Assembly (NCBI GenBank): GCA_947166905.1
Contig: CAMVFZ010000006.1
Coordinates: 62,001-126,000 of the forward strand
Length of the DNA stretch: 64,000 bases
Direction of reading: 5' to 3'
Source: an uncultured Prevotellaceae bacterium
GTDB lineage: Bacteria > Bacteroidota > Bacteroidia > Bacteroidales > UBA932
Shown: piece by piece, positions 1 to 64,000 of the stretch
How positions within the stretch are numbered: the first letter of the stretch is position 1
Layout of the letters: each line of letters begins with the position of its first letter
Program-made: the position numbers and the translations under genes
The notes under the pieces: model-generated
Database searches by the model: none
The model's input: only the letters and a program-made list of their open reading frames with translations
What the model was told of the DNA's origin: nothing

Positions 1-1690
1 CTGTCCAACGTACGGATTCATACAGATTGTAAGGCTGCAGGGCAAAGGTCTTGCGCTCGTCAACATAGCCGCCCCAGTGAAGGCCGGTCTCGTCCGGACC
101 ATCGGAATAAGCCAGGTCGATATAGGTATTCTGAACGTTGGAAAGTATTACCGGCCAGTCTTCGTTGGCCAGGATGTAAGGAAGCTCCATGTCTTTGCCG
201 CGGGTGCTCCATACGTTGATAAAGAGCAACTGCTTCTTAAGCCTTTCTGCGGTCTCCGGCTTGATGTTCTGGGTAATCTCCTGCCAGCCGGCAAGCATTA
301 CGTTCCTCTTTTCTGCGATGTCAAGCATGCGGTTGATAAAGAGGTCCTTCATCTCCAGACGGCTACGGCCGGCCCATGCTCCTGCGGGAACCTCGTCTCC
401 ACCAATGTGGATGGCCTCCAGCGGAACTTCTGCATCGGCATAAAGGGCGATGACATTGTCAAACAGGCACTCCATGAACTTGTAGACGCCCGGAAGCTCT
501 ACGTCCAGGACGTTGTCGTCAAAGTGCTGGGCCGATGAATATTTGGACGGGTCGCCAGGTGATGACAGGCGGAAAGAGTCGTCACCAGTGCGGCGCTCGT
601 AAGCCTCCATAGACCTGATGGCAGCCCTTGAATGGCCGGGGGCGTCAAACTCCGGGATAACGGAGATATTCCTTTCCCAGGCGTATTTGATAATCTCTTT
701 GTATTCTTCCTGTGTGTAGAACAAGCCCTCGTTCAACTTGCCGTTGGTGCTAGGCAAAATGCCTTCCAGTTCCCAAAGGGTATCACCCATCTCGATCGGC
801 AGTGCGTGACGGGCGCCATAGGAGGTAAGTTCCGGAAGCTCAGGTATTTCAAGGGCCCAACCCTCATCGTCCACAAGATGGAAATGAAGCTTGTTCACCT
901 TGTATCTGCCAAGGTAGTCTATCAGCTTGAGAACATCGTCTTTTGCGACAAAGCTTCTGGCCACGTCAAGCATAAAGCCGCGATACTGGAAATCTGCCCA
1001 GTCTTCAATTGTAATGGGCGGCAACTGGTTTGGCAAAAGGTTGTATGTAATTGAGGCATTGCGGAAGCCATCACGGTCATAGGCAAAGATTGTGGCTCCG
1101 GATTCATCGATTACTATCTTATACCAACCCTGCTTGCCGGTGGCGGACTGAACGACCTCAATCTTGGCAAGGCTTTCCTCCGGTTTGGTTACGGTTCCAT
1201 CTCCGTAGGTAACTGTTTTCACAGAGGGGATGATGTCGGCAGCAAGGGGCTGGAATGACTTTGCAAACCATTCGGCGCCGGGCTCCGTACCCTTCCTTTC
1301 AATAAAGATGTACTCTACCGGCAGCTCTTTGTCCGGCTTTCCGGAAACCTGCATGTAAAAACCTTCCGGGGCCCATGATTTTCGCGGTAAAGCGTCGGAT
1401 ATATACTTGATACTCAATTCTTTGCCGCTACACTCGGGCACATCAAAATAATAGCTGTTGCCCTTGTAAAAGTTGATGGTAAGAGGGGCATCCTCCGCCA
1501 TAGTGAGCCTCTGGGGAATCCTTGAGAACCACACCCTGCTCCCCGCAGGAACATTTTTAAGAATGAGTTCAAAGCAGGCTTTTCCGCTATCGTCGGCGGC
1601 GCCTTCTTTCCACTGAACCGATGGTTCCTCGCGTGTGCATGCAAGTGTCAGAATCGGCAGTACAAGCAAAGTCAAAAGGTTAATTTTCAT
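1..1690 (-). CDS. GH20 beta-N-acetylhexosaminidase, lipoprotein (3' end outside window)
   Basis: This is probably a surface or periplasmic exo-beta-N-acetylhexosaminidase that removes terminal GlcNAc/GalNAc from glycans. At least 563 residues are visible and the frame is still open at base 1. The start at 1690 gives a short basic-hydrophobic leader ending in a lipobox-like LAC with Cys18. The first third looks like the N-terminal accessory region and the GH20 barrel follows. HIGGDE is at residues 428-433, where D432-E433 are the acid/base pair typical of substrate-assisted catalysis in GH20. Other family-like segments include FMLDVAR and PEFDAPGH. It diverges from the barrel gene at 1826, and the two promoters overlap. 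The family call is firm. The exact substrate cannot be read from sequence. Confidence 0.9.
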   Translation of the reverse strand, partial: MKINLLTLLVLPILTLACTREEPSVQWKEGAADDSGKACFELILKNVPAGSRVWFSRIPQRLTMAEDAPLTINFYKGNSYYFDVPECSGKELSIKYISDALPRKSWAPEGFYMQVSGKPDKELPVEYIFIERKGTEPGAEWFAKSFQPLAADIIPSVKTVTYGDGTVTKPEESLAKIEVVQSATGKQGWYKIVIDESGATIFAYDRDGFRNASITYNLLPNQLPPITIEDWADFQYRGFMLDVARSFVAKDDVLKLIDYLGRYKVNKLHFHLVDDEGWALEIPELPELTSYGARHALPIEMGDTLWELEGILPSTNGKLNEGLFYTQEEYKEIIKYAWERNISVIPEFDAPGHSRAAIRSMEAYERRTGDDSFRLSSPGDPSKYSSAQHFDDNVLDVELPGVYKFMECLFDNVIALYADAEVPLEAIHIGGDEVPAGAWAGRSRLEMKDLFINRMLDIAEKRNVMLAGWQEITQNIKPETAERLKKQLLFINVWSTRGKDMELPYILANEDWPVILSNVQNTYIDLAYSDGPDETGLHWGGYVDERKTFALQPYNLYESVRWT

Positions 1691-1729
1691 GATTAAATGA
1701 GTTAAAATGGGACATCTCCCAATTATTTT

Positions 1730-1761
1730 GAAAGTTAGGCATAATTTGCAACTCCGCCAAA
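1730..1761 (-). promoter_or_regulatory. Promoter of the GH20 gene
   Basis: On the minus strand TTTG (1758-1761) lies 20 bases before TAACTTTC (1730-1737). This is one base off the Bacteroidota TAnnTTTG -7 element. It points to the start at 1690 and overlaps the plus-strand promoter at 1745-1776. Confidence 0.6.
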
Positions 1762-1776
1762 CTTTTCTTATATTTG
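1745..1776 (+). promoter_or_regulatory. Promoter of the 1826 barrel gene
   Basis: TTTG (1745-1748) is 20 bases from TATATTTG (1769-1776), a perfect match to the Bacteroidota -33/-7 consensus. Transcription should begin about 7 bases further on, leaving a leader of roughly 40 bases before the ATG at 1826. Confidence 0.8.
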
Positions 1777-1825
1777 CTCTATCCCCAGCTGACCATAACA
1801 CATTATTAACTAATACTATTGCATT

Positions 1826-2329
1826 ATGAAAAAAATCCTTTGCCTGGTTGCCCTCCTTTGCGGTATGTCTGTAATGGCCTTTGGCCAGGGCACCAAGAAC
1901 ATCAGCGTAGAAGTCGGCGGATCAGCATCCGGTTTTGGTATCCGCTACGACGCACGTATAGACGGCAATGCCGGTCTTGGCTATGCTGCTGTTCTTTCAT
2001 ACTCTCAGGACGGCCTTTTTTTCTTGGATGATTTTGACATCAAGTGCGACTACTATATGCTCCCTCTTGAGGTCAATTATCTTTTCGGAGAGCAGAAACA
2101 TCACTTCGAAGTTGGAGCCGGTATGGTAAATGGTTTTGTAAAAGCCAAATTCATGGGAGAATCCAACACTGAATGGGCTAACGAATTCTTTGCCAACATC
2201 GGCTATCGTTTTCAGCCGGAGAAAGGCTTCATGTTCAGAATCGGTGTTACGCCTATGTTCGGTATCGGCGACCACAAGCTCTCCGACAAACACCTGGGCG
2301 TCTACATCGGCCTTGGCTGGAGTTTCTAA
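1826..2329 (+). CDS. Small outer-membrane beta-barrel protein
   Basis: A 167-residue protein with a Sec signal peptide ending near residue 20 (AFGQ). The rest is built of alternating hydrophobic strands rich in Gly and aromatics and ends in GLGWSF, the terminal Phe typical of proteins inserted by BAM. Its size fits a simple eight-strand barrel (OmpW/OmpX-like or PF13568-like). Nothing in the sequence shows a transported substrate, so a structural or environment-sensing role is only a guess. It has its own consensus promoter. The ATG at 1826 is favoured over the one 7 bases upstream, which is in another frame. Confidence 0.75.
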   Translation: MKKILCLVALLCGMSVMAFGQGTKNISVEVGGSASGFGIRYDARIDGNAGLGYAAVLSYSQDGLFFLDDFDIKCDYYMLPLEVNYLFGEQKHHFEVGAGMVNGFVKAKFMGESNTEWANEFFANIGYRFQPEKGFMFRIGVTPMFGIGDHKLSDKHLGVYIGLGWSF

Positions 2330-2377
2330 ATAAATGTGCCCTGCTACCCCTACGAGTGGGTAGAAAAACATTTTGGC

Positions 2378-2474
2378 TATACCCGTTAAGGTATATATAA
2401 TCATATTCGTAGATTATATACCCAAACGGGTATATTTTTTTAATTGTTTTCGTAATTATACCTTTTAGGGTATA
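2378..2474. repeat. Three spaced palindromes, TATACC-N6-GGTATA
   Basis: Three copies of TATACC-N6-GGTATA lie at 2378-2395, 2417-2434 and 2457-2474, with start-to-start spacings of 39 and 40 bases. The spacers differ (CGTTAA, CAAACG, TTTTAG) while the arms are identical. They sit in an AT-rich gap between the barrel gene and a Fic remnant. Identical arms with free spacers look like an array of dimeric repressor or partition-type binding sites rather than terminators. Confidence 0.8.
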
Positions 2475-2513
2475 ATCATAGGATTATTTAATCTGTTTCT
2501 CCCTGTTCAACTC

Positions 2514-2816
2514 TTAATCCGACAGTATTGTCATCAAATCCGTATTAAACCAAATATACTCTTTTCCTATTTTCTCTTTGGATAGCATACCTAAAGACTC
2601 AAGTTGGGATAAATACTTTTTGGCCGTATTGATACTCTTTATCTTTTCTGAGAGGAGGTTCTTCGGTCTGATATATGGCTGTTCGAAGAGTTTTGGAATG
2701 TCCATTCTTCCAACAGGCAAACTGTTCTCCAACATCATCGTCCGGGTCTTTTCCATTAAATTCTTGATCCGCAGTATTTTGTCGGTAGTGTATTCAACTG
2801 TTTGGGAAAGTGGGAA
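2514..2816 (-). pseudogene. C-terminal remnant of a Fic-family protein
   Basis: An open frame runs from about 2816 to the stop at 2514. Only the last 80 residues follow an ATG (2756), but the same frame continues upstream with compatible sequence (VEYTTDKILRIKNL), so the ATG is internal. The pattern, a helix followed by a winged-helix-like end (TAKKYLSQLESLGMLSKEKI, then WFNTDLMTIL), resembles the C-terminus of Bacteroidota Fic proteins. The catalytic HPFxxGNGR part is absent: the next gene upstream occupies that space. It is best read as a truncated leftover. The alternative is a small free-standing winged-helix regulator that might bind the adjacent palindromes. Confidence 0.55.
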
Positions 2817-2817
2817 A

Positions 2818-3813
2818 TTATTCTTTAACAGGTCGTATTGATTGCCCTATGTAACGATAGTCAGAGTGCACGTCACCATAATATTCAGTTAAGTAGCAAT
2901 GCATCGCCTGATAAGAAGACGTGGGACTTTCTGAATCAACATACAGATTAGACGACCAGTAACGCCCCTCTGTTCCTTCAGAATATAAACCAAAATCCAT
3001 TCTTCGGCCAGCAGCGGGAAGGAATAATTTATTTTTGTTCCCAAGAAATGTTACCATCCATCCATTATTGCCACTCAAAGATTTCCACTCCCAAAGATAA
3101 TCGTCGTTATTCCTTGTGGCAAGCAATTCTGCCAGTTCACTTCCTGTTGGCATTCTCCATCCACCGCCTAGTTTTACACGTGCTGCGTCGTCATCGCTTT
3201 CCAGAGTGGTTTTGTAGTCAATACTCGAAGAAGAAGGTGATAAATTATATTTATATATCTCTTTCGAGTCTTTATTATACCATTTATAACAGGTCCAATT
3301 ATATTCCTTTTTTATTTCAGTCTCTCCCCAGGCATAATAATCGCCATTAGCTTCAATCGATGTTGCTCCTAAATTTGCGTTGGCCCACTTTACGGAAAGG
3401 CCCATATCAACTGCGGATAAAACGAGCTCCTTTGTGGCGAAAGATTTCACATTCCCCACCATAATTACAGAACCAAATTCTACAAATACTTTGTAGTAAT
3501 ATGTTGTTGATGAAGACAGCCACGGTGTTTCAGCAAAAAAATTCCCATCCTTATCAACCTCTGAGCAAGTAACAACCTGGCCGTTTTCTGATGTTGGGTT
3601 GGAAAAAGTTGAGAGTATGAATCCAAAACTGCTCCCGCTTGACAACAACTCCTTGTCAACGTGTCCGTAAAGTGTCGCCCCGTTCATTGTTATATTCTCG
3701 GTTTTAACAGTAACAACATCCTTGGCCACATTATCGACATCAGATTCTTTCTCTCCACAGGAGATTATCATCAGGAGGGTAAAGAATGGTATGATAGATA
3801 GTATTTTTTTCAT
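2818..3813 (-). CDS. FISUMP-domain lipoprotein
   Basis: A 331-residue surface lipoprotein with a signal peptide and Cys19 after IIS. Residues about 30-130 look like a beta-sandwich region (NITMNGATLYG...). The C-terminal part carries FISUMP-type features (Fibrobacter succinogenes major paralogous domain): DMGLSVKWANANLGA, YYAWGET, GGGWRMPTGSEL, RYWSSNLY and SIRPV. Domains of this kind are common in secreted lipoproteins of gut Bacteroidales and their ligand is unknown. The gene lies 26 bases after a paralogue (3840-4844) with the same architecture, so the pair arose by tandem duplication and is probably co-transcribed. Confidence 0.75.
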   Translation of the reverse strand: MKKILSIIPFFTLLMIISCGEKESDVDNVAKDVVTVKTENITMNGATLYGHVDKELLSSGSSFGFILSTFSNPTSENGQVVTCSEVDKDGNFFAETPWLSSSTTYYYKVFVEFGSVIMVGNVKSFATKELVLSAVDMGLSVKWANANLGATSIEANGDYYAWGETEIKKEYNWTCYKWYNKDSKEIYKYNLSPSSSSIDYKTTLESDDDAARVKLGGGWRMPTGSELAELLATRNNDDYLWEWKSLSGNNGWMVTFLGNKNKLFLPAAGRRMDFGLYSEGTEGRYWSSNLYVDSESPTSSYQAMHCYLTEYYGDVHSDYRYIGQSIRPVKE

Positions 3814-3839
3814 AGCATTATCATGCGTATTACTTGTTC

Positions 3840-4844
3840 TTACTCTAAAACAGGACGTATGGATAAACCCTCGTAACGAAAGTTTCCATTAAGCTTGCCG
3901 TTATTAAAATCTTTACCCATTTTTAGGGAAAAAGCTCCCATTGAATCTGAATAGGAATATGTGTCGGAAACATATAGTTCAGAAGACCAATAGCAGAAAG
4001 AAGTATTACGATATATAAGGTCTGTGTTACTTTGTAATCCGGCAAAAGGAAGAAATATCGTATTACCGTTGGTTAAGTATGTAATCTTGTATCCTTCATG
4101 ACCATTTATAGCAACCATTTCCCATTTATACTTATTTCTGACTTTTGTGTTCACAAGTTCTTCAAACTCTCTTTTCGTAGGGATTCTCCAGTTTCCTCCA
4201 AGTTTGGTCCTGGCAACATCATCCTCGGCCTCCAACACTGTCTTATGATCGCTTAAATTACCATAGTAATAGTATTTTTCATAATAATAAGGGTATTGGC
4301 TATTATTCGTGCGCCATTTATAATTAGATTGAGTATACTCTGTTTTAGCCTCCGTCTCTCCCCAAGCATAAAACTCACCGTAATCGTCAATGGAATTTGC
4401 GCCCATATTCGCATTGGCCCACTTTACAGAAAGACCAAGGTCAATCGCCTCATATTGAAACTGCTTTGTGGTCAGCTTCTTCACCTCTCCGTACAGACGA
4501 TTTGATCCAAAGTGCAGATAAGATCTGTAATAATACGTAGTTGCTGGAGATAGCCAATTAACCTTATTGGAGAAATTACCGTTGACGTCAATCTCTGAAC
4601 AAACGATTTTCTGCCCGTATTCGAAAGAGGCATTCTCCTCCGTTGAAATAATAAACCCCAACTCTGGTTTAGACGACAAGTACTCTGTGTTTACCGTCCC
4701 ATATAGAACAGCAGAACTCATTGTAACTTCTGCCGCGTTATTCGTAAACACGATTTTTATTTCCTCCGGGTCATCCTTCCCGCCGCAAGACGACATTGCT
4801 ATGGAATAAACCAGAACCGAAACAAATAGAAGCAATCTTCTCAT
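3840..4844 (-). CDS. FISUMP-domain lipoprotein (tandem paralogue)
   Basis: A 334-residue lipoprotein with Cys20 after MSS, first gene of a two-gene unit with 2818-3813. It has the same layout: an N-terminal beta-rich region (VTMSSAVLYGTV) and a C-terminal FISUMP-like domain with DLGLSVKWANANMGA, FYAWGETEAK, LGGNWRIPTKREF, YWSSELY and SIRPV. The two proteins are clearly homologous along their length but well diverged, so the duplication is not recent. A -7 element (TATCTTTG) lies upstream on the minus strand at 4868-4875. Function is unknown. Surface exposure is inferred from the lipoprotein signal. Confidence 0.75.
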   Translation of the reverse strand: MRRLLLFVSVLVYSIAMSSCGGKDDPEEIKIVFTNNAAEVTMSSAVLYGTVNTEYLSSKPELGFIISTEENASFEYGQKIVCSEIDVNGNFSNKVNWLSPATTYYYRSYLHFGSNRLYGEVKKLTTKQFQYEAIDLGLSVKWANANMGANSIDDYGEFYAWGETEAKTEYTQSNYKWRTNNSQYPYYYEKYYYYGNLSDHKTVLEAEDDVARTKLGGNWRIPTKREFEELVNTKVRNKYKWEMVAINGHEGYKITYLTNGNTIFLPFAGLQSNTDLIYRNTSFCYWSSELYVSDTYSYSDSMGAFSLKMGKDFNNGKLNGNFRYEGLSIRPVLE

Positions 4845-4867
4845 ATTAAAGCATTGTTTATCTCACA

Positions 4868-4875
4868 CAAAGATA
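4868..4875 (-). promoter_or_regulatory. -7 element upstream of the FISUMP pair
   Basis: TATCTTTG on the minus strand matches TAnnTTTG exactly. No good TTTG is found 19-21 bases upstream, so the promoter is only partly supported. Confidence 0.5.
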
Positions 4876-4899
4876 AGCATTTCAACGCAAATCCGCGAA

Positions 4900-4928
4900 T
4901 TGATTATCAACAATTTACGCTTTTTAAC
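4900..4928. repeat. Dispersed intergenic repeat, copy 1
   Basis: TTGATTATCA followed by a TTTACG block and TTTAACTCCG. A similar arrangement recurs at 18597-18629, where the first ten bases and the TTTAACTCCG block are identical. Both copies lie outside genes. Confidence 0.5.
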
Positions 4929-4933
4929 TCCGC

Positions 4934-4962
4934 AAAAAAGCCAGGCGAAACCTGGCTTTTTT
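4934..4962 (-). terminator. Rho-independent terminator after the CAU tRNA
   Basis: An A6-GCCAGG / CCTGGC-T6 hairpin with a short loop starts 1 base beyond the tRNA 3' end. Both sides carry A/T runs, so it can work in both directions. On the minus strand it ends the tRNA transcript. Confidence 0.85.
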
Positions 4963-4963
4963 G

Positions 4964-5037
4964 TGGTCCCAGCAGGGCATGATCCTGCGACCCCCTGATT
5001 ATGAGTCAGATGCTCTAACCAACTGAGCTATGGGACC
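4964..5037 (-). tRNA. tRNA with CAU anticodon (Met, or Ile2 after lysidine modification)
   Basis: A 74-base cloverleaf: acceptor GGTCCCA/TGGGACC, D arm GCTC/GAGC, anticodon arm TCTGA-CTCATAA-TCAGG, T arm GCAGG/CCTGC. The anticodon is CAT. The 3' CCA is not encoded. The T loop reads ATCATGC rather than the usual TTCRANY pattern: bases 54 and 58 are changed together (A54, T58). Whether this is elongator Met or the Ile tRNA modified by TilS cannot be settled from the anticodon. The acceptor stem does not match the initiator. Confidence 0.85.
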
Positions 5038-5041
5038 GGTA

Positions 5042-5077
5042 TGCAATGGCGTTTCATATCACGTCATTGCAAATATA
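5042..5077 (-). promoter_or_regulatory. tRNA leader: -7 element and inverted repeat
   Basis: TATATTTG on the minus strand (5070-5077) is a perfect -7 element placed to start the tRNA transcript near 5060. Its edge overlaps one arm of a 7-base inverted repeat TGCAATG/CATTGCA (5042-5048 and 5064-5070) that spans the expected start site. Confidence 0.55.
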
Positions 5078-5116
5078 ACACTTTTCTATCACACTCCCCT
5101 ATAGGGAGCAAGAAAG

Positions 5117-5422
5117 TTATACTTTGATCTCGACCTCAACACCTGAAGGAAGCTCAAGCTTCATCAGGGCGTCAACTGTCTTGGCGTTAGAGTCGTCGAT
5201 GTCAAGGAGACGGCAGTAAGAGTTGAGCTCGAACTGCTCACGTGCTTTCTTGTTCACGAAGGTGGAACGGTTGACAGTAAATATCTTCTTGTCGGTAGGG
5301 AGCGGAATAGGACCGCATACCCTTGCACCGGTAGCAGATACTGTGTCGGCGATCTTCTTGGCTGACTTGTCAAGCAGCATATGATCGAATGATTTGAGTT
5401 TGATTCTAATTTTCTGACTCAT
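5117..5422 (-). CDS. rpsJ: 30S ribosomal protein S10
   Basis: A 101-residue S10 of normal length, recognised from [22 protein letters not shown] and the C-terminal [10 protein letters not shown]10 is part of the 30S head and, as NusE, also joins the antitermination complex. It lies 32 bases after fusA and is the last gene of the rpsL-rpsG-fusA-rpsJ block. The other S10-operon genes (rplC, rplD and so on), which in many Bacteroidota follow directly, are absent here: a short hairpin (CTCCC/GGGAG at 5094-5108), a tRNA and a terminator follow instead. Confidence 0.97.
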
Positions 5423-5454
5423 ATCAAATTGTATTACCGATTGTTTAACTTTTA

Positions 5455-7566
5455 TTATTCGTCATCAGATACCTTGTAGCCGCTCTTCTCTACGATATCC
5501 TTGGCCAGACTTGAAGGAACTTCACTGTAGTGGTCAAAGCTCATAGTGCTGGTAGCGCGACCTGAAGAAAGGGTTCTGAGCACGGTTACATAACCAAACT
5601 GCTCTGAAAGCGGAACGAACGCCTTGATGATACGTGCACCGTTGGCGGTGGTATCCATTGCGTTGATCTGACCGCGGCGACGGTTAAGGTCACCTACGAT
5701 GTCGCCCATGTACTCCTCAGGGGTAACAACCTCAAGATTCATAATAGGCTCGAGCAGAACAGGGTTGGCTTTGCGGTAAGCGTGACGGAATGCCAGACGG
5801 GCTGCAATCTCGAAGGAAAGCTGGTCTGAGTCTACCGGATGGTAGCTACCGTCAATAACAGTAACCTTCAGTGAAGGAACCTCGTAACCTGCCAGGCAAC
5901 CATTGGCCATTGCGGACTCAAAGCCCTTCTGAATGGAAGGAATATACTCCTTAGGAATATTTCCACCCTTAACCTGGTTGTCGAACTGGAGGCCGGTGTG
6001 ACCTTCGTCTGCAGGGCCGATCTCAACGATGATATCGGCGAACTTACCACGACCACCGGTCTGCTTCTTGAACACCTCACGGTGCTGAACAGTGCTGGTG
6101 ATGGTTTCTTTGTAGTTAACCTGAGGAGCACCCTGGTTGATCTCTACGCCGAACTCCCTGCGGAGACGGTCTACGATGATATCCAGGTGAAGCTCACCCA
6201 TACCGCTGATGACGGTCTGGCCGGTCTCGTGATCACTCTTGACGGTGAAGGTAGGATCTTCCTCTGCAAGTTTGCTGAGGGCGATGCCCAACTTGTCAAG
6301 GTCTCCCTGGGTCTTAGGCTCCACTGCGATACCGATAACGGGATCCGGGAATACCATAGACTCAAGAACGATAGGATGAGACTCGTCGCAGATGGTATCA
6401 CCAGTGCGGAGGTCCTTGAAACCTACTGCTGCGCAGATGTCTCCTGCCTCTACGAACTCGATAGGGTTCTGGTGGTTGGAGTGCATCTGGTACAGACGTG
6501 CTATTCTCTCTTTCTTACCTGTACGGGTATTGTAAACATAAGAACCGGCGTCTACCTTTCCTGAGTATGCTCTCAAGAATGCAAGGCGACCAACATAAGG
6601 GTCTGTTGCAATCTTGAAAACAAGGCCGCAGAACGGCTCGGATGCAGAGGGTGCAAAGGAAAGTTCGTTTCCGTTGTGAGGATTGGTGCCTGTTACATTG
6701 CCCTTGTCCAGAGGAGAAGGGAGATAACGCATTACGCAATCAAGAAGGAACTGAACACCTTTGTTCTTGAAGGAAGAACCGCAGCATGCAGGTACAATCT
6801 TCATCTCGATGGTACCCTTGCGAAGTGCAGCGATAATCTCTTCTTCGGTAAGTGAATCGGGGTCGTCGAAGAACTTCTCCATGAGAGCCTCATCAAGTTC
6901 TGCTGCGGCCTCTACGAGATTGTTCCTCCAGGTGTTGACATCGTCAACCATATCCTCGGGTACATCACTTACGGTATAGTTTACAAGCTCTTCTGTTGAA
7001 TCGTAGTAGATTGCCTTGCGGGAAATCAGGTCTACGATACCCTTGAACTTGTCCTCGGCGCCGATAGGAAGGCAAACCGGAACGGCGGTGGCTCCAAGCT
7101 TGGTGTGCATTTCTTCTACGCATGCGAGGAAGTCAGCACCCACGCGGTCCATCTTGTTCACATAAGCGATCTTAGGCACACCGTACTTGTCTGCCTGGCG
7201 CCATACAGTCTCTGACTGAGGCTGTACTCTACCCACGGCGCAGAAAGTAGCGATTGTACCGTCAAGCACCCTGAGTGAACGCTCTACCTCTACGGTAAAG
7301 TCCACGTGTCCGGGAGTGTCGATGAGGTTAATCTGATAGGTTTTCCCGTTGTAATGCCAGAAGGCTGTAGTAGCAGCAGAGGTAATGGTGATACCCCTCT
7401 CCTGCTCCTGAACCATCCAGTCCATTGTTGCGGCACCTTCATGAACCTCACCGATGCGATGAGTCTTACCCGTATAAAAAAGAATACGTTCAGACGTCGT
7501 CGTTTTTCCGGCGTCGATATGGGCCATTATGCCGATGTTTCTGGTATATTTAAGATCTCTTGCCAC
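5455..7566 (-). CDS. fusA: Elongation factor G
   Basis: A 703-residue translocation GTPase, full length for EF-G. The G1 motif AHIDAGKT is at residues 15-22, switch region [11 protein letters not shown] at 58-67, DTPGH at 83-87 and NKMD at 137-140, followed by domains II-V with the usual C-terminal end. It is in the str operon, 12 bases after rpsG and 32 bases before rpsJ. The location makes it the housekeeping copy. A second EF-G elsewhere in the genome is common in this phylum but is not in this window. No tuf gene follows. Confidence 0.98.
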
Positions 7567-7578
7567 TGTCTTATCTGA

Positions 7579-8055
7579 TTAGAAACGGAAGTGAGCAAAT
7601 GCCTTGTTGGCCTCTGCCATCTTGTGCATATCCTCTTTACGTTTGAATGCACCACCTTCGTTGTTATATGCAGCTACTATTTCTGCACAAAGTTTTTCTG
7701 CCATAGAATGGCCGGAGCGCTTGCGGGCGAAGGTAATCATATTCTTCATAGAAACTGAAATCTTCCTCTCCGGTCTCAACTCTGTAGGCACCTGGAAGTT
7801 AGCACCACCGATACGGCGTGACTTAACCTCTACCTGAGGGGTCACGTTCTCGAGAGCTTTCCTCCAAATATCCAGAGGAGCCTTGTCAGAATCCTTCATC
7901 TTCTCGCCTACCATGTCAATGGCATCGTAAAAAATAGAATACGCGATACTCTTCTTTCCCTGCAACATAAGGTTGTTCACGAAGCGGGTAACCTGTACAT
8001 CGTGAAACTTGGGATCAGGAAGTAGAATCCTCTTCTTAGGCTTCGATTTTCTCAT
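7579..8055 (-). CDS. rpsG: 30S ribosomal protein S7
   Basis: A 158-residue S7, the primary binder of the 3' major domain of 16S rRNA. It shows the expected [27 protein letters not shown] and [18 protein letters not shown] segments. It sits 25 bases after rpsL and 12 bases before fusA in the str operon. Length and order are normal. Confidence 0.98.
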
Positions 8056-8080
8056 TGTTTAAAAAAATTAAATAGGTGAA

Positions 8081-8464
8081 TTACTTCTTAGATTTCTTCG
8101 GCCTCTTGGCACCGTAGAGTGAACGGGACTGGGTCCTGCCTTCTACGCCAGCGGTATCCAAAGCTCCTCTAAGGATGTGGTAACGTACACCAGGAAGGTC
8201 CTTTACACGACCGCCACGTACGAGCACGATGCTGTGCTCCTGGAGGTTGTGACCTTCGCCGGGGATGTAAGCGTTGACCTCTTTTGAGTTGGTGAGACGT
8301 ACACGAGCAACCTTACGCATAGCTGAGTTAGGTTTCTTAGGTGTAGTTGTATACACACGTACGCATACACCCCTCTTCTGAGGGCAAGCATCCAACGCGC
8401 GGGACTTGCTCTTTACCTCAAGTCTCTCACGTCCTTTGCGAACTAATTGTTGAATTGTGGGCAT
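8081..8464 (-). CDS. rpsL: 30S ribosomal protein S12
   Basis: A 127-residue S12 of the decoding centre and first gene of the str operon. [13 protein letters not shown] holds the lysines whose change gives streptomycin resistance in other bacteria, and [14 protein letters not shown] holds the second such site. Both are the susceptible type here. A strong promoter lies at 8517-8547 on the same strand. Confidence 0.98.
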
Positions 8465-8516
8465 AAATGATTGTAAATCTTTAATTTATGTACATTCCCC
8501 TAAAATTTGGGGACCG

Positions 8517-8547
8517 CAAATGTACGCATTATTTTTGAATTCACAAA
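8517..8547 (-). promoter_or_regulatory. Promoter of the str operon
   Basis: On the minus strand TTTG (8544-8547), 19 bases, then TACATTTG (8517-8524): a perfect consensus. The transcript would start near 8510, leaving a leader of about 45 bases before rpsL. A CCCC(TAAAATTT)GGGG hairpin (8497-8512) overlaps the start region. Confidence 0.85.
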
Positions 8548-8604
8548 GTTTTCCACAACTTAAGTTGCGGATTTCCCTGTAATACAACGTTTTATGCCAA
8601 AACC

Positions 8605-11028
8605 TTAAAAGGTGATATTTCCTTTCTTGAGGCCTTTGGAGGTTACGGTGATGGAAATAGGGGTATTCTGCTTCCTAATTATGAAGGAGGCGAGGCCGGC
8701 GAAGGCGGGGAGTTCGGGGCTGTAGAAGGGTACGTGGCTGGTAGGGTCACCGGCATCGGCGGCAACGAAGTCAGCACCCTTGACAGCAATCTTGAGAAGG
8801 TTGTCGGCGGTGGGGACTATGTTGCCGGCACGGTCTTGCACTTCCGCGCGTATATAAATAAGGTCAGGGCCTGCGTAGTCCTCTTTGAGGACAATCTTGT
8901 AGGCCTTTCCTGTAGTGACCACTTTGTCACGCGCCCATTCTGCACCGTCCTTGTAGGCGACGACCTCTACGGTACCGGGCTCATAAACTACGTCATCCCA
9001 ACGCAGACGGTAGGTCAGGGGTTCCTTGACCTTGAGGCCCTGCGATACGCCGTTCACAAAAAGCTCTGCGGAATCTCCGCTGGTGTAAACGTGCACCGGA
9101 GTAACCTGGCCCTCGCGGCCGGCCCAATTCCAATGCGGAAGAATGTGGGCCATCGGCAGATCCTGGCGCCAGCGGGCCTGATATAGCCAGAAGCGGTCCT
9201 TAGGGAAGCCGGCAAGGTCTATGATGCCAAAATATGAGCTGCGTGAAGGCGGAGGGGTCTGAGCCTGCTCACGAAGGGCAGCCTCGGCCTTGGCCTTTTC
9301 TTCAGGATCGTGAAAATTGGTCAGTATTGACCAGTCAACGTTGTAGGGCGTAGGCTCGCCAATGTAGTCGAAGCCCGTCCATACGAACTCTCCAAAAACA
9401 TAGGGGGCCTGGTCTTCATAGTACCACTCGTAATCCGGGCAGGAGGCCCAGCCGGGTGCGTAAAGGTCATAGGAGCTTACCTGGAAAGGAGCGCCTTCAG
9501 GCCAGCCGGTGCCCTTTTCCTCTGTCACCGGGAACTGATACCAGCCGCGGGTGCTTATGCAGGATGCGGTCTCGCTGCCATACACCGGCTGATGCGGCCT
9601 GGCCTTGTGGAAGGCCTCGTAAGCATGGGGCTTGTAATTAAAGCCGTACACATCGATGGTGGCGGCATAGGGCGTAGTTGACGCCCACATATTGTCGTTT
9701 CCGGCCGTTGTCGGGCGGGTAGGGTCTTCACGGTGGCAGATGTCGGACAACTTAATTGGCACCCACCAGCGGGTGGTGTCGCCCTGCTCCCCACATTCAT
9801 TGCCGATGCTCCACATTACAACGGACGGATGGTTGCGGTCCCTGTGAATCATGGCGACAAGGTCCTTCTCCGCCCACTCGTTGAAGAGTTTGGCGTAGCC
9901 GTTGGGCTTTTTGGGCCAGGTCCAGGTGTCAGTAAGCTCGTCCATCACCAGGAAGCCCATGCGGTCGCACAGGTTCAGGAAGTCCGGTGCGGGCGGATTG
10001 TGGGAAGTTCGGATGGCATTGCAACCCATCTCACGCAGCATTTTAAGCCTGCGCTCCCAAGCGGTGGTATTCCATGCAGCACCCAGCGCGCCGGCATCGT
10101 GATGCAGGCACACACCCTTCAGGAAGGTCTTTTTGCCATTAAGATAATAACCATCGGGGCGGAATTCGGATGTCCTGATGCCGATGGGGGTGATATATTC
10201 TTCTACATATGTACCGCTCTCCACAGTGGTAAGGGCAAAATACATGTCCGGATGCTCCGGCGTCCAGAGGTTGGGATTCTCTATTACCAGCTCCTGGAGT
10301 ATCTTCTGCCCGTTGGCGATATCCTTGAGTTCCGTAACAGTCTGAGCCAGGGGCCTGAGGCGGCCGGCGCCACGGGAAACATCGTTTGGATAAACGGCAG
10401 TCCTGATGCGGCCAGCGGTTTTCTCGCCAGGCATACGAGGAGCGTTGTTACGCAGGGTTATCTCCAACTGAACCTTGGCAGCATCGACATCCAGGGCCGC
10501 CAGGGTGGCGTTTGTGCCCCAATGTGCAATGCCGACGGGGTCCAGAATATCAAGCCATACGTTGCGGTAAATGCCGCCTCCGGGATACCATCGGCTGGAA
10601 TTCTCCGGGTTGTCCAGGTCTATGCGGACCTCGTTGGCACCCAACTTCACATAGGGCGTAAGATCGATGGCAAAGGATGCGTAGCCATAGGGCCATTCGC
10701 CGGCAAAGTTGCCGTTGCAATAGACCTTGGCGTTGGAAAATGCGCCGTCAACCTCCAGTATATACTGTTTTGCAGCCGCGAGCTGCCACTCCGGGACCTC
10801 GAAGCTCTTGGTATAGGAGGCCTGGCCCCACCATTCAAGTTTGCCGGTCTCTCCGGGGAAGATCTGACGGAACGGGCCCTCTACGCCCCAGTCATGAGGC
10901 AGGTTAAGAACACGGCTCTGGCCGTCTTTGGTAAAAGTCCAACCTTCTGTAAACAATTGTCTGTTAAGGGTTTGAGCCGATGCGGCCACGCCGGCCAGCA
11001 AGGCCAGTACAATAAAAATTCGCTTCAT
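8605..11028 (-). CDS. GH2 glycoside hydrolase (beta-galactosidase/glucuronidase type)
   Basis: An 807-residue secreted exo-glycosidase with a signal peptide ending in ASAQ near residue 19. The sugar-binding domain (PHDWGVEGPF, WYPGGGIYRNVW), the Ig-like domain and the TIM barrel come in the usual GH2 order. RTSHNPPAPDFL precedes the acid/base SIGNE (E411). The nucleophile is E547 in GEFVWTG. The C-terminal part carries the DUF4982-like beta domains seen in Bacteroidota GH2 enzymes. It is the last gene of the OmpA/DPP/Ogt/GH2 run, 5 bases after ogt. The substrate cannot be fixed; there is no SusCD pair nearby. Confidence 0.9.
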   Translation of the reverse strand: MKRIFIVLALLAGVAASAQTLNRQLFTEGWTFTKDGQSRVLNLPHDWGVEGPFRQIFPGETGKLEWWGQASYTKSFEVPEWQLAAAKQYILEVDGAFSNAKVYCNGNFAGEWPYGYASFAIDLTPYVKLGANEVRIDLDNPENSSRWYPGGGIYRNVWLDILDPVGIAHWGTNATLAALDVDAAKVQLEITLRNNAPRMPGEKTAGRIRTAVYPNDVSRGAGRLRPLAQTVTELKDIANGQKILQELVIENPNLWTPEHPDMYFALTTVESGTYVEEYITPIGIRTSEFRPDGYYLNGKKTFLKGVCLHHDAGALGAAWNTTAWERRLKMLREMGCNAIRTSHNPPAPDFLNLCDRMGFLVMDELTDTWTWPKKPNGYAKLFNEWAEKDLVAMIHRDRNHPSVVMWSIGNECGEQGDTTRWWVPIKLSDICHREDPTRPTTAGNDNMWASTTPYAATIDVYGFNYKPHAYEAFHKARPHQPVYGSETASCISTRGWYQFPVTEEKGTGWPEGAPFQVSSYDLYAPGWASCPDYEWYYEDQAPYVFGEFVWTGFDYIGEPTPYNVDWSILTNFHDPEEKAKAEAALREQAQTPPPSRSSYFGIIDLAGFPKDRFWLYQARWRQDLPMAHILPHWNWAGREGQVTPVHVYTSGDSAELFVNGVSQGLKVKEPLTYRLRWDDVVYEPGTVEVVAYKDGAEWARDKVVTTGKAYKIVLKEDYAGPDLIYIRAEVQDRAGNIVPTADNLLKIAVKGADFVAADAGDPTSHVPFYSPELPAFAGLASFIIRKQNTPISITVTSKGLKKGNITF

Positions 11029-11033
11029 GAGAT

Positions 11034-11591
11034 TTATCGGTTAATGTGAAGGTGGATGAGTTCCCTCTTGAGGGCGGTACCAAAGGCGTACTCGCCGTAA
11101 TCTATGTAACGGTCTACCATGTACATGGTTTCCTTCTTGAAAAGGCCGTTTTCTTCTTCGTTGAGTTCCCTAAGGCGCTCAAGGCTTTCCTTGGGGATGA
11201 CCAGATGGCAGGGAATTATGACGGGAAGCGGGTTCAGGCCTATGGCGTGCGCAACAGCGCGCACGCCGGGGGCCTTGCCCAAAGAGTCTGCAAATTCTGT
11301 ATAGCAGATAAGTTTTACGCCGTTTTCGGCAGGATGCGTAAGGTCGAACAAAGCCTTCCACACAGACTGCTGGAAAGGGGTCCCGAAGACCATCAAATCC
11401 TCCCAGACAAGGTTCTGTGACAGGTCCAGCAATTCCGATACTGTCATTTTGCAGGTTTCTACCCTGCCGAATTTGGACGGAGAGAAGGCGGACATCTTTT
11501 TAAGAAGCGCAGCCGCTCCGGAGTAGTCAATTGATACTGATGCAATTTTTCCGTCTACGCGTGTGACGATCCACTTCTTCTCTCCATTCAT
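11034..11591 (-). CDS. ogt: Methylated-DNA-protein-cysteine methyltransferase
   Basis: A 185-residue suicide repair protein that takes the alkyl group from O6-methylguanine. The C-terminal domain shows GTPFQQSVWKAL, the RAVAHAIGLNP helix and the active-site PCH with Cys128; the usual PCHRV is PCHLV here. The N-terminal domain is short and poorly conserved, as is common. It lies between the DPP peptidase (17 bases) and GH2 (5 bases), an odd position for a DNA-repair gene that suggests co-transcription by proximity only. Confidence 0.9.
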   Translation of the reverse strand: MNGEKKWIVTRVDGKIASVSIDYSGAAALLKKMSAFSPSKFGRVETCKMTVSELLDLSQNLVWEDLMVFGTPFQQSVWKALFDLTHPAENGVKLICYTEFADSLGKAPGVRAVAHAIGLNPLPVIIPCHLVIPKESLERLRELNEEENGLFKKETMYMVDRYIDYGEYAFGTALKRELIHLHINR

Positions 11592-11608
11592 AAAACTCAG
11601 AATTTAGG

Positions 11609-14020
11609 TCAATCGTTATTCATTTCTATTATATCCGGTTGCCAACGTTTAGAGGAGCCCAGGAGCCATTCACTGAAGTAGTCTGCCAGCCTCCAGAAGA
11701 AATACTCGTTCATATCTCCGAAGCCGTGCCTCTGGCCGGGCAGGACAAGCAGGTCGAAGCGCTTGTTGGCCCTTATCAGGGCGTCCACTACGCGGATGGT
11801 GTTGGCAGGGTTCACGTTGTTGTCCATGTCGCCGGTCACCAGCATAAGGTGACCCTTGAGACGTGAAGCCAGTTCCTGGTTGGTCTTAACGCTGTAAACA
11901 AAGGTGGTATCGCCCTTGTCTATCTTCTCCAGGACACCGTGATGCTGCTCGCTCCACCAGCGGTTGTAAATGCTGTTGTCGTGGTTGCCTGCGCAGGAAA
12001 CGGCTGCCTTGAAGAAGTCCGGGTAAGTAAGGATGGCTGCCGTAGACATGAAGCCTCCGCCGGAGTGTCCGTGAATACCCACACGGTTGCCATCTATATA
12101 AGAATACTTGCCGGCAAGCTGCTGGATTGCGTATTTCTGGTCTTCCAGACCGTAATCGCGCATATTGCCGTAGCCGTAGTTATGGTACCACTTGGACCTG
12201 TCCGGATGGCCTCCGCGGTTACCAACGGTGATTACAACGAAGCCAATCTGCGCGAGGCGCTCCAAGCGCAGGAAGCCACGGCTCCAGGATATGTTGTTAG
12301 CCTCTACCTGCGGGCCGGGATATACGTAATCAATTATAGGATAAGTCTTTGTGGAGTCAAAGTCAAAGGGTTTGTACATGGCGCCGTAAAGGTCTGTGAT
12401 ACCGTCGGCAGCCTTGACCTTAAAGCGCTCGGGGAACTTGTAGCCGGCTGCGAACAGCAGTGAGAAGTCGGCCTCCTCCAGTTCGCAGACTTTTTTACCC
12501 ATGGCAGCATCGTACAGGGCCACTGCGGGCTTGGCGTCTACACGGGAGTAGTTGGCCACGAAGTACTTGGCGTCATAGCTGGGGACAGCCAATACGTCCA
12601 TATCGGCCATGTCCAACTGTTTGATGGCGCCCCCGGTAAGGGATACCTTGTAGTTATGGGTCTGATAAGGGTTCTCGTCCTTGTTCACTCCGCACGCGCC
12701 GAAGAGCACGTAGCCGGCAGCCTCATTCACGCCAAGGACATCATTCACATGATATGCGCCCTCTGTAAGGTTGCGGACAAGGGTACCATCGGCATTGTAC
12801 AGGTACAGGTTGGCCCATCCGTTGCGCTCGCTCCACCAGATGAACTGGCTGCCGCCCTTGATGAAGTAAGGGTCGCGCACCTCTACGTAGGTGTTGCTGC
12901 GCTCCTTGGTAACCACGTGGGTGGAATCGGCGCTTACGCCTACATAGCAGAGGTCATGGCGCTTGAGGTCACGGCTTCTCCTGATAAGGTAAAAGCCCTT
13001 GTTGTCTCCCAGCCAGCGGTTGCAAGGGAATTCCTCGTACTTGCTTTCAGCGGTCTGGCGGGCAGAAAGAATATCTGCATCCTGGTCCTTGAAGGCGTTC
13101 CAGGCCACCTTGTGAGACTGGCCTGAAGGCATGTCAAAGACGTACAGGGCACCATCGGGGCCGGGTTCACCGGGCATTTGGTACTTGTAGGTCTCAAGTT
13201 CAGGACGCGGAGCCTTTACAGAGTTGATTACCCAGAAGTCCTTAACCTTGGACATATCCCAGCGAAGGGTGGCAAAATGCTTGCTGTCCGGGGCCCAGTA
13301 AATGGCAAAACCATGCTTGCGGGCCGTAGAATCGGTCTCTGTATCGCCGGAATAATTGTTGCCGTTCCAACTATGGTTGGCAGTTCCGTCCTTTGTAAGG
13401 GCATGCTCTACAATCGTGGAATCCTTGGGGTCCTCCGCCATCTTGCGAAGATTGGTGGAATCGGCCCAAAACAGATTGTGATTTTTGATATAGATGCCGA
13501 TGCGGCCGTCGGGGGATACATTTGCAAAATCCGGATACTTCTCTTTCTTGCCCTCTTTTTCTTCCGTCAGGGCCGATGTCGCTATGTCATAGCGGAAGTG
13601 GAAGACCTTCTTGATGGTCTTTGTAGAATCCTTGGGGTCTTTGGTATCGGCCGAGCTGACAACGTCGAAGAGGAAATACTTGTCGTCCTTCAGACGAAGG
13701 TCATTGAGCGGAAGATGCTTGGCCTCGAACGGATCCTTTACTTTTTCCGATATCTGCATGGCAAGGCGCTCCAGGTCGAAAATCTCCTTGCGCGTGCCTG
13801 CAGCGGGGTCGACGATATAATAGTTAACCCCTTCCGATGTTTTCCATGAATACCAGAACTTGTTGCTATAGCGGAACCACTCCGGATTGATCCTGGTAGA
13901 AAACACCATCTGGTTCACTCTCTTGGCGGTGAACCTTGAAGCCAACTCATAATTAGGCTCCTGCCCCGCTGCCGAAAAGGCAACGAGGCCGGAGATAAAC
14001 ATCAATATGATCTTTTTCAT
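11609..14020 (-). CDS. S9 family dipeptidyl peptidase IV
   Basis: An 803-residue secreted prolyl-type peptidase with a signal peptide ending near residue 19 (SAAGQ). The N-terminal two-thirds is the eight-bladed propeller (repeated W-S/D patterns, YWAPDSKHFA). The C-terminal third is the alpha/beta hydrolase. The triad is visible: S653 in GHSGGG, D733 in GDMDNNV and H765 in GQRHGF. Such enzymes release N-terminal X-Pro or X-Ala dipeptides in the periplasm. It starts 2 bases after the OmpA-like gene and precedes ogt. Confidence 0.9.
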   Translation of the reverse strand: MKKIILMFISGLVAFSAAGQEPNYELASRFTAKRVNQMVFSTRINPEWFRYSNKFWYSWKTSEGVNYYIVDPAAGTRKEIFDLERLAMQISEKVKDPFEAKHLPLNDLRLKDDKYFLFDVVSSADTKDPKDSTKTIKKVFHFRYDIATSALTEEKEGKKEKYPDFANVSPDGRIGIYIKNHNLFWADSTNLRKMAEDPKDSTIVEHALTKDGTANHSWNGNNYSGDTETDSTARKHGFAIYWAPDSKHFATLRWDMSKVKDFWVINSVKAPRPELETYKYQMPGEPGPDGALYVFDMPSGQSHKVAWNAFKDQDADILSARQTAESKYEEFPCNRWLGDNKGFYLIRRSRDLKRHDLCYVGVSADSTHVVTKERSNTYVEVRDPYFIKGGSQFIWWSERNGWANLYLYNADGTLVRNLTEGAYHVNDVLGVNEAAGYVLFGACGVNKDENPYQTHNYKVSLTGGAIKQLDMADMDVLAVPSYDAKYFVANYSRVDAKPAVALYDAAMGKKVCELEEADFSLLFAAGYKFPERFKVKAADGITDLYGAMYKPFDFDSTKTYPIIDYVYPGPQVEANNISWSRGFLRLERLAQIGFVVITVGNRGGHPDRSKWYHNYGYGNMRDYGLEDQKYAIQQLAGKYSYIDGNRVGIHGHSGGGFMSTAAILTYPDFFKAAVSCAGNHDNSIYNRWWSEQHHGVLEKIDKGDTTFVYSVKTNQELASRLKGHLMLVTGDMDNNVNPANTIRVVDALIRANKRFDLLVLPGQRHGFGDMNEYFFWRLADYFSEWLLGSSKRWQPDIIEMNND

Positions 14021-14022
14021 TT

Positions 14023-14718
14023 TTAATTCTGTGCAGCCTCTGCAGCTCTGATCATGTCTTCGTTTGCGTAAATGAAAATCTCTACGCGACGGTTCTGGGC
14101 GCGGCCTTCTGCGGTCTCGTTGCTGGCAACGGGCTGGGTGTAAGAGAAGCCGTCAACTGTCATTCTGCTGGCAGCCATACCGCAGGACTGAAGATAGTGA
14201 GCTACGCTCATGGCACGGTCAACGGAGAGTTTCTCATTGACTGCTGCAGATCCGGTGTTGTCTGTGTGGCCATAGATTGCCAGATCGGTATCGGGCAGGT
14301 CTGCCATCTTGTTTACGAAGCTCTTGAGCTGCGTTTTGGAAATATTGTTCAAGTCGCTCTTGCCGGTAGCGAAGAGGATGCCGCTGTCGAAGGTAACCTT
14401 GATTGCGGTAAGACCGTTGTTATCTGTGATAGTCTCTACCTTAGCATTCTCAAGGGCTGCAAGTTCTTCTGCTTTCTTATCCATCTTGTTACCGATGATG
14501 GTACCGGCACCTGCGCCTACTACAGCACCGATTGCAGCACCTACTGCTGCGCTCTTTCCGCTCTTTCCAAAGAGGGCGCCAAGTGCGCCGCCAAGTACAG
14601 CACCACCGCCTGCGCCTACGGCAGCACCTTTCTGTGTATTATTCTGAAGGACACCGCAGCTGGGGATACTTGCCATAAGTATCATGCCGCAAAGGAAATA
14701 AGCAATGTACTTTTTCAT
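14023..14718 (-). CDS. OmpA-family lipoprotein with glycine zipper
   Basis: A 231-residue lipoprotein (Cys21 after IPS) tethered to the outer membrane. Residues about 30-75 form a Gly/Ala-rich zipper (GAAVGAGGGAVLGGALGALF). The C-terminal OmpA domain binds peptidoglycan, with IYGHTDNTGSA, LSVDRAMSVAHYL and AQNRRVEIFI. The layout matches YiaD-like proteins. It is the first gene of the run to GH2. A 7-base hairpin with a three-base loop (14757-14773) lies in its leader. Confidence 0.9.
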   Translation of the reverse strand: MKKYIAYFLCGMILMASIPSCGVLQNNTQKGAAVGAGGGAVLGGALGALFGKSGKSAAVGAAIGAVVGAGAGTIIGNKMDKKAEELAALENAKVETITDNNGLTAIKVTFDSGILFATGKSDLNNISKTQLKSFVNKMADLPDTDLAIYGHTDNTGSAAVNEKLSVDRAMSVAHYLQSCGMAASRMTVDGFSYTQPVASNETAEGRAQNRRVEIFIYANEDMIRAAEAAQN

Positions 14719-14756
14719 AACTATTTGATTTAAAATTACTTAACTATTGTTTAACA

Positions 14757-14773
14757 CCCCTTTCGGAAAGGGG
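14757..14773 (-). other. Hairpin in the OmpA-like gene leader
   Basis: CCCCTTT-CGG-AAAGGGG is a perfect 7-base stem, 39 bases upstream of the start at 14718. No T-run follows on the minus strand, so it is more likely a leader structure than a terminator. Confidence 0.45.
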
Positions 14774-14823
14774 GTCCCTCTCAAATGGTAAATATAACTA
14801 TTTTTTTTGAATTTTAAAGCAAG

Positions 14824-14831
14824 TATCTTTG
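14824..14831 (+). promoter_or_regulatory. -7 element for smpB
   Basis: TATCTTTG matches TAnnTTTG. A T-rich stretch, not a clear TTTG, occupies the -33 position. The ATG follows 28 bases later. Confidence 0.55.
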
Positions 14832-14859
14832 CATTCCCGCAAAGCGGAACCGCGACAAA

Positions 14860-15312
14860 ATGAAAGCAAAGAGTAAAGTACAGATATCCAACCGCAGAGC
14901 TTCATTCGACTATGAATTCCTTGAGACTTTCACAGCCGGAATCCAGCTTGTAGGCACAGAGATAAAGTCCATTCGCGCAGGCAAGGCCTCGCTGGTGGAC
15001 TCTTTCTGCTACTTTGATGCGCGCGGTCAGCTTTATGTCAAGGGAATGAACATTGCGCAGTACTTCTGGGGCTCCTGGGGCCAGCACGAACCCGTGCGCG
15101 ACCGCAAGCTCCTCCTGACCAAACGCGAGCTCCGTCACCTCCGCCAGGAAGTCAAGCTCAAGGGCAACACCATCGTCGCCGTCAAGCTTTACATAGCCGA
15201 CAACGGCTACGCCAAGCTCCTCATCGCCCTCGCCAAGGGTAAAAAGGAGTACGACAAGCGCGAATCAATCAAGGAAAAAGATCTCCGCCGCGAACTCGGA
15301 CGCAAGTTCTAA
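14860..15312 (+). CDS. smpB: SsrA-binding protein SmpB
   Basis: A 150-residue partner of tmRNA in rescue of stalled ribosomes. The family signatures are [49 protein letters not shown] and the C-terminal [18 protein letters not shown] tail. Its length is normal. It runs toward the minus-strand gene at 15309 and their last 4 bases overlap, so each stop lies in the other gene's end and no terminator fits between them. Confidence 0.97.
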
Positions 15313-16115
15313 AGATCTTCCAAAGAAGGCATTGTATACAGGCTGTCCGGACGGCCGATGGGTTCGTATTCAGTATCGGCAGCATCGGCATCGTCTCCGT
15401 GGGACTCTTCCCACTTTCGGCTGTCGACAAAATCCATGACTTCCTTTTCACTTATGCCGATTAGCCGCATACACCCACGGTTCGCGTCACGGTATTGATA
15501 GACATTGAATTCCATCCACTCGCGGAAAGCAGAAATGCCGTATAGACAATTCCTGAACTGCTCTTCGCGGAGCAACTTCTCTGCGAGATCCCGCCCGGGA
15601 TAATCATTTGGATGATCTATAACCCTTAAAAAAGCCTCCTTTATCTGATTATTAAACTCTTCCCACCTTTTGATTACGTGGTTTATCCCTGAAAAAATAG
15701 TTCCGACCTGGTCTATGAAACCGAAATTACCAAGGTTCTCCCACGTCTCGATATTGTTCGTAAAAATGTTTTCGGCCGTCTTGTCATAATATGGAGTATG
15801 AGCCTCCTTTACTTCTACAAGATAGTCAATCAGCATATCTTCCTCCACCTTGGAAATCTTATCCAACGGGATGCGTAGCAGCCACGTAGCAACGGTATCC
15901 TGCCTTGACAGCAGGACCACCTCACTTTCCATTCCCCGGATGAACGACTCTACACTGCCCAGAACCATCATGGCCGTCATTCTGCGGCTCTCTACGCGCT
16001 TGTGTTTGTTGATCAAGGCGTTCGTTCCGAAGGTAAGGCAGATGGAAATGGTAGTCGCGCAAACCGCAACCGTCAGCGACTTAAACCAATTCCTGTCGAA
16101 AAACTTGTTATCCAT
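15309..16115 (-). CDS. Membrane-anchored protein of unknown function
   Basis: A 268-residue protein with one transmembrane helix at about residues 15-34 ([20 protein letters not shown]), flanked by basic residues, then a helical domain and an acidic tail ([12 protein letters not shown]). The layout recalls DUF6090-like Bacteroidota proteins, but I see no catalytic motif and the assignment is weak. It has its own promoter at 16136-16166 and overlaps smpB by 4 bases at the 3' end. Confidence 0.7.
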
Positions 16116-16135
16116 AGCCGATGTTTTCTTTCCCT

Positions 16136-16166
16136 CAAAGTTATTGATAATTTGTTACATATGAAA
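16136..16166 (-). promoter_or_regulatory. Promoter of the 15309-16115 gene
   Basis: On the minus strand TTTC (16163-16166), 19 bases, then TAACTTTG (16136-16143): one mismatch from the full consensus. The ATG at 16115 follows after about 20 bases. Confidence 0.6.
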
Positions 16167-16248
16167 ATTGCTATTTGTCTTCCGCTACTTGTACGCGAAT
16201 TGCGGCAACCTTTACGCAAAAATCACCCCCCTCGATTGCCCAAAAAGG

Positions 16249-16256
16249 TAACTTTG
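16249..16256 (+). promoter_or_regulatory. -7 element for the small ORF / fimbrillin-like unit
   Basis: TAACTTTG matches TAnnTTTG. The sequence at the -33 position is C-rich and does not fit. The ATG of the 50-residue ORF follows 40 bases downstream. Confidence 0.5.
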
Positions 16257-16295
16257 TAGAAATCAGAAATTTAATACGTTAAAATATTTTTGCTT

Positions 16296-16448
16296 ATGAA
16301 GAAAGAAATTTACCTTAAACCAGATCTGGAGCTTCACAAATTCCAGATCGAGCGCCCCTTCTGCGACAGCGCAGGGACCGATTCGCTTGATGATTTTGGT
16401 CTGCTGGACGATACCGGACTGACCTGGGATGAAGAATTATTCATTTAA
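16296..16448 (+). CDS. Small acidic protein (50 aa) ahead of a surface lipoprotein
   Basis: A 50-codon frame with ATG at 16296 and TAA at 16446-16448. It begins MKKEIYLKPDLELHKFQIER and continues with an acidic, Asp-rich C-terminal half ending DEELFI. No signal peptide or membrane helix is visible. Small proteins that open MKK-x-Y-x-x-P-x-x-E and turn acidic occur next to fimbrillin-like and FISUMP genes in Bacteroidales. Their role is unknown to me. The next gene starts 15 bases after its stop, with a strong ribosome site (AGGAGG at 16451-16456), so the two are very likely co-transcribed. Confidence 0.65.
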   Translation: MKKEIYLKPDLELHKFQIERPFCDSAGTDSLDDFGLLDDTGLTWDEELFI

Positions 16449-16463
16449 AGAGGAGGAACGATT

Positions 16464-18446
16464 ATGAAAAAGTTTAGTAAATTCTTTGTTCTTTCTCTTT
16501 GCGCAGTTTTCGCATTCAATGCATGCCAGAAAGAGAATACTCCTAAAACAGAGCAACCCACCAACAGCAAGAAATATATTACTATTTCCTGTACAATTGA
16601 TTCCACTCCCGACTCAAAAGTCTCCTTGACTAAAGAAGGCAGTGTAGGTAAAACCGAATGGGAAGTAGGCGACAAGATTTTTGTACACGGGAAATACGCT
16701 GGCACTAAGGATGAAAAAGTGTATTCCTGCGTCGCTACGGTAAAAAGCCTTTCCGCAGATAAAAAAACTGCCTCTTTCGATATCCCGGATATAGATGATA
16801 GATATAACAACACCCTTTTCCCGGGAGACAGAACGAATTATGCAGCAGATCTCTTTGTCGCATATCCTGCCGATGCAGTAGATGCTCCAGCTTCCGGCTA
16901 TGTTAAATGGTATGGTTACACCCCCTTCAAGAATACCAACACATTATTAATGGCGGGATGTAATGACCTTGAAGATGCAACCGGTGGTTGCAAGATAAAG
17001 TTCTATAATTTAAGTGGAGCTATTTCATTTAAAGTCTCCGGAGATTTTGACGCCTATGCATTCTCTGGAAATAATGGTGAAACCGTCGGATATTCAAAAT
17101 ATGTGGCCAGAATTGATAAATATACTCTCGCATCATCAGATAAAGGAGCATATAGGACCGTTTTTGATTATACTGGCAGTGAAGGCCCAGGGGCTTCCAG
17201 TGGTGCAAAAACGAGCATAACTATTGAATCATGGACTGGTGCCGACGGAACCACAAATAACTTTATCTACCTTCCCAATGGCGCAAACTTTACAACTGGT
17301 TTCACCTTTACTTTCTACAAAGATGGTGTAGCACAAAAAATTGCGAAGGTAACTAACGGCGCAAACGTTGCCAGAGGCAAGTATCTTGATCTCGGCGATA
17401 TCACAAGCCATCTTAAGAACCCTCCGGCAGCACCTGTCAACCATACCGATTTGTCAGACGGACTTGTTTTTGGAACCGCTACAGATTTGAGCGCAACAGC
17501 TACTGCTAACTGCTATATTGTAAGCGCAGCCGGTCAGTACAAATTCAAGATGGTCAAGGGTAACAGTTCTACCAGCGTTGGCTCCGTAAAGGGCGCAAGC
17601 ATCGTTTGGGAAACTTACAACAATACTGACCCCGTCACAGCTAAATCTGTTATTGCAGCCGTAGATTACTACATTAATGATGACGATGAATATGTTGTCT
17701 TTAAGACCCCTGGTACACTGAAAGCTGGCAATGCACTACTCGCTGTTAAAGATGCAATGGACAACATTCTCTGGAGCTGGCACATCTGGATACCCGCTTC
17801 TACAATAATTGATATCACTGACGCAACATTCAGTTCAACAGCAATAATGGATCGCAACCTCGGTGCACTTGAGAAAGCAACAACTACATCTGCAGGTCTT
17901 GCAACTCATGGTTTCTTCTATGAATGGGGACGTAAAGATCCTTTCCCTGGCTCTGCAACAGTTAACGCCGCAATAGCTTTTGAAACTGTAGACGGGCCTA
18001 AGAGTATATTGTATTCAGAACAGAATCCAACAAAACACATTAAGGTTGAAGAAAAAGACACTGCTGGAAATTGGAATACAGATGACATCAGTACTCTTTG
18101 GGACAATAGCGGAAAGACGCAATATGATCCATGCCCTCCTGGTTATCGTGTTCCTATATTTAATGAAGCAAAAAAGCTTTGGGTCAAGAATGGGGACGAT
18201 TGGACATTTGATTGGACGAATGTTTACTTCAAGTATAATAGTTCGGATCCTATATTCCCTCTTCCTGGATACATATCCGGAAGTACCATACCGTCATATC
18301 CTGGAGAAAGGGCACTGATTTGGTCTGCAAGCTATCACTCTGCACCAAGAGGATATTGTAAACTCATTCGCAAAGACAAAGGTGGGTATTATTATCACAA
18401 CTACTTCAAAATGGAAGCAGGGTCTGTTCGTTGCGTTGTAGAGTAA
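16464..18446 (+). CDS. Fimbrillin-like / FISUMP surface lipoprotein
   Basis: A 660-residue lipoprotein with Cys21 after FNA. Residues about 35-320 resemble the Mfa/fimbrillin-like fold (TEWEVGDKIFVHG, DLFVAYPADAV, GCKIKFYNLSGAISF, NFIYLPNGANF). Residues about 330-660 are a FISUMP-type domain with DRNLGALE, GFFYEWGRKDPFPG, DPCPPGYRVP and a closing RCVVE. It probably works as a surface adhesin or pilus-tip-like subunit; no ligand is readable. The start is fixed by AGGAGG 7 bases upstream, unusually good for this phylum. A hairpin follows at 18470-18499. Confidence 0.8.
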   Translation: MKKFSKFFVLSLCAVFAFNACQKENTPKTEQPTNSKKYITISCTIDSTPDSKVSLTKEGSVGKTEWEVGDKIFVHGKYAGTKDEKVYSCVATVKSLSADKKTASFDIPDIDDRYNNTLFPGDRTNYAADLFVAYPADAVDAPASGYVKWYGYTPFKNTNTLLMAGCNDLEDATGGCKIKFYNLSGAISFKVSGDFDAYAFSGNNGETVGYSKYVARIDKYTLASSDKGAYRTVFDYTGSEGPGASSGAKTSITIESWTGADGTTNNFIYLPNGANFTTGFTFTFYKDGVAQKIAKVTNGANVARGKYLDLGDITSHLKNPPAAPVNHTDLSDGLVFGTATDLSATATANCYIVSAAGQYKFKMVKGNSSTSVGSVKGASIVWETYNNTDPVTAKSVIAAVDYYINDDDEYVVFKTPGTLKAGNALLAVKDAMDNILWSWHIWIPASTIIDITDATFSSTAIMDRNLGALEKATTTSAGLATHGFFYEWGRKDPFPGSATVNAAIAFETVDGPKSILYSEQNPTKHIKVEEKDTAGNWNTDDISTLWDNSGKTQYDPCPPGYRVPIFNEAKKLWVKNGDDWTFDWTNVYFKYNSSDPIFPLPGYISGSTIPSYPGERALIWSASYHSAPRGYCKLIRKDKGGYYYHNYFKMEAGSVRCVVE

Positions 18447-18469
18447 TACTTTTCTTAAATTCTTGTTTT

Positions 18470-18499
18470 AAGAGGGGCGGCCGCGTGGTCGCCTTTCTT
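18470..18499 (+). terminator. Hairpin after the fimbrillin-like gene
   Basis: A 13-base stem when G-U pairs are allowed (AAGAGGGGCGGCC with GGTCGCCTTTCTT) and a GCGT loop, 23 bases after the stop. The right arm is U-rich but no long T-run follows. A second imperfect stem (GGCAGGTGAAGCGCCC against GGGTGCTTTACCTGCC) lies at about 18509-18572. Confidence 0.55.
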
Positions 18500-18596
18500 G
18501 TTGCTAGCGGGCAGGTGAAGCGCCCGAATGGCCATCGGCCATATTTTCTGGCCTGAGGGTGCTTTACCTGCCGCCGGCGCAAAAAGAATAACAAGA

Positions 18597-18647
18597 TTGA
18601 TTATCAGGCACTTACGTGATTTAACTCCGGAAAAATTCGGGAGTTAA
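18597..18647. repeat. Dispersed intergenic repeat, copy 2, with hairpin
   Basis: TTGATTATCA, a CTTACG block and TTTAACTCCG, as at 4900-4928. Here the TTAACTCC end pairs with a downstream GGAGTTAA (18640-18647) to give a perfect 8-base stem. Confidence 0.5.
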
Positions 18648-18677
18648 AATGCGTAACTCATTGATACTCAATGATGG

Positions 18678-18731
18678 GATTTCTCCGCTTCGGTCGAAAT
18701 GACAGAGAAAGGAGCGGTCGAAATGACAGAG
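18678..18731. repeat. GTCATTTCGACCG-type repeat, one full and one partial copy
   Basis: On the minus strand CTCTGTCATTTCGACCGAAG continues into CGGAGAAATC (full copy 18678-18707). A partial second copy of CTGTCATTTCGACCG lies at 18713-18731. The shared GTCATT opening links it to the elements found inside trmB, the 32666 gene and the PP2C gene. Confidence 0.6.
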
Positions 18732-18734
18732 GAA

Positions 18735-18980
18735 AACGTCGCAGGTGTGATAAAAACGCTTGACCTGCGACCCTGTACGCTCTGAGTGGCCGATTACCGT
18801 CCCCGGTCAGCCAAAAATATCACACCTGCGACGTTACGCCCTAAGCGGGGCGTCAAGAGGGAGGTCTATGGCCTTAGAAAAAGAATCGGGATGGACAACC
18901 GTTACGGGTGGCCGCAGGACATCCGTAAAAGGGCGGAGTCAGCCGTCAAGCGACCGGGTTGGGCCCGTTCTTTTTCGCAG
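18735..18980. ncRNA. Candidate structured element in a gene-free stretch
   Basis: There is no convincing gene here. A perfect 18-base inverted repeat (18735-18752 and 18818-18835, 65 bases apart) is followed by a long-range stem: 18878-18890 pairs with 18964-18975, with one bulged T. The enclosed 73 bases contain GGATG/CATCC and other short stems. The right arm is CCCGTTCTTTTT, which would also serve as a U-rich end. Small frames across it have low-complexity, Arg-rich translations and are probably not genes. It may be a multicopy repeat or an RNA. Confidence 0.4.
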
Positions 18981-18982
18981 GT

Positions 18983-19912
18983 CTAGACCCCCTCTTGCTG
19001 GCCCGGCATCGTAAAGTCGGGGAGGGAGACGCTGTGGCGGGGACCTTCGACGGAGCGCCAGTAGTCGGCGTCAAAGGAGGCCGGGCTGCGGAGCGGGGAT
19101 TGCCGGTCGGAGCCGGCAATGACGGAGCTGGAGCCGGCAATAAAGGCCGCCGGTACAGGTGTTAGGCGGAAGCAGAGGTAGGTGATCTTGTAGCCCTGGC
19201 GGCTGAACATTGTCTCGTAGTAGGTCTTGACCTCGCGGACCTCGGGACGGAGATGCCCGATCAGGTCGGGCAGGACGGAAGGAGCGCCGTCGGGCAGGAC
19301 GGAAGTGGAAGCGTCCTGCATGTCGGAGCCGTACAGGTCATTAGTGGCAGCGAGGATCTCCATGCCGTTTTCTTTGCAGACGGCAAGGGTGTATTCATAG
19401 AGGAAACGGCTGTCTGTCTTAAGGTGAATCAAGCCTCCAGGAGCAAGGAACTTGCGATAACGCTCAAGGAACATCGGGCAGCTAAGACGCGAATTCTCGT
19501 GATTAAGCTGCGGATCAGAGAAAGTAAGCCAGATTTCAGCAACCTCTCCAGGAGCAAAAAAAGCCTCGATAAACTCTATCCTGGTACGCAAGAAAGCAAC
19601 ATTCCCCATATTATGCACAGTAGCCTCCTTGGCACCCTTCCAAAGACGCGCACCCTTAATATCCACACCCACATAATTAAAGTCCGGATTCCTGCGCGCA
19701 AGATCGATGCAATACTCGCCACGCCCGCAACCAAGCTCAAGCACAATCGGCCTGGGAGCATCGAACATCTCATCGTTCCAATGACCCTTGACCGGATGAT
19801 CCTTTAGAAGGAAATCCTTACCGCGCCCAGCCAGAACCTCGTCCGCCGCCGGCTGAAGCAAGCAACGGAAAGTTTCGTTCTCTGCGAACTTTTTAAGTTT
19901 ACCGTGACCCAT
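18983..19912 (-). CDS. trmB: tRNA (guanine-N7-)-methyltransferase with extended C-terminus
   Basis: This SAM-dependent enzyme makes m7G46 in tRNA. I place the start at 19912 (MGHGKLKKFAENETF), giving 309 residues. An earlier ATG at 19954 adds 14 atypical residues. The SAM site ELGCGRGEY, GVDIKGARLWKGA, TFSDPQLNHEN and HLKTDSRFLYEYT are all present. Two stretches look foreign: an insertion with two VLPD units before the last helix, and a tail of about 60 residues after CFRLTP. Both coincide with GTCATT/CCCGACCTGATCGGG-type palindromic DNA repeats, so the extra protein is probably repeat-derived. Its 5' end overlaps gldH by 14 bases. Confidence 0.92.
   Translation of the reverse strand: MGHGKLKKFAENETFRCLLQPAADEVLAGRGKDFLLKDHPVKGHWNDEMFDAPRPIVLELGCGRGEYCIDLARRNPDFNYVGVDIKGARLWKGAKEATVHNMGNVAFLRTRIEFIEAFFAPGEVAEIWLTFSDPQLNHENSRLSCPMFLERYRKFLAPGGLIHLKTDSRFLYEYTLAVCKENGMEILAATNDLYGSDMQDASTSVLPDGAPSVLPDLIGHLRPEVREVKTYYETMFSRQGYKITYLCFRLTPVPAAFIAGSSSVIAGSDRQSPLRSPASFDADYWRSVEGPRHSVSLPDFTMPGQQEGV
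19099..19271. repeat. Palindromic repeat elements inside trmB
   Basis: On the minus strand GTCATTGCCGGCTCCGACC continues to GGCAATC (about 19099-19124). A GCCCGACCTGATCGGGC palindrome (19255-19271) is preceded by further TTCCGTCCTGCCCGAC units. All are translated in the trmB frame. They match the element at 32777-32803 in core sequence. Confidence 0.65.
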
Positions 19913-20333
19913 CTTTCTTATCTCTATATAGCCGCAGACCGGCTCCATTAACACTACTCTCCCCTTTCACAAACACCGACGCCTTCCAGATGCCATACAC
20001 CACCGGACGGAAGCCAGACCGCAGAACACGAGTCAAAACCCCACCAGTAGAAGCATCCGCCATAGTCAGGACAACATCCTCCCGATACACCACCTCCGAC
20101 GGCGACAAATAATCAATCTGCACCGCAAGGGTATCCTTCGGAGAAGCATCGGCATAAATATAAAGCTGAAGGCTGTAATCCAGGGAATCCGTCATATCAA
20201 GGGTAAAGTTGGCATAGCCGTCAGCATCAAAAAAGACAAAGGACTCGTCCGATGCCGGCCGCTTGCAGGAAAGCGCAAGCAACGGCAAAATAGCCGCTGC
20301 CGCCATTAAAATAACCCTTGAAATCCGATTCAA
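19899..20333 (-). CDS. gldH: Gliding-motility-type lipoprotein GldH
   Basis: A 144-residue lipoprotein if translation starts at the TTG at 20333. That codon has AAGGAG 7 bases upstream and restores a basic N-terminus (NRISR) ahead of the hydrophobic stretch ending LALSC (Cys23). The next ATG (20306) would leave no positive charge before the signal, and longer in-frame starts run back into ricT. The mature part has a beta-sandwich look with GIWKASVFV and the family end GAGLRLYRDKK. GldH is needed for gliding in Flavobacteria; in non-gliding Bacteroidales its role is unclear. Gene order ricT-gldH supports the call. Confidence 0.75.
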   Translation of the reverse strand: MNRISRVILMAAAAILPLLALSCKRPASDESFVFFDADGYANFTLDMTDSLDYSLQLYIYADASPKDTLAVQIDYLSPSEVVYREDVVLTMADASTGGVLTRVLRSGFRPVVYGIWKASVFVKGESSVNGAGLRLYRDKKDGSR

Positions 20334-20334
20334 A

Positions 20335-21504
20335 TTATTGCTCCTTTTCTCCGCCGCCCTGCCTCTTGCCGCGACGGTTGCCACCACCCCTGTGATTTCT
20401 CTTCTTAGAACGCTCCGGCTTGTCAAAACGCGTAATGCTGTCGTCGCCCACAGAGGTAACGAACTCAGGCGAAACAGGCTCCGGCTCAAGTTTAAGGGAC
20501 TCCGGACGAATACCGTTACGATTCATCTTGATGATTTCCCTAACCTCATAAGCATCCAGAGGATAGATATTAACCAGGGAATTCTTGTCGTAAGAGAAGT
20601 ACATCAGCTCACGCAAGATATCGGTCTTGACAAGATAGGCCAGACCATCCTCGAACTCCAGAGGCTCGCTAACCTTAGGCAAACGGCTCTGGGCATCCAT
20701 ATAATTTGCAACCTCAAAGTTAAGGCAGCATTTGAGCTTGCCGCACTGGCCGGCCAGCTTCTGAGGATTCAAGGACAAATCCTGAACACGCGCAGCCGTA
20801 GTGGTAATAGACTTGAACTGAGTGATATAGTTGGCGCAGCAAAGCTCACGGCCGCAAACGCCCAGGCCTCCAATAAGGCCGGCCTCCTGGCGCGCACCAA
20901 TCTGCTTCATCTCAATGCGGATGCGGAACTCCTCTGCGAACACCTTGATCAACTGGCGGAAGTCCACACGACCATCGGCAATGTAATAGAAGATTGCCTT
21001 GGTACCGTCGCCCTGGAACTCCACGTCTCCGATTTTCATCTCCAGGCCAAGCTCAGCCGCAATCTGACGAGCACGAATCATAGTATCCTGCTCGCGAGCG
21101 ATGGCCTCCTGCCACTTCTCTATATCGAAGGGCTTGGCCTTGCGGTAAATCTTCTTAAACTCGTAAGTCTGGGGATTGATACCCTTGGCACGCATCTGAC
21201 GGCCTACAACGGGGCCTTCCAGCGTGATGATTCCAAGGTCGTGTCCGGACTGGGCCTCAACAATTACCAAATCACCCATCTTCACATTCTGCCCGGACGC
21301 ATTCACATAGAAGCCCTTGCGAGTATTCTTGAAACGCACCTCGAAGTATGGATCGTACTGCTCCTGGTTTATTCCGGCGAGCCAGTCGTATGTCTCAAGT
21401 TTGCAGCATCCGTGACGATACTCACACTGGAGCTGGTCGTCATCCCCGCGGCATACCGTACAACCACGGAAGCAGTCAAACTTTATATTCTCGTTATCTT
21501 GCAT
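20335..21504 (-). CDS. PSP1/RicT-family protein
   Basis: A 389-residue homologue of B. subtilis YaaT/RicT, which with RicA and RicF forms an Fe-S protein complex affecting RNA maturation there; partners in Bacteroidota are not known. The PSP1 core is marked by GGLGVCGRELCCANYI and AGQCGKLKCCLNFE, Cys pairs able to hold a cluster. An extra N-terminal Cys-rich segment (FDCFRGCTVCRG, HGCCKLETYDW) is present. The C-terminus is a basic, Gly/Arg-rich tail that may bind RNA. It lies 6 bases after holB and one base before gldH. Confidence 0.88.
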   Translation of the reverse strand: MQDNENIKFDCFRGCTVCRGDDDQLQCEYRHGCCKLETYDWLAGINQEQYDPYFEVRFKNTRKGFYVNASGQNVKMGDLVIVEAQSGHDLGIITLEGPVVGRQMRAKGINPQTYEFKKIYRKAKPFDIEKWQEAIAREQDTMIRARQIAAELGLEMKIGDVEFQGDGTKAIFYYIADGRVDFRQLIKVFAEEFRIRIEMKQIGARQEAGLIGGLGVCGRELCCANYITQFKSITTTAARVQDLSLNPQKLAGQCGKLKCCLNFEVANYMDAQSRLPKVSEPLEFEDGLAYLVKTDILRELMYFSYDKNSLVNIYPLDAYEVREIIKMNRNGIRPESLKLEPEPVSPEFVTSVGDDSITRFDKPERSKKRNHRGGGNRRGKRQGGGEKEQ

Positions 21505-21510
21505 AAGTTA

Positions 21511-22575
21511 TCATTTTTGCCCCGCAATGGCATACAACCTTGTAGCCAGATTGCAGAACAGTATTTTTGCCAGAACGTTCCTTTCCAGCATCGTATAAGT
21601 GCGGCTGAATACCGCCGATGCTGCCTCCGGGAAGCTTTCAGGCAACTTTTTGGCAGCGGACCGATACCAATCCTCATCCCCGTCCAAGTCTGCCAGAGAC
21701 TCCATTTTGCGGGAGAAAAGCATCAAGTTCCTAACGCCTTCTCCTGCAAAGATACAAAAAGCTTTCTGTTTTTCACGCGAATCCAGACCGGCCAGGGCTT
21801 CGCCAACATCAAGAGCGGCCTGTAAGTCACGCGCGCATACGCATTCTATAAGTGACTTGAACAGCTCTTCGTACTGGGAAACCTCGCCCTCGTCGCCGTC
21901 CCTTTTAATGGACGCGCGCTGTGCCTTTGTAAGCGGCATAACCCTCATCCCCTGGCACCTGGAAGTGATGGTAGAAATCACGCTTTCAGGGTTGTGGGTG
22001 ATGAGAATGAATATCGTCTTCTCCTGCGGCTCTTCCAGGGACTTCAGCAGCATATTGGCAGTCTGCTGGTTCATCTTCTCCGGAAGCCAGATAAAAATAC
22101 CCCTCCAGCCGTCCGTAACCGGAGCAAGGGAAAGTTTCTGCATTATTGCCCGGCCCTCCGCCACGGTGATAAGACCGCTCTTTTTCTCTATTCCAAGGGC
22201 GGCGGACAGCTCGTTCTCCATGAAATAAGGGTTCTTCAGAACCAGTTCACGGAAGATTGGGGCGTAATCGTCACAGGTAAGGTCCTTGGCAGCGCCGCTT
22301 ACCTTGCTGCCAGACGTAATAGGAAAGGTAAAACGCATATCCGGGTAGCTGAGCCTGGATATCTGGTGGCAAGTATGGCACTCGCCACAGGAATCCTCCC
22401 CGGAAGGCTCCGAGCAATTGAGATATTGAAGGAAAGCCAGGCCAAGAGCCAGGGCGCCGCTGCCCTCGTTCTCGTACAAAAGCAAGGCGTGATGTACGCG
22501 GCCGCTACGGGCCATGTTTATCATCGCCTGCTTAACGCCCTCGTTCCCCGGAATATCCGCAAATCTCATTGACAA
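21511..22575 (-). CDS. holB: DNA polymerase III delta' subunit
   Basis: A 354-residue clamp-loader subunit. The family zinc module is seen as Cys54, Cys63, Cys66 and Cys69. The Walker A position reads GSGALAL, without the Lys, as expected for the non-hydrolysing delta'. KMNQQTANMLLKSLEEPQE and ITHNPESVISTITSRCQ (sensor 1 / SRC) are diagnostic. It follows the polyprenyl synthase by 4 bases and leads into ricT-gldH, a known Bacteroidota neighbourhood. Confidence 0.93.
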   Translation of the reverse strand: MSMRFADIPGNEGVKQAMINMARSGRVHHALLLYENEGSGALALGLAFLQYLNCSEPSGEDSCGECHTCHQISRLSYPDMRFTFPITSGSKVSGAAKDLTCDDYAPIFRELVLKNPYFMENELSAALGIEKKSGLITVAEGRAIMQKLSLAPVTDGWRGIFIWLPEKMNQQTANMLLKSLEEPQEKTIFILITHNPESVISTITSRCQGMRVMPLTKAQRASIKRDGDEGEVSQYEELFKSLIECVCARDLQAALDVGEALAGLDSREKQKAFCIFAGEGVRNLMLFSRKMESLADLDGDEDWYRSAAKKLPESFPEAASAVFSRTYTMLERNVLAKILFCNLATRLYAIAGQK

Positions 22576-22579
22576 TCAG

Positions 22580-23545
22580 TTATTTATTACGATTCCCGAT
22601 GTAAGCGGCCAGCTTAATAAGGTACTCTTTTGGCTTACCGTCCTGGAAAACGTCCAACGCCTTCACAGCCTTGCTCAGATAAGCCTCCATTTCTGCCTTC
22701 GCATAGCCCACACCATCCTTTTCAAGCACAAAATTACGAATATAATCTATGCTCTCCGGACCGATGTTGGATATCATCTCCCTTATCTTCTGTTCCTGGG
22801 CCGCATCGGCCTTGAAGGCACCAAGAAGCGGGAGAGTAATCTTCTTTTCTTTTAAATCCTGGCCAACAGGCTTACCCATGGCCTCATTGCCAAAGTAATC
22901 CAGAATATCGTCCTGAATCTGGAAGGCAATGCCTACGCAACGCGCATATTCCGATGCGGCAGCCTCCTGCTCCGGAGTTGCACCTACAGAGATTGCACCG
23001 GCCAGGGCCGATGTCTCAAAGAGGGTTGCCGTCTTGTCGTAGATTATCCTGTAGTACTCCTTCTCCGTGGTCTTGCCGGATTCGGCCATTTCCAGCTGAA
23101 GCATCTCGCCCTCTGCAAGGTCTGACAGAGTCTTGCTAAAGAGCCCCATCACCCTGGAGGCGTTTTTATCCCCTTCAAGTATACGGGCTATGCCCTTTAC
23201 CAGCCAGAAGTCGCCCAGAAGAACCGAGGGCCTTGGGCCAAGGAGCGAACTCACCGTTGCAACGCCCCTGCGTGTAGACGAGCTATCGGCCACATCGTCA
23301 TGCAGCAGGGATGCATTGTGAATAAGCTCTGCGGCAGCAGAAAAGCGGATGGTGTCTTCTGTGACATCTCCGGCCACAGCGCGGGCTATGAGAATGGCCA
23401 CAGCGGGACGGACCTGCTTTCCTTCGTGCTCCAGGATATGCCTGTTACAACGCATCAGCAAGTCGATATCGGACCGGAGTGATGACTCCATGAGAGCCAT
23501 CACCCTGTCCTTATCGGCCTGTAAATATGTTTTAAAATTTTTCAT
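22580..23545 (-). CDS. trans-Polyprenyl diphosphate synthase
   Basis: A 321-residue all-helical prenyltransferase that builds the long isoprenoid chain, probably for menaquinone. The first Asp-rich motif is HDDVADSSSTRRG (D83, D84, D87) and the second QDDILDYFG (D212, D213, D216). EHEGKQVRPA near residue 40 matches the family GGKRxRP region in a changed form. It starts in the last base of the barrel gene (23545). Chain length is not readable, so I give no ispA/ispB symbol. Confidence 0.9.
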   Translation of the reverse strand: MKNFKTYLQADKDRVMALMESSLRSDIDLLMRCNRHILEHEGKQVRPAVAILIARAVAGDVTEDTIRFSAAAELIHNASLLHDDVADSSSTRRGVATVSSLLGPRPSVLLGDFWLVKGIARILEGDKNASRVMGLFSKTLSDLAEGEMLQLEMAESGKTTEKEYYRIIYDKTATLFETSALAGAISVGATPEQEAAASEYARCVGIAFQIQDDILDYFGNEAMGKPVGQDLKEKKITLPLLGAFKADAAQEQKIREMISNIGPESIDYIRNFVLEKDGVGYAKAEMEAYLSKAVKALDVFQDGKPKEYLIKLAAYIGNRNK

Positions 23546-24078
23546 TAGAAGAAGAGGGCAACCGATAGCTGCAGACCCTTCATCTTGTCATGGTTCTTAA
23601 AGTATTTTGCCGATATCTGGAATCGGGTAATATCAATACCGAAACCATAGGCAAAACCGTGCTCCTTGGCATTGTCCTCGTTAACCGAGCAGCCCCAATA
23701 GTACTCTCCCAAAACAAACGGACGTACGAACATCAGGTCCAGACCCCACTGCAACTGAACGGGGATCTCTACAAACTGATACTTCTTGTCAATGAATTTG
23801 GGGATGGTAATTCCGCTGGTGGAAATGTTGATAGTGTCATCGTCAAGATTAACACCCTTTACCTGATAGAGCACGCCGCTCTGTGCAGCGAAACCGAAGG
23901 GAAGGTCCAACTGGACAACACCACCGATGTGGTATGCATTGACAGCCTTGGTATCAATGTCCTTCAAAGAAGTATTTGAAGAGGTGAAACCGGCCTTTAC
24001 ACCAAGCTTAAGCTGGGCAGATGCCATTACACCCGTAAGGGCAAAGAGAATGGCAACGATGAATAGTTTACGAAGCAT
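23545..24078 (-). CDS. Outer-membrane beta-barrel protein (PF13568-like)
   Basis: A 177-residue porin-like barrel with a signal peptide ending in ASA near residue 21. LKLGVKAGFTSSNTSL, GVLYQVKG, FVEIPVQLQW and LSVALFF (terminal Phe) are typical of the small barrel family frequent in this phylum. No ligand is evident. It lies 11 bases after trxA and overlaps the next gene by one base, so it is inside the long minus-strand run. Confidence 0.8.
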   Translation of the reverse strand: MLRKLFIVAILFALTGVMASAQLKLGVKAGFTSSNTSLKDIDTKAVNAYHIGGVVQLDLPFGFAAQSGVLYQVKGVNLDDDTINISTSGITIPKFIDKKYQFVEIPVQLQWGLDLMFVRPFVLGEYYWGCSVNEDNAKEHGFAYGFGIDITRFQISAKYFKNHDKMKGLQLSVALFF

Positions 24079-24089
24079 AAGTATGATTA

Positions 24090-24404
24090 TTAAAGAAGTC
24101 CTTCAAGAATATTTTCAATCTCTGAAGCGGGCACAACGCCTACAGTCCTCTTCACAACTTCTCCGTTTTTGAAGAAAACCAGGGTAGGAATGCTGCGGAT
24201 ACCGTACTGAATTGCGATATCCTGGCAATCATCGACATTGCATTTTACAACTTCCACCTTGTCCTCGTACTTGGCGGCGATGTCGTCTACAGTGGGGGAA
24301 AGCATGCGGCAGGGACCGCACCATACAGCCCAGAAATCAACCATTACGGGCTTGTCGGTTGCCAGAATCTCTGCAAAGTTGTTGGGAGTGGCTACTTTTG
24401 ACAT
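24090..24404 (-). CDS. trxA: Thioredoxin
   Basis: A 104-residue cytosolic thiol-disulfide reductase without signal peptide. The active site is WCGPC (Cys29, Cys32), the cis-Pro loop is GIRSIPTLVFF, and the fold is complete. It lies 17 bases after the PG0541-like gene and 11 bases before the barrel gene. Confidence 0.95.
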   Translation of the reverse strand: MSKVATPNNFAEILATDKPVMVDFWAVWCGPCRMLSPTVDDIAAKYEDKVEVVKCNVDDCQDIAIQYGIRSIPTLVFFKNGEVVKRTVGVVPASEIENILEGLL

Positions 24405-24421
24405 AATAAGTAAGTGTTAAG

Positions 24422-24718
24422 TTATTTGATATATTCTTCAATTGACCATGAGTACGCGCGAAGTCCAAGATCCTTGTACTGAGTATCTTTCTCCTGGAGC
24501 GCCTTCATGATAGGGGCAACCTTGTCGTCCGGAACCGCCGTGAAAACAGCATGGTTCTGGGTAGGCCAGGCGTGGTTGCCAAGATGGGGCTCGCCGTCAA
24601 CGGTTCCACGGCCGCCTACATCTTCCCATCTAGTGTATCCGCGCTGACCGAAGTCCTGCAGCAGTTCCACGATTTCCTGGTTGTACGCCTGATTATATGC
24701 TATAAATATTGCTTTCAT
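24422..24718 (-). CDS. PG0541-like transporter-associated protein
   Basis: A 98-residue PII-like small protein. MKAIFIAYNQAYN opens a ferredoxin-like fold, and HAWPTQNHAVFTAV and the closing SWSIEEYIK fit the PG0541 family, which Bacteroidota often encode directly after an RND pump. The role in transport is not established; a soluble regulatory subunit is plausible. The start has AGGAGG 6 bases upstream. It follows the RND gene by 12 bases. Confidence 0.8.
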   Translation of the reverse strand: MKAIFIAYNQAYNQEIVELLQDFGQRGYTRWEDVGGRGTVDGEPHLGNHAWPTQNHAVFTAVPDDKVAPIMKALQEKDTQYKDLGLRAYSWSIEEYIK

Positions 24719-24730
24719 AGTTACCTCCTG

Positions 24731-27700
24731 TTAATTGTTTGCGACTGCTGCCTTAGCCTCGTGGCGAGCCTTTTTACGGGCCTTGCGGGCCTCTTTGTGC
24801 TCGTAAATACCGCAGTAAAGGGTAGGGATAATCACAAGGGTGATAAGGGTAGAAATTGACAGACCCCAAACCACTGTCATACCAAGTGAACGCCACATTT
24901 CAGATCCGTCGCCGGTACCCAAAGCCATAGGCAACATACCAAGCACGGTGGTCAGGGTGGTCATCAAAATAGGACGCAGACGGCTCTTGGCGGCAGTAAT
25001 CGTAGATGTACGCACATCCATACCTCTCTCCTGGCAAAGTATGGTATAGTCAATCAGCACGATACCGTTCTTAACCACGATACCAAGCAGGATTATAATA
25101 CCGATCATTGCCATTACACCAAGTGCGGTACCGGTTACGAACAAACCGAGCATTACGCCAACAAGGGCGAACGGGATGGAGAACATAATCACGAACGGAC
25201 CCATGAAGGACTCGAACTGGGAAGCCATCACCATGTAAACCAGGATAACGATGAGAACCATGAGCAGCAACATATCTGCGAACATGTCCTGCTGGTCTTC
25301 ATAGTCACCACCAATCACACAGTTGATATTGGAAGGAATCTCAGTATTCTCCAGGGCATCGTTTGCCACTGCTACACCTTCACTAAGGGCATAACCGGTA
25401 GCAAGGATACAGGTAAGGGAGATATAACGCTCACGGTTTTTACGCTGGATGGTAGGAGGAACCTTATCCTCTACAACATCACCCAGATCCTTGACGCGGA
25501 TACCGGTACCGGCCGCATTGTAAACAACTATATTGCCGATACTCTCTGTACTGTTGCGGAACTCCGGTGCATAGCGTACGCGGATATCGTATTCCTCTCC
25601 TTCTTCACGATAGTAGGATGCTACACTACCGCTCATCGCGGCGCTCACTGCATTTGCAGCCGATGTTGAAGTAAGGCCATTGACTGCCAGTTTGTGACGG
25701 TCGAAGTCTACCTGATACTCAGGGGTGTACTGGTCACGGCTGGGAACAACCTGGGCGAAGACACCGGTTGAATCCATGTAGGACTTGAGAGCCTGGGCAA
25801 CGTGCTCTGTCTCTTCAAAATCGTAGCCGTAAACCTCTACGGTAATGGATGCGGCACCGCTCATACCACCTCCCTGGCCCTCGGTTACATTAACCTTGCG
25901 GACCTCCGGGAAGGACTGGATGTCGGCGCGTACAATATCCACAATCTCTGCGCCCGTACGCTTACGTGAGCTCTTAGGACCGCAGTTGATGTTCATTGAA
26001 ATAATGTAGGTTCCGTTGGCCTGCATACTTGCAAAGGCGTTGTCGGAATCGGCCTGACCGAAACGGTAGTTGAATACCTGGATCTCAGGGACATCGGCGG
26101 CAATCTTCTGATAAATCCTGTGGGCAACCTCCTTGGTTACATCCTGAGAGGTACCGATAGGGAGCTCGATGGTAGCACTGATACGGCCCATATCTGAACG
26201 GGGGAAATACTCCGACTTCAGATTGGAACCGATGCCAACCATTACGGCTATGAAGATTACGAATGCGCCAAGAAGAATGCGCTTCTTGTGGCCCATGCAC
26301 CAGGAAATCAGCTTTGAGTAACCGCGGGAAATCTTGTCCAGGAAACGGTTGACAGGGTCGAAGATGAAGTGATAGAACTTACCGCTCTTGTTCTCGTTGC
26401 CCAGCATCTTGGAGCACATCATGGGCACCAGTGAAAGGGCTGCGGTAGTAGATACTATCATGATGATGCTCACGATCCATCCGAGCTGCTTGAACATGAT
26501 ACCGGCCATACCGGGAATCATGGTAAGAGGCAGGAACACGCAGAGCATGGTAAGCGTAGATGCGATAACGGAGATACCCACCTCTGCGGTGCCGTGTACG
26601 GCAGCCTCCTTAGGTTTTTCTCCCCTTTCAAGGTGCGTGGTAACATTCTCCAGCACCACAATCGCATCATCCACCACCATGCCTATCGCAATGGACAAGG
26701 CCGACATCGATATAATGTTAAGCGTGTTGCCCGTGGCAAACAGGTACATAAGGGATGCCAGCAAGGCGATAGGAATACTCAAAACAACGATGAGGGTACC
26801 CTTCCACCTGCCAAGGAAGAGGTAAACCACCAGCATAACCACCAGGAAGGTAATCATGATGGTCTCCTTAAGTGAATTGATAGTACGGATAATGTTATCC
26901 GATGTATCGAAGACTACTCCGAATTCGATATCCGGAGGCAGGGTGGTCTTGATGGTCTCCATCACCTCGTTCACATCCCTTACAACCTGTACTGAATTGT
27001 AACCGGACTGCTTCTGAATCATGATAAGTGCACTTCTGAGGCCTCCGGTGAAGGATTCCTGTGAGCGCTCTTCAAGACCGTCGTTGATGCGTGCTACGTC
27101 ACGAAGATAGATGGTGTTGCCGCCAGCGTGGCCAACCACAAGGTCAAGGAGCTCTGAAGGATCCTTGAACTCTTTCTTTACACGCAGGGTATAAGTCTCT
27201 GAACCAATGTCGATGCTGCCTGAAGGAACGTTCCTGTTCTCTGCGGCGATCACACCAGCCAAAGTACTGATAGACAAGTGATAAGCCTCAAGCTTGGTAG
27301 GGTCGCAGTAAACCTGGATCTCACGCTTGGGAGCACCGATTACACTTACCGTACCCACACCGCTTACGCGGGCAAGAGGGGTGGCCACCTTGTCGTCCAA
27401 TATCTTATCCAATGCCGATGCGCTCTGCTTTGCAGTTGCGGAGAGCATCAGGATAGGGATATCATCGGCGCTGAACTTGAAGATGACGGGGGATGACGCA
27501 CCATCCGGCAGAGTAGATGAAATCATACTCAGCTTGTCTCGCACGTCGTTAGTCGCGTCTTCTATGTCAATGCCGTATTCGAACTCCAGTGTAAGGAAAG
27601 AAAGGTTTTCCCTGGACTGGGAGGTAATATTCTTAAGGTTGCTGACACCGTTAAGGGTGTTTTCCAGCGATTTGGTAAGGTTGTTCTCTACATCCTCTGC

Positions 27701-27865
27701 ACTTGCTCCGGGATAGGAACTCATCACCATGATGGTGTTGGATTCCACGTCCGGGAAGAAGTCGATCGGCAACCTGGACAGGCAGAACAAGCCCAGGATG
27801 GCGAAAGCCAGGAAGACGAGGAACGTTGTTACCGGTTTATTTACCGATGAACGATATATACTCAT
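24731..27865 (-). CDS. RND efflux transporter, AcrB/HAE type
   Basis: A 1044-residue inner-membrane proton-driven pump. The first helix (PVTTFLVFLAFAILGLF) is followed by a porter domain beginning PIDFFPDVE. GMVVDDAIVVLEN in helix 4 carries the Asp pair of the proton relay. The second half repeats the layout, with GIVVKNGIVLIDY and the family RPILMTTLTTVLGMLP. Length and motifs fit the hydrophobe/amphiphile group rather than heavy-metal pumps. It lies between the fusion protein (12 bases) and the PG0541-like gene. Confidence 0.95.
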   Translation of the reverse strand: MSIYRSSVNKPVTTFLVFLAFAILGLFCLSRLPIDFFPDVESNTIMVMSSYPGASAEDVENNLTKSLENTLNGVSNLKNITSQSRENLSFLTLEFEYGIDIEDATNDVRDKLSMISSTLPDGASSPVIFKFSADDIPILMLSATAKQSASALDKILDDKVATPLARVSGVGTVSVIGAPKREIQVYCDPTKLEAYHLSISTLAGVIAAENRNVPSGSIDIGSETYTLRVKKEFKDPSELLDLVVGHAGGNTIYLRDVARINDGLEERSQESFTGGLRSALIMIQKQSGYNSVQVVRDVNEVMETIKTTLPPDIEFGVVFDTSDNIIRTINSLKETIMITFLVVMLVVYLFLGRWKGTLIVVLSIPIALLASLMYLFATGNTLNIISMSALSIAIGMVVDDAIVVLENVTTHLERGEKPKEAAVHGTAEVGISVIASTLTMLCVFLPLTMIPGMAGIMFKQLGWIVSIIMIVSTTAALSLVPMMCSKMLGNENKSGKFYHFIFDPVNRFLDKISRGYSKLISWCMGHKKRILLGAFVIFIAVMVGIGSNLKSEYFPRSDMGRISATIELPIGTSQDVTKEVAHRIYQKIAADVPEIQVFNYRFGQADSDNAFASMQANGTYIISMNINCGPKSSRKRTGAEIVDIVRADIQSFPEVRKVNVTEGQGGGMSGAASITVEVYGYDFEETEHVAQALKSYMDSTGVFAQVVPSRDQYTPEYQVDFDRHKLAVNGLTSTSAANAVSAAMSGSVASYYREEGEEYDIRVRYAPEFRNSTESIGNIVVYNAAGTGIRVKDLGDVVEDKVPPTIQRKNRERYISLTCILATGYALSEGVAVANDALENTEIPSNINCVIGGDYEDQQDMFADMLLLMVLIVILVYMVMASQFESFMGPFVIMFSIPFALVGVMLGLFVTGTALGVMAMIGIIILLGIVVKNGIVLIDYTILCQERGMDVRTSTITAAKSRLRPILMTTLTTVLGMLPMALGTGDGSEMWRSLGMTVVWGLSISTLITLVIIPTLYCGIYEHKEARKARKKARHEAKAAVANN

Positions 27866-27877
27866 TTGTTCCCCTCC

Positions 27878-28915
27878 TTATTTGATGATGTTGACCTTTG
27901 CGCCTTCCTTGAGAGCTGCAGTACCCTTGACAACAACTTTGTCGCCCTCGTTTACTCCGGAAAGAATCTCATACTTGAATCCGTCGTGAACACCAAGTTC
28001 TACGGGAACAAAGTTTACAGTGTTGTCGGCCTTTACTATATATACGAACTTCTGGCCGGTACCCTCCTGCTTAACGACAGCCTGATCAGGGAGAACTACG
28101 CTGCGGTTGGTGCCGAAGGTAACGGTTACGCGGGCATACATGCCGGGACGAAGAACTCTGTCTGTATTGGGAACCAGAACCTCTGCCTGGAATGTATGGG
28201 TTGTTGCGTTGATTGTAGGATAGAGGCGGTTTACGCGACCCTCGAAGTGACGGCCGGGAAGGGCGTCAACGGTGATGTCAATCTTGTCACCCTTCTTTAC
28301 CTTGGTGTACTCGCTTTCTGAAATACCTACAAGAAGTTTCACGGGAGTAACCTGCTGAACGGTGAAGAGGGGCTGGGACATGCTGTACATGTCACCCTCG
28401 TCATAGTTGCGGGCGGTTACGAAACCAGTGATAGGAGCAACCAGGATAGTGTTCTCCTGAAGGTTCTTGTAGTTGGTCCTGCGAACCTTGTATGCAAGCT
28501 CAGTGGCCTCATAGTCACTCTGGGAAACGCCTCCCTGCTCGAAGAGAGCCTTGATACGGGAGAACTCGGTGCTGTCGTTCTGGAGCTGAAGCTTAAGCTG
28601 ATCAAGCTGAAGCCTATCCATCTCTGCAAGCACCTGGCCCTTAACTACATAATCGCCAACCTCTACGTTGATTTTGCGGATACGGCTACCGCTCTGAGGA
28701 GCGATATTGTTAACTGCGAAAGCCTCGATGTTGCTGGAATAAGAGCTCTGCTGGGGAACATTGGAATAAGTAGCGGTAACAACCTCTACGTTGCGGACGG
28801 CATCGGCCTGTGAAGCCTGAGGGCCCTTTGCGTTGTCTGCGCTGTTGTTGCCGCAGGATGCCAATACAACTGCGCCAATGCCCATGATGAGCGTTTTAAT
28901 TATACTCTTTTTCAT
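27878..28915 (-). CDS. RND periplasmic adaptor (membrane fusion) lipoprotein
   Basis: A 345-residue adaptor bridging pump and TolC. The ATG at 28915 gives a clean lipoprotein signal with Cys21 (VLASC); an in-frame TTG at 28936 would overlap tolC by 14 bases and adds a charged stretch. The lipoyl halves (GSRIRKINVEVGDYVVKGQVLAEMD and the VAPITGFVTARNYDEGD region, given here only as landmarks) flank a short coiled-coil hairpin. The beta-barrel and membrane-proximal domains follow. Confidence 0.93.
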   Translation of the reverse strand: MKKSIIKTLIMGIGAVVLASCGNNSADNAKGPQASQADAVRNVEVVTATYSNVPQQSSYSSNIEAFAVNNIAPQSGSRIRKINVEVGDYVVKGQVLAEMDRLQLDQLKLQLQNDSTEFSRIKALFEQGGVSQSDYEATELAYKVRRTNYKNLQENTILVAPITGFVTARNYDEGDMYSMSQPLFTVQQVTPVKLLVGISESEYTKVKKGDKIDITVDALPGRHFEGRVNRLYPTINATTHTFQAEVLVPNTDRVLRPGMYARVTVTFGTNRSVVLPDQAVVKQEGTGQKFVYIVKADNTVNFVPVELGVHDGFKYEILSGVNEGDKVVVKGTAALKEGAKVNIIK

Positions 28916-28922
28916 ATCCCGT

Positions 28923-30374
28923 TTATTTTTCTTCAATTGTAAAATCCTTACCTAAAACCTGCTCCAAAGAAGCTTTGGCGTTCACGAAGTTGTAAATTGC
29001 CTGACTGCTTGCAAGGCGGGCCTGAGTGAGTGCCAGCTCTGCATCGTGAAGGTCAGTAAGTGTGCTCTTACCAACGTTGTATGAGCGCTGTGACACGCTG
29101 TAGGCCTTCTGGGCAAGATCCACAGCCTCCTGGGAAGAGGTGTAGCTCTTCATGTTGGTCTCCATCGTGTTCAGGTAAGAGCGGATGGCAATCTTAAGCT
29201 GACGCTCTGTCTCTGCGCGCTTGATATCCAGAGATTCTGACTGAAGCTTTGAAGACTTAAGATCATAGATGCGCTTTCCGCCGGTGAAGATAGGAATGCT
29301 CAGTGAAAGGCCCACATAAGAGTAAGGAGTCCACTGGAACTCGCTGAACTTGAAGTTGTTGGTCATCGCGTTCATGCTGTATGAGAATGAAAGCGACAAA
29401 GTGGGCAGGAAGGCATACTTCTGCATCTTGACCGATGATGCCAGCTGCTCGGCCTGAATGGCCAGCTGACGCATGGTGGTGTTCAGGTCAAGGTTGACGT
29501 CGTCATTCTGATGGATGTCGTAGAACATGTGCTGTGCGTAATCCTCAAGCTTGCCGGCAACGTCGATTTCCATATCCAGGTCTACGCCCATGACGGCTTT
29601 CAGCTGCCACAGGGCCAGGATGATTGAACTCTCTGCGTTGTAGACATTAGGAATTGCCGATGCCACATTGGTCTTTGCGCGGGTAAGTTCCAGTTCCGAT
29701 ACTTTCTGAACGTCGAACTTGCGCTGTACCTGTGCAAGGTTCTCCATGGCGTTCTCATAAACGTCTTTGTAAACGTTGAACGCCTCCTTTGCAAGGAGTA
29801 CGTTGAAGAAGGCCTGCTTAACCTGGGTTACTGCATCAAGACGGGAAGAACGAGCCTGCTCAACTGCAAGTTCTACGCTCTGGCCGCTTACCTTAAGGCT
29901 CTCCCACAACTGTGCGTTGACAAGAGGCATGGAAGCGGCGATTCCGCCGTTGAAAGTGTTCCATCGGCCCACGGATATTCCGCTGCTGCTGGAACTGCTT
30001 TCCTGTGAACCGCCGCCTGTAAGGGTGCTCATATCCACATGGATGCCGTTCTGCTCAAGAGCGGTGATGATGGGCTCGAAGATGCTGGCGAACATACTGC
30101 CGCCGGACATTCCGTCCATATACATCACCTGCTTTTTAATCGTGCGCTGGAATGTGCCGGTTGCCGTTATCTGAGGGAAAAGAGAGGCGTATGTGCCTTT
30201 CTTTGCGTACTCTGCGCGCTCGATTTCCTTGTCCGCAACCTGAACGGATGCATTCTCGCTAAGCGCGATCTTAATTGCATCCTCAAGTGTAAGGACAGAC
30301 GTGTCCTGCGCATTCACTGCGCCCGGCAGAAGCATTACTGCCGCTGACACAAGTAATTTCAATGCTTTTCTCAT
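28923..30374 (-). CDS. TolC-family outer-membrane efflux protein
   Basis: A 483-residue outer-membrane channel with a signal peptide ending near residue 22 (VNAQ). The two outer-membrane-efflux repeats are visible as long amphipathic helices (NASVQVADKEIERAEYA, QAVDLAQKAYSVSQRSYNVG, TDLHDAELALTQARL). A Ser/Gly-rich loop (SQESSSSSSG) lies near residue 125. It is the first gene of the pump set and shares one base with lgt upstream. Confidence 0.92.
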   Translation of the reverse strand: MRKALKLLVSAAVMLLPGAVNAQDTSVLTLEDAIKIALSENASVQVADKEIERAEYAKKGTYASLFPQITATGTFQRTIKKQVMYMDGMSGGSMFASIFEPIITALEQNGIHVDMSTLTGGGSQESSSSSSGISVGRWNTFNGGIAASMPLVNAQLWESLKVSGQSVELAVEQARSSRLDAVTQVKQAFFNVLLAKEAFNVYKDVYENAMENLAQVQRKFDVQKVSELELTRAKTNVASAIPNVYNAESSIILALWQLKAVMGVDLDMEIDVAGKLEDYAQHMFYDIHQNDDVNLDLNTTMRQLAIQAEQLASSVKMQKYAFLPTLSLSFSYSMNAMTNNFKFSEFQWTPYSYVGLSLSIPIFTGGKRIYDLKSSKLQSESLDIKRAETERQLKIAIRSYLNTMETNMKSYTSSQEAVDLAQKAYSVSQRSYNVGKSTLTDLHDAELALTQARLASSQAIYNFVNAKASLEQVLGKDFTIEEK

Positions 30375-31237
30375 TATTTCGTCTTTTTCTTTGTTATCTC
30401 TTTGTAGCCGCCGTCAGTCATGAGCGGAAGCTTTTTCTTGTATGCGTATACTATGAAGCCGATGCCAAGCAGAACGAACGGGATACTGAGCAGCTGACCC
30501 ATTTTCAGAGCCATGCCAGACTCGAAGTCCACCTGGACATTCTTGATGAATTCAATCAGGAAGCGGGACCCGAAGCACCAGATGAAGAAGATGCCGATAA
30601 GGGTGCCGCGATACACTTTACCAGGACGGTATTTGTAAATTGCCAACAACACAAGGCCAAGCAAAAGATAGCTCAGAGCCTCGTAAAGCTGGGTGGGATG
30701 ATGGGGCATGGTCTCTTGGTTGCGAACGAAGATGAAACCCCAGGGAAGATTGGTCGGACCGCCGTAAATCTCTGAATTAAAGAGATTTCCAAGGCGGATA
30801 AAGCAGGCTGCGAAGCCGACGGCTATTGCCAGGTGATCCAGCAGCCAGACAAAGTCAAAGTTGTTTTTGCGGCCATATCTGCGGGCAAACCATATCATAG
30901 CCAGGAACAGGGCGATGGTTCCGCCGTGGCTGGCAAGGCCGCCTTCCCAAGGCATGAAGATTTCCAGGAAACCCTTCCAGCTGCCAAGGTAATAATCCGG
31001 CTGATAGAAGAGGCAATGGCCAAGGCGCGCGCCCACTATGGTTCCCACGATAAGGGTTATCAGAAGTGAATCCAGAATCCTGGGATTGATCTTCTCCCTT
31101 TTGCAGAACCACTGGAATATGAACCAGCCAAGCACGAAGCCGGCCACGAACATAAGTGAGTACCAACGCACCTGCAAACCCAGGAAGCTGAAAAGAACCG
31201 GGTCTGCGTTCCAAGTGATTGCCAATATATCAGTCAT
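30374..31237 (-). CDS. lgt: Prolipoprotein diacylglyceryl transferase
   Basis: A 287-residue, seven-helix inner-membrane enzyme that adds diacylglycerol to the lipobox Cys, serving the many lipoproteins in this window. SHGGTIALF, RLGNLFNSEIYG and HPTQLYEAL are family marks. I use the ATG at 31237 (MTDILAITWN), with AAAAGAG before it; an in-frame GTG at 31279 would start inside the pgk terminator hairpin. Its stop overlaps the tolC start by one base, tying it to the pump genes. Confidence 0.94.
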   Translation of the reverse strand: MTDILAITWNADPVLFSFLGLQVRWYSLMFVAGFVLGWFIFQWFCKREKINPRILDSLLITLIVGTIVGARLGHCLFYQPDYYLGSWKGFLEIFMPWEGGLASHGGTIALFLAMIWFARRYGRKNNFDFVWLLDHLAIAVGFAACFIRLGNLFNSEIYGGPTNLPWGFIFVRNQETMPHHPTQLYEALSYLLLGLVLLAIYKYRPGKVYRGTLIGIFFIWCFGSRFLIEFIKNVQVDFESGMALKMGQLLSIPFVLLGIGFIVYAYKKKLPLMTDGGYKEITKKKTK

Positions 31238-31250
31238 AAACTCTTTTTCT

Positions 31251-31288
31251 AAAAACTTTAGGGCCGTACATAACTGCACAGCCCTAAA
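31251..31288 (-). terminator. Terminator between pgk and lgt
   Basis: TTTAGGGC (31257-31264) pairs with GCCCTAAA (31281-31288). On the minus strand the hairpin is followed by a T5 run at 31251-31255. It ends pgk and lies just ahead of lgt. Confidence 0.7.
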
Positions 31289-31321
31289 TTACTATCAATA
31301 ATCGTGCTAAAAATATAATTT

Positions 31322-32575
31322 TTAGTCTTGTATAGCAGCAATACCAGGAAGAATCTTACCTTCAATAGCCTCGAGCATAGCGCCACCGCCGGTAGAAACA
31401 TAGCTTACCTTGTCTGCATAACCCATCTTGGTAACGGCTGCAACTGAATCACCGCCGCCTACAAGAGTGTAAGCACCTTTCTTTGTAGCCTCTGCAAGGT
31501 CTTCAGCAATCTGAAGGGTACCCTTTGCAAAGTTTGGAAGCTCGAATACGCCTACAGGACCGTTCCAAAGGATGGTCTTGGAGTTGAGGATAATCTTCTT
31601 CCAGTTCTCAAGGGATGCGGGAGCTGCGTCCATACCCTCCCAATCGTCGGGAATCTCGTTGATAGGGAAGATGCGCTGGGGAGTGTCGTTGTCGAACTTC
31701 TGGCCGCAAACGGTAGCAACGCTCAGGGACAGGTTAACACCACGCTCCTTTGCCTCTTTCATGATCTCCAGTGCGTCGGGGATGAGCTCGTCCTCATGCA
31801 GTGACAGACCAACCTTGCCACCCTGTGCCTTGATGAAGGTATAACCCATACCACCACCGATGATGAGGTTGTCCACCTTGCCGATGAGGTTTTTGAGGAC
31901 TGCAAGCTTGGAGCTTACTTTTGAACCGCCGATGATGGCAGTAAGAGGGCGCTCTGCGTTCTTGAGAACGTTGTCGATAGCCTTGATCTCACCTTCCATC
32001 AAGTAACCGAACATCTTGTCGTTAGGGAAGTACTCTGCGATAAGTGCGGTAGAAGCGTGTGCACGGTGTGCAGTACCGAAGGCGTCGTTGATGTAGCAGT
32101 CTGCGTAAGAAGCAAGAGTCTTGGTGAACTCCTTCTGGGCAGCCTTTACAACAGCTTTTGCAGCTTTCTTCTCTTCTTCTGTAGCATCCTCTGCAAGGCC
32201 ACGGGGTTTACCCTCTTCCTCTGCATAGAAGCGGAGGTTTTCAAGGAGAAGAACCTCTCCGGGCTTAAGTGCGGCAGCCTTGTCTGCAGCCTTCATGCAG
32301 TCGTCGGCGAACTGAACGGGAACGCCAAGGCACTCGCTAACGCGTGCAACGATGTGACGGAGGCTGAACTTGTCCTCTACCTTCTTAGGACGGCCAAGGT
32401 GGCTCATGATAATAAGAGCACCGCCACGGTCAAGAACAGTCTTGAGAGTGGGAACAGCCCTGCGGATACGGGTGTCGTCGGTAATGTTGAAATCTGCATC
32501 AAGAGGAACGTTGAAGTCTACTCTGACGATTGCTTTTTTTCCTGTGAAATTGTAGGAATCAATGTGCTGTTGCAT
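31322..32575 (-). CDS. pgk: Phosphoglycerate kinase
   Basis: A 417-residue glycolytic enzyme that makes ATP from 1,3-bisphosphoglycerate. [43 protein letters not shown] and GGGDSVAAV are all present in order, and the protein is complete. It has its own -7 element and terminator, so it appears monocistronic. Confidence 0.98.
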
Positions 32576-32610
32576 AGTATATTACAGTTTAATTTTTCTG
32601 TTAACGTCCA

Positions 32611-32618
32611 CAAAAATA
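32611..32618 (-). promoter_or_regulatory. -7 element for pgk
   Basis: TATTTTTG on the minus strand matches TAnnTTTG and lies 35 bases before the ATG. No TTTG is found at the -33 position. Confidence 0.5.
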
Positions 32619-32665
32619 AGCATCTTTTGCGGAATATCGTGCAGTTGCGGCGAACTTTATCGTTT

Positions 32666-33622
32666 TTAACGCTCCAGCCTCACGAAAATACTGAGCGGCA
32701 ATACTTTGCCAAACTTGTCCTTAAGCGCCAGCTCGCCGCTTTCCAAAACGTACTTTCCGTCGTTCCCAGCCTTTCCGTCATTCCCGACCTGATCGGGAAG
32801 CCCGAAGGCCTGCCTTACCAGAGTCTCTCCCAGAGCGGCTGAATAGCCGTTTGAATAAAGGTTGAGAACCATGAAACTATTCTTTGGAGCAAGTATTCCG
32901 GACACCGTCTTTAGCAAGCCGAAGAGAAGCTCGTCCAACTTCCATTTTTCCCCGTCCGGGCCATGTCCGTAAGCGGGCGGATCAAGGATTATTCCCTGAT
33001 AAACATTGCCGCGTTTGAGCTCCCTTTTTGCAAACTTAAGGGCGTCCTCGATTACCCAGCGAATGCCATCCAATTTACTCTCTTCCATATTGCCACGAGC
33101 CCACGTAACTACCTGACGCACAGAGTCAAGATGGGTAACGTCGGCACCGGCGGCCTTGGCTGCCAGAGAGGCTGCTCCGGTATATGCAAAGAGGTTCAGG
33201 ACCTTGGGCACAGGAGCACCGGCGGCCTTGGCATCGGCAACCAGTCCGGAGGTATGGGAATAGATGTATTCCCAGTTAGGAGCCTGCTCCGGGAATACGC
33301 CCACGTGCTTGAAGGAGGTAAGGCCCAGACGCAGCCGGAAGGCGGGGCCACCGGCATAGCGGATGTACCACTGGTCGTCCATTTTCTTAAGGCGCTCCCA
33401 TGTGCCGCTGTCTTCTTTTCCGGCCTTTCCGAAGCCTGCACCGGGCACAAACCGGGTATGCGACATACGGGCCCAATCGGCATCGGTCATAGTCTTGTCC
33501 CAAAGGGCCTTTGGCTCCGGACGGGACATTACGATGCTGCCAAAACGCTCCAGCTTCTCATAGTTGCCGCTGTCCAGAAGTTCATAGTCTTTCCAGCTGG
33601 TGGAGGGGAACTCTAATTTCAT
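32666..33622 (-). CDS. Class I SAM-dependent methyltransferase, RlmI/RlmK-like
   Basis: A 318-residue enzyme from the ATG at 33622 (MKLEFPSTSWKDYELLDSG); an in-frame start 21 bases earlier would overlap the SUI1 gene. VLNLFAYTGAASLAA is the SAM motif I, HLDSV motif II and DPPAYGHG the substrate-site motif shared with 23S rRNA cytosine-C5 methyltransferases and their relatives. It is most likely an RNA methyltransferase, but the target base is not readable. Near the C-terminus QAFGLPDQVGNDGKAGNDGK is encoded by a palindromic repeat element, again a repeat inside a gene. Confidence 0.82.
   Translation of the reverse strand: MKLEFPSTSWKDYELLDSGNYEKLERFGSIVMSRPEPKALWDKTMTDADWARMSHTRFVPGAGFGKAGKEDSGTWERLKKMDDQWYIRYAGGPAFRLRLGLTSFKHVGVFPEQAPNWEYIYSHTSGLVADAKAAGAPVPKVLNLFAYTGAASLAAKAAGADVTHLDSVRQVVTWARGNMEESKLDGIRWVIEDALKFAKRELKRGNVYQGIILDPPAYGHGPDGEKWKLDELLFGLLKTVSGILAPKNSFMVLNLYSNGYSAALGETLVRQAFGLPDQVGNDGKAGNDGKYVLESGELALKDKFGKVLPLSIFVRLER
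32777..32803. repeat. Palindromic repeat inside the RlmI-like gene
   Basis: GTCATTCCCGACCTGATCGG continuing GAAGCCC, preceded by a GTCGTTCCCAGCC half-copy at 32759-32771. The CCCGACCTGATCGGG core is the same as in trmB (19255-19271) and contains a GATC. It is translated in frame. Confidence 0.65.
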
Positions 33623-33623
33623 C

Positions 33624-33971
33624 TCAATTACCTCTTTTTGCAAGGGTGTAACCCATTGAATGTAACAAATTTACAACTTTTTCGCGGAGGTCTCCCTGAA
33701 CGGTAATCTCTCCGTCTTTGGCACTGCCGCCCACACCGCATTTTACCTTTAGCGTGCGGCCTAGTTCCGACAGGTCTTCGGCCGTTCCAACGAAACCGGT
33801 GACAAGCGTCACAGTCTTGCCGCCGCGGTTGCGCCTGTCAATTCCTACGATCAGGCGCTGCTTCTCCTTGGGCAGTGTAGCCTGCTCCTGCGCATCGTCC
33901 TCTGTTTGGTAATTGAAATCCGGGTTGGTGGAGAACACTACTCCAAGCCGTTTTTTCCAGTCGTTATCCAT
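33624..33971 (-). CDS. SUI1/eIF1-family translation factor (YciH-like)
   Basis: A 115-residue protein from the ATG at 33971 (MDNDWKKRLGVVFSTNPDF); a longer frame would run through the DUF2723 promoter region. RRNRGGKTVTLVTGF, KVKCGVGGSAKDGEI and QGDLREKVVNLLHSMGY are the SUI1 marks. In bacteria the factor can influence start-codon fidelity, but its role is not settled. It precedes the RlmI-like gene by one base. Confidence 0.92.
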   Translation of the reverse strand: MDNDWKKRLGVVFSTNPDFNYQTEDDAQEQATLPKEKQRLIVGIDRRNRGGKTVTLVTGFVGTAEDLSELGRTLKVKCGVGGSAKDGEITVQGDLREKVVNLLHSMGYTLAKRGN

Positions 33972-34000
33972 TGCATTATACTTTAATAACAAGCACAATT

Positions 34001-34033
34001 TTTGCAAAGATAAGGATTATTGCCGTATATTTG
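34001..34033 (+). promoter_or_regulatory. Promoter of the DUF2723 gene
   Basis: TTTG (34001-34004), 21 bases, TATATTTG (34026-34033): full consensus. It rules out the in-frame start at 34020 and supports the ATG at 34086. Confidence 0.8.
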
Positions 34034-34085
34034 CAGGATAGTGCCGGCAAAAGAATCATCGGCCCAAAAAGAAAACATCAGGATA

Positions 34086-37000
34086 ATGGATAAAAAACAA
34101 TTCAGATTGTGGAACCTGGTGACATCGGTCATCGTACTGGTAATCGCCTCATTTACATATATTTCCACAATAGAGCCGTCCGCCTCGTTCTGGGACTGCG
34201 GAGAGTTTATTGCATCGTCATACAAACTTGAGGTGGGACACCCCCCGGGAAACCCCGTTTTCCAGCTGATTGCAAGGTTCTTCACCATGTTCACCGGCGC
34301 TTCAGGCGCAGCGGTGGCAGTGAACGTAATGAGCGCCCTTTGCTCTGCCCTTACCATCTTCTTCCTGTACCTGACCATCGTCTTCTTTGCAAAGCGCATG
34401 TTCAAGACCGGCAGCGACGGTAACTACACCAAAGGCGCATCGGTGGCAATAATGGGAGCCGGAGCTGTGGGAGCCCTTGCATACTGCTTCTCTGACACCT
34501 TCTGGTTCTCTGCTGTGGAAGGCGAGGTTTATGCAATGTCGTCCCTGGTTACAGCCATAGTTTTCTGGGCCATGACCAAGTGGTACGAGCAGGCCGACCG
34601 TCCCGGTGCAAACCGTTGGATAGTACTGATTTCCTTCCTGATGGGCCTGTCCATAGGCATTCACCTTCTGAACCTTCTGGCCATCCCGGCAATAGTGTTC
34701 ATGTACTATTACAGGGCCCGCGAAGACGGCATCTACACGTTCTGGGAGATGATTAAAATCTTCCTTCTGTCCATGGTGATTCTTGGTGCGATGGTAGCCG
34801 TTATCATCCCCGGCATCCCCAAACTGGCAGCCTATGTAGACCTGTTGTTTGTGAACACCTTCGGCCTGCCGGTAAATGTTGGCGCAGCCTTCTTCATGAT
34901 TCTGTTCATAGCCCTTTGCTTCCTTGGCCTTTTCTGGACGATGAAGATGGGAAAGGTGCTTTTGAACACCATTCTGCTGTGCTTCACCTGCGTAATGATT
35001 GGCTTCAGCATCTTTACCATAGTGATCATCCGCTCCAGCGTGATGCCCCCCTCCAACGAGAACCAGCCGGACAACGCATTCTCCCTTGTCCGCTACCTCT
35101 CACGCGAGCAGTACGGCAGCGCTCCGCTTCTCTATGGCCAGTATTATGATGCTCCTTACGAGATTACCATTCCCAAATACTGGGCACGCGTAGGCAACAA
35201 GTATGTCAAGACCGACGCTCCGATGGAGCCCGAGTATTCAGCCGCCGGCAAGATGCTGTTCCCCAGAATGTGGAGCAGCTCCAACGACGGAAAATACGAG
35301 CGCTTTTATGACGCATACGTTGGCGACGGCGGCAAATTCGTGCCGGGCGCAACCTTCAGGAAGCCTACTTTCTTCCAGAATCTTGGCTTCTTCTTTGACT
35401 ACCAGTGCAACTGGATGTATTGGAGATACTTCATGTGGAACTTCGCCGGAAGGCAGAACGACGTCCACTCCCCTTCTCCCGGCAACCGCTTCTACGGAAA
35501 CTGGGAAAGCGGCATAAGCTTCATCGACGAGTGGAGGCTTGGAGACCAGAGCGGCGCTCCCGCCCTTCTTTCAGAGAACAAGGGAAAGAACCACTACTTC
35601 ATGCTGCCTCTGCTGCTTGGACTTATCGGTATCTTCTTCCAGTTCTCACGCGACCGCCGCGGTTCATGGCTTATCTTCCTTATGTTCTTCATGACAGGCC
35701 TTGCCGTAGTGGTTTACCTTAACCAGCCGCCTTATCAGGTGCGCGAGCGCGACTACGCGTACGCGGGCTCATTCTACATGTTTGCTATCTGGATCGGCTT
35801 TGCAGTGATGTGGCTTTACAAGGTCCTGTCCAAACTGTTCAAAAACAAAAGTTTGGCAGTAGGCGCGGCAGCATCGGCAATATGCCTCTTTGTGCCTGCC
35901 CTCATGGCCCAGCAGAACTGGGACGACCACGACCGCAGCAACCGTTCCACCGCAGTAGAGCTTGCAAAGAACTACCTCAACTCAGTAGGTCCCAACGGCT
36001 ATCTGATTACCCACGGGGACAATGATACCTTCCCTCTCTGGTACGCCCAGGAAGTAGAAGGCATCCGCACCGATGTCCGCATTCTCAACACTTCCCTGCT
36101 TGGCACGGACTGGTACATTGGCCAGATGAAGTATGCAAGCAACAAGTCTGCGGCCATTCCGCTTTCAATCCCTGAAGAGCAATATCTGTACGGAACCAAC
36201 GACTTCGTATACATCTACGACCCGCGCGACAGCGTGGTATCCATCTCCGATGTGATGAAGGTATTCCGTCATCCCCAGATAAAACTGCCTCTGCGCGACG
36301 GCCGCAAGGTTGATTACATCGTCTCCCGCAAGATCAGCGTCCCCGTCAACAAGGAGAACGCCCTCAAGTACGGAATAGTACCTGCAAGCATGGCGGACCA
36401 GATGGTAGACGAGCTGATACTTGAACTGCCTAAGGGCAAGGAATTCATCTCAAAGCAGGAGCTGTTCGTCCTTGACCTTCTGGACAACTACCAGTGGGAC
36501 AGGCCTTTGAACATGCTCAGCCAGGGCGGAGACATAAACATCGGCCTTAAGAAGTACCTTATGTACGAGGGCTTCTCCGCCAAACTGGTTCCTATCCGCA
36601 ACAGCATCTCTTCCAACACCGGAATTGGCATTGCAGACCTTGACGATCTTTACAACAAGATAATGAACGTCTACAGCTGGGAGTCCCTTAAACGTCAGGA
36701 TTACTGCGTAGACTACCAGAACCTGATTACCTTCCTTGGAACTGTTCCCCAGAGGGATATCTTCGTGAAGGTGGCCGAGGCCCTCATAGCCGCAGGCGAC
36801 AATGAAAGGGCTATAGCCGTTCTGGACAAATGCCAGGAATGCGTTCCCGACACTACCTATCCTCTGGAAAGCGTATGCATCGGCTTTGCCGGCAATGACC
36901 TTTACGTAGGTTATATGGTTGCCGATTATTACGCAGCCGGAGCCAAGGACAAGGCTCGCGAACTGGCCACGAAATATGGCAACGGCCTTATTGAGTCCGC

Positions 37001-37220
37001 ATCCTTCTTCGTAGACTTCTACCAGGAATCCGACCAGGAGTTCCAGTACTGCCTGCAACTCATCTACGACCTTACTGACACCATGACTGCAAACGGAGAC
37101 AAAGCGCTTGCAGATTCCTTCAACAAGGTCCTGGACGAGAAACTCAAGCAACTGATTAGCAAGGAGTACGGCGATATGGAAGATACGCCGGAGGTGGATG
37201 ATGCCGGGGATAGTCTCTGA
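34086..37220 (+). CDS. DUF2723 protein (O-mannosyltransferase-like membrane glycosyltransferase)
   Basis: A 1044-residue polytopic membrane protein. The start at 34086 (MDKKQFRLWNLV) is chosen because an upstream in-frame ATG lies inside the promoter. The first loop after helix 1 holds SFWDCGEFIASSYKLEVGHP, the acidic motif that in the PMT/GT-C group contacts the metal or acceptor. About ten helices follow up to residue 600 (MFFMTGLAVVVYL, YQVRERDYAYAG). The C-terminal 450 residues are a soluble, probably periplasmic, domain. It likely transfers sugar from a lipid carrier to secreted proteins, but no specific reaction is known to me. The end overlaps the DUF4271 gene by 23 bases. Confidence 0.85.
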   Translation: MDKKQFRLWNLVTSVIVLVIASFTYISTIEPSASFWDCGEFIASSYKLEVGHPPGNPVFQLIARFFTMFTGASGAAVAVNVMSALCSALTIFFLYLTIVFFAKRMFKTGSDGNYTKGASVAIMGAGAVGALAYCFSDTFWFSAVEGEVYAMSSLVTAIVFWAMTKWYEQADRPGANRWIVLISFLMGLSIGIHLLNLLAIPAIVFMYYYRAREDGIYTFWEMIKIFLLSMVILGAMVAVIIPGIPKLAAYVDLLFVNTFGLPVNVGAAFFMILFIALCFLGLFWTMKMGKVLLNTILLCFTCVMIGFSIFTIVIIRSSVMPPSNENQPDNAFSLVRYLSREQYGSAPLLYGQYYDAPYEITIPKYWARVGNKYVKTDAPMEPEYSAAGKMLFPRMWSSSNDGKYERFYDAYVGDGGKFVPGATFRKPTFFQNLGFFFDYQCNWMYWRYFMWNFAGRQNDVHSPSPGNRFYGNWESGISFIDEWRLGDQSGAPALLSENKGKNHYFMLPLLLGLIGIFFQFSRDRRGSWLIFLMFFMTGLAVVVYLNQPPYQVRERDYAYAGSFYMFAIWIGFAVMWLYKVLSKLFKNKSLAVGAAASAICLFVPALMAQQNWDDHDRSNRSTAVELAKNYLNSVGPNGYLITHGDNDTFPLWYAQEVEGIRTDVRILNTSLLGTDWYIGQMKYASNKSAAIPLSIPEEQYLYGTNDFVYIYDPRDSVVSISDVMKVFRHPQIKLPLRDGRKVDYIVSRKISVPVNKENALKYGIVPASMADQMVDELILELPKGKEFISKQELFVLDLLDNYQWDRPLNMLSQGGDINIGLKKYLMYEGFSAKLVPIRNSISSNTGIGIADLDDLYNKIMNVYSWESLKRQDYCVDYQNLITFLGTVPQRDIFVKVAEALIAAGDNERAIAVLDKCQECVPDTTYPLESVCIGFAGNDLYVGYMVADYYAAGAKDKARELATKYGNGLIESASFFVDFYQESDQEFQYCLQLIYDLTDTMTANGDKALADSFNKVLDEKLKQLISKEYGDMEDTPEVDDAGDSL

Positions 37221-37956
37221 TATAACCGGCGTTGATACCGTTGGTATCCGCAGCGCAGCCGAGGCCTTCCGGGGTGGCACAACGCCCGCTCCGGAAGCCT
37301 GCCTTCCGGTGGACGGCGGAACCGCATGGGCATCGGACCCGATAAACGGAGTTCTGGTTGTCGCCGCCGTTTTTTTCTTCATCATATGCATACCGCGCCT
37401 GATGGAATTGGCAAAATTCCTTTTTGGCGGCCTGCTGCGATGGAAGGAATCGGCACGCATCACAGACAGTGTAAGATTGAGCAGGGATAGGAATATCCTT
37501 CTGCACGCATGTTTTCTGCCGCTTTGCCTTATTTCTTCCCGCTACCAGATTTTCAGCCTACGGTTGATGGAGGGAAAAGAACCATGGATGGTAACCCTTA
37601 TTACTTTGGGCGCATTGCTGCTGGTTCTTGGACTGCGCTATATCCTTGTGCATTCCTACGTACCGTACAAGCTTACTGATTTAAGGCATACATCCCGTTC
37701 GATTGTATATAACGCGCTGATTGTTATGACCGTATGCGGAATCGCCACAGCCGGTCTGGCAACACTGGCAACTATGCCGGATGAGACAGTAAAGAATGTT
37801 CTTTTTTACGAGTTTACTGTCATATTTTTAGTTTTTTTGTATAGAAATTTTGAAATTTTGTCCTTAAAAGGCCTAAGGTTTAAAGCTTTTTTGTACCTTT
37901 GCGCCCTTGAATTGACGCCGGCAATTTTATTGGTAGTCAGTTCAGTAATATTTTAG
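37198..37956 (+). CDS. DUF4271 membrane protein
   Basis: A 252-residue protein with about six hydrophobic helices from residue 50 on, matching the DUF4271 layout that in Bacteroidota precedes hemD. Its function is unknown. It starts inside the DUF2723 gene. The last quarter is markedly AT-rich and includes TACCTTTG at 37894-37901, a possible internal -7 element for hemD, although no -33 match is seen. Confidence 0.8.
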   Translation: MMPGIVSDITGVDTVGIRSAAEAFRGGTTPAPEACLPVDGGTAWASDPINGVLVVAAVFFFIICIPRLMELAKFLFGGLLRWKESARITDSVRLSRDRNILLHACFLPLCLISSRYQIFSLRLMEGKEPWMVTLITLGALLLVLGLRYILVHSYVPYKLTDLRHTSRSIVYNALIVMTVCGIATAGLATLATMPDETVKNVLFYEFTVIFLVFLYRNFEILSLKGLRFKAFLYLCALELTPAILLVVSSVIF

Positions 37957-37962
37957 GACGAT

Positions 37963-38703
37963 ATGAGTGTTAGCAAAATTCTGATTTCACAGGCAACGCC
38001 GGCCAACCAGGCACCGTACGATGCGTTGCGTGAGAAGTTCGGTGTAACTATAGACTTTAAGCCGTTTTTCGTTATAGAGCCCCTTTCATCAAGGGAATTC
38101 AGGGCACAGAAACTTAATCTGGCAGACTACACAGCAATAGTATTTACTGCCAGGCATGCAATTGACGCTTACTTCGCACTCTGCGAAGAGCTTCGCGTCA
38201 AGGTTCCTGATACCATGAAGTACTTCTGTACCACAGAGGCTGTTGCCGTTTACCTGCAGAAGCACATCGTATTCCGCAAAAGGAAGATTTTCTATGGCAC
38301 CGGCACTCCCCAGTCCGTCGTAGCCCTTGTAACTGCCAAGCACAAGGGGGAGAAATTCCTTATCACCACCTCCGAGGGCAGCTCTAACGAGGCCCTTACC
38401 CAGCTTTTTGACCAGGCTGGCCTCAACTATGTTACTGGCGTATTCGTAAAACCCGTACCCCAGGATCTCAAAGACATCGACATCAAGTCCTACGACCTTG
38501 CCGTGGTATACAATCCCGCAGACCTCAAGTCCCTGCAGGAGAACTTCCCGGACTTCAAGGCCGACGGTCTGAAGTTCGTTACCTTTGGCCGCCACATTGT
38601 CAAGGATCTTGAGGAGCAGGGCTTCCCTATCGCCATCTCTGCTCCTACGCCCGAGGTTCCTTCCGTTGCAAAAGCACTGGAGGTTTATCTTTCATCCCTG
38701 TAA
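37963..38703 (+). CDS. hemD: Uroporphyrinogen-III synthase
   Basis: A 246-residue cytosolic enzyme that closes hydroxymethylbilane with inversion of ring D in heme/corrin synthesis. The family is sequence-poor, but the two-domain pattern is clear: IVFTARHAIDAYF, YFCTTEAVAVYLQ, FLITTSEGSSNEAL and VTFGRHIVKDLEE. The DUF4271-hemD-rnpA-yidD order is typical of the phylum. It shares one base with rnpA. Confidence 0.9.
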   Translation: MSVSKILISQATPANQAPYDALREKFGVTIDFKPFFVIEPLSSREFRAQKLNLADYTAIVFTARHAIDAYFALCEELRVKVPDTMKYFCTTEAVAVYLQKHIVFRKRKIFYGTGTPQSVVALVTAKHKGEKFLITTSEGSSNEALTQLFDQAGLNYVTGVFVKPVPQDLKDIDIKSYDLAVVYNPADLKSLQENFPDFKADGLKFVTFGRHIVKDLEEQGFPIAISAPTPEVPSVAKALEVYLSSL

Positions 38704-39071
38704 TGGAAAGCCTTTCAAAACAGGAAAGGCTTTATGGCAAATCTGCCATTGCGAACCTTCTGAAAGAAGGCCGCTTCGCTCACGAGGGCATGCTAAAATT
38801 CTGTTGGCTCTATCGGACCGATGGTGCCGAATGCAACAGGATGATGGTATCCGTATCCAAACGGTTCTTTAAAAGGGCCGTTAAGAGAAATCTGCTAAAG
38901 CGCCGTCTGCGTGAGGCATACCGCAAGTCCAAGGACTTCCTTACCGTTCCGTGCCATGTAGACCTGATGTTGGTTTACAACGACAAGGAAGTAGCCGAAT
39001 ACAAGGACATCAAGCTGGCAGTAGAAAAGATTCTCACTTATATTTCAAACAAATATGAACCCCAGGGTTAA
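38703..39071 (+). CDS. rnpA: Ribonuclease P protein component
   Basis: A 122-residue basic cofactor of RNase P RNA for tRNA 5' maturation. The RNR signature appears as [18 protein letters not shown], and [19 protein letters not shown] and VSVSKRFF match the family N-terminus. rpmH and dnaA, its partners in many bacteria, are absent; in this phylum the hemD-rnpA-yidD order is usual. It overlaps yidD by 17 bases. Confidence 0.94.
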
Positions 39072-39300
39072 ATCGGCCCTGAAGAGCATTGCCATTTTCC
39101 CTCTGGTGTTTTTGGTAAAGTTCTATCAGGTATGCGTTTCGCCTTTTAAACCGCCGACCTGCCGGTTCACCCCAACATGCTCACAATACGCCCTTGAGGC
39201 GCTTCGCAAATACGGTCCGTTCAAAGGCACCTATCTGGCGGTAAGACGCATTCTGCGCTGCCATCCTTGGGGCGGCTCAGGCTACGACCCTGTTCCATAA
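39055..39300 (+). CDS. yidD: Membrane protein insertion efficiency factor
   Basis: An 81-residue protein with an amphipathic N-terminus and the conserved core [37 protein letters not shown]. YidD assists membrane insertion along with YidC. The start overlaps the end of rnpA by 17 bases, and the pair is probably translationally coupled. Confidence 0.95.
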
Positions 39301-39336
39301 AGCCTTACTTTATGCTTATTTTACACGAAATGTGTT

Positions 39337-39344
39337 TATATTTG
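39337..39344 (+). promoter_or_regulatory. -7 element for the DUF4421 gene
   Basis: TATATTTG is a perfect -7 match, but it lies only 5 bases before the ATG at 39350. If used, the mRNA would be nearly leaderless. The -33 region (TATG at 39311) is weak. Confidence 0.5.
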
Positions 39345-39349
39345 CATAA

Positions 39350-40537
39350 ATGAAACGTTTTACGCTCATACTGCTGTTCCTGCTCTCCGGTCTTTCGGCC
39401 GGAGCTCAATATTTCCCGGTAAACGAGGACGACGGGGCTATATTGAAGGGCATAAAATGGACTATGAACCAGATGATTAGGCCCAGCACCAACCGTGACA
39501 CCACCTACCTGTGGGTAGCCCCTCCGGAGCTTAAGATACAGGTCAGCAATACCCTCAGGAAAAACGGAATGACCATGAGCTGGAGCTTCAAGGACAATTA
39601 TGATGTAATCCTTGATGATGGGAGCACCAGGACTATATCCGTTCCGGGAACCACCAGGTCCGATATGCTGGGAGGTTTTACCAAAAACATCGGCATCAGC
39701 GCTTCTTATAACAAGTTTGGCTTCAGCATGTCAAGGGAGTTGAACAAGAAGCGCAAATGGCATAATAAGAAGTATTCCTTCAGTTATAAAACCGGTCCCT
39801 GGGCGTTCAACTACAGCTATTTCAAAATCAAGGACGGAATGAACTACCGGATAACTATCGGCGACGATCCGTCCCAAACCTATTACTCCGACAAAAAGTA
39901 TACATCGGATCTGGATTGGACCATAAGATATCACTTGTTCGATGTCTACTATACCCTTAACAAAAGGCACTTCGCGCAGGATGCCGCCTTTGGTAGAAAA
40001 ACCATCCAGCGCAAGTCGGCAGGATCGGTGATGTTGGCCGCCAGATATATGCAAGCCAAGATTTCCTTTGACCCGAACGAGTACATGGCATACTGCCTGG
40101 GAGACATCGACACATATACTACCTATCAGGTCTCCGTCGGAGCGGGTTATTCCTATAATCTGGTTTTCTGGCACTTGGATCCGCAGCCGACAACATTCCG
40201 GGCCTTCAATTCCAACGCTCGCAAGGGGCTTCGCAACATAACGTTGAGCATGACGCTCATCCCACTGTTCACAGCCTTTAACCAGATTCACCTGAAGCCG
40301 CGCTCCTCGGGAATTGTAAAGAGCGTACTGAGTAAACCACAGCTCAACTGGTTGGGCAATTTATCCTTTGGAATCAATATAGACCGCTTCTCGTTCGGAA
40401 CCCGCATTACCTACGACAGGTCCCTTTTCAAGAGCTACCATTCCACTAAAAAGCCGGACGACTTCTTTTATAACATCCACTGGAAGGGCAACTTCTATAA
40501 TGTGGCGTTCTCTACCTACCTGATTTGGCGGATTTAG
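39350..40537 (+). CDS. DUF4421 outer-membrane protein
   Basis: A 395-residue secreted protein with a signal peptide ending AGAQ near residue 20. The remainder is beta-strand-rich with regular aromatic alternation (NKFGFSMSRELNKK, FNYSYFKIKDGMNYRI, FDVYYTLNKRHFAQDAAF) and ends YLIWRI. This matches the DUF4421 family of predicted barrels. Its function is unknown. Confidence 0.8.
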   Translation: MKRFTLILLFLLSGLSAGAQYFPVNEDDGAILKGIKWTMNQMIRPSTNRDTTYLWVAPPELKIQVSNTLRKNGMTMSWSFKDNYDVILDDGSTRTISVPGTTRSDMLGGFTKNIGISASYNKFGFSMSRELNKKRKWHNKKYSFSYKTGPWAFNYSYFKIKDGMNYRITIGDDPSQTYYSDKKYTSDLDWTIRYHLFDVYYTLNKRHFAQDAAFGRKTIQRKSAGSVMLAARYMQAKISFDPNEYMAYCLGDIDTYTTYQVSVGAGYSYNLVFWHLDPQPTTFRAFNSNARKGLRNITLSMTLIPLFTAFNQIHLKPRSSGIVKSVLSKPQLNWLGNLSFGINIDRFSFGTRITYDRSLFKSYHSTKKPDDFFYNIHWKGNFYNVAFSTYLIWRI

Positions 40538-40543
40538 AATCTG

Positions 40544-40574
40544 TTGCGGGTAATGAAAAAAAGCAGTATCTTTG
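40544..40574 (+). promoter_or_regulatory. Promoter of tRNA-Pro
   Basis: TTG (40544-40546), 20 bases, TATCTTTG (40567-40574). The predicted start near 40581 lies just ahead of the tRNA at 40593. Confidence 0.7.
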
Positions 40575-40592
40575 CTGTCCCATTTGGGATAT

Positions 40593-40666
40593 CGGGGTGT
40601 GGCGCAGTTGGCTAGCGCATCTGCTTTGGGAGCAGAGGGTCGTAGGTTCGAGTCCTATTACCCCGA
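40593..40666 (+). tRNA. tRNA-Pro (anticodon TGG)
   Basis: A 74-base cloverleaf: acceptor CGGGGTG/TACCCCG with a G-T at the last pair, D arm GCGC/GCGC, anticodon loop TTTGGGA (anticodon TGG), and T loop TTCGAGT. CCA is not encoded. A T-run (40669-40673) follows; lolD starts 28 bases on and may be reached by read-through. Confidence 0.93.
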
Positions 40667-40693
40667 CTTTTTTACTAATCCATCCAGATTCTG

Positions 40694-41353
40694 ATGGCTA
40701 TGATAATCGAGGCAAAAGGCATAGAAAAAAGCTTCGGCTCCCTTAAGGTGCTGAAGGGCCTTGATTTTTCTGCCGATGCGGCCGAACTGGTAGCCATCAT
40801 GGGTGCTTCCGGAGCGGGTAAATCCACTCTGCTTCAGATACTTGGCACCTTATCAAAACCGGATGCCGGCAGCCTTGTAATCGATGGCACAGATGTCCTA
40901 TCCCTTGGCCGGAACGCAATATCCGACTTCCGCTGCCGCAAGATAGGTTTTGTATTCCAGTTCCACCACCTGCTGCCGGAATTCACTTCTTTGGAGAATG
41001 TGATGATACCCGCCCTTATCGCAGGACAGGGCAAGGCAGAGGCCAAAGCCAAAGCTATCGACCTACTTGGCAAACTTGGCCTTTCAGAAAGGCTTAAGCA
41101 TAAGCCTTCCGAGCTCTCAGGTGGAGAACAGCAGAGGGTTGCAATTGCCAGGGCGCTTATCAACGATCCCGCTGTTTTACTGGCCGACGAGCCTTCCGGC
41201 AACCTTGACAGCGTTACAAAGGCAGAGCTCCACAAGCTCTTCCTGGAGCTTCGCAAAGAGTTCGGGCAGACAATAATCATCGTCACCCACGATCCGGAGC
41301 TGGCCGCCATCTGCGACCGTACCCTTAACATGAAGGACGGCTGCTTTATTTAG
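40694..41353 (+). CDS. lolD: ABC transporter ATPase, LolD type
   Basis: A 219-residue ATPase of the lipoprotein-release group. Walker A is GASGAGKST (residues 37-45), the signature [15 protein letters not shown] and Walker [29 protein letters not shown] is the Q-loop region typical of LolD/MacB-like ATPases. The permease (LolC/E) is not adjacent. The start may be at 40694 or two codons later (MIIEAKG). A trmN-like gene follows 12 bases after. Confidence 0.88.
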
Positions 41354-41365
41354 CCGAAAACCGGG

Positions 41366-42088
41366 ATGTTCCGCTTTAAACAGTTTTCCGTAAAGAACGA
41401 GGGCGCCGCCTTCAAGGTTGGTACCGATGCCGTTTTGCTGGGCTCCGCCGCATCGGTCAGCGGCAGCGAGCATCGTATCCTGGACGCAGGAACAGGTACG
41501 GGCATAATAGCCCTTATGCTCTGCCAGCGGCTGCATGCAGTCGCCGGAGGTGATGCCCCCCCGGTAAGCGTTTTGGGAATAGACATAGACCAGGCTTCGG
41601 CCCAGGAAGCTGCGGAAAACTTTGCCGCATCCCCCTGGGCGGCCAAGATGGAAGCCAGATGCCTGCCACTGGAGCAGCTGGAGTCCGACGAATTTGATCT
41701 TATAGTATCGAATCCACCCTATTTTGAGAATTCTCTTCTGAATCTCGATTCTAAAAAGCGCACAGCAAGGCATGTAGCAGAGGAAGGACTTTCCTGGCGC
41801 AGTCTGCTGGCCTTTGCGGCTGATCATTTATCAAATGGAGGCCGTCTGGCCATGATACTCCCGGCAGACATCGCAGAAAAAGCCAGGGCAGCATCGGCCC
41901 CGGAAGGCATTAGCCTTTCCCGCATACTGAGCATCAAAACCAGCCCCAACAAGCCTGTTACAAGGGTTATTCTGGAATTTACAAAGGGAGCCCCGGAGCT
42001 TATGGAGGAGTCTCTGACAATACAAGAAGCCGGAGCATACACCCCGGCCTATCTTGCACTCACTAAGGAGTTTCATATTTTCATTTAA
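41366..42088 (+). CDS. trmN6: tRNA1(Val) adenine-37 N6-methyltransferase-like
   Basis: A 240-residue N6-adenine methyltransferase related to E. coli YfiC/TrmN6. FRFKQFSVKNEGAAFKVGTDAVLLG is its N-terminal stretch (shown only as landmark), the SAM site is LDAGTGTGIIALMLC and the catalytic motif NPPYFENS. The tRNA target is inferred from the family. It lies 12 bases after lolD and runs toward the C69 gene with a 4-base gap. Confidence 0.87.
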   Translation: MFRFKQFSVKNEGAAFKVGTDAVLLGSAASVSGSEHRILDAGTGTGIIALMLCQRLHAVAGGDAPPVSVLGIDIDQASAQEAAENFAASPWAAKMEARCLPLEQLESDEFDLIVSNPPYFENSLLNLDSKKRTARHVAEEGLSWRSLLAFAADHLSNGGRLAMILPADIAEKARAASAPEGISLSRILSIKTSPNKPVTRVILEFTKGAPELMEESLTIQEAGAYTPAYLALTKEFHIFI

Positions 42089-42092
42089 CGGA

Positions 42093-43769
42093 CTATTCCG
42101 GCTTTACATAGCGATTCCCTGTCAGGTCTTTGACGGCCTGGCGGAAGGCGGGAGCGTAAGCGGGTGAAGTGTGGCGTCCGGGAACTAACTCACCGTCCTT
42201 GCTGGGCAGCATTATCTGGTCATTATGCTTTACAATCAGGAACTTGGCAAGCTTGTCCCAACGCTTCATCATCTTGTCTGTATACGCAATGGTTTTGGTT
42301 GTAAGGAAGTCTGAAATCTCTGCCGGAGTCATCTTGGCAACAGCCTCCTCTACTTTGGCCTGATCCTGCTCATAATAGTCTTCAAGCTCTGTCTGGGCGT
42401 CCCTCAGATCCCCTATCATAGCGCTGTAGCGCGGGTAAATCATATTGGCCACGAAGTTACACATCCAGAAGGCGCTCTCTGTAGAGAATTCGCGGATGTT
42501 GTTGTTCTCCCTGCGGAATGGATCCGGAATGCGGTTGATACCGCAGTAAACCGGAACGTAAGCAACCATGTTGGCATCGTCCATATTGAAGTAAGAAATG
42601 CCGCCTACTGCATCGGGCAGCCATGAACGCATGCGGCAGACCATGGTCATACCGCTCTGCTGGCAGCCGATAGGACGCTCGCGGAACATCTTGGTTCCGT
42701 CCGGAGCCTCGTAGTTGACCGGCTGGTTCCTGTAAGGAGAAGCCCAGGGGCCTGCGCTTACATCGGCGGTCATATCAAGGGCCGTACCCTCATAATGGTC
42801 GCGCATATCGTTCTGGATGTCACGGTAGCTCACGGGAGCATCGGGCTTAATCCAAAGGGGAAGGGCGTCGTGCTCTGTCATATCTCCACCCAGGAAGGGC
42901 AGATAGCTATCCATTACCTCTGTGTTGTAATGATGGCGGAAGAAACTCCATACGCGGGCCTCGCAATAGCGGATGGCGCCAAAATCCAGCGGGCCGTAAG
43001 CCTCACGGAAGCTGAAGTCCTTGTCCGGGCCGTCGTAGTAACCCATCTCGCGGGCAAAAGAAATAACATCGGCAGAATACATGCATTCGCCCTCTACAAC
43101 GCAGAAACCGCGTTTTTTATCGGCCTTGCTAACCTTTGCAACCTGGGGGAACTGGCGGATACGGCTGGCATTGGCATAGGCGGTGATGCAGTCGTCCGGC
43201 ACACGCATTGCAACCCAAACGGCACCCTTCCTGTCCGGTCCCTTGCCGATGAGTTCCATAATCCAGGCCTCGTTCTTGTCGCAAACGGCAAAGGACTCGC
43301 CGGTGTCGCAGTAACCATACTCCTGAACAAGGTTATGCATTATCTCTATGGCCTCCCTGGCCGTCCTGGCCCTCTGCAGAGTTATGCCCATCAGCTCAAA
43401 ATAGCCCAGCCAGCCTTCTTTGTTATGCAGCTCCTTGCGGCCGTCCCAGGTGGTCTCCACGATGCTTACCTGATTCTCGTTCATCAGGCTGGCAACAGAG
43501 TAAGTATACTCTGCCTGAGGAATATAGTTGACCTGGGCATTGGGACCCCATCCGCGGCGGACGGCAATCATCTCTCCCGGAGCATGACGGCCCGGGGCAG
43601 AGAAGTTAAGAAAAGCCGCAAAGCCGAAGCCGTCGCAGTTGTAGGTACATATTACGCTGCCATCAACGGAAGCCTTCTTACCTACGATAAGGTTTGTACA
43701 AGCATACGAGGCTACGCTGCCAAGTAAAAATGCTGCGGCCGATATGGCCAGGATGATTGATTTTTTCAT
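42093..43769 (-). CDS. Peptidase C69 family dipeptidase
   Basis: A 558-residue secreted Ntn-hydrolase. The signal ends ASYA, leaving Cys24 (CTNLIVGKKASVDGS) as the likely N-terminal nucleophile after cleavage. The family blocks IVETTWDGR, GESFAVCDKNEAWIMEL and AVWVAMRVPDDCI are present. Such PepD-like enzymes hydrolyse dipeptides, here most likely in the periplasm. It appears monocistronic; a weak TATATTCG -7 element (43799-43806) adjoins the terminator of the upstream gene. Confidence 0.9.
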   Translation of the reverse strand: MKKSIILAISAAAFLLGSVASYACTNLIVGKKASVDGSVICTYNCDGFGFAAFLNFSAPGRHAPGEMIAVRRGWGPNAQVNYIPQAEYTYSVASLMNENQVSIVETTWDGRKELHNKEGWLGYFELMGITLQRARTAREAIEIMHNLVQEYGYCDTGESFAVCDKNEAWIMELIGKGPDRKGAVWVAMRVPDDCITAYANASRIRQFPQVAKVSKADKKRGFCVVEGECMYSADVISFAREMGYYDGPDKDFSFREAYGPLDFGAIRYCEARVWSFFRHHYNTEVMDSYLPFLGGDMTEHDALPLWIKPDAPVSYRDIQNDMRDHYEGTALDMTADVSAGPWASPYRNQPVNYEAPDGTKMFRERPIGCQQSGMTMVCRMRSWLPDAVGGISYFNMDDANMVAYVPVYCGINRIPDPFRRENNNIREFSTESAFWMCNFVANMIYPRYSAMIGDLRDAQTELEDYYEQDQAKVEEAVAKMTPAEISDFLTTKTIAYTDKMMKRWDKLAKFLIVKHNDQIMLPSKDGELVPGRHTSPAYAPAFRQAVKDLTGNRYVKPE

Positions 43770-43808
43770 GTTATGACGATATTGTCTGGTTGTTACTGCG
43801 AATATAAG

Positions 43809-43840
43809 AAAAAAATGACCTTCCGTGAAGGAAGGCCATT
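43809..43840 (-). terminator. Terminator of the 43869-44456 gene
   Basis: On the minus strand AATGGCCTTCC pairs with GGAAGGTCATT (one G-U), with a five-base loop and a run of seven T at 43809-43815. Confidence 0.85.
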
Positions 43841-43868
43841 AACTTTTAGCAAATTAGTTTAAAAAAGG

Positions 43869-44456
43869 TTATGCAACCTGAGTGGCAACCTTCTTCCAGC
43901 CGATGATGTAAAGGATGAATGCAGCAAGGAAGATAATGGCAGCAAGGATAGGTCCTACAACAGGAATAATGCCGATAACTGCACCGACAAGCTCAAGAAT
44001 TGCACCGATGAAGAGAAGGTTTGCTCCATCCCTTGCAGGCTGAGGCAGACCGGGAGCGGTCTTCATGCCGTTGTATCCCATGATATAAAGTATAGCTACT
44101 GCAATGCCGATGAGTGCAAGCAGGATACCGCCAATGAAGAAGCTGAGTAAAGCGCTCAGCACCGCGATGGCAGCTGCAATGAACACCAGGTTAACGGCGC
44201 CCTGAGCCTCCGGACCATCAACAATAGACTTAAGGTTGTAAAGGCCCCATACAAACAAAATAGTAGCGCCGAGTACTACGATGGTGATAATCACATTGAG
44301 AATCTCGTAGAAACCGACGCCGCCTGTAAACTTATGCGCAATGTTCTGAGCACCGCCCAAAAGTGAAATAAAAGGCTGAAGAATACTTGCAATAGCAAGA
44401 ACCAGAAAAGCCGTAAAGATTAGTTTAACGGTCTTGTTGTAAAGTTGTACGTTCAT
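43869..44456 (-). CDS. Polytopic membrane protein of unknown function
   Basis: A 195-residue very hydrophobic protein with five or six helices (about 11-30, 50-72, 88-128, 150-185), rich in Ile/Val/Gly/Ala. No catalytic or transport motif is visible, and I do not recognise the family. It is a single gene with a consensus promoter (44509-44541) and a strong terminator, diverging from the transketolase genes. Confidence 0.7.
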   Translation of the reverse strand: MNVQLYNKTVKLIFTAFLVLAIASILQPFISLLGGAQNIAHKFTGGVGFYEILNVIITIVVLGATILFVWGLYNLKSIVDGPEAQGAVNLVFIAAAIAVLSALLSFFIGGILLALIGIAVAILYIMGYNGMKTAPGLPQPARDGANLLFIGAILELVGAVIGIIPVVGPILAAIIFLAAFILYIIGWKKVATQVA

Positions 44457-44468
44457 AACTATAAAAAA

Positions 44469-44500
44469 TTAGGTATTTACAAATCTGGTTACTAACTTTG
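44469..44500 (+). promoter_or_regulatory. Promoter of the transketolase genes
   Basis: TTAG (44469-44472), 20 bases, TAACTTTG (44493-44500). The -7 element is perfect and the -33 is one base off TTTG. It faces and adjoins the minus-strand promoter. Confidence 0.6.
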
Positions 44501-44508
44501 TAGTTACG

Positions 44509-44541
44509 CAAATATACAAAAAAAAACATAAATAACACAAA
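44509..44541 (-). promoter_or_regulatory. Promoter of the 43869-44456 gene
   Basis: On the minus strand TTTG (44538-44541), 21 bases, TATATTTG (44509-44516): full consensus. Its start site falls between the two -7 elements, only a few bases from the plus-strand start. Confidence 0.75.
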
Positions 44542-44545
44542 TACC

Positions 44546-45391
44546 ATGAAAAGTATCCAGGAACTTGAAAAAATCTCATCCCAGGTTCGCAGAGACATAG
44601 TAAGGATGGTATCCAGAGCCAACTCCGGCCACCCCGGAGGCTCCATGAGCAGCGCCGATTTCCTTACCGCCCTCTACTTCCAGGTGATGGACCACAATCC
44701 ACAGACTTGGACCCGTGAGGGCCATGGCCAGGATGTCTTCATCCTTTCCGCCGGCCACCTTACCCCGGTTTACTATTCTATCCTTGCCCGCGCAGGATAC
44801 TTCCCGGTAGCAGACCTTGGCACCTTCCGTAAATTCGGATCCCCACTCCAGGGTCACCCCTCAATTCGCAAAGGCCTCAACGGTATTACCCAGGCATCCG
44901 GTTCACTTGGCCAGGGCGTATCGGCAGCAGCCGGCATCGCCATCGGCAAAAAACTGGATAAGGAAGACAAAACAGTGTATGTAATGTGCGGCGACGGCGA
45001 AAGCGAGGAAGGCCAGATTTGGGAGGCCGCCCTTTTTGCAGCCCACCACAACCTGGACAACCTTGTTGCCATGACAGACTGGAACGGCCAGCAGATCGAC
45101 GGCACAACGGATTCAGTTGCCGGCAACGGAGACCTTCAGGCCAAATGGGAAGCCTTCGGCTGGGCAACCATCGTTGCCGATGGTCATGATATGGCAGCCA
45201 TCCTGGACGCTTTTGCAAAGGCAAAGGCACTCCGCGGCAAGGGAAAACCCATCATGATACTTTTCAAGACCGATATGGGCCACGGTGTAGACTTCATGGC
45301 AGGCACCTGCAAGTGGCATGGAAAGGCTCCTTCTGCAGAGCAGTGCGATGCAGCTATGGGCCAGCTTACAGAAACCCTTGGAGACTTTTAA
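44546..45391 (+). CDS. Transketolase, N-terminal (TPP-binding) subunit
   Basis: A 281-residue cytosolic subunit that binds thiamine diphosphate. SGHPGGSMSSADFLTALYF, GSLGQGVSAAAGIA and the cofactor motif GDGESEEGQIWEA...HHNLDN are present. With the next gene it makes one transketolase active site for the pentose-phosphate pathway. Splitting into two genes is common in this and several other phyla, so it is not a broken gene. Confidence 0.95.
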   Translation: MKSIQELEKISSQVRRDIVRMVSRANSGHPGGSMSSADFLTALYFQVMDHNPQTWTREGHGQDVFILSAGHLTPVYYSILARAGYFPVADLGTFRKFGSPLQGHPSIRKGLNGITQASGSLGQGVSAAAGIAIGKKLDKEDKTVYVMCGDGESEEGQIWEAALFAAHHNLDNLVAMTDWNGQQIDGTTDSVAGNGDLQAKWEAFGWATIVADGHDMAAILDAFAKAKALRGKGKPIMILFKTDMGHGVDFMAGTCKWHGKAPSAEQCDAAMGQLTETLGDF

Positions 45392-45406
45392 TTAGGAGGA
45401 CGCAAC

Positions 45407-46360
45407 ATGAAACAGTATACAGACTCAGGTAAAAAAGATACCCGCAGCGGTTTTGGCGCAGGCCTTTTGGAGGCAGGAAAGCGCAATCCCAACGTAGTAG
45501 CCCTCACGGCAGACCTCAAGGGTTCCCTTAAGATGGACGCCTTTGCCGATGCCTTCCCGGAGAGATTCATCCAGTGCGGTATTGCAGAGGCCAACATGGT
45601 AGGCGTAGCCGCCGGCCTTGCAATCACTGGCAAAGTTCCCTTCGCAGGCTCGTTCGCAGAGTTCATCACAGGCCGCGTTTACGACCAGATCCGTCAGGAA
45701 GTCGCATACGGCAAGACCAATGTCAAGCTTGCATCCTCACACGCCGGCATCACCCTTGGCGAGGACGGAGCAACCCACCAGACCATGGAGGACATCGCCC
45801 TTATGCGCGCACTCCCCGACATGGTAGTCATCAACCCCTGCGACTACAACCAGACAAAGGCCGCAACAATAGCAGCAGCAGAGTATGACGGCCCCGTTTA
45901 CCTGCGCTTCGGCCGTCCCGGCGTTCCCAACTTCACGGAGCCGGACGCACCCTTCCAGATTGGTAAAATCTATAATATGAACGAGGGTAAGGATGTTACC
46001 ATCGTTGCTACCGGTCATCTGGTATGGGAGGCTCTCCAGGCCGCACAGGTCCTTGAAAATGAGGGCATTAGCGCAGAGGTTCTGGACGTTGCCACCATTA
46101 AGCCCCTTGACGAGAAAGCCCTTGTGGCATCAGTTTTGAAGACTGGTGCTGCGGTGGTTGCAGAAGAGCACAACTGCGCCGGCGGTCTGGGAGAACTTGT
46201 AGCAGGCGTACTTGCCCGCACAACCCCCAAGCCCCTTGAGTTCATAAACGGCGGAGACCGCTTCGGCCAGACCGGAACCCCCGCAGAACTCATGGCAGCT
46301 TACGGACTTGACGCGGCACACATTGTTGCAGCAGCAAAAGCAGCCATCGCCAGAAAGTAA
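45407..46360 (+). CDS. Transketolase, C-terminal (pyrimidine-binding) subunit
   Basis: A 317-residue partner of the preceding gene. GIAEANMVGVAAGLA carries the Glu that activates TPP, and SSHAGITLGEDGATHQ and the C-terminal domain (KPLDEKAL, EEHNCAGGLGEL) are complete. AGGAGG at 45394-45399 sits 7 bases before the ATG. The stop abuts the GTG of the sigma-factor gene with no gap, so coupling of the two is likely. Confidence 0.95.
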   Translation: MKQYTDSGKKDTRSGFGAGLLEAGKRNPNVVALTADLKGSLKMDAFADAFPERFIQCGIAEANMVGVAAGLAITGKVPFAGSFAEFITGRVYDQIRQEVAYGKTNVKLASSHAGITLGEDGATHQTMEDIALMRALPDMVVINPCDYNQTKAATIAAAEYDGPVYLRFGRPGVPNFTEPDAPFQIGKIYNMNEGKDVTIVATGHLVWEALQAAQVLENEGISAEVLDVATIKPLDEKALVASVLKTGAAVVAEEHNCAGGLGELVAGVLARTTPKPLEFINGGDRFGQTGTPAELMAAYGLDAAHIVAAAKAAIARK

Positions 46361-46894
46361 GTGACAGAAAAAGACATACAGGCAAAATTAAAGGCCGGGG
46401 ATTACAACCTGGCCTTTAATGGTATTGTAGACAACTACAGCGAGCGCCTGTATTGGCACGTGCGCCGGTTCACCCTTTCCCACGAGGATGCCGACGACCT
46501 TGTCCAGGACGTTTATATAAAGATATGGAACGCCCTCCCCAGCTTCCGCGGGGACTCTGAGCTATTCACCTGGATATGGCGCATTGCCACCAACGCAGCC
46601 CTAAACTATGTGGCAAAGGCCAAGCTTCGCAGCGCACTGTCGCTAAGCAGCTACGCCGCCGAGGCAGACCGTCTCATTGACAACGATCCATGGTTCGATG
46701 GCGACGAGGCAGAGCGCAAGCTATCCAAGGCGCTTGCTCGTCTGCCGGTCAAACAGCGCACTGTCTTCTGCCTCCGGTATTACGACGAGCTGTCTTATGA
46801 AGAGATATCGGACATCACAGGAACATCGGTCGGAGCGTTGAAGGCTTCCTACCATTTTGCAGCGGAGAAGCTGAAAGATTATCTTGAATTGTAA
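46361..46894 (+). CDS. ECF-type RNA polymerase sigma factor
   Basis: A 177-residue sigma-70 family factor starting with GTG directly after the transketolase stop. Region 2 is seen as DADDLVQDVYIKIWNALPSFRGDSELFTWIWRIA (landmark ends), and region 4 as LPVKQRTVFCLRYYDELS followed by a helix-turn-helix. It is followed by a putative membrane anti-sigma factor and a Spy-like periplasmic protein, suggesting an envelope-stress circuit. The first ATG-like options lie too far inside, so GTG is accepted. Confidence 0.92.
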   Translation: MTEKDIQAKLKAGDYNLAFNGIVDNYSERLYWHVRRFTLSHEDADDLVQDVYIKIWNALPSFRGDSELFTWIWRIATNAALNYVAKAKLRSALSLSSYAAEADRLIDNDPWFDGDEAERKLSKALARLPVKQRTVFCLRYYDELSYEEISDITGTSVGALKASYHFAAEKLKDYLEL

Positions 46895-46947
46895 AAAGTT
46901 CGCATAAAATTTTAAACCATCGGGATATATAGCTGTCTAAGAAAGCG

Positions 46948-47337
46948 ATGAAACAAAATCCTCATACAACACCGGAAGCTTACTTCAGCGACCTGAAAAC
47001 CCGCCTCCGCAGCATTCCTGAAATGCAGGAAGTGCCTACGGGATGGCAGCGAGTCAGGCCGCACCTTGCCATGGCAGCCGCATTCCTTGCGATTGTTGCA
47101 GTAGGAACAGCCATCCTGCGCAACACGGCCGGCAACCCTGCAGTGGCAAGCCCGGACTCCACGAGCCAGTACGAGCTGGCCCAGCTGGTGCGCACCAGTT
47201 CCCCTTATCTTTATGACGAGGACGCTTATACACAGGAGGAAGAAATGTCGGAGCCTACGGAAGAGGAAATCATCGAGTATCTTATCAGTACAGGTGTAAC
47301 AATTGAAAACATTGAAGCAGATGAAACAGAAGATTAG
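46948..47337 (+). CDS. Putative membrane anti-sigma factor
   Basis: A 129-residue protein with an N-terminal cytosolic segment of about 47 residues, one membrane helix (about 48-65, LAMAAAFLAIVAVGTAIL) and an acidic periplasmic tail (EEEMSEPTEEEIIEYL). Position right after an ECF sigma gene and this topology suggest an anti-sigma factor, but the usual zinc-binding HxxxCxxC motif is absent. It overlaps the Spy-like gene by 17 bases. Confidence 0.6.
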   Translation: MKQNPHTTPEAYFSDLKTRLRSIPEMQEVPTGWQRVRPHLAMAAAFLAIVAVGTAILRNTAGNPAVASPDSTSQYELAQLVRTSSPYLYDEDAYTQEEEMSEPTEEEIIEYLISTGVTIENIEADETED

Positions 47338-47836
47338 CTTGGCACTGGCCGCAGTTGCCGCCATGTGCATCTCTATTACCGCATCCGCCCACCACGGAGA
47401 CCCGGACAAATTTAGAAGCGAAAAAATAGCCTTCATTACTACTGAGCTTAATCTTACTCCCGCAGAGGCAGAGAAATTCTGGCCCGTTTACAATCAGGCC
47501 GCAGAAGAGAAAAAGGTTGCCCTTGAGACAGTAATCAAAGCTTATAAAGACTTGGGAAAGGCCGTTAATGACAAAGCCTCAGAAGCAGAAATAAGCAAGC
47601 TTACCAAGGCCTACCTGGATGCCAACAGCGCTTTTCAGACTATTGACAATAAATACCTTAAGGACTTCCAGAGCGTTCTTCCGGCAGAAAAGGTTGCAAA
47701 ACTTTACCTCAGCGAAGAAAAGTTCAGACGTCAGCAGATCCACCGCCTTGGCAAAAATAAGGACAAGGAAAAGGACAAGGACAGAGGAGCTATGTTTGGG
47801 GAAAGAGGTCCCAGAAATCAAAAAGATCGGCCATAA
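47321..47836 (+). CDS. Spy/CpxP-like periplasmic protein
   Basis: A 171-residue protein from the ATG at 47321; an in-frame TTG at 47303 only adds six residues before the signal peptide. The signal ends ASAHH. The mature part is helical with LTPAEAEKFWPVYNQ, the LTxxQ-like repeat typical of metal- or stress-responsive Spy/CpxP relatives, and a Lys/Asp-rich tail (KDKEKDKDRG). It probably acts as a periplasmic chaperone or as the sensor arm of the sigma circuit. Its stop codon lies in the loop of the terminator hairpin. Confidence 0.75.
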   Translation: MKQKISLALAAVAAMCISITASAHHGDPDKFRSEKIAFITTELNLTPAEAEKFWPVYNQAAEEKKVALETVIKAYKDLGKAVNDKASEAEISKLTKAYLDANSAFQTIDNKYLKDFQSVLPAEKVAKLYLSEEKFRRQQIHRLGKNKDKEKDKDRGAMFGERGPRNQKDRP

Positions 47837-47852
47837 GCCGATCTTTTTTTTT
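47821..47852 (+). terminator. Bidirectional terminator between convergent operons
   Basis: AAAAGATCGGC-CATAA-GCCGATCTTTT with a run of T to 47852. The loop contains the TAA of the Spy-like gene. The A-run on the left lets it also end the minus-strand FHA operon. Confidence 0.85.
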
Positions 47853-48996
47853 AATATGTCATATTGAATGTGACCTTTATCTTGTTGCCGACGAATTGCT
47901 TTGCCGTGTAACTGTATAGCTCTACAAAGAAATACATTGCCACCGTACCTGTGGTAGTTGTGGAATGGATTTCTGAATAGGGCATGAAGATTATCAGGTC
48001 ATTGTAGGTGGTTTTCGGATATCCAGGCTTGAAGGATTTGGAACCGACCACGTTACCATCGGCAGTGTTATAACTGCTGTTGGTATCTTTTATCGGGGAG
48101 CCATTGGCATAGTAGAAATATGCAAGGGCATCGCATTGGTCGTCCATACAGTTGTCAATGCTGAAGTTGACATGGATGTTCATTCCCTTCTTGCCGTCTA
48201 CATATACATTGTGGTCTACCTTGACCTCTTTGATTTCTGCAGTCCTTGAAGTTGTCGTAGTCTTGGCTTTGATCTCTACATACTCGGTCCTAAGCAGGTT
48301 GCCCTTGAAATAGAGTTCGAACCTGTAGCGGCCGGGTTTGTAATAGCCGCCGTTCTCTGTGCCCCAGCCTCCAAGTACCAGAGACTTGTCGCTGCCGGGC
48401 TCGATGGTATAAGTCCCGCTAATAGTAAAACCCTCCGGTGAAGCACTGTCATTTCTGCACAAGGTCCCGTCCGGCCTGAAAATTTTCCAGTAGAGAGTAA
48501 TTGATTTTGAAACACTTGCAAGACCAGTGTATCTAATCTTAGGCGCCAGATACCTCATCTCGTCGTCGTAAAGAGTTCCGCCGTACCACGTCAGCACTTC
48601 CCTTTTATTGTCCTGATTGCCGAAGTTGATATAATTAATATCCATATATCCCTTGGCCTCCAATTCCGATTCCTTCCTTCGGGCATTTGCGGCCTCCTGC
48701 TGGCGGCGCTGCTCTGCCTGGCGGGCCGTCTCTTCCTGACGGCGGGCGTCCTCGGCCTGCCTAATGGCCCTGCGGCATTCCTCCTTCTTTTGGGCAAGGT
48801 CGTCGTTCGCAGGCTTGTCCGGGCAATCTGCCGCAGCATCAAAGAACTGTATAGCCTTGGCGTACTGCTTCTGCTGCATCAGCTTGACGCCCTGTGCGCG
48901 AGTTGTCTTGTAGCAGTCGCAATCCTGGCCCTTTATGCTGATAAAGGAGCCAGAGAAGACCAGAAGTAATATGAGTAAAAACCTGTATCTGAACAT
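47851..48996 (-). CDS. Secreted protein with TPR-like/coiled-coil N-terminus (FHA operon, gene 8)
   Basis: A 381-residue exported protein; the signal peptide ends near residue 23 (IKGQ), with Cys26 and Cys28 right after it. Residues about 30-60 look like one TPR-like hairpin (GVKLMQQKQYAKAIQFFDAA), followed by a charged Arg/Gln/Glu coiled coil (about 70-112). The rest is beta-rich and contains GGWGTENGGYYKPGRYRFE, which matches the C-terminus of the neighbouring kinase (TSWGYDKGSHYSPGNYRVE). It is the last gene of the eight-gene operon, 7 bases after that kinase. I infer a periplasmic or surface partner in the same signalling chain. The family is not recognised. Confidence 0.7.
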   Translation of the reverse strand: MFRYRFLLILLLVFSGSFISIKGQDCDCYKTTRAQGVKLMQQKQYAKAIQFFDAAADCPDKPANDDLAQKKEECRRAIRQAEDARRQEETARQAEQRRQQEAANARRKESELEAKGYMDINYINFGNQDNKREVLTWYGGTLYDDEMRYLAPKIRYTGLASVSKSITLYWKIFRPDGTLCRNDSASPEGFTISGTYTIEPGSDKSLVLGGWGTENGGYYKPGRYRFELYFKGNLLRTEYVEIKAKTTTTSRTAEIKEVKVDHNVYVDGKKGMNIHVNFSIDNCMDDQCDALAYFYYANGSPIKDTNSSYNTADGNVVGSKSFKPGYPKTTYNDLIIFMPYSEIHSTTTTGTVAMYFFVELYSYTAKQFVGNKIKVTFNMTY

Positions 48997-49003
48997 GGCC
49001 TTG

Positions 49004-50797
49004 TTACTTTAAGATGAACGATTTTCCAAAAAGATTGTTATCTCCTTTCCATATCTCTACTCTGTAATTGCCAGGACTGTAATGGCTTCCCTTGTCATAG
49101 CCCCATGATGTAAGGAAGATATTATACGGATACTGGCTGGCAGATGAATTGGCCAGCACAGTTAAAGGAACCTCCTTTGTAAGGGCATCGTTCCACCCTC
49201 CATAAAACTTCACAACTACAGAGTCATCAATATCCTCGTCCAGGATTCCATTATACTTAAGGAAAAAGTTTATGCTGTTTACATTCTTGGCGTACAAGCC
49301 GTCGCTTCCTTCATCCAAAAGATTGTCGTCCTCGTCGTGATAGTTAATTTCTACGTCGCCAACCTTCATATAGGCAAGGCTTTCGCACAAAGAGTAAAGA
49401 CCAGCAGTCAAAGTGCTGTCCGGATAGTTAGGTAGCAGGAGTACGGCTAGCCTGGAATAATCTGCAGCGTTGCCAAAATTGCCTATCATCTTCTGGGAAT
49501 TGGCCGCCTTTGCCCAGGAACGGCAGGCCTCGTCCAATTTATAATCCATATCGTCGACAAGGCTGTAGTAATCGCCGAACACTTCCGGATAATACTTGGA
49601 GTACCTGAAGTCATAGGCCAACACGGTATCCAAAAGCACCTTGCCGTCCAGCAGGGCTTTGTAATTACGGGCATCTCCCGTCTGGATATAGGTCCGGCAC
49701 GCCGCTACATAATTGGTGTAAGCCTCTATCTGAGAATGTGCATGCCTCTTGTCTGCGGTAGAGAAGAACCAGGCCGCAAAACCACCGCCTACAAGAAGTA
49801 CGGCCACTAGGGTAATTATCAGCGACTTGTGAGACTTCTTGGGCTTGCCGCCTGGGCTTGCCGCCTGAGGGCCATCGGCCGCAGGGGCCGCAACTTCTGG
49901 CGCGAATGGAACCTCTACTTTTCGCTGAGTCTTGCGGGGGTCAAAGCCAGGCCCGCCGGCAAGGCGGCTGTCAAGTATGTTCTGCGCGAACTCCTCCAGT
50001 TCAAACGCCTTAATCCTGTCCCAGGGCTCCTTGGCAAGACAAAGGTAGATTACGTTCCTGAGGTCATCGGACCAACGGCTGTCCACCTCCGGCATATCGG
50101 CTCCGTTGCGAAGCATATTGCCACCCTGGCCATAGAAGGGCAGTTCGCCCATGGCAATCTCGTAGATGCTGGCGCCAAGGGACCAGATATCACTGGCCAT
50201 GATGGGGGTAGGATGGGAAGAGAAACGCTCCGGGCCCATGTATGCAACCGCACCGGCCTTGGCCGACCTGTTGGACTGGCTGCGCATGGTGGAACGTATC
50301 TTCTTGCTTATACCGAAGTCCGTGATGACAAAGTTGTCGTCGTTGTCTATAAGGATGTTGTCCGGCTTGATGTCCTGATGGACGATGGGATCCGGTTCCT
50401 GGCCGTGAAGGCAGGCAAGACCGGCCGCAACGTCGCGGATAAAGCGCCAGAGAAGGTTTTCATTCTCTGGCGTAGGCTCCAAAGTTCCCACAAGACGCGC
50501 GGCGGAACCCTTTGAGCAATAGCGCATTACAAGGAACGGCCTGTTCTCCCAGGTGCCAAGGAAAGACGCAGTAAGCAGGTTCTTGTGGTAAAGTCCGTAT
50601 GCAATCTGATACTCGGACATGAACTCTTCACGCCCGCGCTCGTCAAGCATTATGTAGAACTTTATGGCAACTTCTTCTCCGGTGGCATCGTTGACGGCCT
50701 TCCAGACTTCTCCGTAGCTGCCGGCGCCGATGTATTCCTGTAAGGTATAGGAATGGTCGCCGTCCTGAATTTTGATATTAGGCGTTAGCTGTTCCAT
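49004..50797 (-). CDS. Membrane Ser/Thr protein kinase, non-RD (FHA operon, gene 7)
   Basis: A 597-residue Hanks-type kinase. The glycine loop is GAGSYG (24-29), the ATP Lys is K46, the catalytic loop is HQDIKPDN (140-147) and DFG is at 160-162. The HRD Arg is replaced by Gln, so activation-loop control may differ from RD kinases. A Pro/Ala linker precedes one membrane helix (about 331-350, SLIITLVAVLLVGGGFAAWF). The outer part has a helical TPR-like stretch and a terminal beta domain shared with the 47851 gene. Its start overlaps the PP2C gene by 20 bases. It probably phosphorylates the FHA partners in response to an outside signal. Confidence 0.9.
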   Translation of the reverse strand: MEQLTPNIKIQDGDHSYTLQEYIGAGSYGEVWKAVNDATGEEVAIKFYIMLDERGREEFMSEYQIAYGLYHKNLLTASFLGTWENRPFLVMRYCSKGSAARLVGTLEPTPENENLLWRFIRDVAAGLACLHGQEPDPIVHQDIKPDNILIDNDDNFVITDFGISKKIRSTMRSQSNRSAKAGAVAYMGPERFSSHPTPIMASDIWSLGASIYEIAMGELPFYGQGGNMLRNGADMPEVDSRWSDDLRNVIYLCLAKEPWDRIKAFELEEFAQNILDSRLAGGPGFDPRKTQRKVEVPFAPEVAAPAADGPQAASPGGKPKKSHKSLIITLVAVLLVGGGFAAWFFSTADKRHAHSQIEAYTNYVAACRTYIQTGDARNYKALLDGKVLLDTVLAYDFRYSKYYPEVFGDYYSLVDDMDYKLDEACRSWAKAANSQKMIGNFGNAADYSRLAVLLLPNYPDSTLTAGLYSLCESLAYMKVGDVEINYHDEDDNLLDEGSDGLYAKNVNSINFFLKYNGILDEDIDDSVVVKFYGGWNDALTKEVPLTVLANSSASQYPYNIFLTSWGYDKGSHYSPGNYRVEIWKGDNNLFGKSFILK

Positions 50798-51950
50798 CTT
50801 CTACCTCCGTTTTAGTTTCTATCTGATTATTATCTCCTCCTTCCGATGGCTCCCGGGAATCCGGGGTGGGCGGCACCACGGTTTCTACCCCCGGCTCCTG
50901 TGGAGCGGGAGCGTTTTTCTTAAGTAAGAGTATTCCTGCCACCGCAATAACGGCGATGGTGATAATTATAGCCAGAATAGTCTTCCAGCGGGATTTCCCG
51001 GACGCAGTTTGCACCGCAGTAGAGGTAACTGCGGGTTCAGTACCGGCAATGACGGAAACAGGGCCGGCTCCGCTTTGAATTTCACACAGAATAGCGGTAA
51101 CATTATCGTACCAGTCTGCGTCTTCCGCAGCCCTCCAAAGGGCCTCGCGGCAAGTAACCAGCGATTCCCTGTTGGCAGCGATTATATCCTCCAAATTCTC
51201 TCCGGGGTAGTATCCGCCTGCGCCGTCAGGGGTCTTCCTGTCACGGAGTACACCGCTAAGGCCATCGCTGCAAAGCAGGATTATATCTCCGTCATAAACA
51301 TTGAAGAACCTGGTCTCCGGGCGGATCTTTTTGGAATCGTCGCCAAGACTGCGTGTTACTATGTTGCCCTGAGGATGCTCGAAGGTCTGGTCGTAGGTAA
51401 GCAGGCCCTTCTGAACCAGTTCCTGCACATAGGAATGGTCTTCTGACAGCATCTGGATGCCGGTTGCCGCATTGTAGCGATATGCGCGGCTGTCGCCACA
51501 CCAGCTAAGCGTAAGCTCGTTTCCAACAATCCAGGCAAGTATAATGGTGCTGCCCATTCCGTCGTGCTCCGGATTGTCAGAAGCATCCTTCTTTATTCTC
51601 TTGTCCGCCTCTGCTATCAACGCCTCAAGATACTTCTTCCTGGACTCATGGCTGGCAGAATTCTCTGCATTTATCTTTCCCGGAGAAAAGAAGTCCTGGA
51701 TAGTCTCTACGGCTATTTCAGAGGCTACTTCTCCGGCATTCATTCCGCCCATACCGTCCGCTACGGCCATGATAAGGCCGTATTCGCTCAGTTCCTTGAC
51801 AACGTCGGACTCGCAATGGCCGGTGAGGTCGTCGCTCAGGTTGTCGTCTACATAAAAGTTATCCTCGTTGCCGCTTCTGACGGCGTCCGGGTTGAATTTC
51901 CCGGCCGCATCGGAATAAGCGTGCATACGGAATGTGATTTTCTTGTCCAT
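50778..51950 (-). CDS. Membrane-anchored PP2C-type Ser/Thr phosphatase (FHA operon, gene 6)
   Basis: A 390-residue phosphatase. The metal-site motifs are present: RSGNEDN, VADGMGG (D65-G66), GDSRAY and CSDGLSG. After the catalytic domain a Pro/Ala/Ser linker leads to one helix (about 323-345, TILAIIITIAVIAVAGILLL) and a short acidic outer tail. Part of the linker (PVSVIAGTEPAVTS) is encoded by a GTCATTGCCGG-type DNA repeat. It would reverse the phosphorylation set by the two kinases of the operon. It overlaps the kinase gene by 20 bases. Confidence 0.92.
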   Translation of the reverse strand: MDKKITFRMHAYSDAAGKFNPDAVRSGNEDNFYVDDNLSDDLTGHCESDVVKELSEYGLIMAVADGMGGMNAGEVASEIAVETIQDFFSPGKINAENSASHESRKKYLEALIAEADKRIKKDASDNPEHDGMGSTIILAWIVGNELTLSWCGDSRAYRYNAATGIQMLSEDHSYVQELVQKGLLTYDQTFEHPQGNIVTRSLGDDSKKIRPETRFFNVYDGDIILLCSDGLSGVLRDRKTPDGAGGYYPGENLEDIIAANRESLVTCREALWRAAEDADWYDNVTAILCEIQSGAGPVSVIAGTEPAVTSTAVQTASGKSRWKTILAIIITIAVIAVAGILLLKKNAPAPQEPGVETVVPPTPDSREPSEGGDNNQIETKTEVEDGTANA

Positions 51951-51965
51951 GACAGGCCGGGCTGT

Positions 51966-53468
51966 TTATTTGATTTGTGAAATTGGAACTACACAGCCGA
52001 TGTTGCGGCCGGCTCCGGCAGAAACAATACCTACGACAACAAGGTTGCCGGACGGGTTGGTATAGAATACCGGGCCGCCGGAGTTTCCGTGCTCGTAGTT
52101 GGTATCGGTAGTAAGGATAATTCCGTTCTGAAGGCCGTTGGAAGCAACGATTGCGCTGCCGTAAACGGGATCTACGCCGGATGCGCCAACACCAAGGCCA
52201 AGCGGGAAGCCAAGAACGGTAAGGGACTCGCCCCTTGAAAGGGTACGGCTCTTGTCGGCATCGAATTCAAGTCCGCCGGCAGATGATCCGATGTTGGCAT
52301 AAGCATAATCGGTTTCGTCAATTGCAGCCAGCGACAGCTTGGTACCGTCATCAGAAGTGCCGTATCTATCGTGTGAAGAATCTATTACAAACTGGCTGCT
52401 GGACAGCTGAATGACATTGCCTGTAGAAGAGTAGGCGGCCAGGTGGACTGTAACCTTGCCTCCGTTATTGGCAATGGCGTTAAGCTGGGCCATGCTGTTG
52501 TTGGTGCCGTCTCCGTCCTGCCAGAAATTCCAGGCCTCGACTACGTGTCTGGCGGTAACAAACTTGCCGTTGGTTAGCAGGAAGCCTGAGCCTGACCAGC
52601 CGGGAGCATCTTCTCCGCACTCCAGCGTTCCGGAAGAGCCATCCGGCATGATGATATCAAAATACAAGGACTGGATAAAGTAAACGCCTGGCAGACAAGC
52701 ATCTATAGCATCATTATTTACGACACTTTTTATATTGGGCTGTACGGCCGGACGGGATTCCACGCTACGTAATCTATCCTTGATACGCTGGTTATCTGCA
52801 GCAAGCATCTCGTTGTTCAGCTGCAGGTTCTGAATCAGTGAATCCTTGATTGCACGCTCCCTTGCAGCCTGCTCCTTGAACTCTGCCAAAGCCTTGTCCT
52901 GCAGGGCAATAACCTTATTCTGACCAATCATGGCCCATACTCCAAAGCCGATGGCGGCGGCAAAGATGCACGCCAATATGGATATGGATGTCTTGTATGG
53001 ACGCAGAGCCTGCTTGCGGAAGAGATTCATCCTGGCCGTAAGGCCGATGCTCCTGACAAGACCCTTATCCCCCTGGGGAACAATAAAGCCCAGTTTGGGG
53101 CCGTTGACGGAGAGCTGAATCTCGTCACCGCTCTGCAAAAACCACTCGGAATCTATTTTGCGGCCGTTAAGGAAAGTGGAGTTTGTCTTGGAAAGCTGGA
53201 TAAGTTTCCATCCCTCACCGTCCTTGACGATGGCGGCATGACGGCGGCTTACTGTCTTGAAGGACTCGTCAAAGCGCACCTGGCACTTGGAATCGCGGCC
53301 CAGTTCTATCTGGTCCACGATTATCCTTTGGGATTCTCCTGCCTTGTGATAGGCCGACGCCACCTTGTGCTCCAAAATGTAGTATCGGCGTCCAGATCCT
53401 CCCATCAGGGAGCGCATGCCGGCTCCTATTGAGCCTGACATCGTTTTCTTATAGCTTTGTTCAGACAT
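51966..53468 (-). CDS. FHA - membrane helix - trypsin-like protease protein (FHA operon, gene 5)
   Basis: A 500-residue protein with an unusual build. A cytosolic FHA domain (about 45-125) has GRD (57-59), SRRH (75-78) and TNSTFLNGR (95-103), the phosphothreonine-binding residues. One membrane helix (about 160-181) is followed by a coiled coil (about 185-238). The periplasmic part is trypsin-like with H308 in TARHVV, D387 in ETDYAY and S463 in GNSGGP. All three catalytic residues are present, so it may be an active protease whose placement or activity is linked to phosphorylation inside. It lies 5 bases after the channel gene and 15 before PP2C. Confidence 0.88.
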   Translation of the reverse strand: MSEQSYKKTMSGSIGAGMRSLMGGSGRRYYILEHKVASAYHKAGESQRIIVDQIELGRDSKCQVRFDESFKTVSRRHAAIVKDGEGWKLIQLSKTNSTFLNGRKIDSEWFLQSGDEIQLSVNGPKLGFIVPQGDKGLVRSIGLTARMNLFRKQALRPYKTSISILACIFAAAIGFGVWAMIGQNKVIALQDKALAEFKEQAARERAIKDSLIQNLQLNNEMLAADNQRIKDRLRSVESRPAVQPNIKSVVNNDAIDACLPGVYFIQSLYFDIIMPDGSSGTLECGEDAPGWSGSGFLLTNGKFVTARHVVEAWNFWQDGDGTNNSMAQLNAIANNGGKVTVHLAAYSSTGNVIQLSSSQFVIDSSHDRYGTSDDGTKLSLAAIDETDYAYANIGSSAGGLEFDADKSRTLSRGESLTVLGFPLGLGVGASGVDPVYGSAIVASNGLQNGIILTTDTNYEHGNSGGPVFYTNPSGNLVVVGIVSAGAGRNIGCVVPISQIK

Positions 53469-53473
53469 ATCCG

Positions 53474-54214
53474 TTATTCTTTATAGAATCTGTTGATAAG
53501 GTTTTCGTTCATGTAGTTGCTCATATCGGAGAAGAGATCCTCTTCTTTCTTCTCTATGAAGTGCATGCTGAACACAAGGATAATGCTCAGGAACAGGGCC
53601 ACCAGGGTGGTATCGAAGGCCACTCCAAGCATATCGGTAACCAGTTTCAAACCCTCCGTGCTACCAGCCTGGTCTGCATATCCAAGGGCGCCGGCGATAC
53701 CCAGCACGGTTCCGATGAAGCCCACGGACGGAATAGCCCACGCCGTGTAACGCATAAAAGATTGCTCGCTGTCTACCTTGGCCTTATAAATGCCGATCTG
53801 GGCCTCAACCAATCCCAGAACCTCTGAAGAAGACTTGCCAAGACGATACTTGGTACAGGCCTTCTTGATAAGGTCTGTAAGATAGAACTTCTGACTGCGC
53901 TCCAGCTGCTGCATGTTGAGCTTTATCTGGTTTACATCCTCTGCACTGAGCAGCCAGTTCTCCTCTTCCGGGAGCAACTTGGCAGAGAAAGCGTCGGATT
54001 CATAGGACAGGCGCCTGCTGGTACTGAAGACCTCTGACATTCCGAAGAAGAAAAGGAAGTAGGTGAAGCCCTGGATGATGCCACCGGGGAGTACTCCTCC
54101 CAGCATTACAAGGATACGGGGCGGATCCTGCTCCGGAGTCATTACGACCAGTACGGCCATCACTGCTACAGCTGCTATGAAGCTGATTAACAATCTTACG
54201 ATTCTATTGTTCAT
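53474..54214 (-). CDS. MotA/TolQ/ExbB-family proton channel protein (FHA operon, gene 4)
   Basis: A 246-residue inner-membrane protein. Helices are at about 8-25, 33-56, 135-158 and 180-203. The family block is RYTAWAIPSVGFIGTVLGIAG followed by LVTDMLGVAFDTTLVALFLS, as in the TolQ/ExbB helices that line the ion path. A cytosolic segment of about 75 residues lies between helices 2 and 3. No tonB, tolR, tolA or pal is nearby. The adjacent gene (54230) supplies an ExbD/MotB-like helix, so the pair should form a complete channel. Confidence 0.88.
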   Translation of the reverse strand: MNNRIVRLLISFIAAVAVMAVLVVMTPEQDPPRILVMLGGVLPGGIIQGFTYFLFFFGMSEVFSTSRRLSYESDAFSAKLLPEEENWLLSAEDVNQIKLNMQQLERSQKFYLTDLIKKACTKYRLGKSSSEVLGLVEAQIGIYKAKVDSEQSFMRYTAWAIPSVGFIGTVLGIAGALGYADQAGSTEGLKLVTDMLGVAFDTTLVALFLSIILVFSMHFIEKKEEDLFSDMSNYMNENLINRFYKE

Positions 54215-54229
54215 GGTATTGTATTTTTC

Positions 54230-55132
54230 CTATTTAACAACTTTTCCTGTTCCCCAGATGGGCTCCCTGTGCTCCAGAACGGTGAAACCATTGCTGGTTA
54301 GCTGGAAGGTGACGAAGCACTTGTGAGGGGCGTTTTGCTGAATGTGGAACGGCCCTATCTCATATCTTTGCTCATCTGCCTTTCCGGGATGATAGATAAG
54401 GGTTGCCGTCACGTTAGCCTCTTTGCCGATGGAGCCAGAATAAACATTACACCAGGCCGTGTAAACTTCCGGGTAAATCTCCGGGACATAGAAGAGCTCG
54501 AAGCGCTCTGACTCGTCCGTCGCACGCTCCCTGACATCTTCTCCCAGTATACCCCACTTCTTGGAGGCATGCATACGCCAGCACTGCTCCGGCTCGCTTC
54601 CGAAGCGCTGGACGCCCATGTCCACGTCCGTATCCGTCTGTTCCCATCGGCAGAGTATACCAAACTTGGCAAATACGCCAAGGGTACGCTCTACGGTGCT
54701 GGCCGCAGTGTTTGCCCTTTCCGCCTGGGCGGCCCGAGCCTGCGCTTCACGCAGCTGCTGCTTCAGGCGCTCTATTTCTTCTGCCTGAGCCGCCACCTGC
54801 TCCTTCAGGGTGGTGTTTTCTTCTGTCATCCGCCTGACGTCATCTTCCATCTCACGGATCTTGTCCTTAAGCTGACTAATCTTTCGCCTCAGGTCTTCCA
54901 GCTCCTGGGCAATCTCTTTGAAAACGTCTTTGGGGACGCTTTCCTTTAGCTTTGCCGTAAGGTCCTGGACCTCTGTTGCCACCACTTCCAGCTCCTTGAC
55001 TTTCTCTATGATTTCTACATCGGAGCTGGTCTTTTTAGGTACGATGACAAACAGGATGATAACCGAAGCCAAAGCACCGGACAGCAGGTCAAGGAATGAT
55101 GTTCCGAATATGTTTATATCCTTCTTGGCCAT
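54230..55132 (-). CDS. ExbD/MotB-like helix with long coiled coil and C-terminal beta domain (FHA operon, gene 3)
   Basis: A 300-residue protein with a very short cytosolic start and one helix (about 11-32). The stretch TSFLDLLSGAL places Asp15 where ExbD has its proton-carrying Asp (TPFIDVML). Residues about 42-140 are a strong coiled coil. The C-terminal 150 residues are beta-rich, with TDTDVDMGVQRFG, which recalls DUF2135/YfaP-type folds (weak). No OmpA-type peptidoglycan domain is seen, unlike MotB or ZorB. It shares one base with the kinase-FHA gene and lies 15 bases before the channel gene. Confidence 0.75.
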   Translation of the reverse strand: MAKKDINIFGTSFLDLLSGALASVIILFVIVPKKTSSDVEIIEKVKELEVVATEVQDLTAKLKESVPKDVFKEIAQELEDLRRKISQLKDKIREMEDDVRRMTEENTTLKEQVAAQAEEIERLKQQLREAQARAAQAERANTAASTVERTLGVFAKFGILCRWEQTDTDVDMGVQRFGSEPEQCWRMHASKKWGILGEDVRERATDESERFELFYVPEIYPEVYTAWCNVYSGSIGKEANVTATLIYHPGKADEQRYEIGPFHIQQNAPHKCFVTFQLTSNGFTVLEHREPIWGTGKVVK

Positions 55133-56469
55133 CAGTATGCCTCCGCTCTAAGTTTTACATCGCCGATAGTTATAATATCCCCCGGCCTGATATAAAGGCC
55201 GGCAGCATCAACCTCCGTTGAATTGATATACGTTCCATTTGTTGAACGCTTCCAGCCGAAGGTGCCGGGGCCGCCACCGGTGTCGCTCCTCCACTGGCCG
55301 TCGCGCAGAATCCAACCACGGTTCTGCGGGTTCTTCTCCAGAGTACAGTGATAGCGGGACACATAGCTTGTATCCTGCTCTTTGATAGGAATGGTATTGG
55401 CCGTTCCAAGAGTCTGGCGGCCAACCGTAAGTAGCAGCCTGCCGGTTGCGGCAAGGAGCTGGTCCAACTTGTATACGCGCCCGGATTCCTCTCCCTGCAT
55501 AACCCGCAGCAGGATTCCGTTCACTACTTCTGTCTGAGGTTTTGTGAGCTCTGACGACACGCCTTTGTAAACAGAGGCGCGCATGAAATCCTGGCCTGCG
55601 GCCGGAAGAAGCGCCAGGGCTTCGTCGGCATTCTGAAGCCGCTGCTTGAAGTCTGGCGCAAGGCAGGCTTCTATTAGCCGGGCCCAGGCCTGACCGCCGG
55701 GCACGGCGCCCAGCCGCTCGCGGTCCCATCGGCCCGTCCTGCCACGCTCTATATACGAGGGCAGGTCCGCCTCTGACTGAAGGCGGCCGAACGGGAGTTC
55801 CCCGGTTACCAGCTGGTACATCATCACTCCGTAGGAGAAAATGTCCGTTGTGGGCAGCACAGTGGCATTGCCGCGGCGGGGATTCACCTGCTCCGGTGGC
55901 ATGTAGCCAAAGGTGCCGAACATCTGCTTGGGCACTCCGTTGATGCCCTTTTCCGTCATGCGGTTGTTGCGGTCTCCGGAAATACCAAAGTCCGTAAGCA
56001 CGGCCGATCCGTCCTGGCGTAGCAGCACGTTCTCCGGCTTAAGGTCCCTGTGGACCTTGCCGCATTTGTGAAGGTCCCTGAGGCCGTAAAGAATCTGTGC
56101 GCCGGCCAGCTGAAGGCTTACGCGATGCTCCTTTGTAGCGGACGCCAGGTCTCCTCCGGGGCAGAATTCCATGACTATGTAAGGGTTACCCTTGGCCTTT
56201 CCCTGGCCGTAAGAATGCACAAGATAGTTGCTTGGAATAAGACCGGTGGAGTACTCCATGTCAAAGCGCCTGACAAGCGCCGGCCTTTCTGAAGAGACTA
56301 CATCCCACAGCTTCAGAAGCTTTAGGGCGAAGACACCGCCGTCCGCCGCGCGTACTCTGTACACGACGCCGAAGGTTCCTTCTCCAAGGACCTTCTCTAC
56401 GGTGAAACGGCCGTCAATACCGTCTCCGCGCCCGAAGTCGCATCTTTCGCTGATGATGTACTCTCCCAT
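55132..56469 (-). CDS. Ser/Thr protein kinase with C-terminal FHA domain (FHA operon, gene 2)
   Basis: A 445-residue cytosolic protein. The kinase domain (about 20-290) has GEGTFG (29-34), K50, HRDLKPEN (140-147) and DFG (160-162): a complete RD kinase. A linker leads to an FHA domain (about 345-443), with VGRQTLGTANTIPI, SRYHCTL and RSTNGTYIN. A kinase joined to its own phosphothreonine-reading domain suggests self-assembly after autophosphorylation. It lies 6 bases after the zinc-ribbon/FHA gene. Confidence 0.92.
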   Translation of the reverse strand: MGEYIISERCDFGRGDGIDGRFTVEKVLGEGTFGVVYRVRAADGGVFALKLLKLWDVVSSERPALVRRFDMEYSTGLIPSNYLVHSYGQGKAKGNPYIVMEFCPGGDLASATKEHRVSLQLAGAQILYGLRDLHKCGKVHRDLKPENVLLRQDGSAVLTDFGISGDRNNRMTEKGINGVPKQMFGTFGYMPPEQVNPRRGNATVLPTTDIFSYGVMMYQLVTGELPFGRLQSEADLPSYIERGRTGRWDRERLGAVPGGQAWARLIEACLAPDFKQRLQNADEALALLPAAGQDFMRASVYKGVSSELTKPQTEVVNGILLRVMQGEESGRVYKLDQLLAATGRLLLTVGRQTLGTANTIPIKEQDTSYVSRYHCTLEKNPQNRGWILRDGQWRSDTGGGPGTFGWKRSTNGTYINSTEVDAAGLYIRPGDIITIGDVKLRAEAY

Positions 56470-56475
56470 GCAGCA

Positions 56476-57102
56476 TTATCCGTTGAATTCAAAAAGACGG
56501 TTGCCCAGGACGATTATATCGCCCGGTTCAAGTTTGGTCTTGCGGTTTACCTTGATAAAGGTTGTCCCCTGCTCGCTCTTGTTCTCCAGATACCAGTCCT
56601 GGCCGTCGTGGGTAAGCTGGGCCTGGGCACGTGAGCTGATGGAGTTGTTGTTGGCATCTGTATTGGCCCTCTTGAGCACGATTTTATCCCCGGAATAGGA
56701 TACCGGCTGATAATCTATGCCCTCGTTCGCCCAGGCAATTGGTTTAAGGGTGCAGAACACGCCCTGGGCCGGATTAATCCAGCTGTTGACCGTGCCGCCT
56801 ATCTTTTGTTTCAGGGGAACCCCGCATGAAGGGCAAACGTTCATGTCCGGACGGGTAGGATAACCACACCTGGGGCAGGAGGAGACTTCTGCAGGAGCCG
56901 GAGCGGCAGCCTGAGGAGCCTGGGCCTCGTAGGGCTGGTAGGCTTCCGGGGCCTCTTTTACAGTGCCGCTTAACGGGTGCTCCGGAACCGGAGTGGCCGG
57001 TGCGGGACCGCGGTCTACCATAGACCCCGTAAGCGGGGCGTTACACTTTGAGCAGCGTATGCTGCCCTCCTGGTTTTCCCAACCGCAATTTTTACATCTC
57101 AT
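56476..57102 (-). CDS. Double zinc-ribbon and FHA protein (FHA operon, gene 1)
   Basis: A 208-residue cytosolic adaptor. The first ribbon uses Cys3, Cys6, Cys17 and Cys20; the second uses Cys76, Cys79, Cys90 and Cys93, with a Pro/Ala linker between. The FHA-like domain (about 128-208) has NNSISSRAQAQLTHDG, NKSEQGTTFIKVN and LEPGDIIVLGN. In FHA terms the SxxH His is Gln, so phosphothreonine binding may be weaker. As first gene of the operon it could recruit partners to the kinases. The start is the first ATG; no ribosome site stands out. Confidence 0.85.
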   Translation of the reverse strand: MRCKNCGWENQEGSIRCSKCNAPLTGSMVDRGPAPATPVPEHPLSGTVKEAPEAYQPYEAQAPQAAAPAPAEVSSCPRCGYPTRPDMNVCPSCGVPLKQKIGGTVNSWINPAQGVFCTLKPIAWANEGIDYQPVSYSGDKIVLKRANTDANNNSISSRAQAQLTHDGQDWYLENKSEQGTTFIKVNRKTKLEPGDIIVLGNRLFEFNG

Positions 57103-57144
57103 GGCTAATATGTATTATTTTATTATCCGCTAATCAACTATGGG

Positions 57145-57165
57145 CGAATATAATAAATATATTCG
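57145..57165. promoter_or_regulatory. Inverted repeat upstream of the FHA operon
   Basis: CGAATATA-AATAA-TATATTCG, an 8-base perfect inverted repeat 43 bases upstream of the FHA-operon start. On the minus strand its TATATTCG is one base off the -7 element TAnnTTTG, so it may be an operator over the promoter. No clear -33 element is present. Confidence 0.45.
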
Positions 57166-57240
57166 AAATTTGCACATCTTGCCGCTTATAATTGTGCTGT
57201 CACTTTATTTAAAAAATCTATGAAAAGTTGAAAAAACTGC

Positions 57241-57270
57241 TTTGAACGATCCATTCTTTTTGTAACTTTG
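57241..57270 (+). promoter_or_regulatory. Promoter of the restriction-modification genes
   Basis: TTTG (57241-57244), 18 bases, TAACTTTG (57263-57270). The ATG at 57289 follows after 18 bases. Confidence 0.65.
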
Positions 57271-57288
57271 TAGAAATATGACGCGCTT

Positions 57289-58200
57289 ATGAAGTTGTTC
57301 GAAGACAAGACACAAGCCCGGCCATTTATCAAGTGGGTTGGAGGGAAGACACAGTTGCTGGACGAGGTTAAGAAATCGCTCCCTCGCGATTTCGCTACCC
57401 GTCAGCACGTTACATATGTAGAGCCTTTTGTGGGTGGTGGCGCCGTGATGTTCTGGATTCTTCAGGCTTACCCCAATATTGAGCACGCCGTTATAAATGA
57501 CATCAACGAGGAGCTCATCTGCACCTATCGCATCATCAAAGAGAGCGTTGAAGAACTGATTTCTGCACTCTCTCGCATACAGTCAGACTATATTCCCCTA
57601 AACGCAGAAGCCAGAAAGGACTATTTTATGGAAAAGAGGGCTCTTTTCAACACCAAGGAGACCTCGCCGATTGAAACGGCCGCCTTGTTCATCTTCCTCA
57701 ATCGCACATGCTTCAACGGCCTGTATCGCGTCAACTCAAAGGGCGAATTCAACGTTCCACACGGCAAGTATGCCAATCCCCGCATCTGCGATGCCGATAA
57801 CCTCCATGCTTGTTCCGAGGTCCTGCAGAAAGTAGAAATCCTTTGTGGCGATTTCGCTGAGACTGGACGCTACGCCGGCCCCGACACGCTGTTCTATTTC
57901 GACCCGCCTTACAAGCCCATCACGGAAACCTCTTCATTTACCTCCTATGCGAAAGAAGGGTTCAATGATGCCGAGCAGATTCGTCTTCGCGACTTCTGTG
58001 ACCAAATCAGCAGGGATAAGGCTCTATTTGTCGCCAGCAACTCTGACCCCAAGGATGTGAATCCTCAGGAGAATTTCTTCGACACTATCTATAACCATTT
58101 CTTCATCAAACGGGTATCCGCCTCCAGAATGATTAATTCTGATGCCTCCGGGCGAGGCGCTATTTCCGAATTGATGATCTCAAACGTAGTAAACGCATAA
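57289..58200 (+). CDS. DNA adenine-N6 methyltransferase, Dam/DpnM class
   Basis: A 303-residue D12-class methyltransferase. PFIKWVGGKTQLL (residues 12-24) is the N-terminal SAM motif, YVEPFVGGGAVMF follows and the catalytic DPPY is at 205-208. Paired with a DpnII-type endonuclease it should methylate A in GATC on double-stranded DNA and protect the host. It is the first gene of the island, with its own promoter, and is followed by the endonuclease after 2 bases. Confidence 0.93.
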   Translation: MKLFEDKTQARPFIKWVGGKTQLLDEVKKSLPRDFATRQHVTYVEPFVGGGAVMFWILQAYPNIEHAVINDINEELICTYRIIKESVEELISALSRIQSDYIPLNAEARKDYFMEKRALFNTKETSPIETAALFIFLNRTCFNGLYRVNSKGEFNVPHGKYANPRICDADNLHACSEVLQKVEILCGDFAETGRYAGPDTLFYFDPPYKPITETSSFTSYAKEGFNDAEQIRLRDFCDQISRDKALFVASNSDPKDVNPQENFFDTIYNHFFIKRVSASRMINSDASGRGAISELMISNVVNA

Positions 58201-58202
58201 TT

Positions 58203-59060
58203 ATGAGGGATTTCCAAGTTTGGCTGGCAGGTTTCCGTCCAGCTATTGCCGGTTATAAATACTACACCGACTTTGAAAAGGTCTACCGTAATGTGGATGC
58301 TATCAAGGTTGAGCTGAACATTATGAACTCCTTAATTGGTAGTGCTGCTATTGAAGATGATTTCAAAGCCCTTTGCAAACGGTATCCAGAAATCCTCAAA
58401 TGCATCCCTGTCTTGATTGCAAAACGGGAAACAGACATCCTTACTGTGGACTTTGACGGTGAACATCTCTTCGATTTCAAGGAGGCCAATTACCCCGTTG
58501 AGGATTATGTTGTCTTTATGCGCGAAACGGGGCTATTTGACCTAATGAAGCAAAAGCACATTCAAAACTTAGTAGACTATGTTACTGGTGTTGAAACCGG
58601 CCTGGATTCCAATGCCCGCAAGAACCGTGGTGGGCACGTTATGGAAGACCTCGTGGAAGGCTATCTCGTCAAAGCAGGCTTAGTAAAAGATGAAACGTAC
58701 TTTAAGGAGATGTATATTAGTACGATTGAGCAGAAGTGGGGAATCGACCTTTCATGCATCTCCAATGAGGGCGGTACCGAAAAGCGCTTTGACTTCGTTA
58801 TTAGGCGGCCCAATATGATTTATGGGATCGAAACCAACTTCTACTCCAGCGGTGGTTCCAAGCTAAACGAAACAGCCCGTAGTTACAAGACTTTGGCATT
58901 AGAGACCAAGGGCCATAAGAAATTCAAGTTTGTTTGGATTACCGATGGTCATGGTTGGGTCTCCGCTCGTAATAATCTCAAGGAAACATTCGATGTGCTG
59001 GATAATATGTACAATATCCTAGACCTTGAGGAAGGCATAGTATCAAGTAAACTCATTTAG
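58203..59060 (+). CDS. DpnII/MboI-type restriction endonuclease (GATC)
   Basis: A 285-residue type II endonuclease. The family core is clear: GLDSNARKNRGGHVMEDLV, then RFDFVIRR (D197) and IETNFYSSGGSKLNETARSY (E210, N212), the PD-(D/E)xK-like active site of DpnII relatives, where ETN replaces ExK. It cuts unmethylated GATC in the known family members. It sits between its methyltransferase and an unknown gene, with gaps of 2 and 1 bases. Confidence 0.9.
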   Translation: MRDFQVWLAGFRPAIAGYKYYTDFEKVYRNVDAIKVELNIMNSLIGSAAIEDDFKALCKRYPEILKCIPVLIAKRETDILTVDFDGEHLFDFKEANYPVEDYVVFMRETGLFDLMKQKHIQNLVDYVTGVETGLDSNARKNRGGHVMEDLVEGYLVKAGLVKDETYFKEMYISTIEQKWGIDLSCISNEGGTEKRFDFVIRRPNMIYGIETNFYSSGGSKLNETARSYKTLALETKGHKKFKFVWITDGHGWVSARNNLKETFDVLDNMYNILDLEEGIVSSKLI

Positions 59061-59061
59061 C

Positions 59062-59586
59062 ATGGTCAAGAATAAATATATTCATTCCATTGATTTGAAG
59101 CGGATTCAAATCAAGAATACGGATCGGGAGAGCTTTGCTAATGCTTTAATTGAACTGCCTTACCGCGGCTACGAAGTAGAAGATATTTCGGATGGACGCA
59201 AGATAGTAATTTCCAAGCCAGGAGGAAAAAGGAGTTTTGGCCGTATTAGCAAAGAGGACATCCTCGTTTTTATATATACTCCAGACACACAGGACCTTTG
59301 GCAGATTTCTCACAAACAGATTTTGGATGACCTTCAATCCAAGGCTGTTGAAGATGGCAAACAAACCAAACGCTTAATTGACGTATTTGAGCAGGTTCTT
59401 AATGGAGTAGATCCCGATGATATTAAAGATGCTATATCTTCATTCCAATTTAACACTGGAGAGCTTCCCGAAGCCCTTATCAAAGCATATAAGTGGATTT
59501 GGGGGCAAGAAGATGTGAACTATAAGAATGGCAAAGGGCGTATGCTTTGCTGGAGCGCCATAGCGGAATTGCAGGATAGTTTATGA
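59062..59586 (+). CDS. Unknown protein inside the restriction-modification operon
   Basis: A 174-residue soluble protein with no signal peptide or membrane helix. It is charged and mixed alpha/beta (SIDLKRIQIKNTDRESFANA, GKRSFGRISKEDILVFIYTP, LPEALIKAYKWIWGQEDVNY). I do not recognise a domain, and no helix-turn-helix of a controller protein is obvious. It is one base after the endonuclease and overlaps the second methyltransferase by 4 bases (ATGA), so it belongs to the same transcript. It may assist the endonuclease or be an added immunity factor. Confidence 0.75.
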   Translation: MVKNKYIHSIDLKRIQIKNTDRESFANALIELPYRGYEVEDISDGRKIVISKPGGKRSFGRISKEDILVFIYTPDTQDLWQISHKQILDDLQSKAVEDGKQTKRLIDVFEQVLNGVDPDDIKDAISSFQFNTGELPEALIKAYKWIWGQEDVNYKNGKGRMLCWSAIAELQDSL

Positions 59587-60464
59587 TAGTCCCTTTCTAC
59601 AAGTCCCCTAACAACAACTTCACTCTTATAAAGGGTGATTGTGTCGAGCTTTTGAACTCATTTGAATTCAAGTTCGATATGATTTTCGCCGATCCGCCGT
59701 ACCATCTATCCAACGGTGGCATCAGCATACAGAGCGGCGTTCCCGTGTCTGTAAACAAAGGCAAGTGGGATATGTCCCAGGGATTTGAGGAGGACTATAA
59801 GTTTGACAAAACGTGGCTGGCAGCCTGCCGTGAGCACTTGAAATCCGATGGTACCATCTGGGTAAGCGGAACATATCACAACATCTTCTCTGTTGCCCGC
59901 TGCCTGACTGAGCTGGATTTCAAGATTCTCAACTGCATCACCTGGGTAAAGACCAATCCTCCACCCAACCTTTCCTGTCGATATTTCACATACTCGGCAG
60001 AATACATCCTGTGGGCACGCAAGGAACAGAAAGTGGCCCACTACTATAACTATGAGTTGATGAAGGAAATCAACGGCGGCACCCAGATGCGGGATGTCTG
60101 GACACTGCCGGCGATTGCACCGTGGGAAAAGGCCTGCGGCAAGCATCCAACCCAGAAGCCATTGTGCGTCCTATCCAGAATCATTCAGGCCTCCACAAAG
60201 CCAGGCGCCTGGATACTCGACCCGTTCACAGGAAGCAGCACTACCGGCATCGCAGCTAATCTCCTTGGACGCCGGTTCCTGGGCATCGACCAGGAAGAAA
60301 AGTTTCTCGAAATAAGCAAAGCACGTCGTGAGGAACTTGAAAGTTTACGCATACGAGGTGAGATACTAGAGAAGCTTAATAAGCAAGCTAAACTGTTCCA
60401 AGATAGCGATATTTCCGTGCTATGTGAGCCGAAAGAATACTTCGGTCCGGATCTACCATTCTAG
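59583..60464 (+). CDS. Second DNA methyltransferase, DpnA-like (beta class)
   Basis: A 293-residue enzyme. The catalytic motif DPPYHLSNGG (DPPY at 37-40) comes first and the SAM motif DPFTGSSTTGIAANLLGRRFLGID last, the beta-class order. HPTQKPLCVLSRII precedes it. In the pneumococcal DpnII system a second methylase (DpnA) also acts on single-stranded GATC DNA; the same is inferred here. It overlaps the unknown gene by 4 bases. Confidence 0.9.
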   Translation: MIVPFYKSPNNNFTLIKGDCVELLNSFEFKFDMIFADPPYHLSNGGISIQSGVPVSVNKGKWDMSQGFEEDYKFDKTWLAACREHLKSDGTIWVSGTYHNIFSVARCLTELDFKILNCITWVKTNPPPNLSCRYFTYSAEYILWARKEQKVAHYYNYELMKEINGGTQMRDVWTLPAIAPWEKACGKHPTQKPLCVLSRIIQASTKPGAWILDPFTGSSTTGIAANLLGRRFLGIDQEEKFLEISKARREELESLRIRGEILEKLNKQAKLFQDSDISVLCEPKEYFGPDLPF

Positions 60465-60587
60465 AGCTCATGATGTCGCACGGCAAAGATCCGGCGATTC
60501 TCACATCGGCATACTTGCCTTATCTTTCTTGATGGTATCATATTCATGTGGATTCCGGATAGCCAAGAATTCTCCGGAAATATTAAT

Positions 60588-60618
60588 TTTGAAAAATATG
60601 CATAATCCGCTATTTTTG
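60588..60618 (+). promoter_or_regulatory. Promoter of the HExxH gene pair
   Basis: TTTG (60588-60591), 19 bases, TATTTTTG (60611-60618): full consensus. The 60465-60587 stretch before it holds nothing else I can support. Confidence 0.75.
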
Positions 60619-60653
60619 TAAGAGTAATCCACTAATCATTAATATTTTAGACA

Positions 60654-62018
60654 ATGGCAGCACAAGATATCAGCCTCGATTTCAAGCCCATTCTTGATCA
60701 TCTTAGACTTATAGAATCCAAGGTGAAAAGAGTTCGCCATGACGAGTATCTTCCTCAAATGAACAGCTTTACCTTGGAAAGCATCACTAATGAAGCAAAT
60801 AGGATGCTTGAGTTCGCCGGCCTGCCAGGTTATTTTGCCGTAGTTAGTTATGAAAACCTTACAGACGGCATCGGTGGCGACGTGCCTCTAAATTATGATA
60901 GAAACGTCAACATAAGAATCTCAAATATTTATAAAAATAACTATGCTGCTACTCTTGCGATTCTAGCACATGAAATCTGCCATAAAGTCCTGTTTGTCAA
61001 TCATCTTGTTTTCCCAACAACAATGATGACAGAAGTACACGCAGACGTGACTACTCTTTATGTCGGCTTTGGTAATTTGATTTTAAATGGATGTATCACC
61101 CATAATGCTAACACAAAGCACTATCTTGGGTATCTCACGTATGACACGTATAAGTTAATTAAAAGCATCCTTGATGTTATATATAGGCGTAAATCAGTTG
61201 ACACTATTGCATTCTCAAAATTAGATATTGTAACACAACATGCTTTAAATAATTGGGCTCTTGTTTTAAAAAAGCGGGAAAATCCCGAAGAATACTTGCT
61301 AAAAGAGAGCACTAATGATGTTCGACTAATGGATAGCATTAACCTTCTAGAACAAATGCTAAATTACCATAAGGTCAAGATTTACAAAAAATTGGATTTG
61401 ATTGAGAAAGAACTATACCAATACAACGACCTAGAAAAACTTAGTTATGACAACACCATTGATGTTTTTTATAATTACTACGAATGTATTCTGAAAGAGG
61501 ACAGCGATGAAATATTAAAGAAAGATTTTGAGCATCGACTTGGGAATGATGCTACAACAAATAATGGAGAGCAAGAGGAGAGTACAATTATTATGAATGC
61601 CGCGTATGACTTATACAATCATATAGATAATAATTCTCTCACAATAAACAGATTGGCAAAATGCCCGTTTTGCGGTGAGAGCATTTTAGGCGCTGCTACA
61701 AAAAAAGACCATTTTGTTATTGTGTGCCCATCATGTAAAAGACATTTTATTAAAACACGTGTCGTCTGGGAGCCTGATAGCCACAAAAATATACAAAACA
61801 AAAAAGACTCGAACGAGATTGCTAAATTAAAAGATGAGATAAAAGACCTTAAACAAAAATCAAAAAGATTAAAGGATGAGAATGAAATATTAAAAAATCA
61901 ATCACATGAATCTTATTCTGGAATCAATTATTTTTTGGCCAAAAAATACATTTTTACTATAAATGTTTTCTTATTGCTTTGCGCTATTTCATTAATTATT
62001 AAGCTGTTATTCTTCTAA
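60654..62018 (+). CDS. HExxH zinc-protease-like protein with zinc ribbon and C-terminal membrane helix
   Basis: A 454-residue protein. The first 140 residues contain HEICH (106-110) and, 17 residues later, E127 in EVHADVTTLYVGFG: a gluzincin-like HExxH...E arrangement similar to M48 or M78-type peptidases, though the family is not certain. A zinc ribbon uses Cys337, Cys340, Cys358 and Cys361. A Lys/Glu-rich coiled coil follows (about 385-420), and a terminal membrane helix (about 430-453) anchors the protein with its domains in the cytosol. Base content is far more AT-rich than the neighbours, which suggests recent acquisition. It has its own promoter and is 1 base before the next gene. Confidence 0.75.
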   Translation: MAAQDISLDFKPILDHLRLIESKVKRVRHDEYLPQMNSFTLESITNEANRMLEFAGLPGYFAVVSYENLTDGIGGDVPLNYDRNVNIRISNIYKNNYAATLAILAHEICHKVLFVNHLVFPTTMMTEVHADVTTLYVGFGNLILNGCITHNANTKHYLGYLTYDTYKLIKSILDVIYRRKSVDTIAFSKLDIVTQHALNNWALVLKKRENPEEYLLKESTNDVRLMDSINLLEQMLNYHKVKIYKKLDLIEKELYQYNDLEKLSYDNTIDVFYNYYECILKEDSDEILKKDFEHRLGNDATTNNGEQEESTIIMNAAYDLYNHIDNNSLTINRLAKCPFCGESILGAATKKDHFVIVCPSCKRHFIKTRVVWEPDSHKNIQNKKDSNEIAKLKDEIKDLKQKSKRLKDENEILKNQSHESYSGINYFLAKKYIFTINVFLLLCAISLIIKLLFF

Positions 62019-62019
62019 A

Positions 62020-62664
62020 ATGTCGCGCGATTTAAAATTATCTTTATGGTTGTTAGCTATTAACGCAACCCTATTACTTTTCTTGGCCGCAAAATATGAT
62101 AAAAAGGGTCAAGAGAAAGCTAACGCCAATACACACAATAGCAGTGTAAAAACAAATTATAATCGCAGCGCCAATATTCCTCGATTTGAAATAGCATCAA
62201 TTCAACTCAAAAATGAATCACAACCATACGCAGAATGGTACGGGAACAATATCTTACCTGAGCCAGAGGGGCAACAAAGTGTCATAGAAGTACACGCTTC
62301 TAATGAAGAAGATGTTGTGGTCTTAGTAAGATACGATAACCCATACAAGAATATTGCCGGGCACTTATATATTAGGGCCGGAGAATCTGGGAAAATATAT
62401 GTATATCCTGGAAAAAGTTATTTAGTATATTTTTACAGTGGCAATAACTGGGACAGCTCAAAGAAAATGAACGGTGACATTAGAGGAGGCTTTACTAAGA
62501 ATGAGCATACAACGATAGACCCGGAATCTCACTATTTTGCAATAACAAGAAATGGTAAAGAAACTAAATGGGATGGCGGTATTACGTACAATCTTAATAA
62601 AGTAATAAAGGGAAATCTTAGAACAAAGGGAATCTTAAAAGAAGAGGCTTTCTTGCAGTACTAA
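62020..62664 (+). CDS. Single-pass membrane protein partner of the HExxH protein
   Basis: A 214-residue protein with one N-terminal helix (about 7-24, LWLLAINATLLLFLAAKY) that leaves an outer domain of about 185 residues. The domain is beta-rich (VIEVHASNEEDVVVLVRYDN, YIRAGESGKIYVYPGKSYLV) and resembles small sandwich folds, but no family is recognised. It starts one base after the previous stop and has the same AT-rich composition, so the two likely form a unit. A possible reading is a sensor or a substrate of the protease. Confidence 0.65.
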   Translation: MSRDLKLSLWLLAINATLLLFLAAKYDKKGQEKANANTHNSSVKTNYNRSANIPRFEIASIQLKNESQPYAEWYGNNILPEPEGQQSVIEVHASNEEDVVVLVRYDNPYKNIAGHLYIRAGESGKIYVYPGKSYLVYFYSGNNWDSSKKMNGDIRGGFTKNEHTTIDPESHYFAITRNGKETKWDGGITYNLNKVIKGNLRTKGILKEEAFLQY

Positions 62665-62898
62665 TCCTTCATTATTCCTGACGCATAAGAACTATTCTTT
62701 GATGAACAATGGCACGCAAGCCTTGCGTAGGCAAAAAGGCGTTAGCCACCGAGAGGCGTGGACGCCCGTGTCCTCGTGAACGGGGGGACCGAAGTCTGGC
62801 CGACAGGCCTGACGCATCGGTGGGATGAGCGCGAAGCGCGAACCGGATCGGTGGGTAATGCCTTTTGGCCGTAAGAGAAGAATATTGTGAATTTTGCG
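62665..62898. repeat. GC-rich gap with multiple short stems, no gene
   Basis: Between the AT-rich island and lepA. It contains an ACGCAAGCCTTGCGT hairpin (about 62713), GGCGTGGACGCC (about 62754), TCTGGCC...GGCCTGA (about 62795-62814), GCGCGAAGCGCG (about 62830) and a repeated ATCGGTGGG (62816 and 62848). There is no consensus promoter and no convincing frame. It looks like stacked palindromic repeats or the scar of the island boundary. Confidence 0.5.
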
Positions 62899-62906
62899 TA
62901 TCTTTG
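62899..62906 (+). promoter_or_regulatory. -7 element very close to lepA
   Basis: TATCTTTG is a perfect -7 match just 8 bases before the lepA ATG (62915), predicting a start site within a few bases of the codon. The -33 region is not consensus. Confidence 0.5.
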
Positions 62907-62914
62907 CGGGCGAA

Positions 62915-64000
62915 ATGAAGAACATTAGGAATTTTTGCATAATAGCCCATATTGACCATGGTAAGAGCACCCTGGCCGACAGACTTTTGGAATTAACCAA
63001 AACGCTGTCCGACAGAGACATGGAGAACCAGGTGCTGGACGACATGGACTTGGAGAAAGAGAAGGGCATCACTATAAAGAGCCACGCAATCCAGATGGAT
63101 TACGTGTACAAAGGCGAAACTTACAAGCTCAACCTGATTGACACCCCCGGGCACGTAGACTTCAGCTACGAAGTTTCCCGCAGTATCGCATCCTGCGAGG
63201 GTGCGCTGCTTGTAGTGGACGCTTCCCAGGGCGTTCAGGCACAGACGATATCGAATCTTTATCAGGCCGTAGACCATGGCCTGGAGATTATCCCGGTGCT
63301 TAACAAGATAGACATGGACTCCGCCATGGTAGAGGTTGTGACCGATGAGGTCTGCGACCTTCTTGGCTGCGAACCCGAAGACGTATACAAGGTTTCCGCC
63401 AGAACAGGAGAGGGCGTAGCACCCCTTCTGGACGCCATCGTAGAGAAGATTCCGGCACCGGCCGGAGACCCCGAGGCTCCGCTCCAGGCCCTTATCTTCG
63501 ACTCTGTTTTCAACTCTTTCCGCGGCATCATCGCCTACTTCAAGATTATGAATGGCAGCATCCGCAAGGGAGACAAGGTCAAGTTTTTCAACACCGGAAA
63601 AGAGTATGTGGCCGATGAGATCGGCGTGCTCAAGATGCAGCTCAAGCCGACGGATACCATCGGCTGCGGAGATGTGGGATATATCATTTCCGGTATCAAA
63701 TCTGCGGCAGAGGTAAAAGTGGGCGATACCATTACCCATGTTGAAGCCCCGTGCGATGCCGCTATCGCCGGTTTTGAAGAGGTTAAGCCGATGCTTTTCG
63801 CCGGCATGTATCCTGTTCAGGCCGACAGGTACGAAGACCTGCGCGCTACGCTTGAGAAGTTCCAGCTGAACGACGCTTCCTTCGTCTACGAACCGGAGTC
63901 TTCGCTGGCCTTGGGCTTTGGATTCCGCTGCGGTTTCCTGGGCCTTCTGCACATGGAGATTGTGCAGGAAAGGCTGTTCAGGGAGTTCGCCATGGACGTT
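62915..64000 (+). CDS. lepA: Elongation factor 4 (LepA), 5' part
   Basis: 362 codons are visible, cut by the right edge. It is a GTPase that acts on stalled or mis-translocated ribosomes. The start [19 protein letters not shown] gives G1 at about residues 10-19. [28 protein letters not shown] and NKID follow, then domain II ([13 protein letters not shown]) and the LepA-specific [19 protein letters not shown]. The start is supported by the family N-terminus. The gene has almost no room for a leader if the adjacent -7 element is used. Confidence 0.97.

Follow-up and report, generated by a model that had tools for sequence, protein, structure and literature searches.

A patchily distributed Bacteroidota operon combining Ser/Thr kinases, PP2C and FHA proteins with a predicted 5:2 proton motor

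Known relatives and points of difference

Several described systems bring together parts of the gene set reported here. In Myxococcus, two-hybrid assays show the MotA-type protein AglR in contact with GltG, which is bitopic and has a cytosolic FHA domain (PMC3169522). TolQ proteins have been described with vWA partners bearing an ExbD-like transpore helix, in a text that mentions no kinase or FHA-domain partner, and the ion path of ExbBD, TolQR and MotAB is built from a pore-helix aspartate and ring threonines (PMC12204202). A survey of MotAB relatives likewise mentions no kinase or FHA partner (PMC12505986). On the signaling side, kinase-kinase-phosphatase (KKP) systems join a PP2C phosphatase to two kinases, one of them fused to an FHA domain (PMC11341870), and the threonine phosphorylation pathway of type VI secretion (PpkA-PppA-Fha) uses a kinase, a PP2C and an FHA reader to switch an envelope machine. 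Zorya defense (ZorAB) adds extra genes to a MotA-family subunit and its single-helix partner.

The operon described here occupies part of a 64,000-nucleotide stretch of an uncultured Prevotellaceae genome (the window) and comprises genes g1 to g8 (Table 1). Each half of the set has a known counterpart, and the combination is undescribed in the open literature: as the sequence-only reading had supposed, open PMC full text yielded no account of it, though a preprint or subscription journal may contain one. Like the M. xanthus AglRQS-Glt machinery, the operon pairs a MotA/TolQ/ExbB-family subunit (g4) with a membrane protein that has an FHA domain predicted to be cytosolic and a periplasmic domain (g5; GltG/PglI in PMC3169522), and AglR-GltG is the best precedent for a g5–g4 contact. 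Unlike Agl-Glt, the window FHA protein carries a trypsin-fold domain, kinases and PP2C are co-encoded, and a single ExbD-like gene stands where Agl-Glt has two ExbD/TolR proteins and the GltA-K set, no Glt-type set being present in the operon. The TolQ-vWA arrangement (PMC12204202) shares the pore-helix Asp and ring Thr, but the window protein has a coiled coil and beta-sandwich in place of the vWA domain.

Profile scans and feature tests led us to reject the other assignments: the operon belongs to none of Zorya, Ton/Tol, KKP and T6SS. KKP has a kinase fused to a cold-shock domain and no motor (PMC11341870), whereas Pfam found no such domain in g2 or g7, and the window adds a membrane kinase, an FHA-trypsin protein, a Zn ribbon-FHA protein and a motor and is not prophage-borne. 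The long cytoplasmic tail of ZorA is missing from g4, which ends about 26 residues past its last membrane helix, and neither a ZorB peptidoglycan-binding domain nor ZorC/D/E is present; in a PADLOC scan of the eight proteins (best 25 matches listed for g2, g3 and g7), the only Zorya models were weak ZorA hits (E 5e-6) over the motor core. The tolQ model scored 22 bits against a cutoff of 221, no ExbD was among the listed g3 matches, and the operon has no TonB or TolA. The envelope machine differs from that of T6SS in being a MotA/ExbD-type motor with a trypsin-fold protein, and no T6SS structural gene was found among the eight genes (Pfam) or in the scanned flanks. These scans agree with an earlier statement that the operon lacks tonB, tol, flagellar, T6SS and Zorya-specific genes.

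Composition and conservation of the operon

Table 1. Coordinates and predicted features of the operon and its neighboring restriction-modification genes (window positions)
Feature	Positions	Strand	Length (aa)	Predicted product	Basis
Operon	47851-57102	-		Eight genes, g1–g8
g1	56476..57102	-	208	First gene; putatively cytoplasmic double zinc ribbon + FHA protein	Pfam Zn_Ribbon_1, DZR, FHA
g2	55132..56469	-	445	Soluble Ser/Thr kinase, C-terminal FHA domain	Pfam Pkinase + FHA
g3	54230..55132	-	300	Pore helix of ExbD type carrying Asp15, then a long coiled coil and a beta-sandwich at the C terminus
g4	53474..54214	-	246	MotA/TolQ/ExbB-family motor subunit	Pfam MotA_ExbB, E 6.5e-13
g5	51966..53468	-	500	FHA (putatively cytoplasmic), TM 164-182, coiled coil, trypsin-like protease (putatively periplasmic)	Pfam FHA + Trypsin_2
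g6	50778..51950	-	390	PP2C phosphatase, C-terminal TM 325-343	Pfam PP2C
g7	49004..50797	-	597	Membrane Ser/Thr kinase; kinase domain putatively inside, TM 326-344, putatively periplasmic C-terminal region	Pfam Pkinase
g8	47851..48996	-	381	Putative exported protein with signal peptide; N-terminal part TPR-like, followed by a beta-rich domain resembling g7 C terminus	Hydrophobic 1-19
DpnII R-M (context, outside system)	57289..60464	+		DpnM methylase, DpnII endonuclease, unassigned ORF, DpnA-type methylase	Pfam MethyltransfD12, DpnII, N6_N4_Mtase

All starts and stops of g1 to g8 match open reading frames in the window, with spacings from g1 to g8 of 7, -20, 15, 5, 15, -1 and 6 bases, bearing out the sequence-only reading of eight adjoining minus-strand genes separated by at most 15 bases or overlapping. 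The domain content given by that reading also held above Pfam's curated cutoffs for six proteins (Zn ribbons + FHA, kinase + FHA, MotA_ExbB, FHA + trypsin, PP2C and kinase); the ExbD/MotB-like g3 matched no ExbD or MotB family and is identified by its helix and invariant Asp15, and the secreted g8 matched no family at those cutoffs. By hydropathy, g3, g5, g6 and g7 have one membrane segment each, and g8 has a signal-like segment. The same set turns up in 16 further clusters, and its six core proteins co-diverge (distance-matrix r of 0.64-0.95, permutation p at most 0.018; a measure of co-inheritance, not of physical contact), so the operon is not a chance arrangement; the eight-gene set is a real, conserved system rather than a one-off.

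Catalytic and phospho-binding residues are intact throughout the signaling half. The first zinc ribbon of g1 (CxxC...CxxC) is invariant in eight homologues, as are K50, H140-R-D142 and D160-F-G in g2 (8/8), and the PP2C residues D30, D65-G, GD153S, D229 and D282-N are invariant in 12/12. A catalytically intact kinase, PP2C and FHA domain, judged by conserved residues, thus lie in one locus, as in Hanks-type signaling with FHA readers. Among 13 g7 homologues, the kinase motifs are invariant and the region after the membrane helix is highly variable, differing in almost every cluster. Swapped C termini include MORN-like, SUMF1/FGE-like, TPR and Sel1 sequences: by eye, SUMF1/FGE-like sequence ends kinases of cluster L004 and MORN-like sequence those of L002, a TPR lies in the L046 kinase, and WG repeats occur in a protein neighboring that of L045. 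A constant kinase domain with a variable outer part is what would be expected of interchangeable sensors. Assignment of the operon kinases to BREX or MADS was rejected after profile scans; their matches to PADLOC kinase models are generic to the kinase fold.

The SUMF1/FGE-like kinase ends of L004 look as if diversified by a diversity-generating retroelement (DGR), with variable codons mostly NNC/NNT and five copies of the pattern present. In that metagenome-assembled genome, none of the five copies resembles a template repeat, nor did any reverse transcriptase score above threshold; an active DGR behind these kinases was rejected on both counts, and the pattern remains a lead.

In g5, the triad H308/D387/S463 is invariant in 12/12 window-type proteins, as are the FHA residues G57-R58, S74, H77 and N101-G102, and the intact triad suggests that proteolysis matters in the window-type operon. 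The C terminus of g7 and g8 match one and the same region of the L004 protein encoded at 17903-20038. Homologues of g8 in L004 and L044 are longer, the latter with a weak OMP_b-brl match. Alignment places a secreted gene between the FHA-trypsin and PP2C genes in most other clusters; it is absent from the window and from L001. As a separate observation, g8 is not a constant member of the gene set.

Two proteins have the features of a 5:2 ion-driven motor of the MotAB/ExbBD/TolQR superfamily. In g4, a MotA_ExbB domain accompanies Thr169, Thr202 and Thr203, which are invariant in 15 sequences including those of the sister type described below; its orthologues in window-type clusters are 39-89% identical, and its profile matches solved ExbB, MotA and TolQ structures weakly. 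No ExbD or MotB family was among the Pfam matches listed for g3, and the ExbD/MotB-like assignment follows from its N-terminal membrane helix (INxFxxSFLDLLSGAL, invariant, with the putatively proton-binding Asp15 in 10/10 and a single TM at 13-31) followed by a coiled coil and beta-sandwich. Both latter elements appear in an AlphaFold model (mean pLDDT 72, about 80-90 in the sandwich). Searched in isolation, the C-terminal domain matched no Pfam family and gave no confident PDB match, and its assignment as DUF2135 or vWA was rejected on those grounds. From these residues, g4 and g3 are predicted to form a 5:2 proton motor.

Distribution, motor loss and a sister operon

A scan of a genome collection, together with searches of related genomes (genus, family, order and phylum samples among them), found 16 further window-type clusters in Bacteroidota, 17 in total: L001 (uncultured Bacteroidales), L002 (Odoribacter laneus, an isolate carrying the full set), L003, L004 and twelve in genomes G033, G094, G105, G214, G225, G809, G850, G1165, G1168, G1258, G1284 and G1349. 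Co-occurrence beyond the window genome, on which the sequence-only reading had depended, is thereby established. All 17 have FHA-TM-trypsin, PP2C and at least one Ser/Thr kinase, the Zn ribbon-FHA and kinase-FHA genes are usual, and 13 keep an intact MotA orthologue, always beside an ExbD-like gene. Every window-type MotA orthologue whose neighborhood was read clusters with FHA-trypsin. The gene set is rare, being patchy yet widely scattered: it was found in 2/19 genomes of the genus, 5/200 of the family (one fragment included), 3/393 of the order sample and 6/395 of the phylum sample, of which three were the sister type.

The motor is a usual but dispensable module. Three clusters of family f208 (L140, L143 and L144) have FHA-trypsin, the insert gene, PP2C, Zn ribbon-FHA and kinase-FHA, with the membrane kinase also present where the contig continues, and no adjoining MotA/ExbD; elsewhere in these genomes, one of which is only 80% complete, there was no motor orthologue, the best MotA match being at paralogue level (E 1.2e-6). 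In G033, MotA is reduced to its last ~63 residues. The channel is therefore not an obligatory output of the phospho-relay, and coupling to the motor is not required.

More distant MotA matches in the phylum sample led to a six-gene sister operon found in a different class of Bacteroidota. It encodes a kinase (often with Sel1), MotA, an FHA protein, PP2C, a bitopic trypsin-fold-TM-FHA protein and a vWA protein with an ExbD-like helix, the last having the same layout beside MotA/TolQ, with the same pore-helix Asp and ring Thr, as in PMC12204202. The whole set occurs in the same order at five loci; a further locus (L052) has the five post-kinase genes in that order on a contig beginning inside the preceding gene, and two short contigs (L127 and the more divergent L128) are of the sister type. 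Gene order differs from that of the window type, and the association of MotA with an FHA-trypsin-fold protein is common to both. Pfam did not recognize the periplasmic part of the sister bitopic protein, but its AlphaFold model (pLDDT 77.5, pTM 0.76) matched PDB entries for DegS, HtrA1, Rv3671c and RsgI9 S1C (E 1e-8 to 6e-10, TM 0.62-0.68). Read by eye, alignment A11 shows no conservation at the His, Asp and Ser positions of the catalytic triad, and the domain is apparently inert. Both operon types would thus join an outer trypsin-fold domain through a membrane helix to an inner FHA domain; the trypsin fold looks active in the window type and apparently inert in the sister. Because the sister fold is degenerate, the two types do not have proteolysis as a common output. 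The sequence-only reading had the channel gated by phosphorylation and acting in turn on the protease; the motor-less clusters, the MotA fragment and the degenerate sister fold leave this without support as a general scheme, the dispensable channel being the main correction to it.

In the window, the scanned flanks hold a sigma factor, an exported protein and the DpnII R-M genes, and lepA follows by sequence. In one relative (G1013, locus L101), a spy-like exported-protein gene is followed by lepA with nothing recognizable between; the operon sits in this interval in L001, and in the window the operon, the R-M genes and two further genes fill it. The GC content is 0.528 in the operon, 0.512 in the left flank and 0.417 across the R-M stretch (57289-62664). 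Together, the neighborhoods and GC values indicate that the operon is accessory and, by composition, not a recent import, and that the R-M genes arrived separately: the operon's GC equals that of the chromosome, and the DpnII system is unrelated to it. Judged by open reading frames, housekeeping genes surround most other clusters; L050 and L051 are among the exceptions. A mobile-element origin was rejected, as no relatives of g4 were found in viral contigs or phages and none of g5 in plasmids.

Proposed mechanism and its rivals

We favor, with a probability of about 45%, a Hanks-type envelope phospho-signaling module in which g5 serves as transmembrane relay, in most cases docked on a 5:2 proton motor. 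The variable periplasmic regions of g7-type kinases would sense envelope or external cues; g7 and the soluble g2 would phosphorylate threonines on proteins of the system, and g6 would remove the phosphates. The phosphoproteins would be bound by g1, acting as a Zn ribbon-FHA hub, and by the FHA domain of g5, and g5 would convey the phospho-state across the membrane to its own trypsin fold. The expected docking partner of g5 in most clusters is g4/g3, whose moving coiled coil and beta-sandwich may deliver proton-motive work to the periplasmic side and turn on or reposition the protease, possibly via g8. The model builds on observed gene content, on co-inheritance and modular loss of the motor, on predicted membrane segments, and on conservation of the residues for catalysis, phospho-binding and the ion path; domain sidedness, which protein phosphorylates which, the g5-motor contact, the direction of the signal and the protease substrate are inferred. 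More tentatively, the two operons may represent a new class of transmembrane signaling machine, in which FHA-read reversible Thr phosphorylation engages a proton-driven 5:2 motor that switches a periplasmic trypsin-fold protein on or off, in a coiled-coil/active-protease and a vWA/pseudo-protease form. Such a system would link eukaryote-like Ser/Thr phospho-signaling with proton-motive 5:2 motors, fields that rarely meet. It offers a compact, one-operon case in which to ask whether FHA binding is coupled to or gates a 5:2 motor and whether a trypsin-fold domain is driven or read across the inner membrane, with the motor-less and pseudo-protease versions as ready-made natural controls.

The signal could also run inward, with the trypsin-fold domain, the g3 beta-sandwich and g8 reading envelope state or motor load, g5 and the kinases relaying it to g1 and cytoplasmic targets, and the motor serving as a load sensor rather than an actuator. 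The degenerate sister fold, recalling RsgI9 and DegS, where such a fold serves in sensing, the soluble hub g1 and the retention of g5 in motor-less clusters all fit such a sensor, which we nonetheless consider rather unlikely given the triad intact in 12/12 window-type proteins examined and a conserved set without a transcription factor. A trans-envelope machine for gliding, adhesion or secretion, switched by phosphorylation as in Myxococcus Agl-Glt, would account for a MotA-family protein beside a bitopic FHA protein (compare AglR-GltG) and for the longer g8-like proteins with their one weak OMP_b-brl match; the lack of a Glt/Gld set in the cluster and of a second TolR/ExbD, the dispensable motor and the very patchy distribution make it improbable.

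We also think it improbable that the operon is a Zorya-like conflict system, directed against phages or other bacteria, in which a motor triggers an effector. Its accessory character (2/19 genus genomes), its place with DpnII R-M in a spy–lepA gap that has nothing recognizable in one relative, the PADLOC kinase matches and the DGR-like look of the L004 kinase ends would suit one, but those matches are generic to the fold, ZorB/C/D/E are absent, most other clusters lie among housekeeping genes, the GC of the operon is the chromosome's and that of the R-M genes is not, and viral, phage and plasmid sequences lacked the relatives sought. The earlier hint at phage defense gained no positive support, its sole tie being the separate DpnII system next door. 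Least probable of all is that two independent modules, the kinase/PP2C/FHA-trypsin genes and the MotA/ExbD pair, merely share an operon: motor-less clusters would follow naturally, but the window-type MotA orthologues whose neighborhood was read all share a cluster with FHA-trypsin, the distances of g4 track those of g5 (r=0.94), and the sister operon repeats the association with another gene order and other fold variants.

Genes beside the operon

The complete DpnII-type restriction-modification system that adjoins the operon has a low GC content and is inserted ahead of lepA. Two genes lie between this system and lepA. One encodes a protein of 454 aa that has a metalloprotease-like HEICH motif and Cys-pair motifs and ends in a hydrophobic segment at the C-terminal side; the product of the other is 214 aa long and hydrophobic at its N-terminus. 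Pfam returned nothing informative for either.

Features in the window and at loci in other genomes (L)
Feature	Coordinates
DpnM, DpnII, DpnA-like	window 57289-60464
Two genes before lepA	window 60654-62664
Decayed motor genes	L045:8401-9770
Kinase-FHA gene as two ORFs (genome G214)	L046:13346-14631
Kinases with SUMF1/FGE-like C-termini	L004:2517-9863 and second contig, same MAG
ORF starting with PHP-like motif (FDLHTHTPAS), near sister operon	L050:1781-4552

Decay and variation in related clusters

At L045, MotA is reduced to its C-terminus while FHA-trypsin and PP2C are intact. The split kinase-FHA gene may be an assembly error or a pseudogene. Variation in the SUMF1/FGE-like kinase ends falls mostly at NNC/NNT codons, a pattern that resembles DGR variable regions; neither a template repeat nor a reverse transcriptase was found in the L004 MAG.

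Sister operon

The six-gene sister operon, with its pseudo-trypsin-TM-FHA and ExbD-like-helix-vWA proteins, occurs at L050, L051, L052 and L124-L128, and the PHP-like-motif ORF near it at L050 is possibly a defence neighbour.
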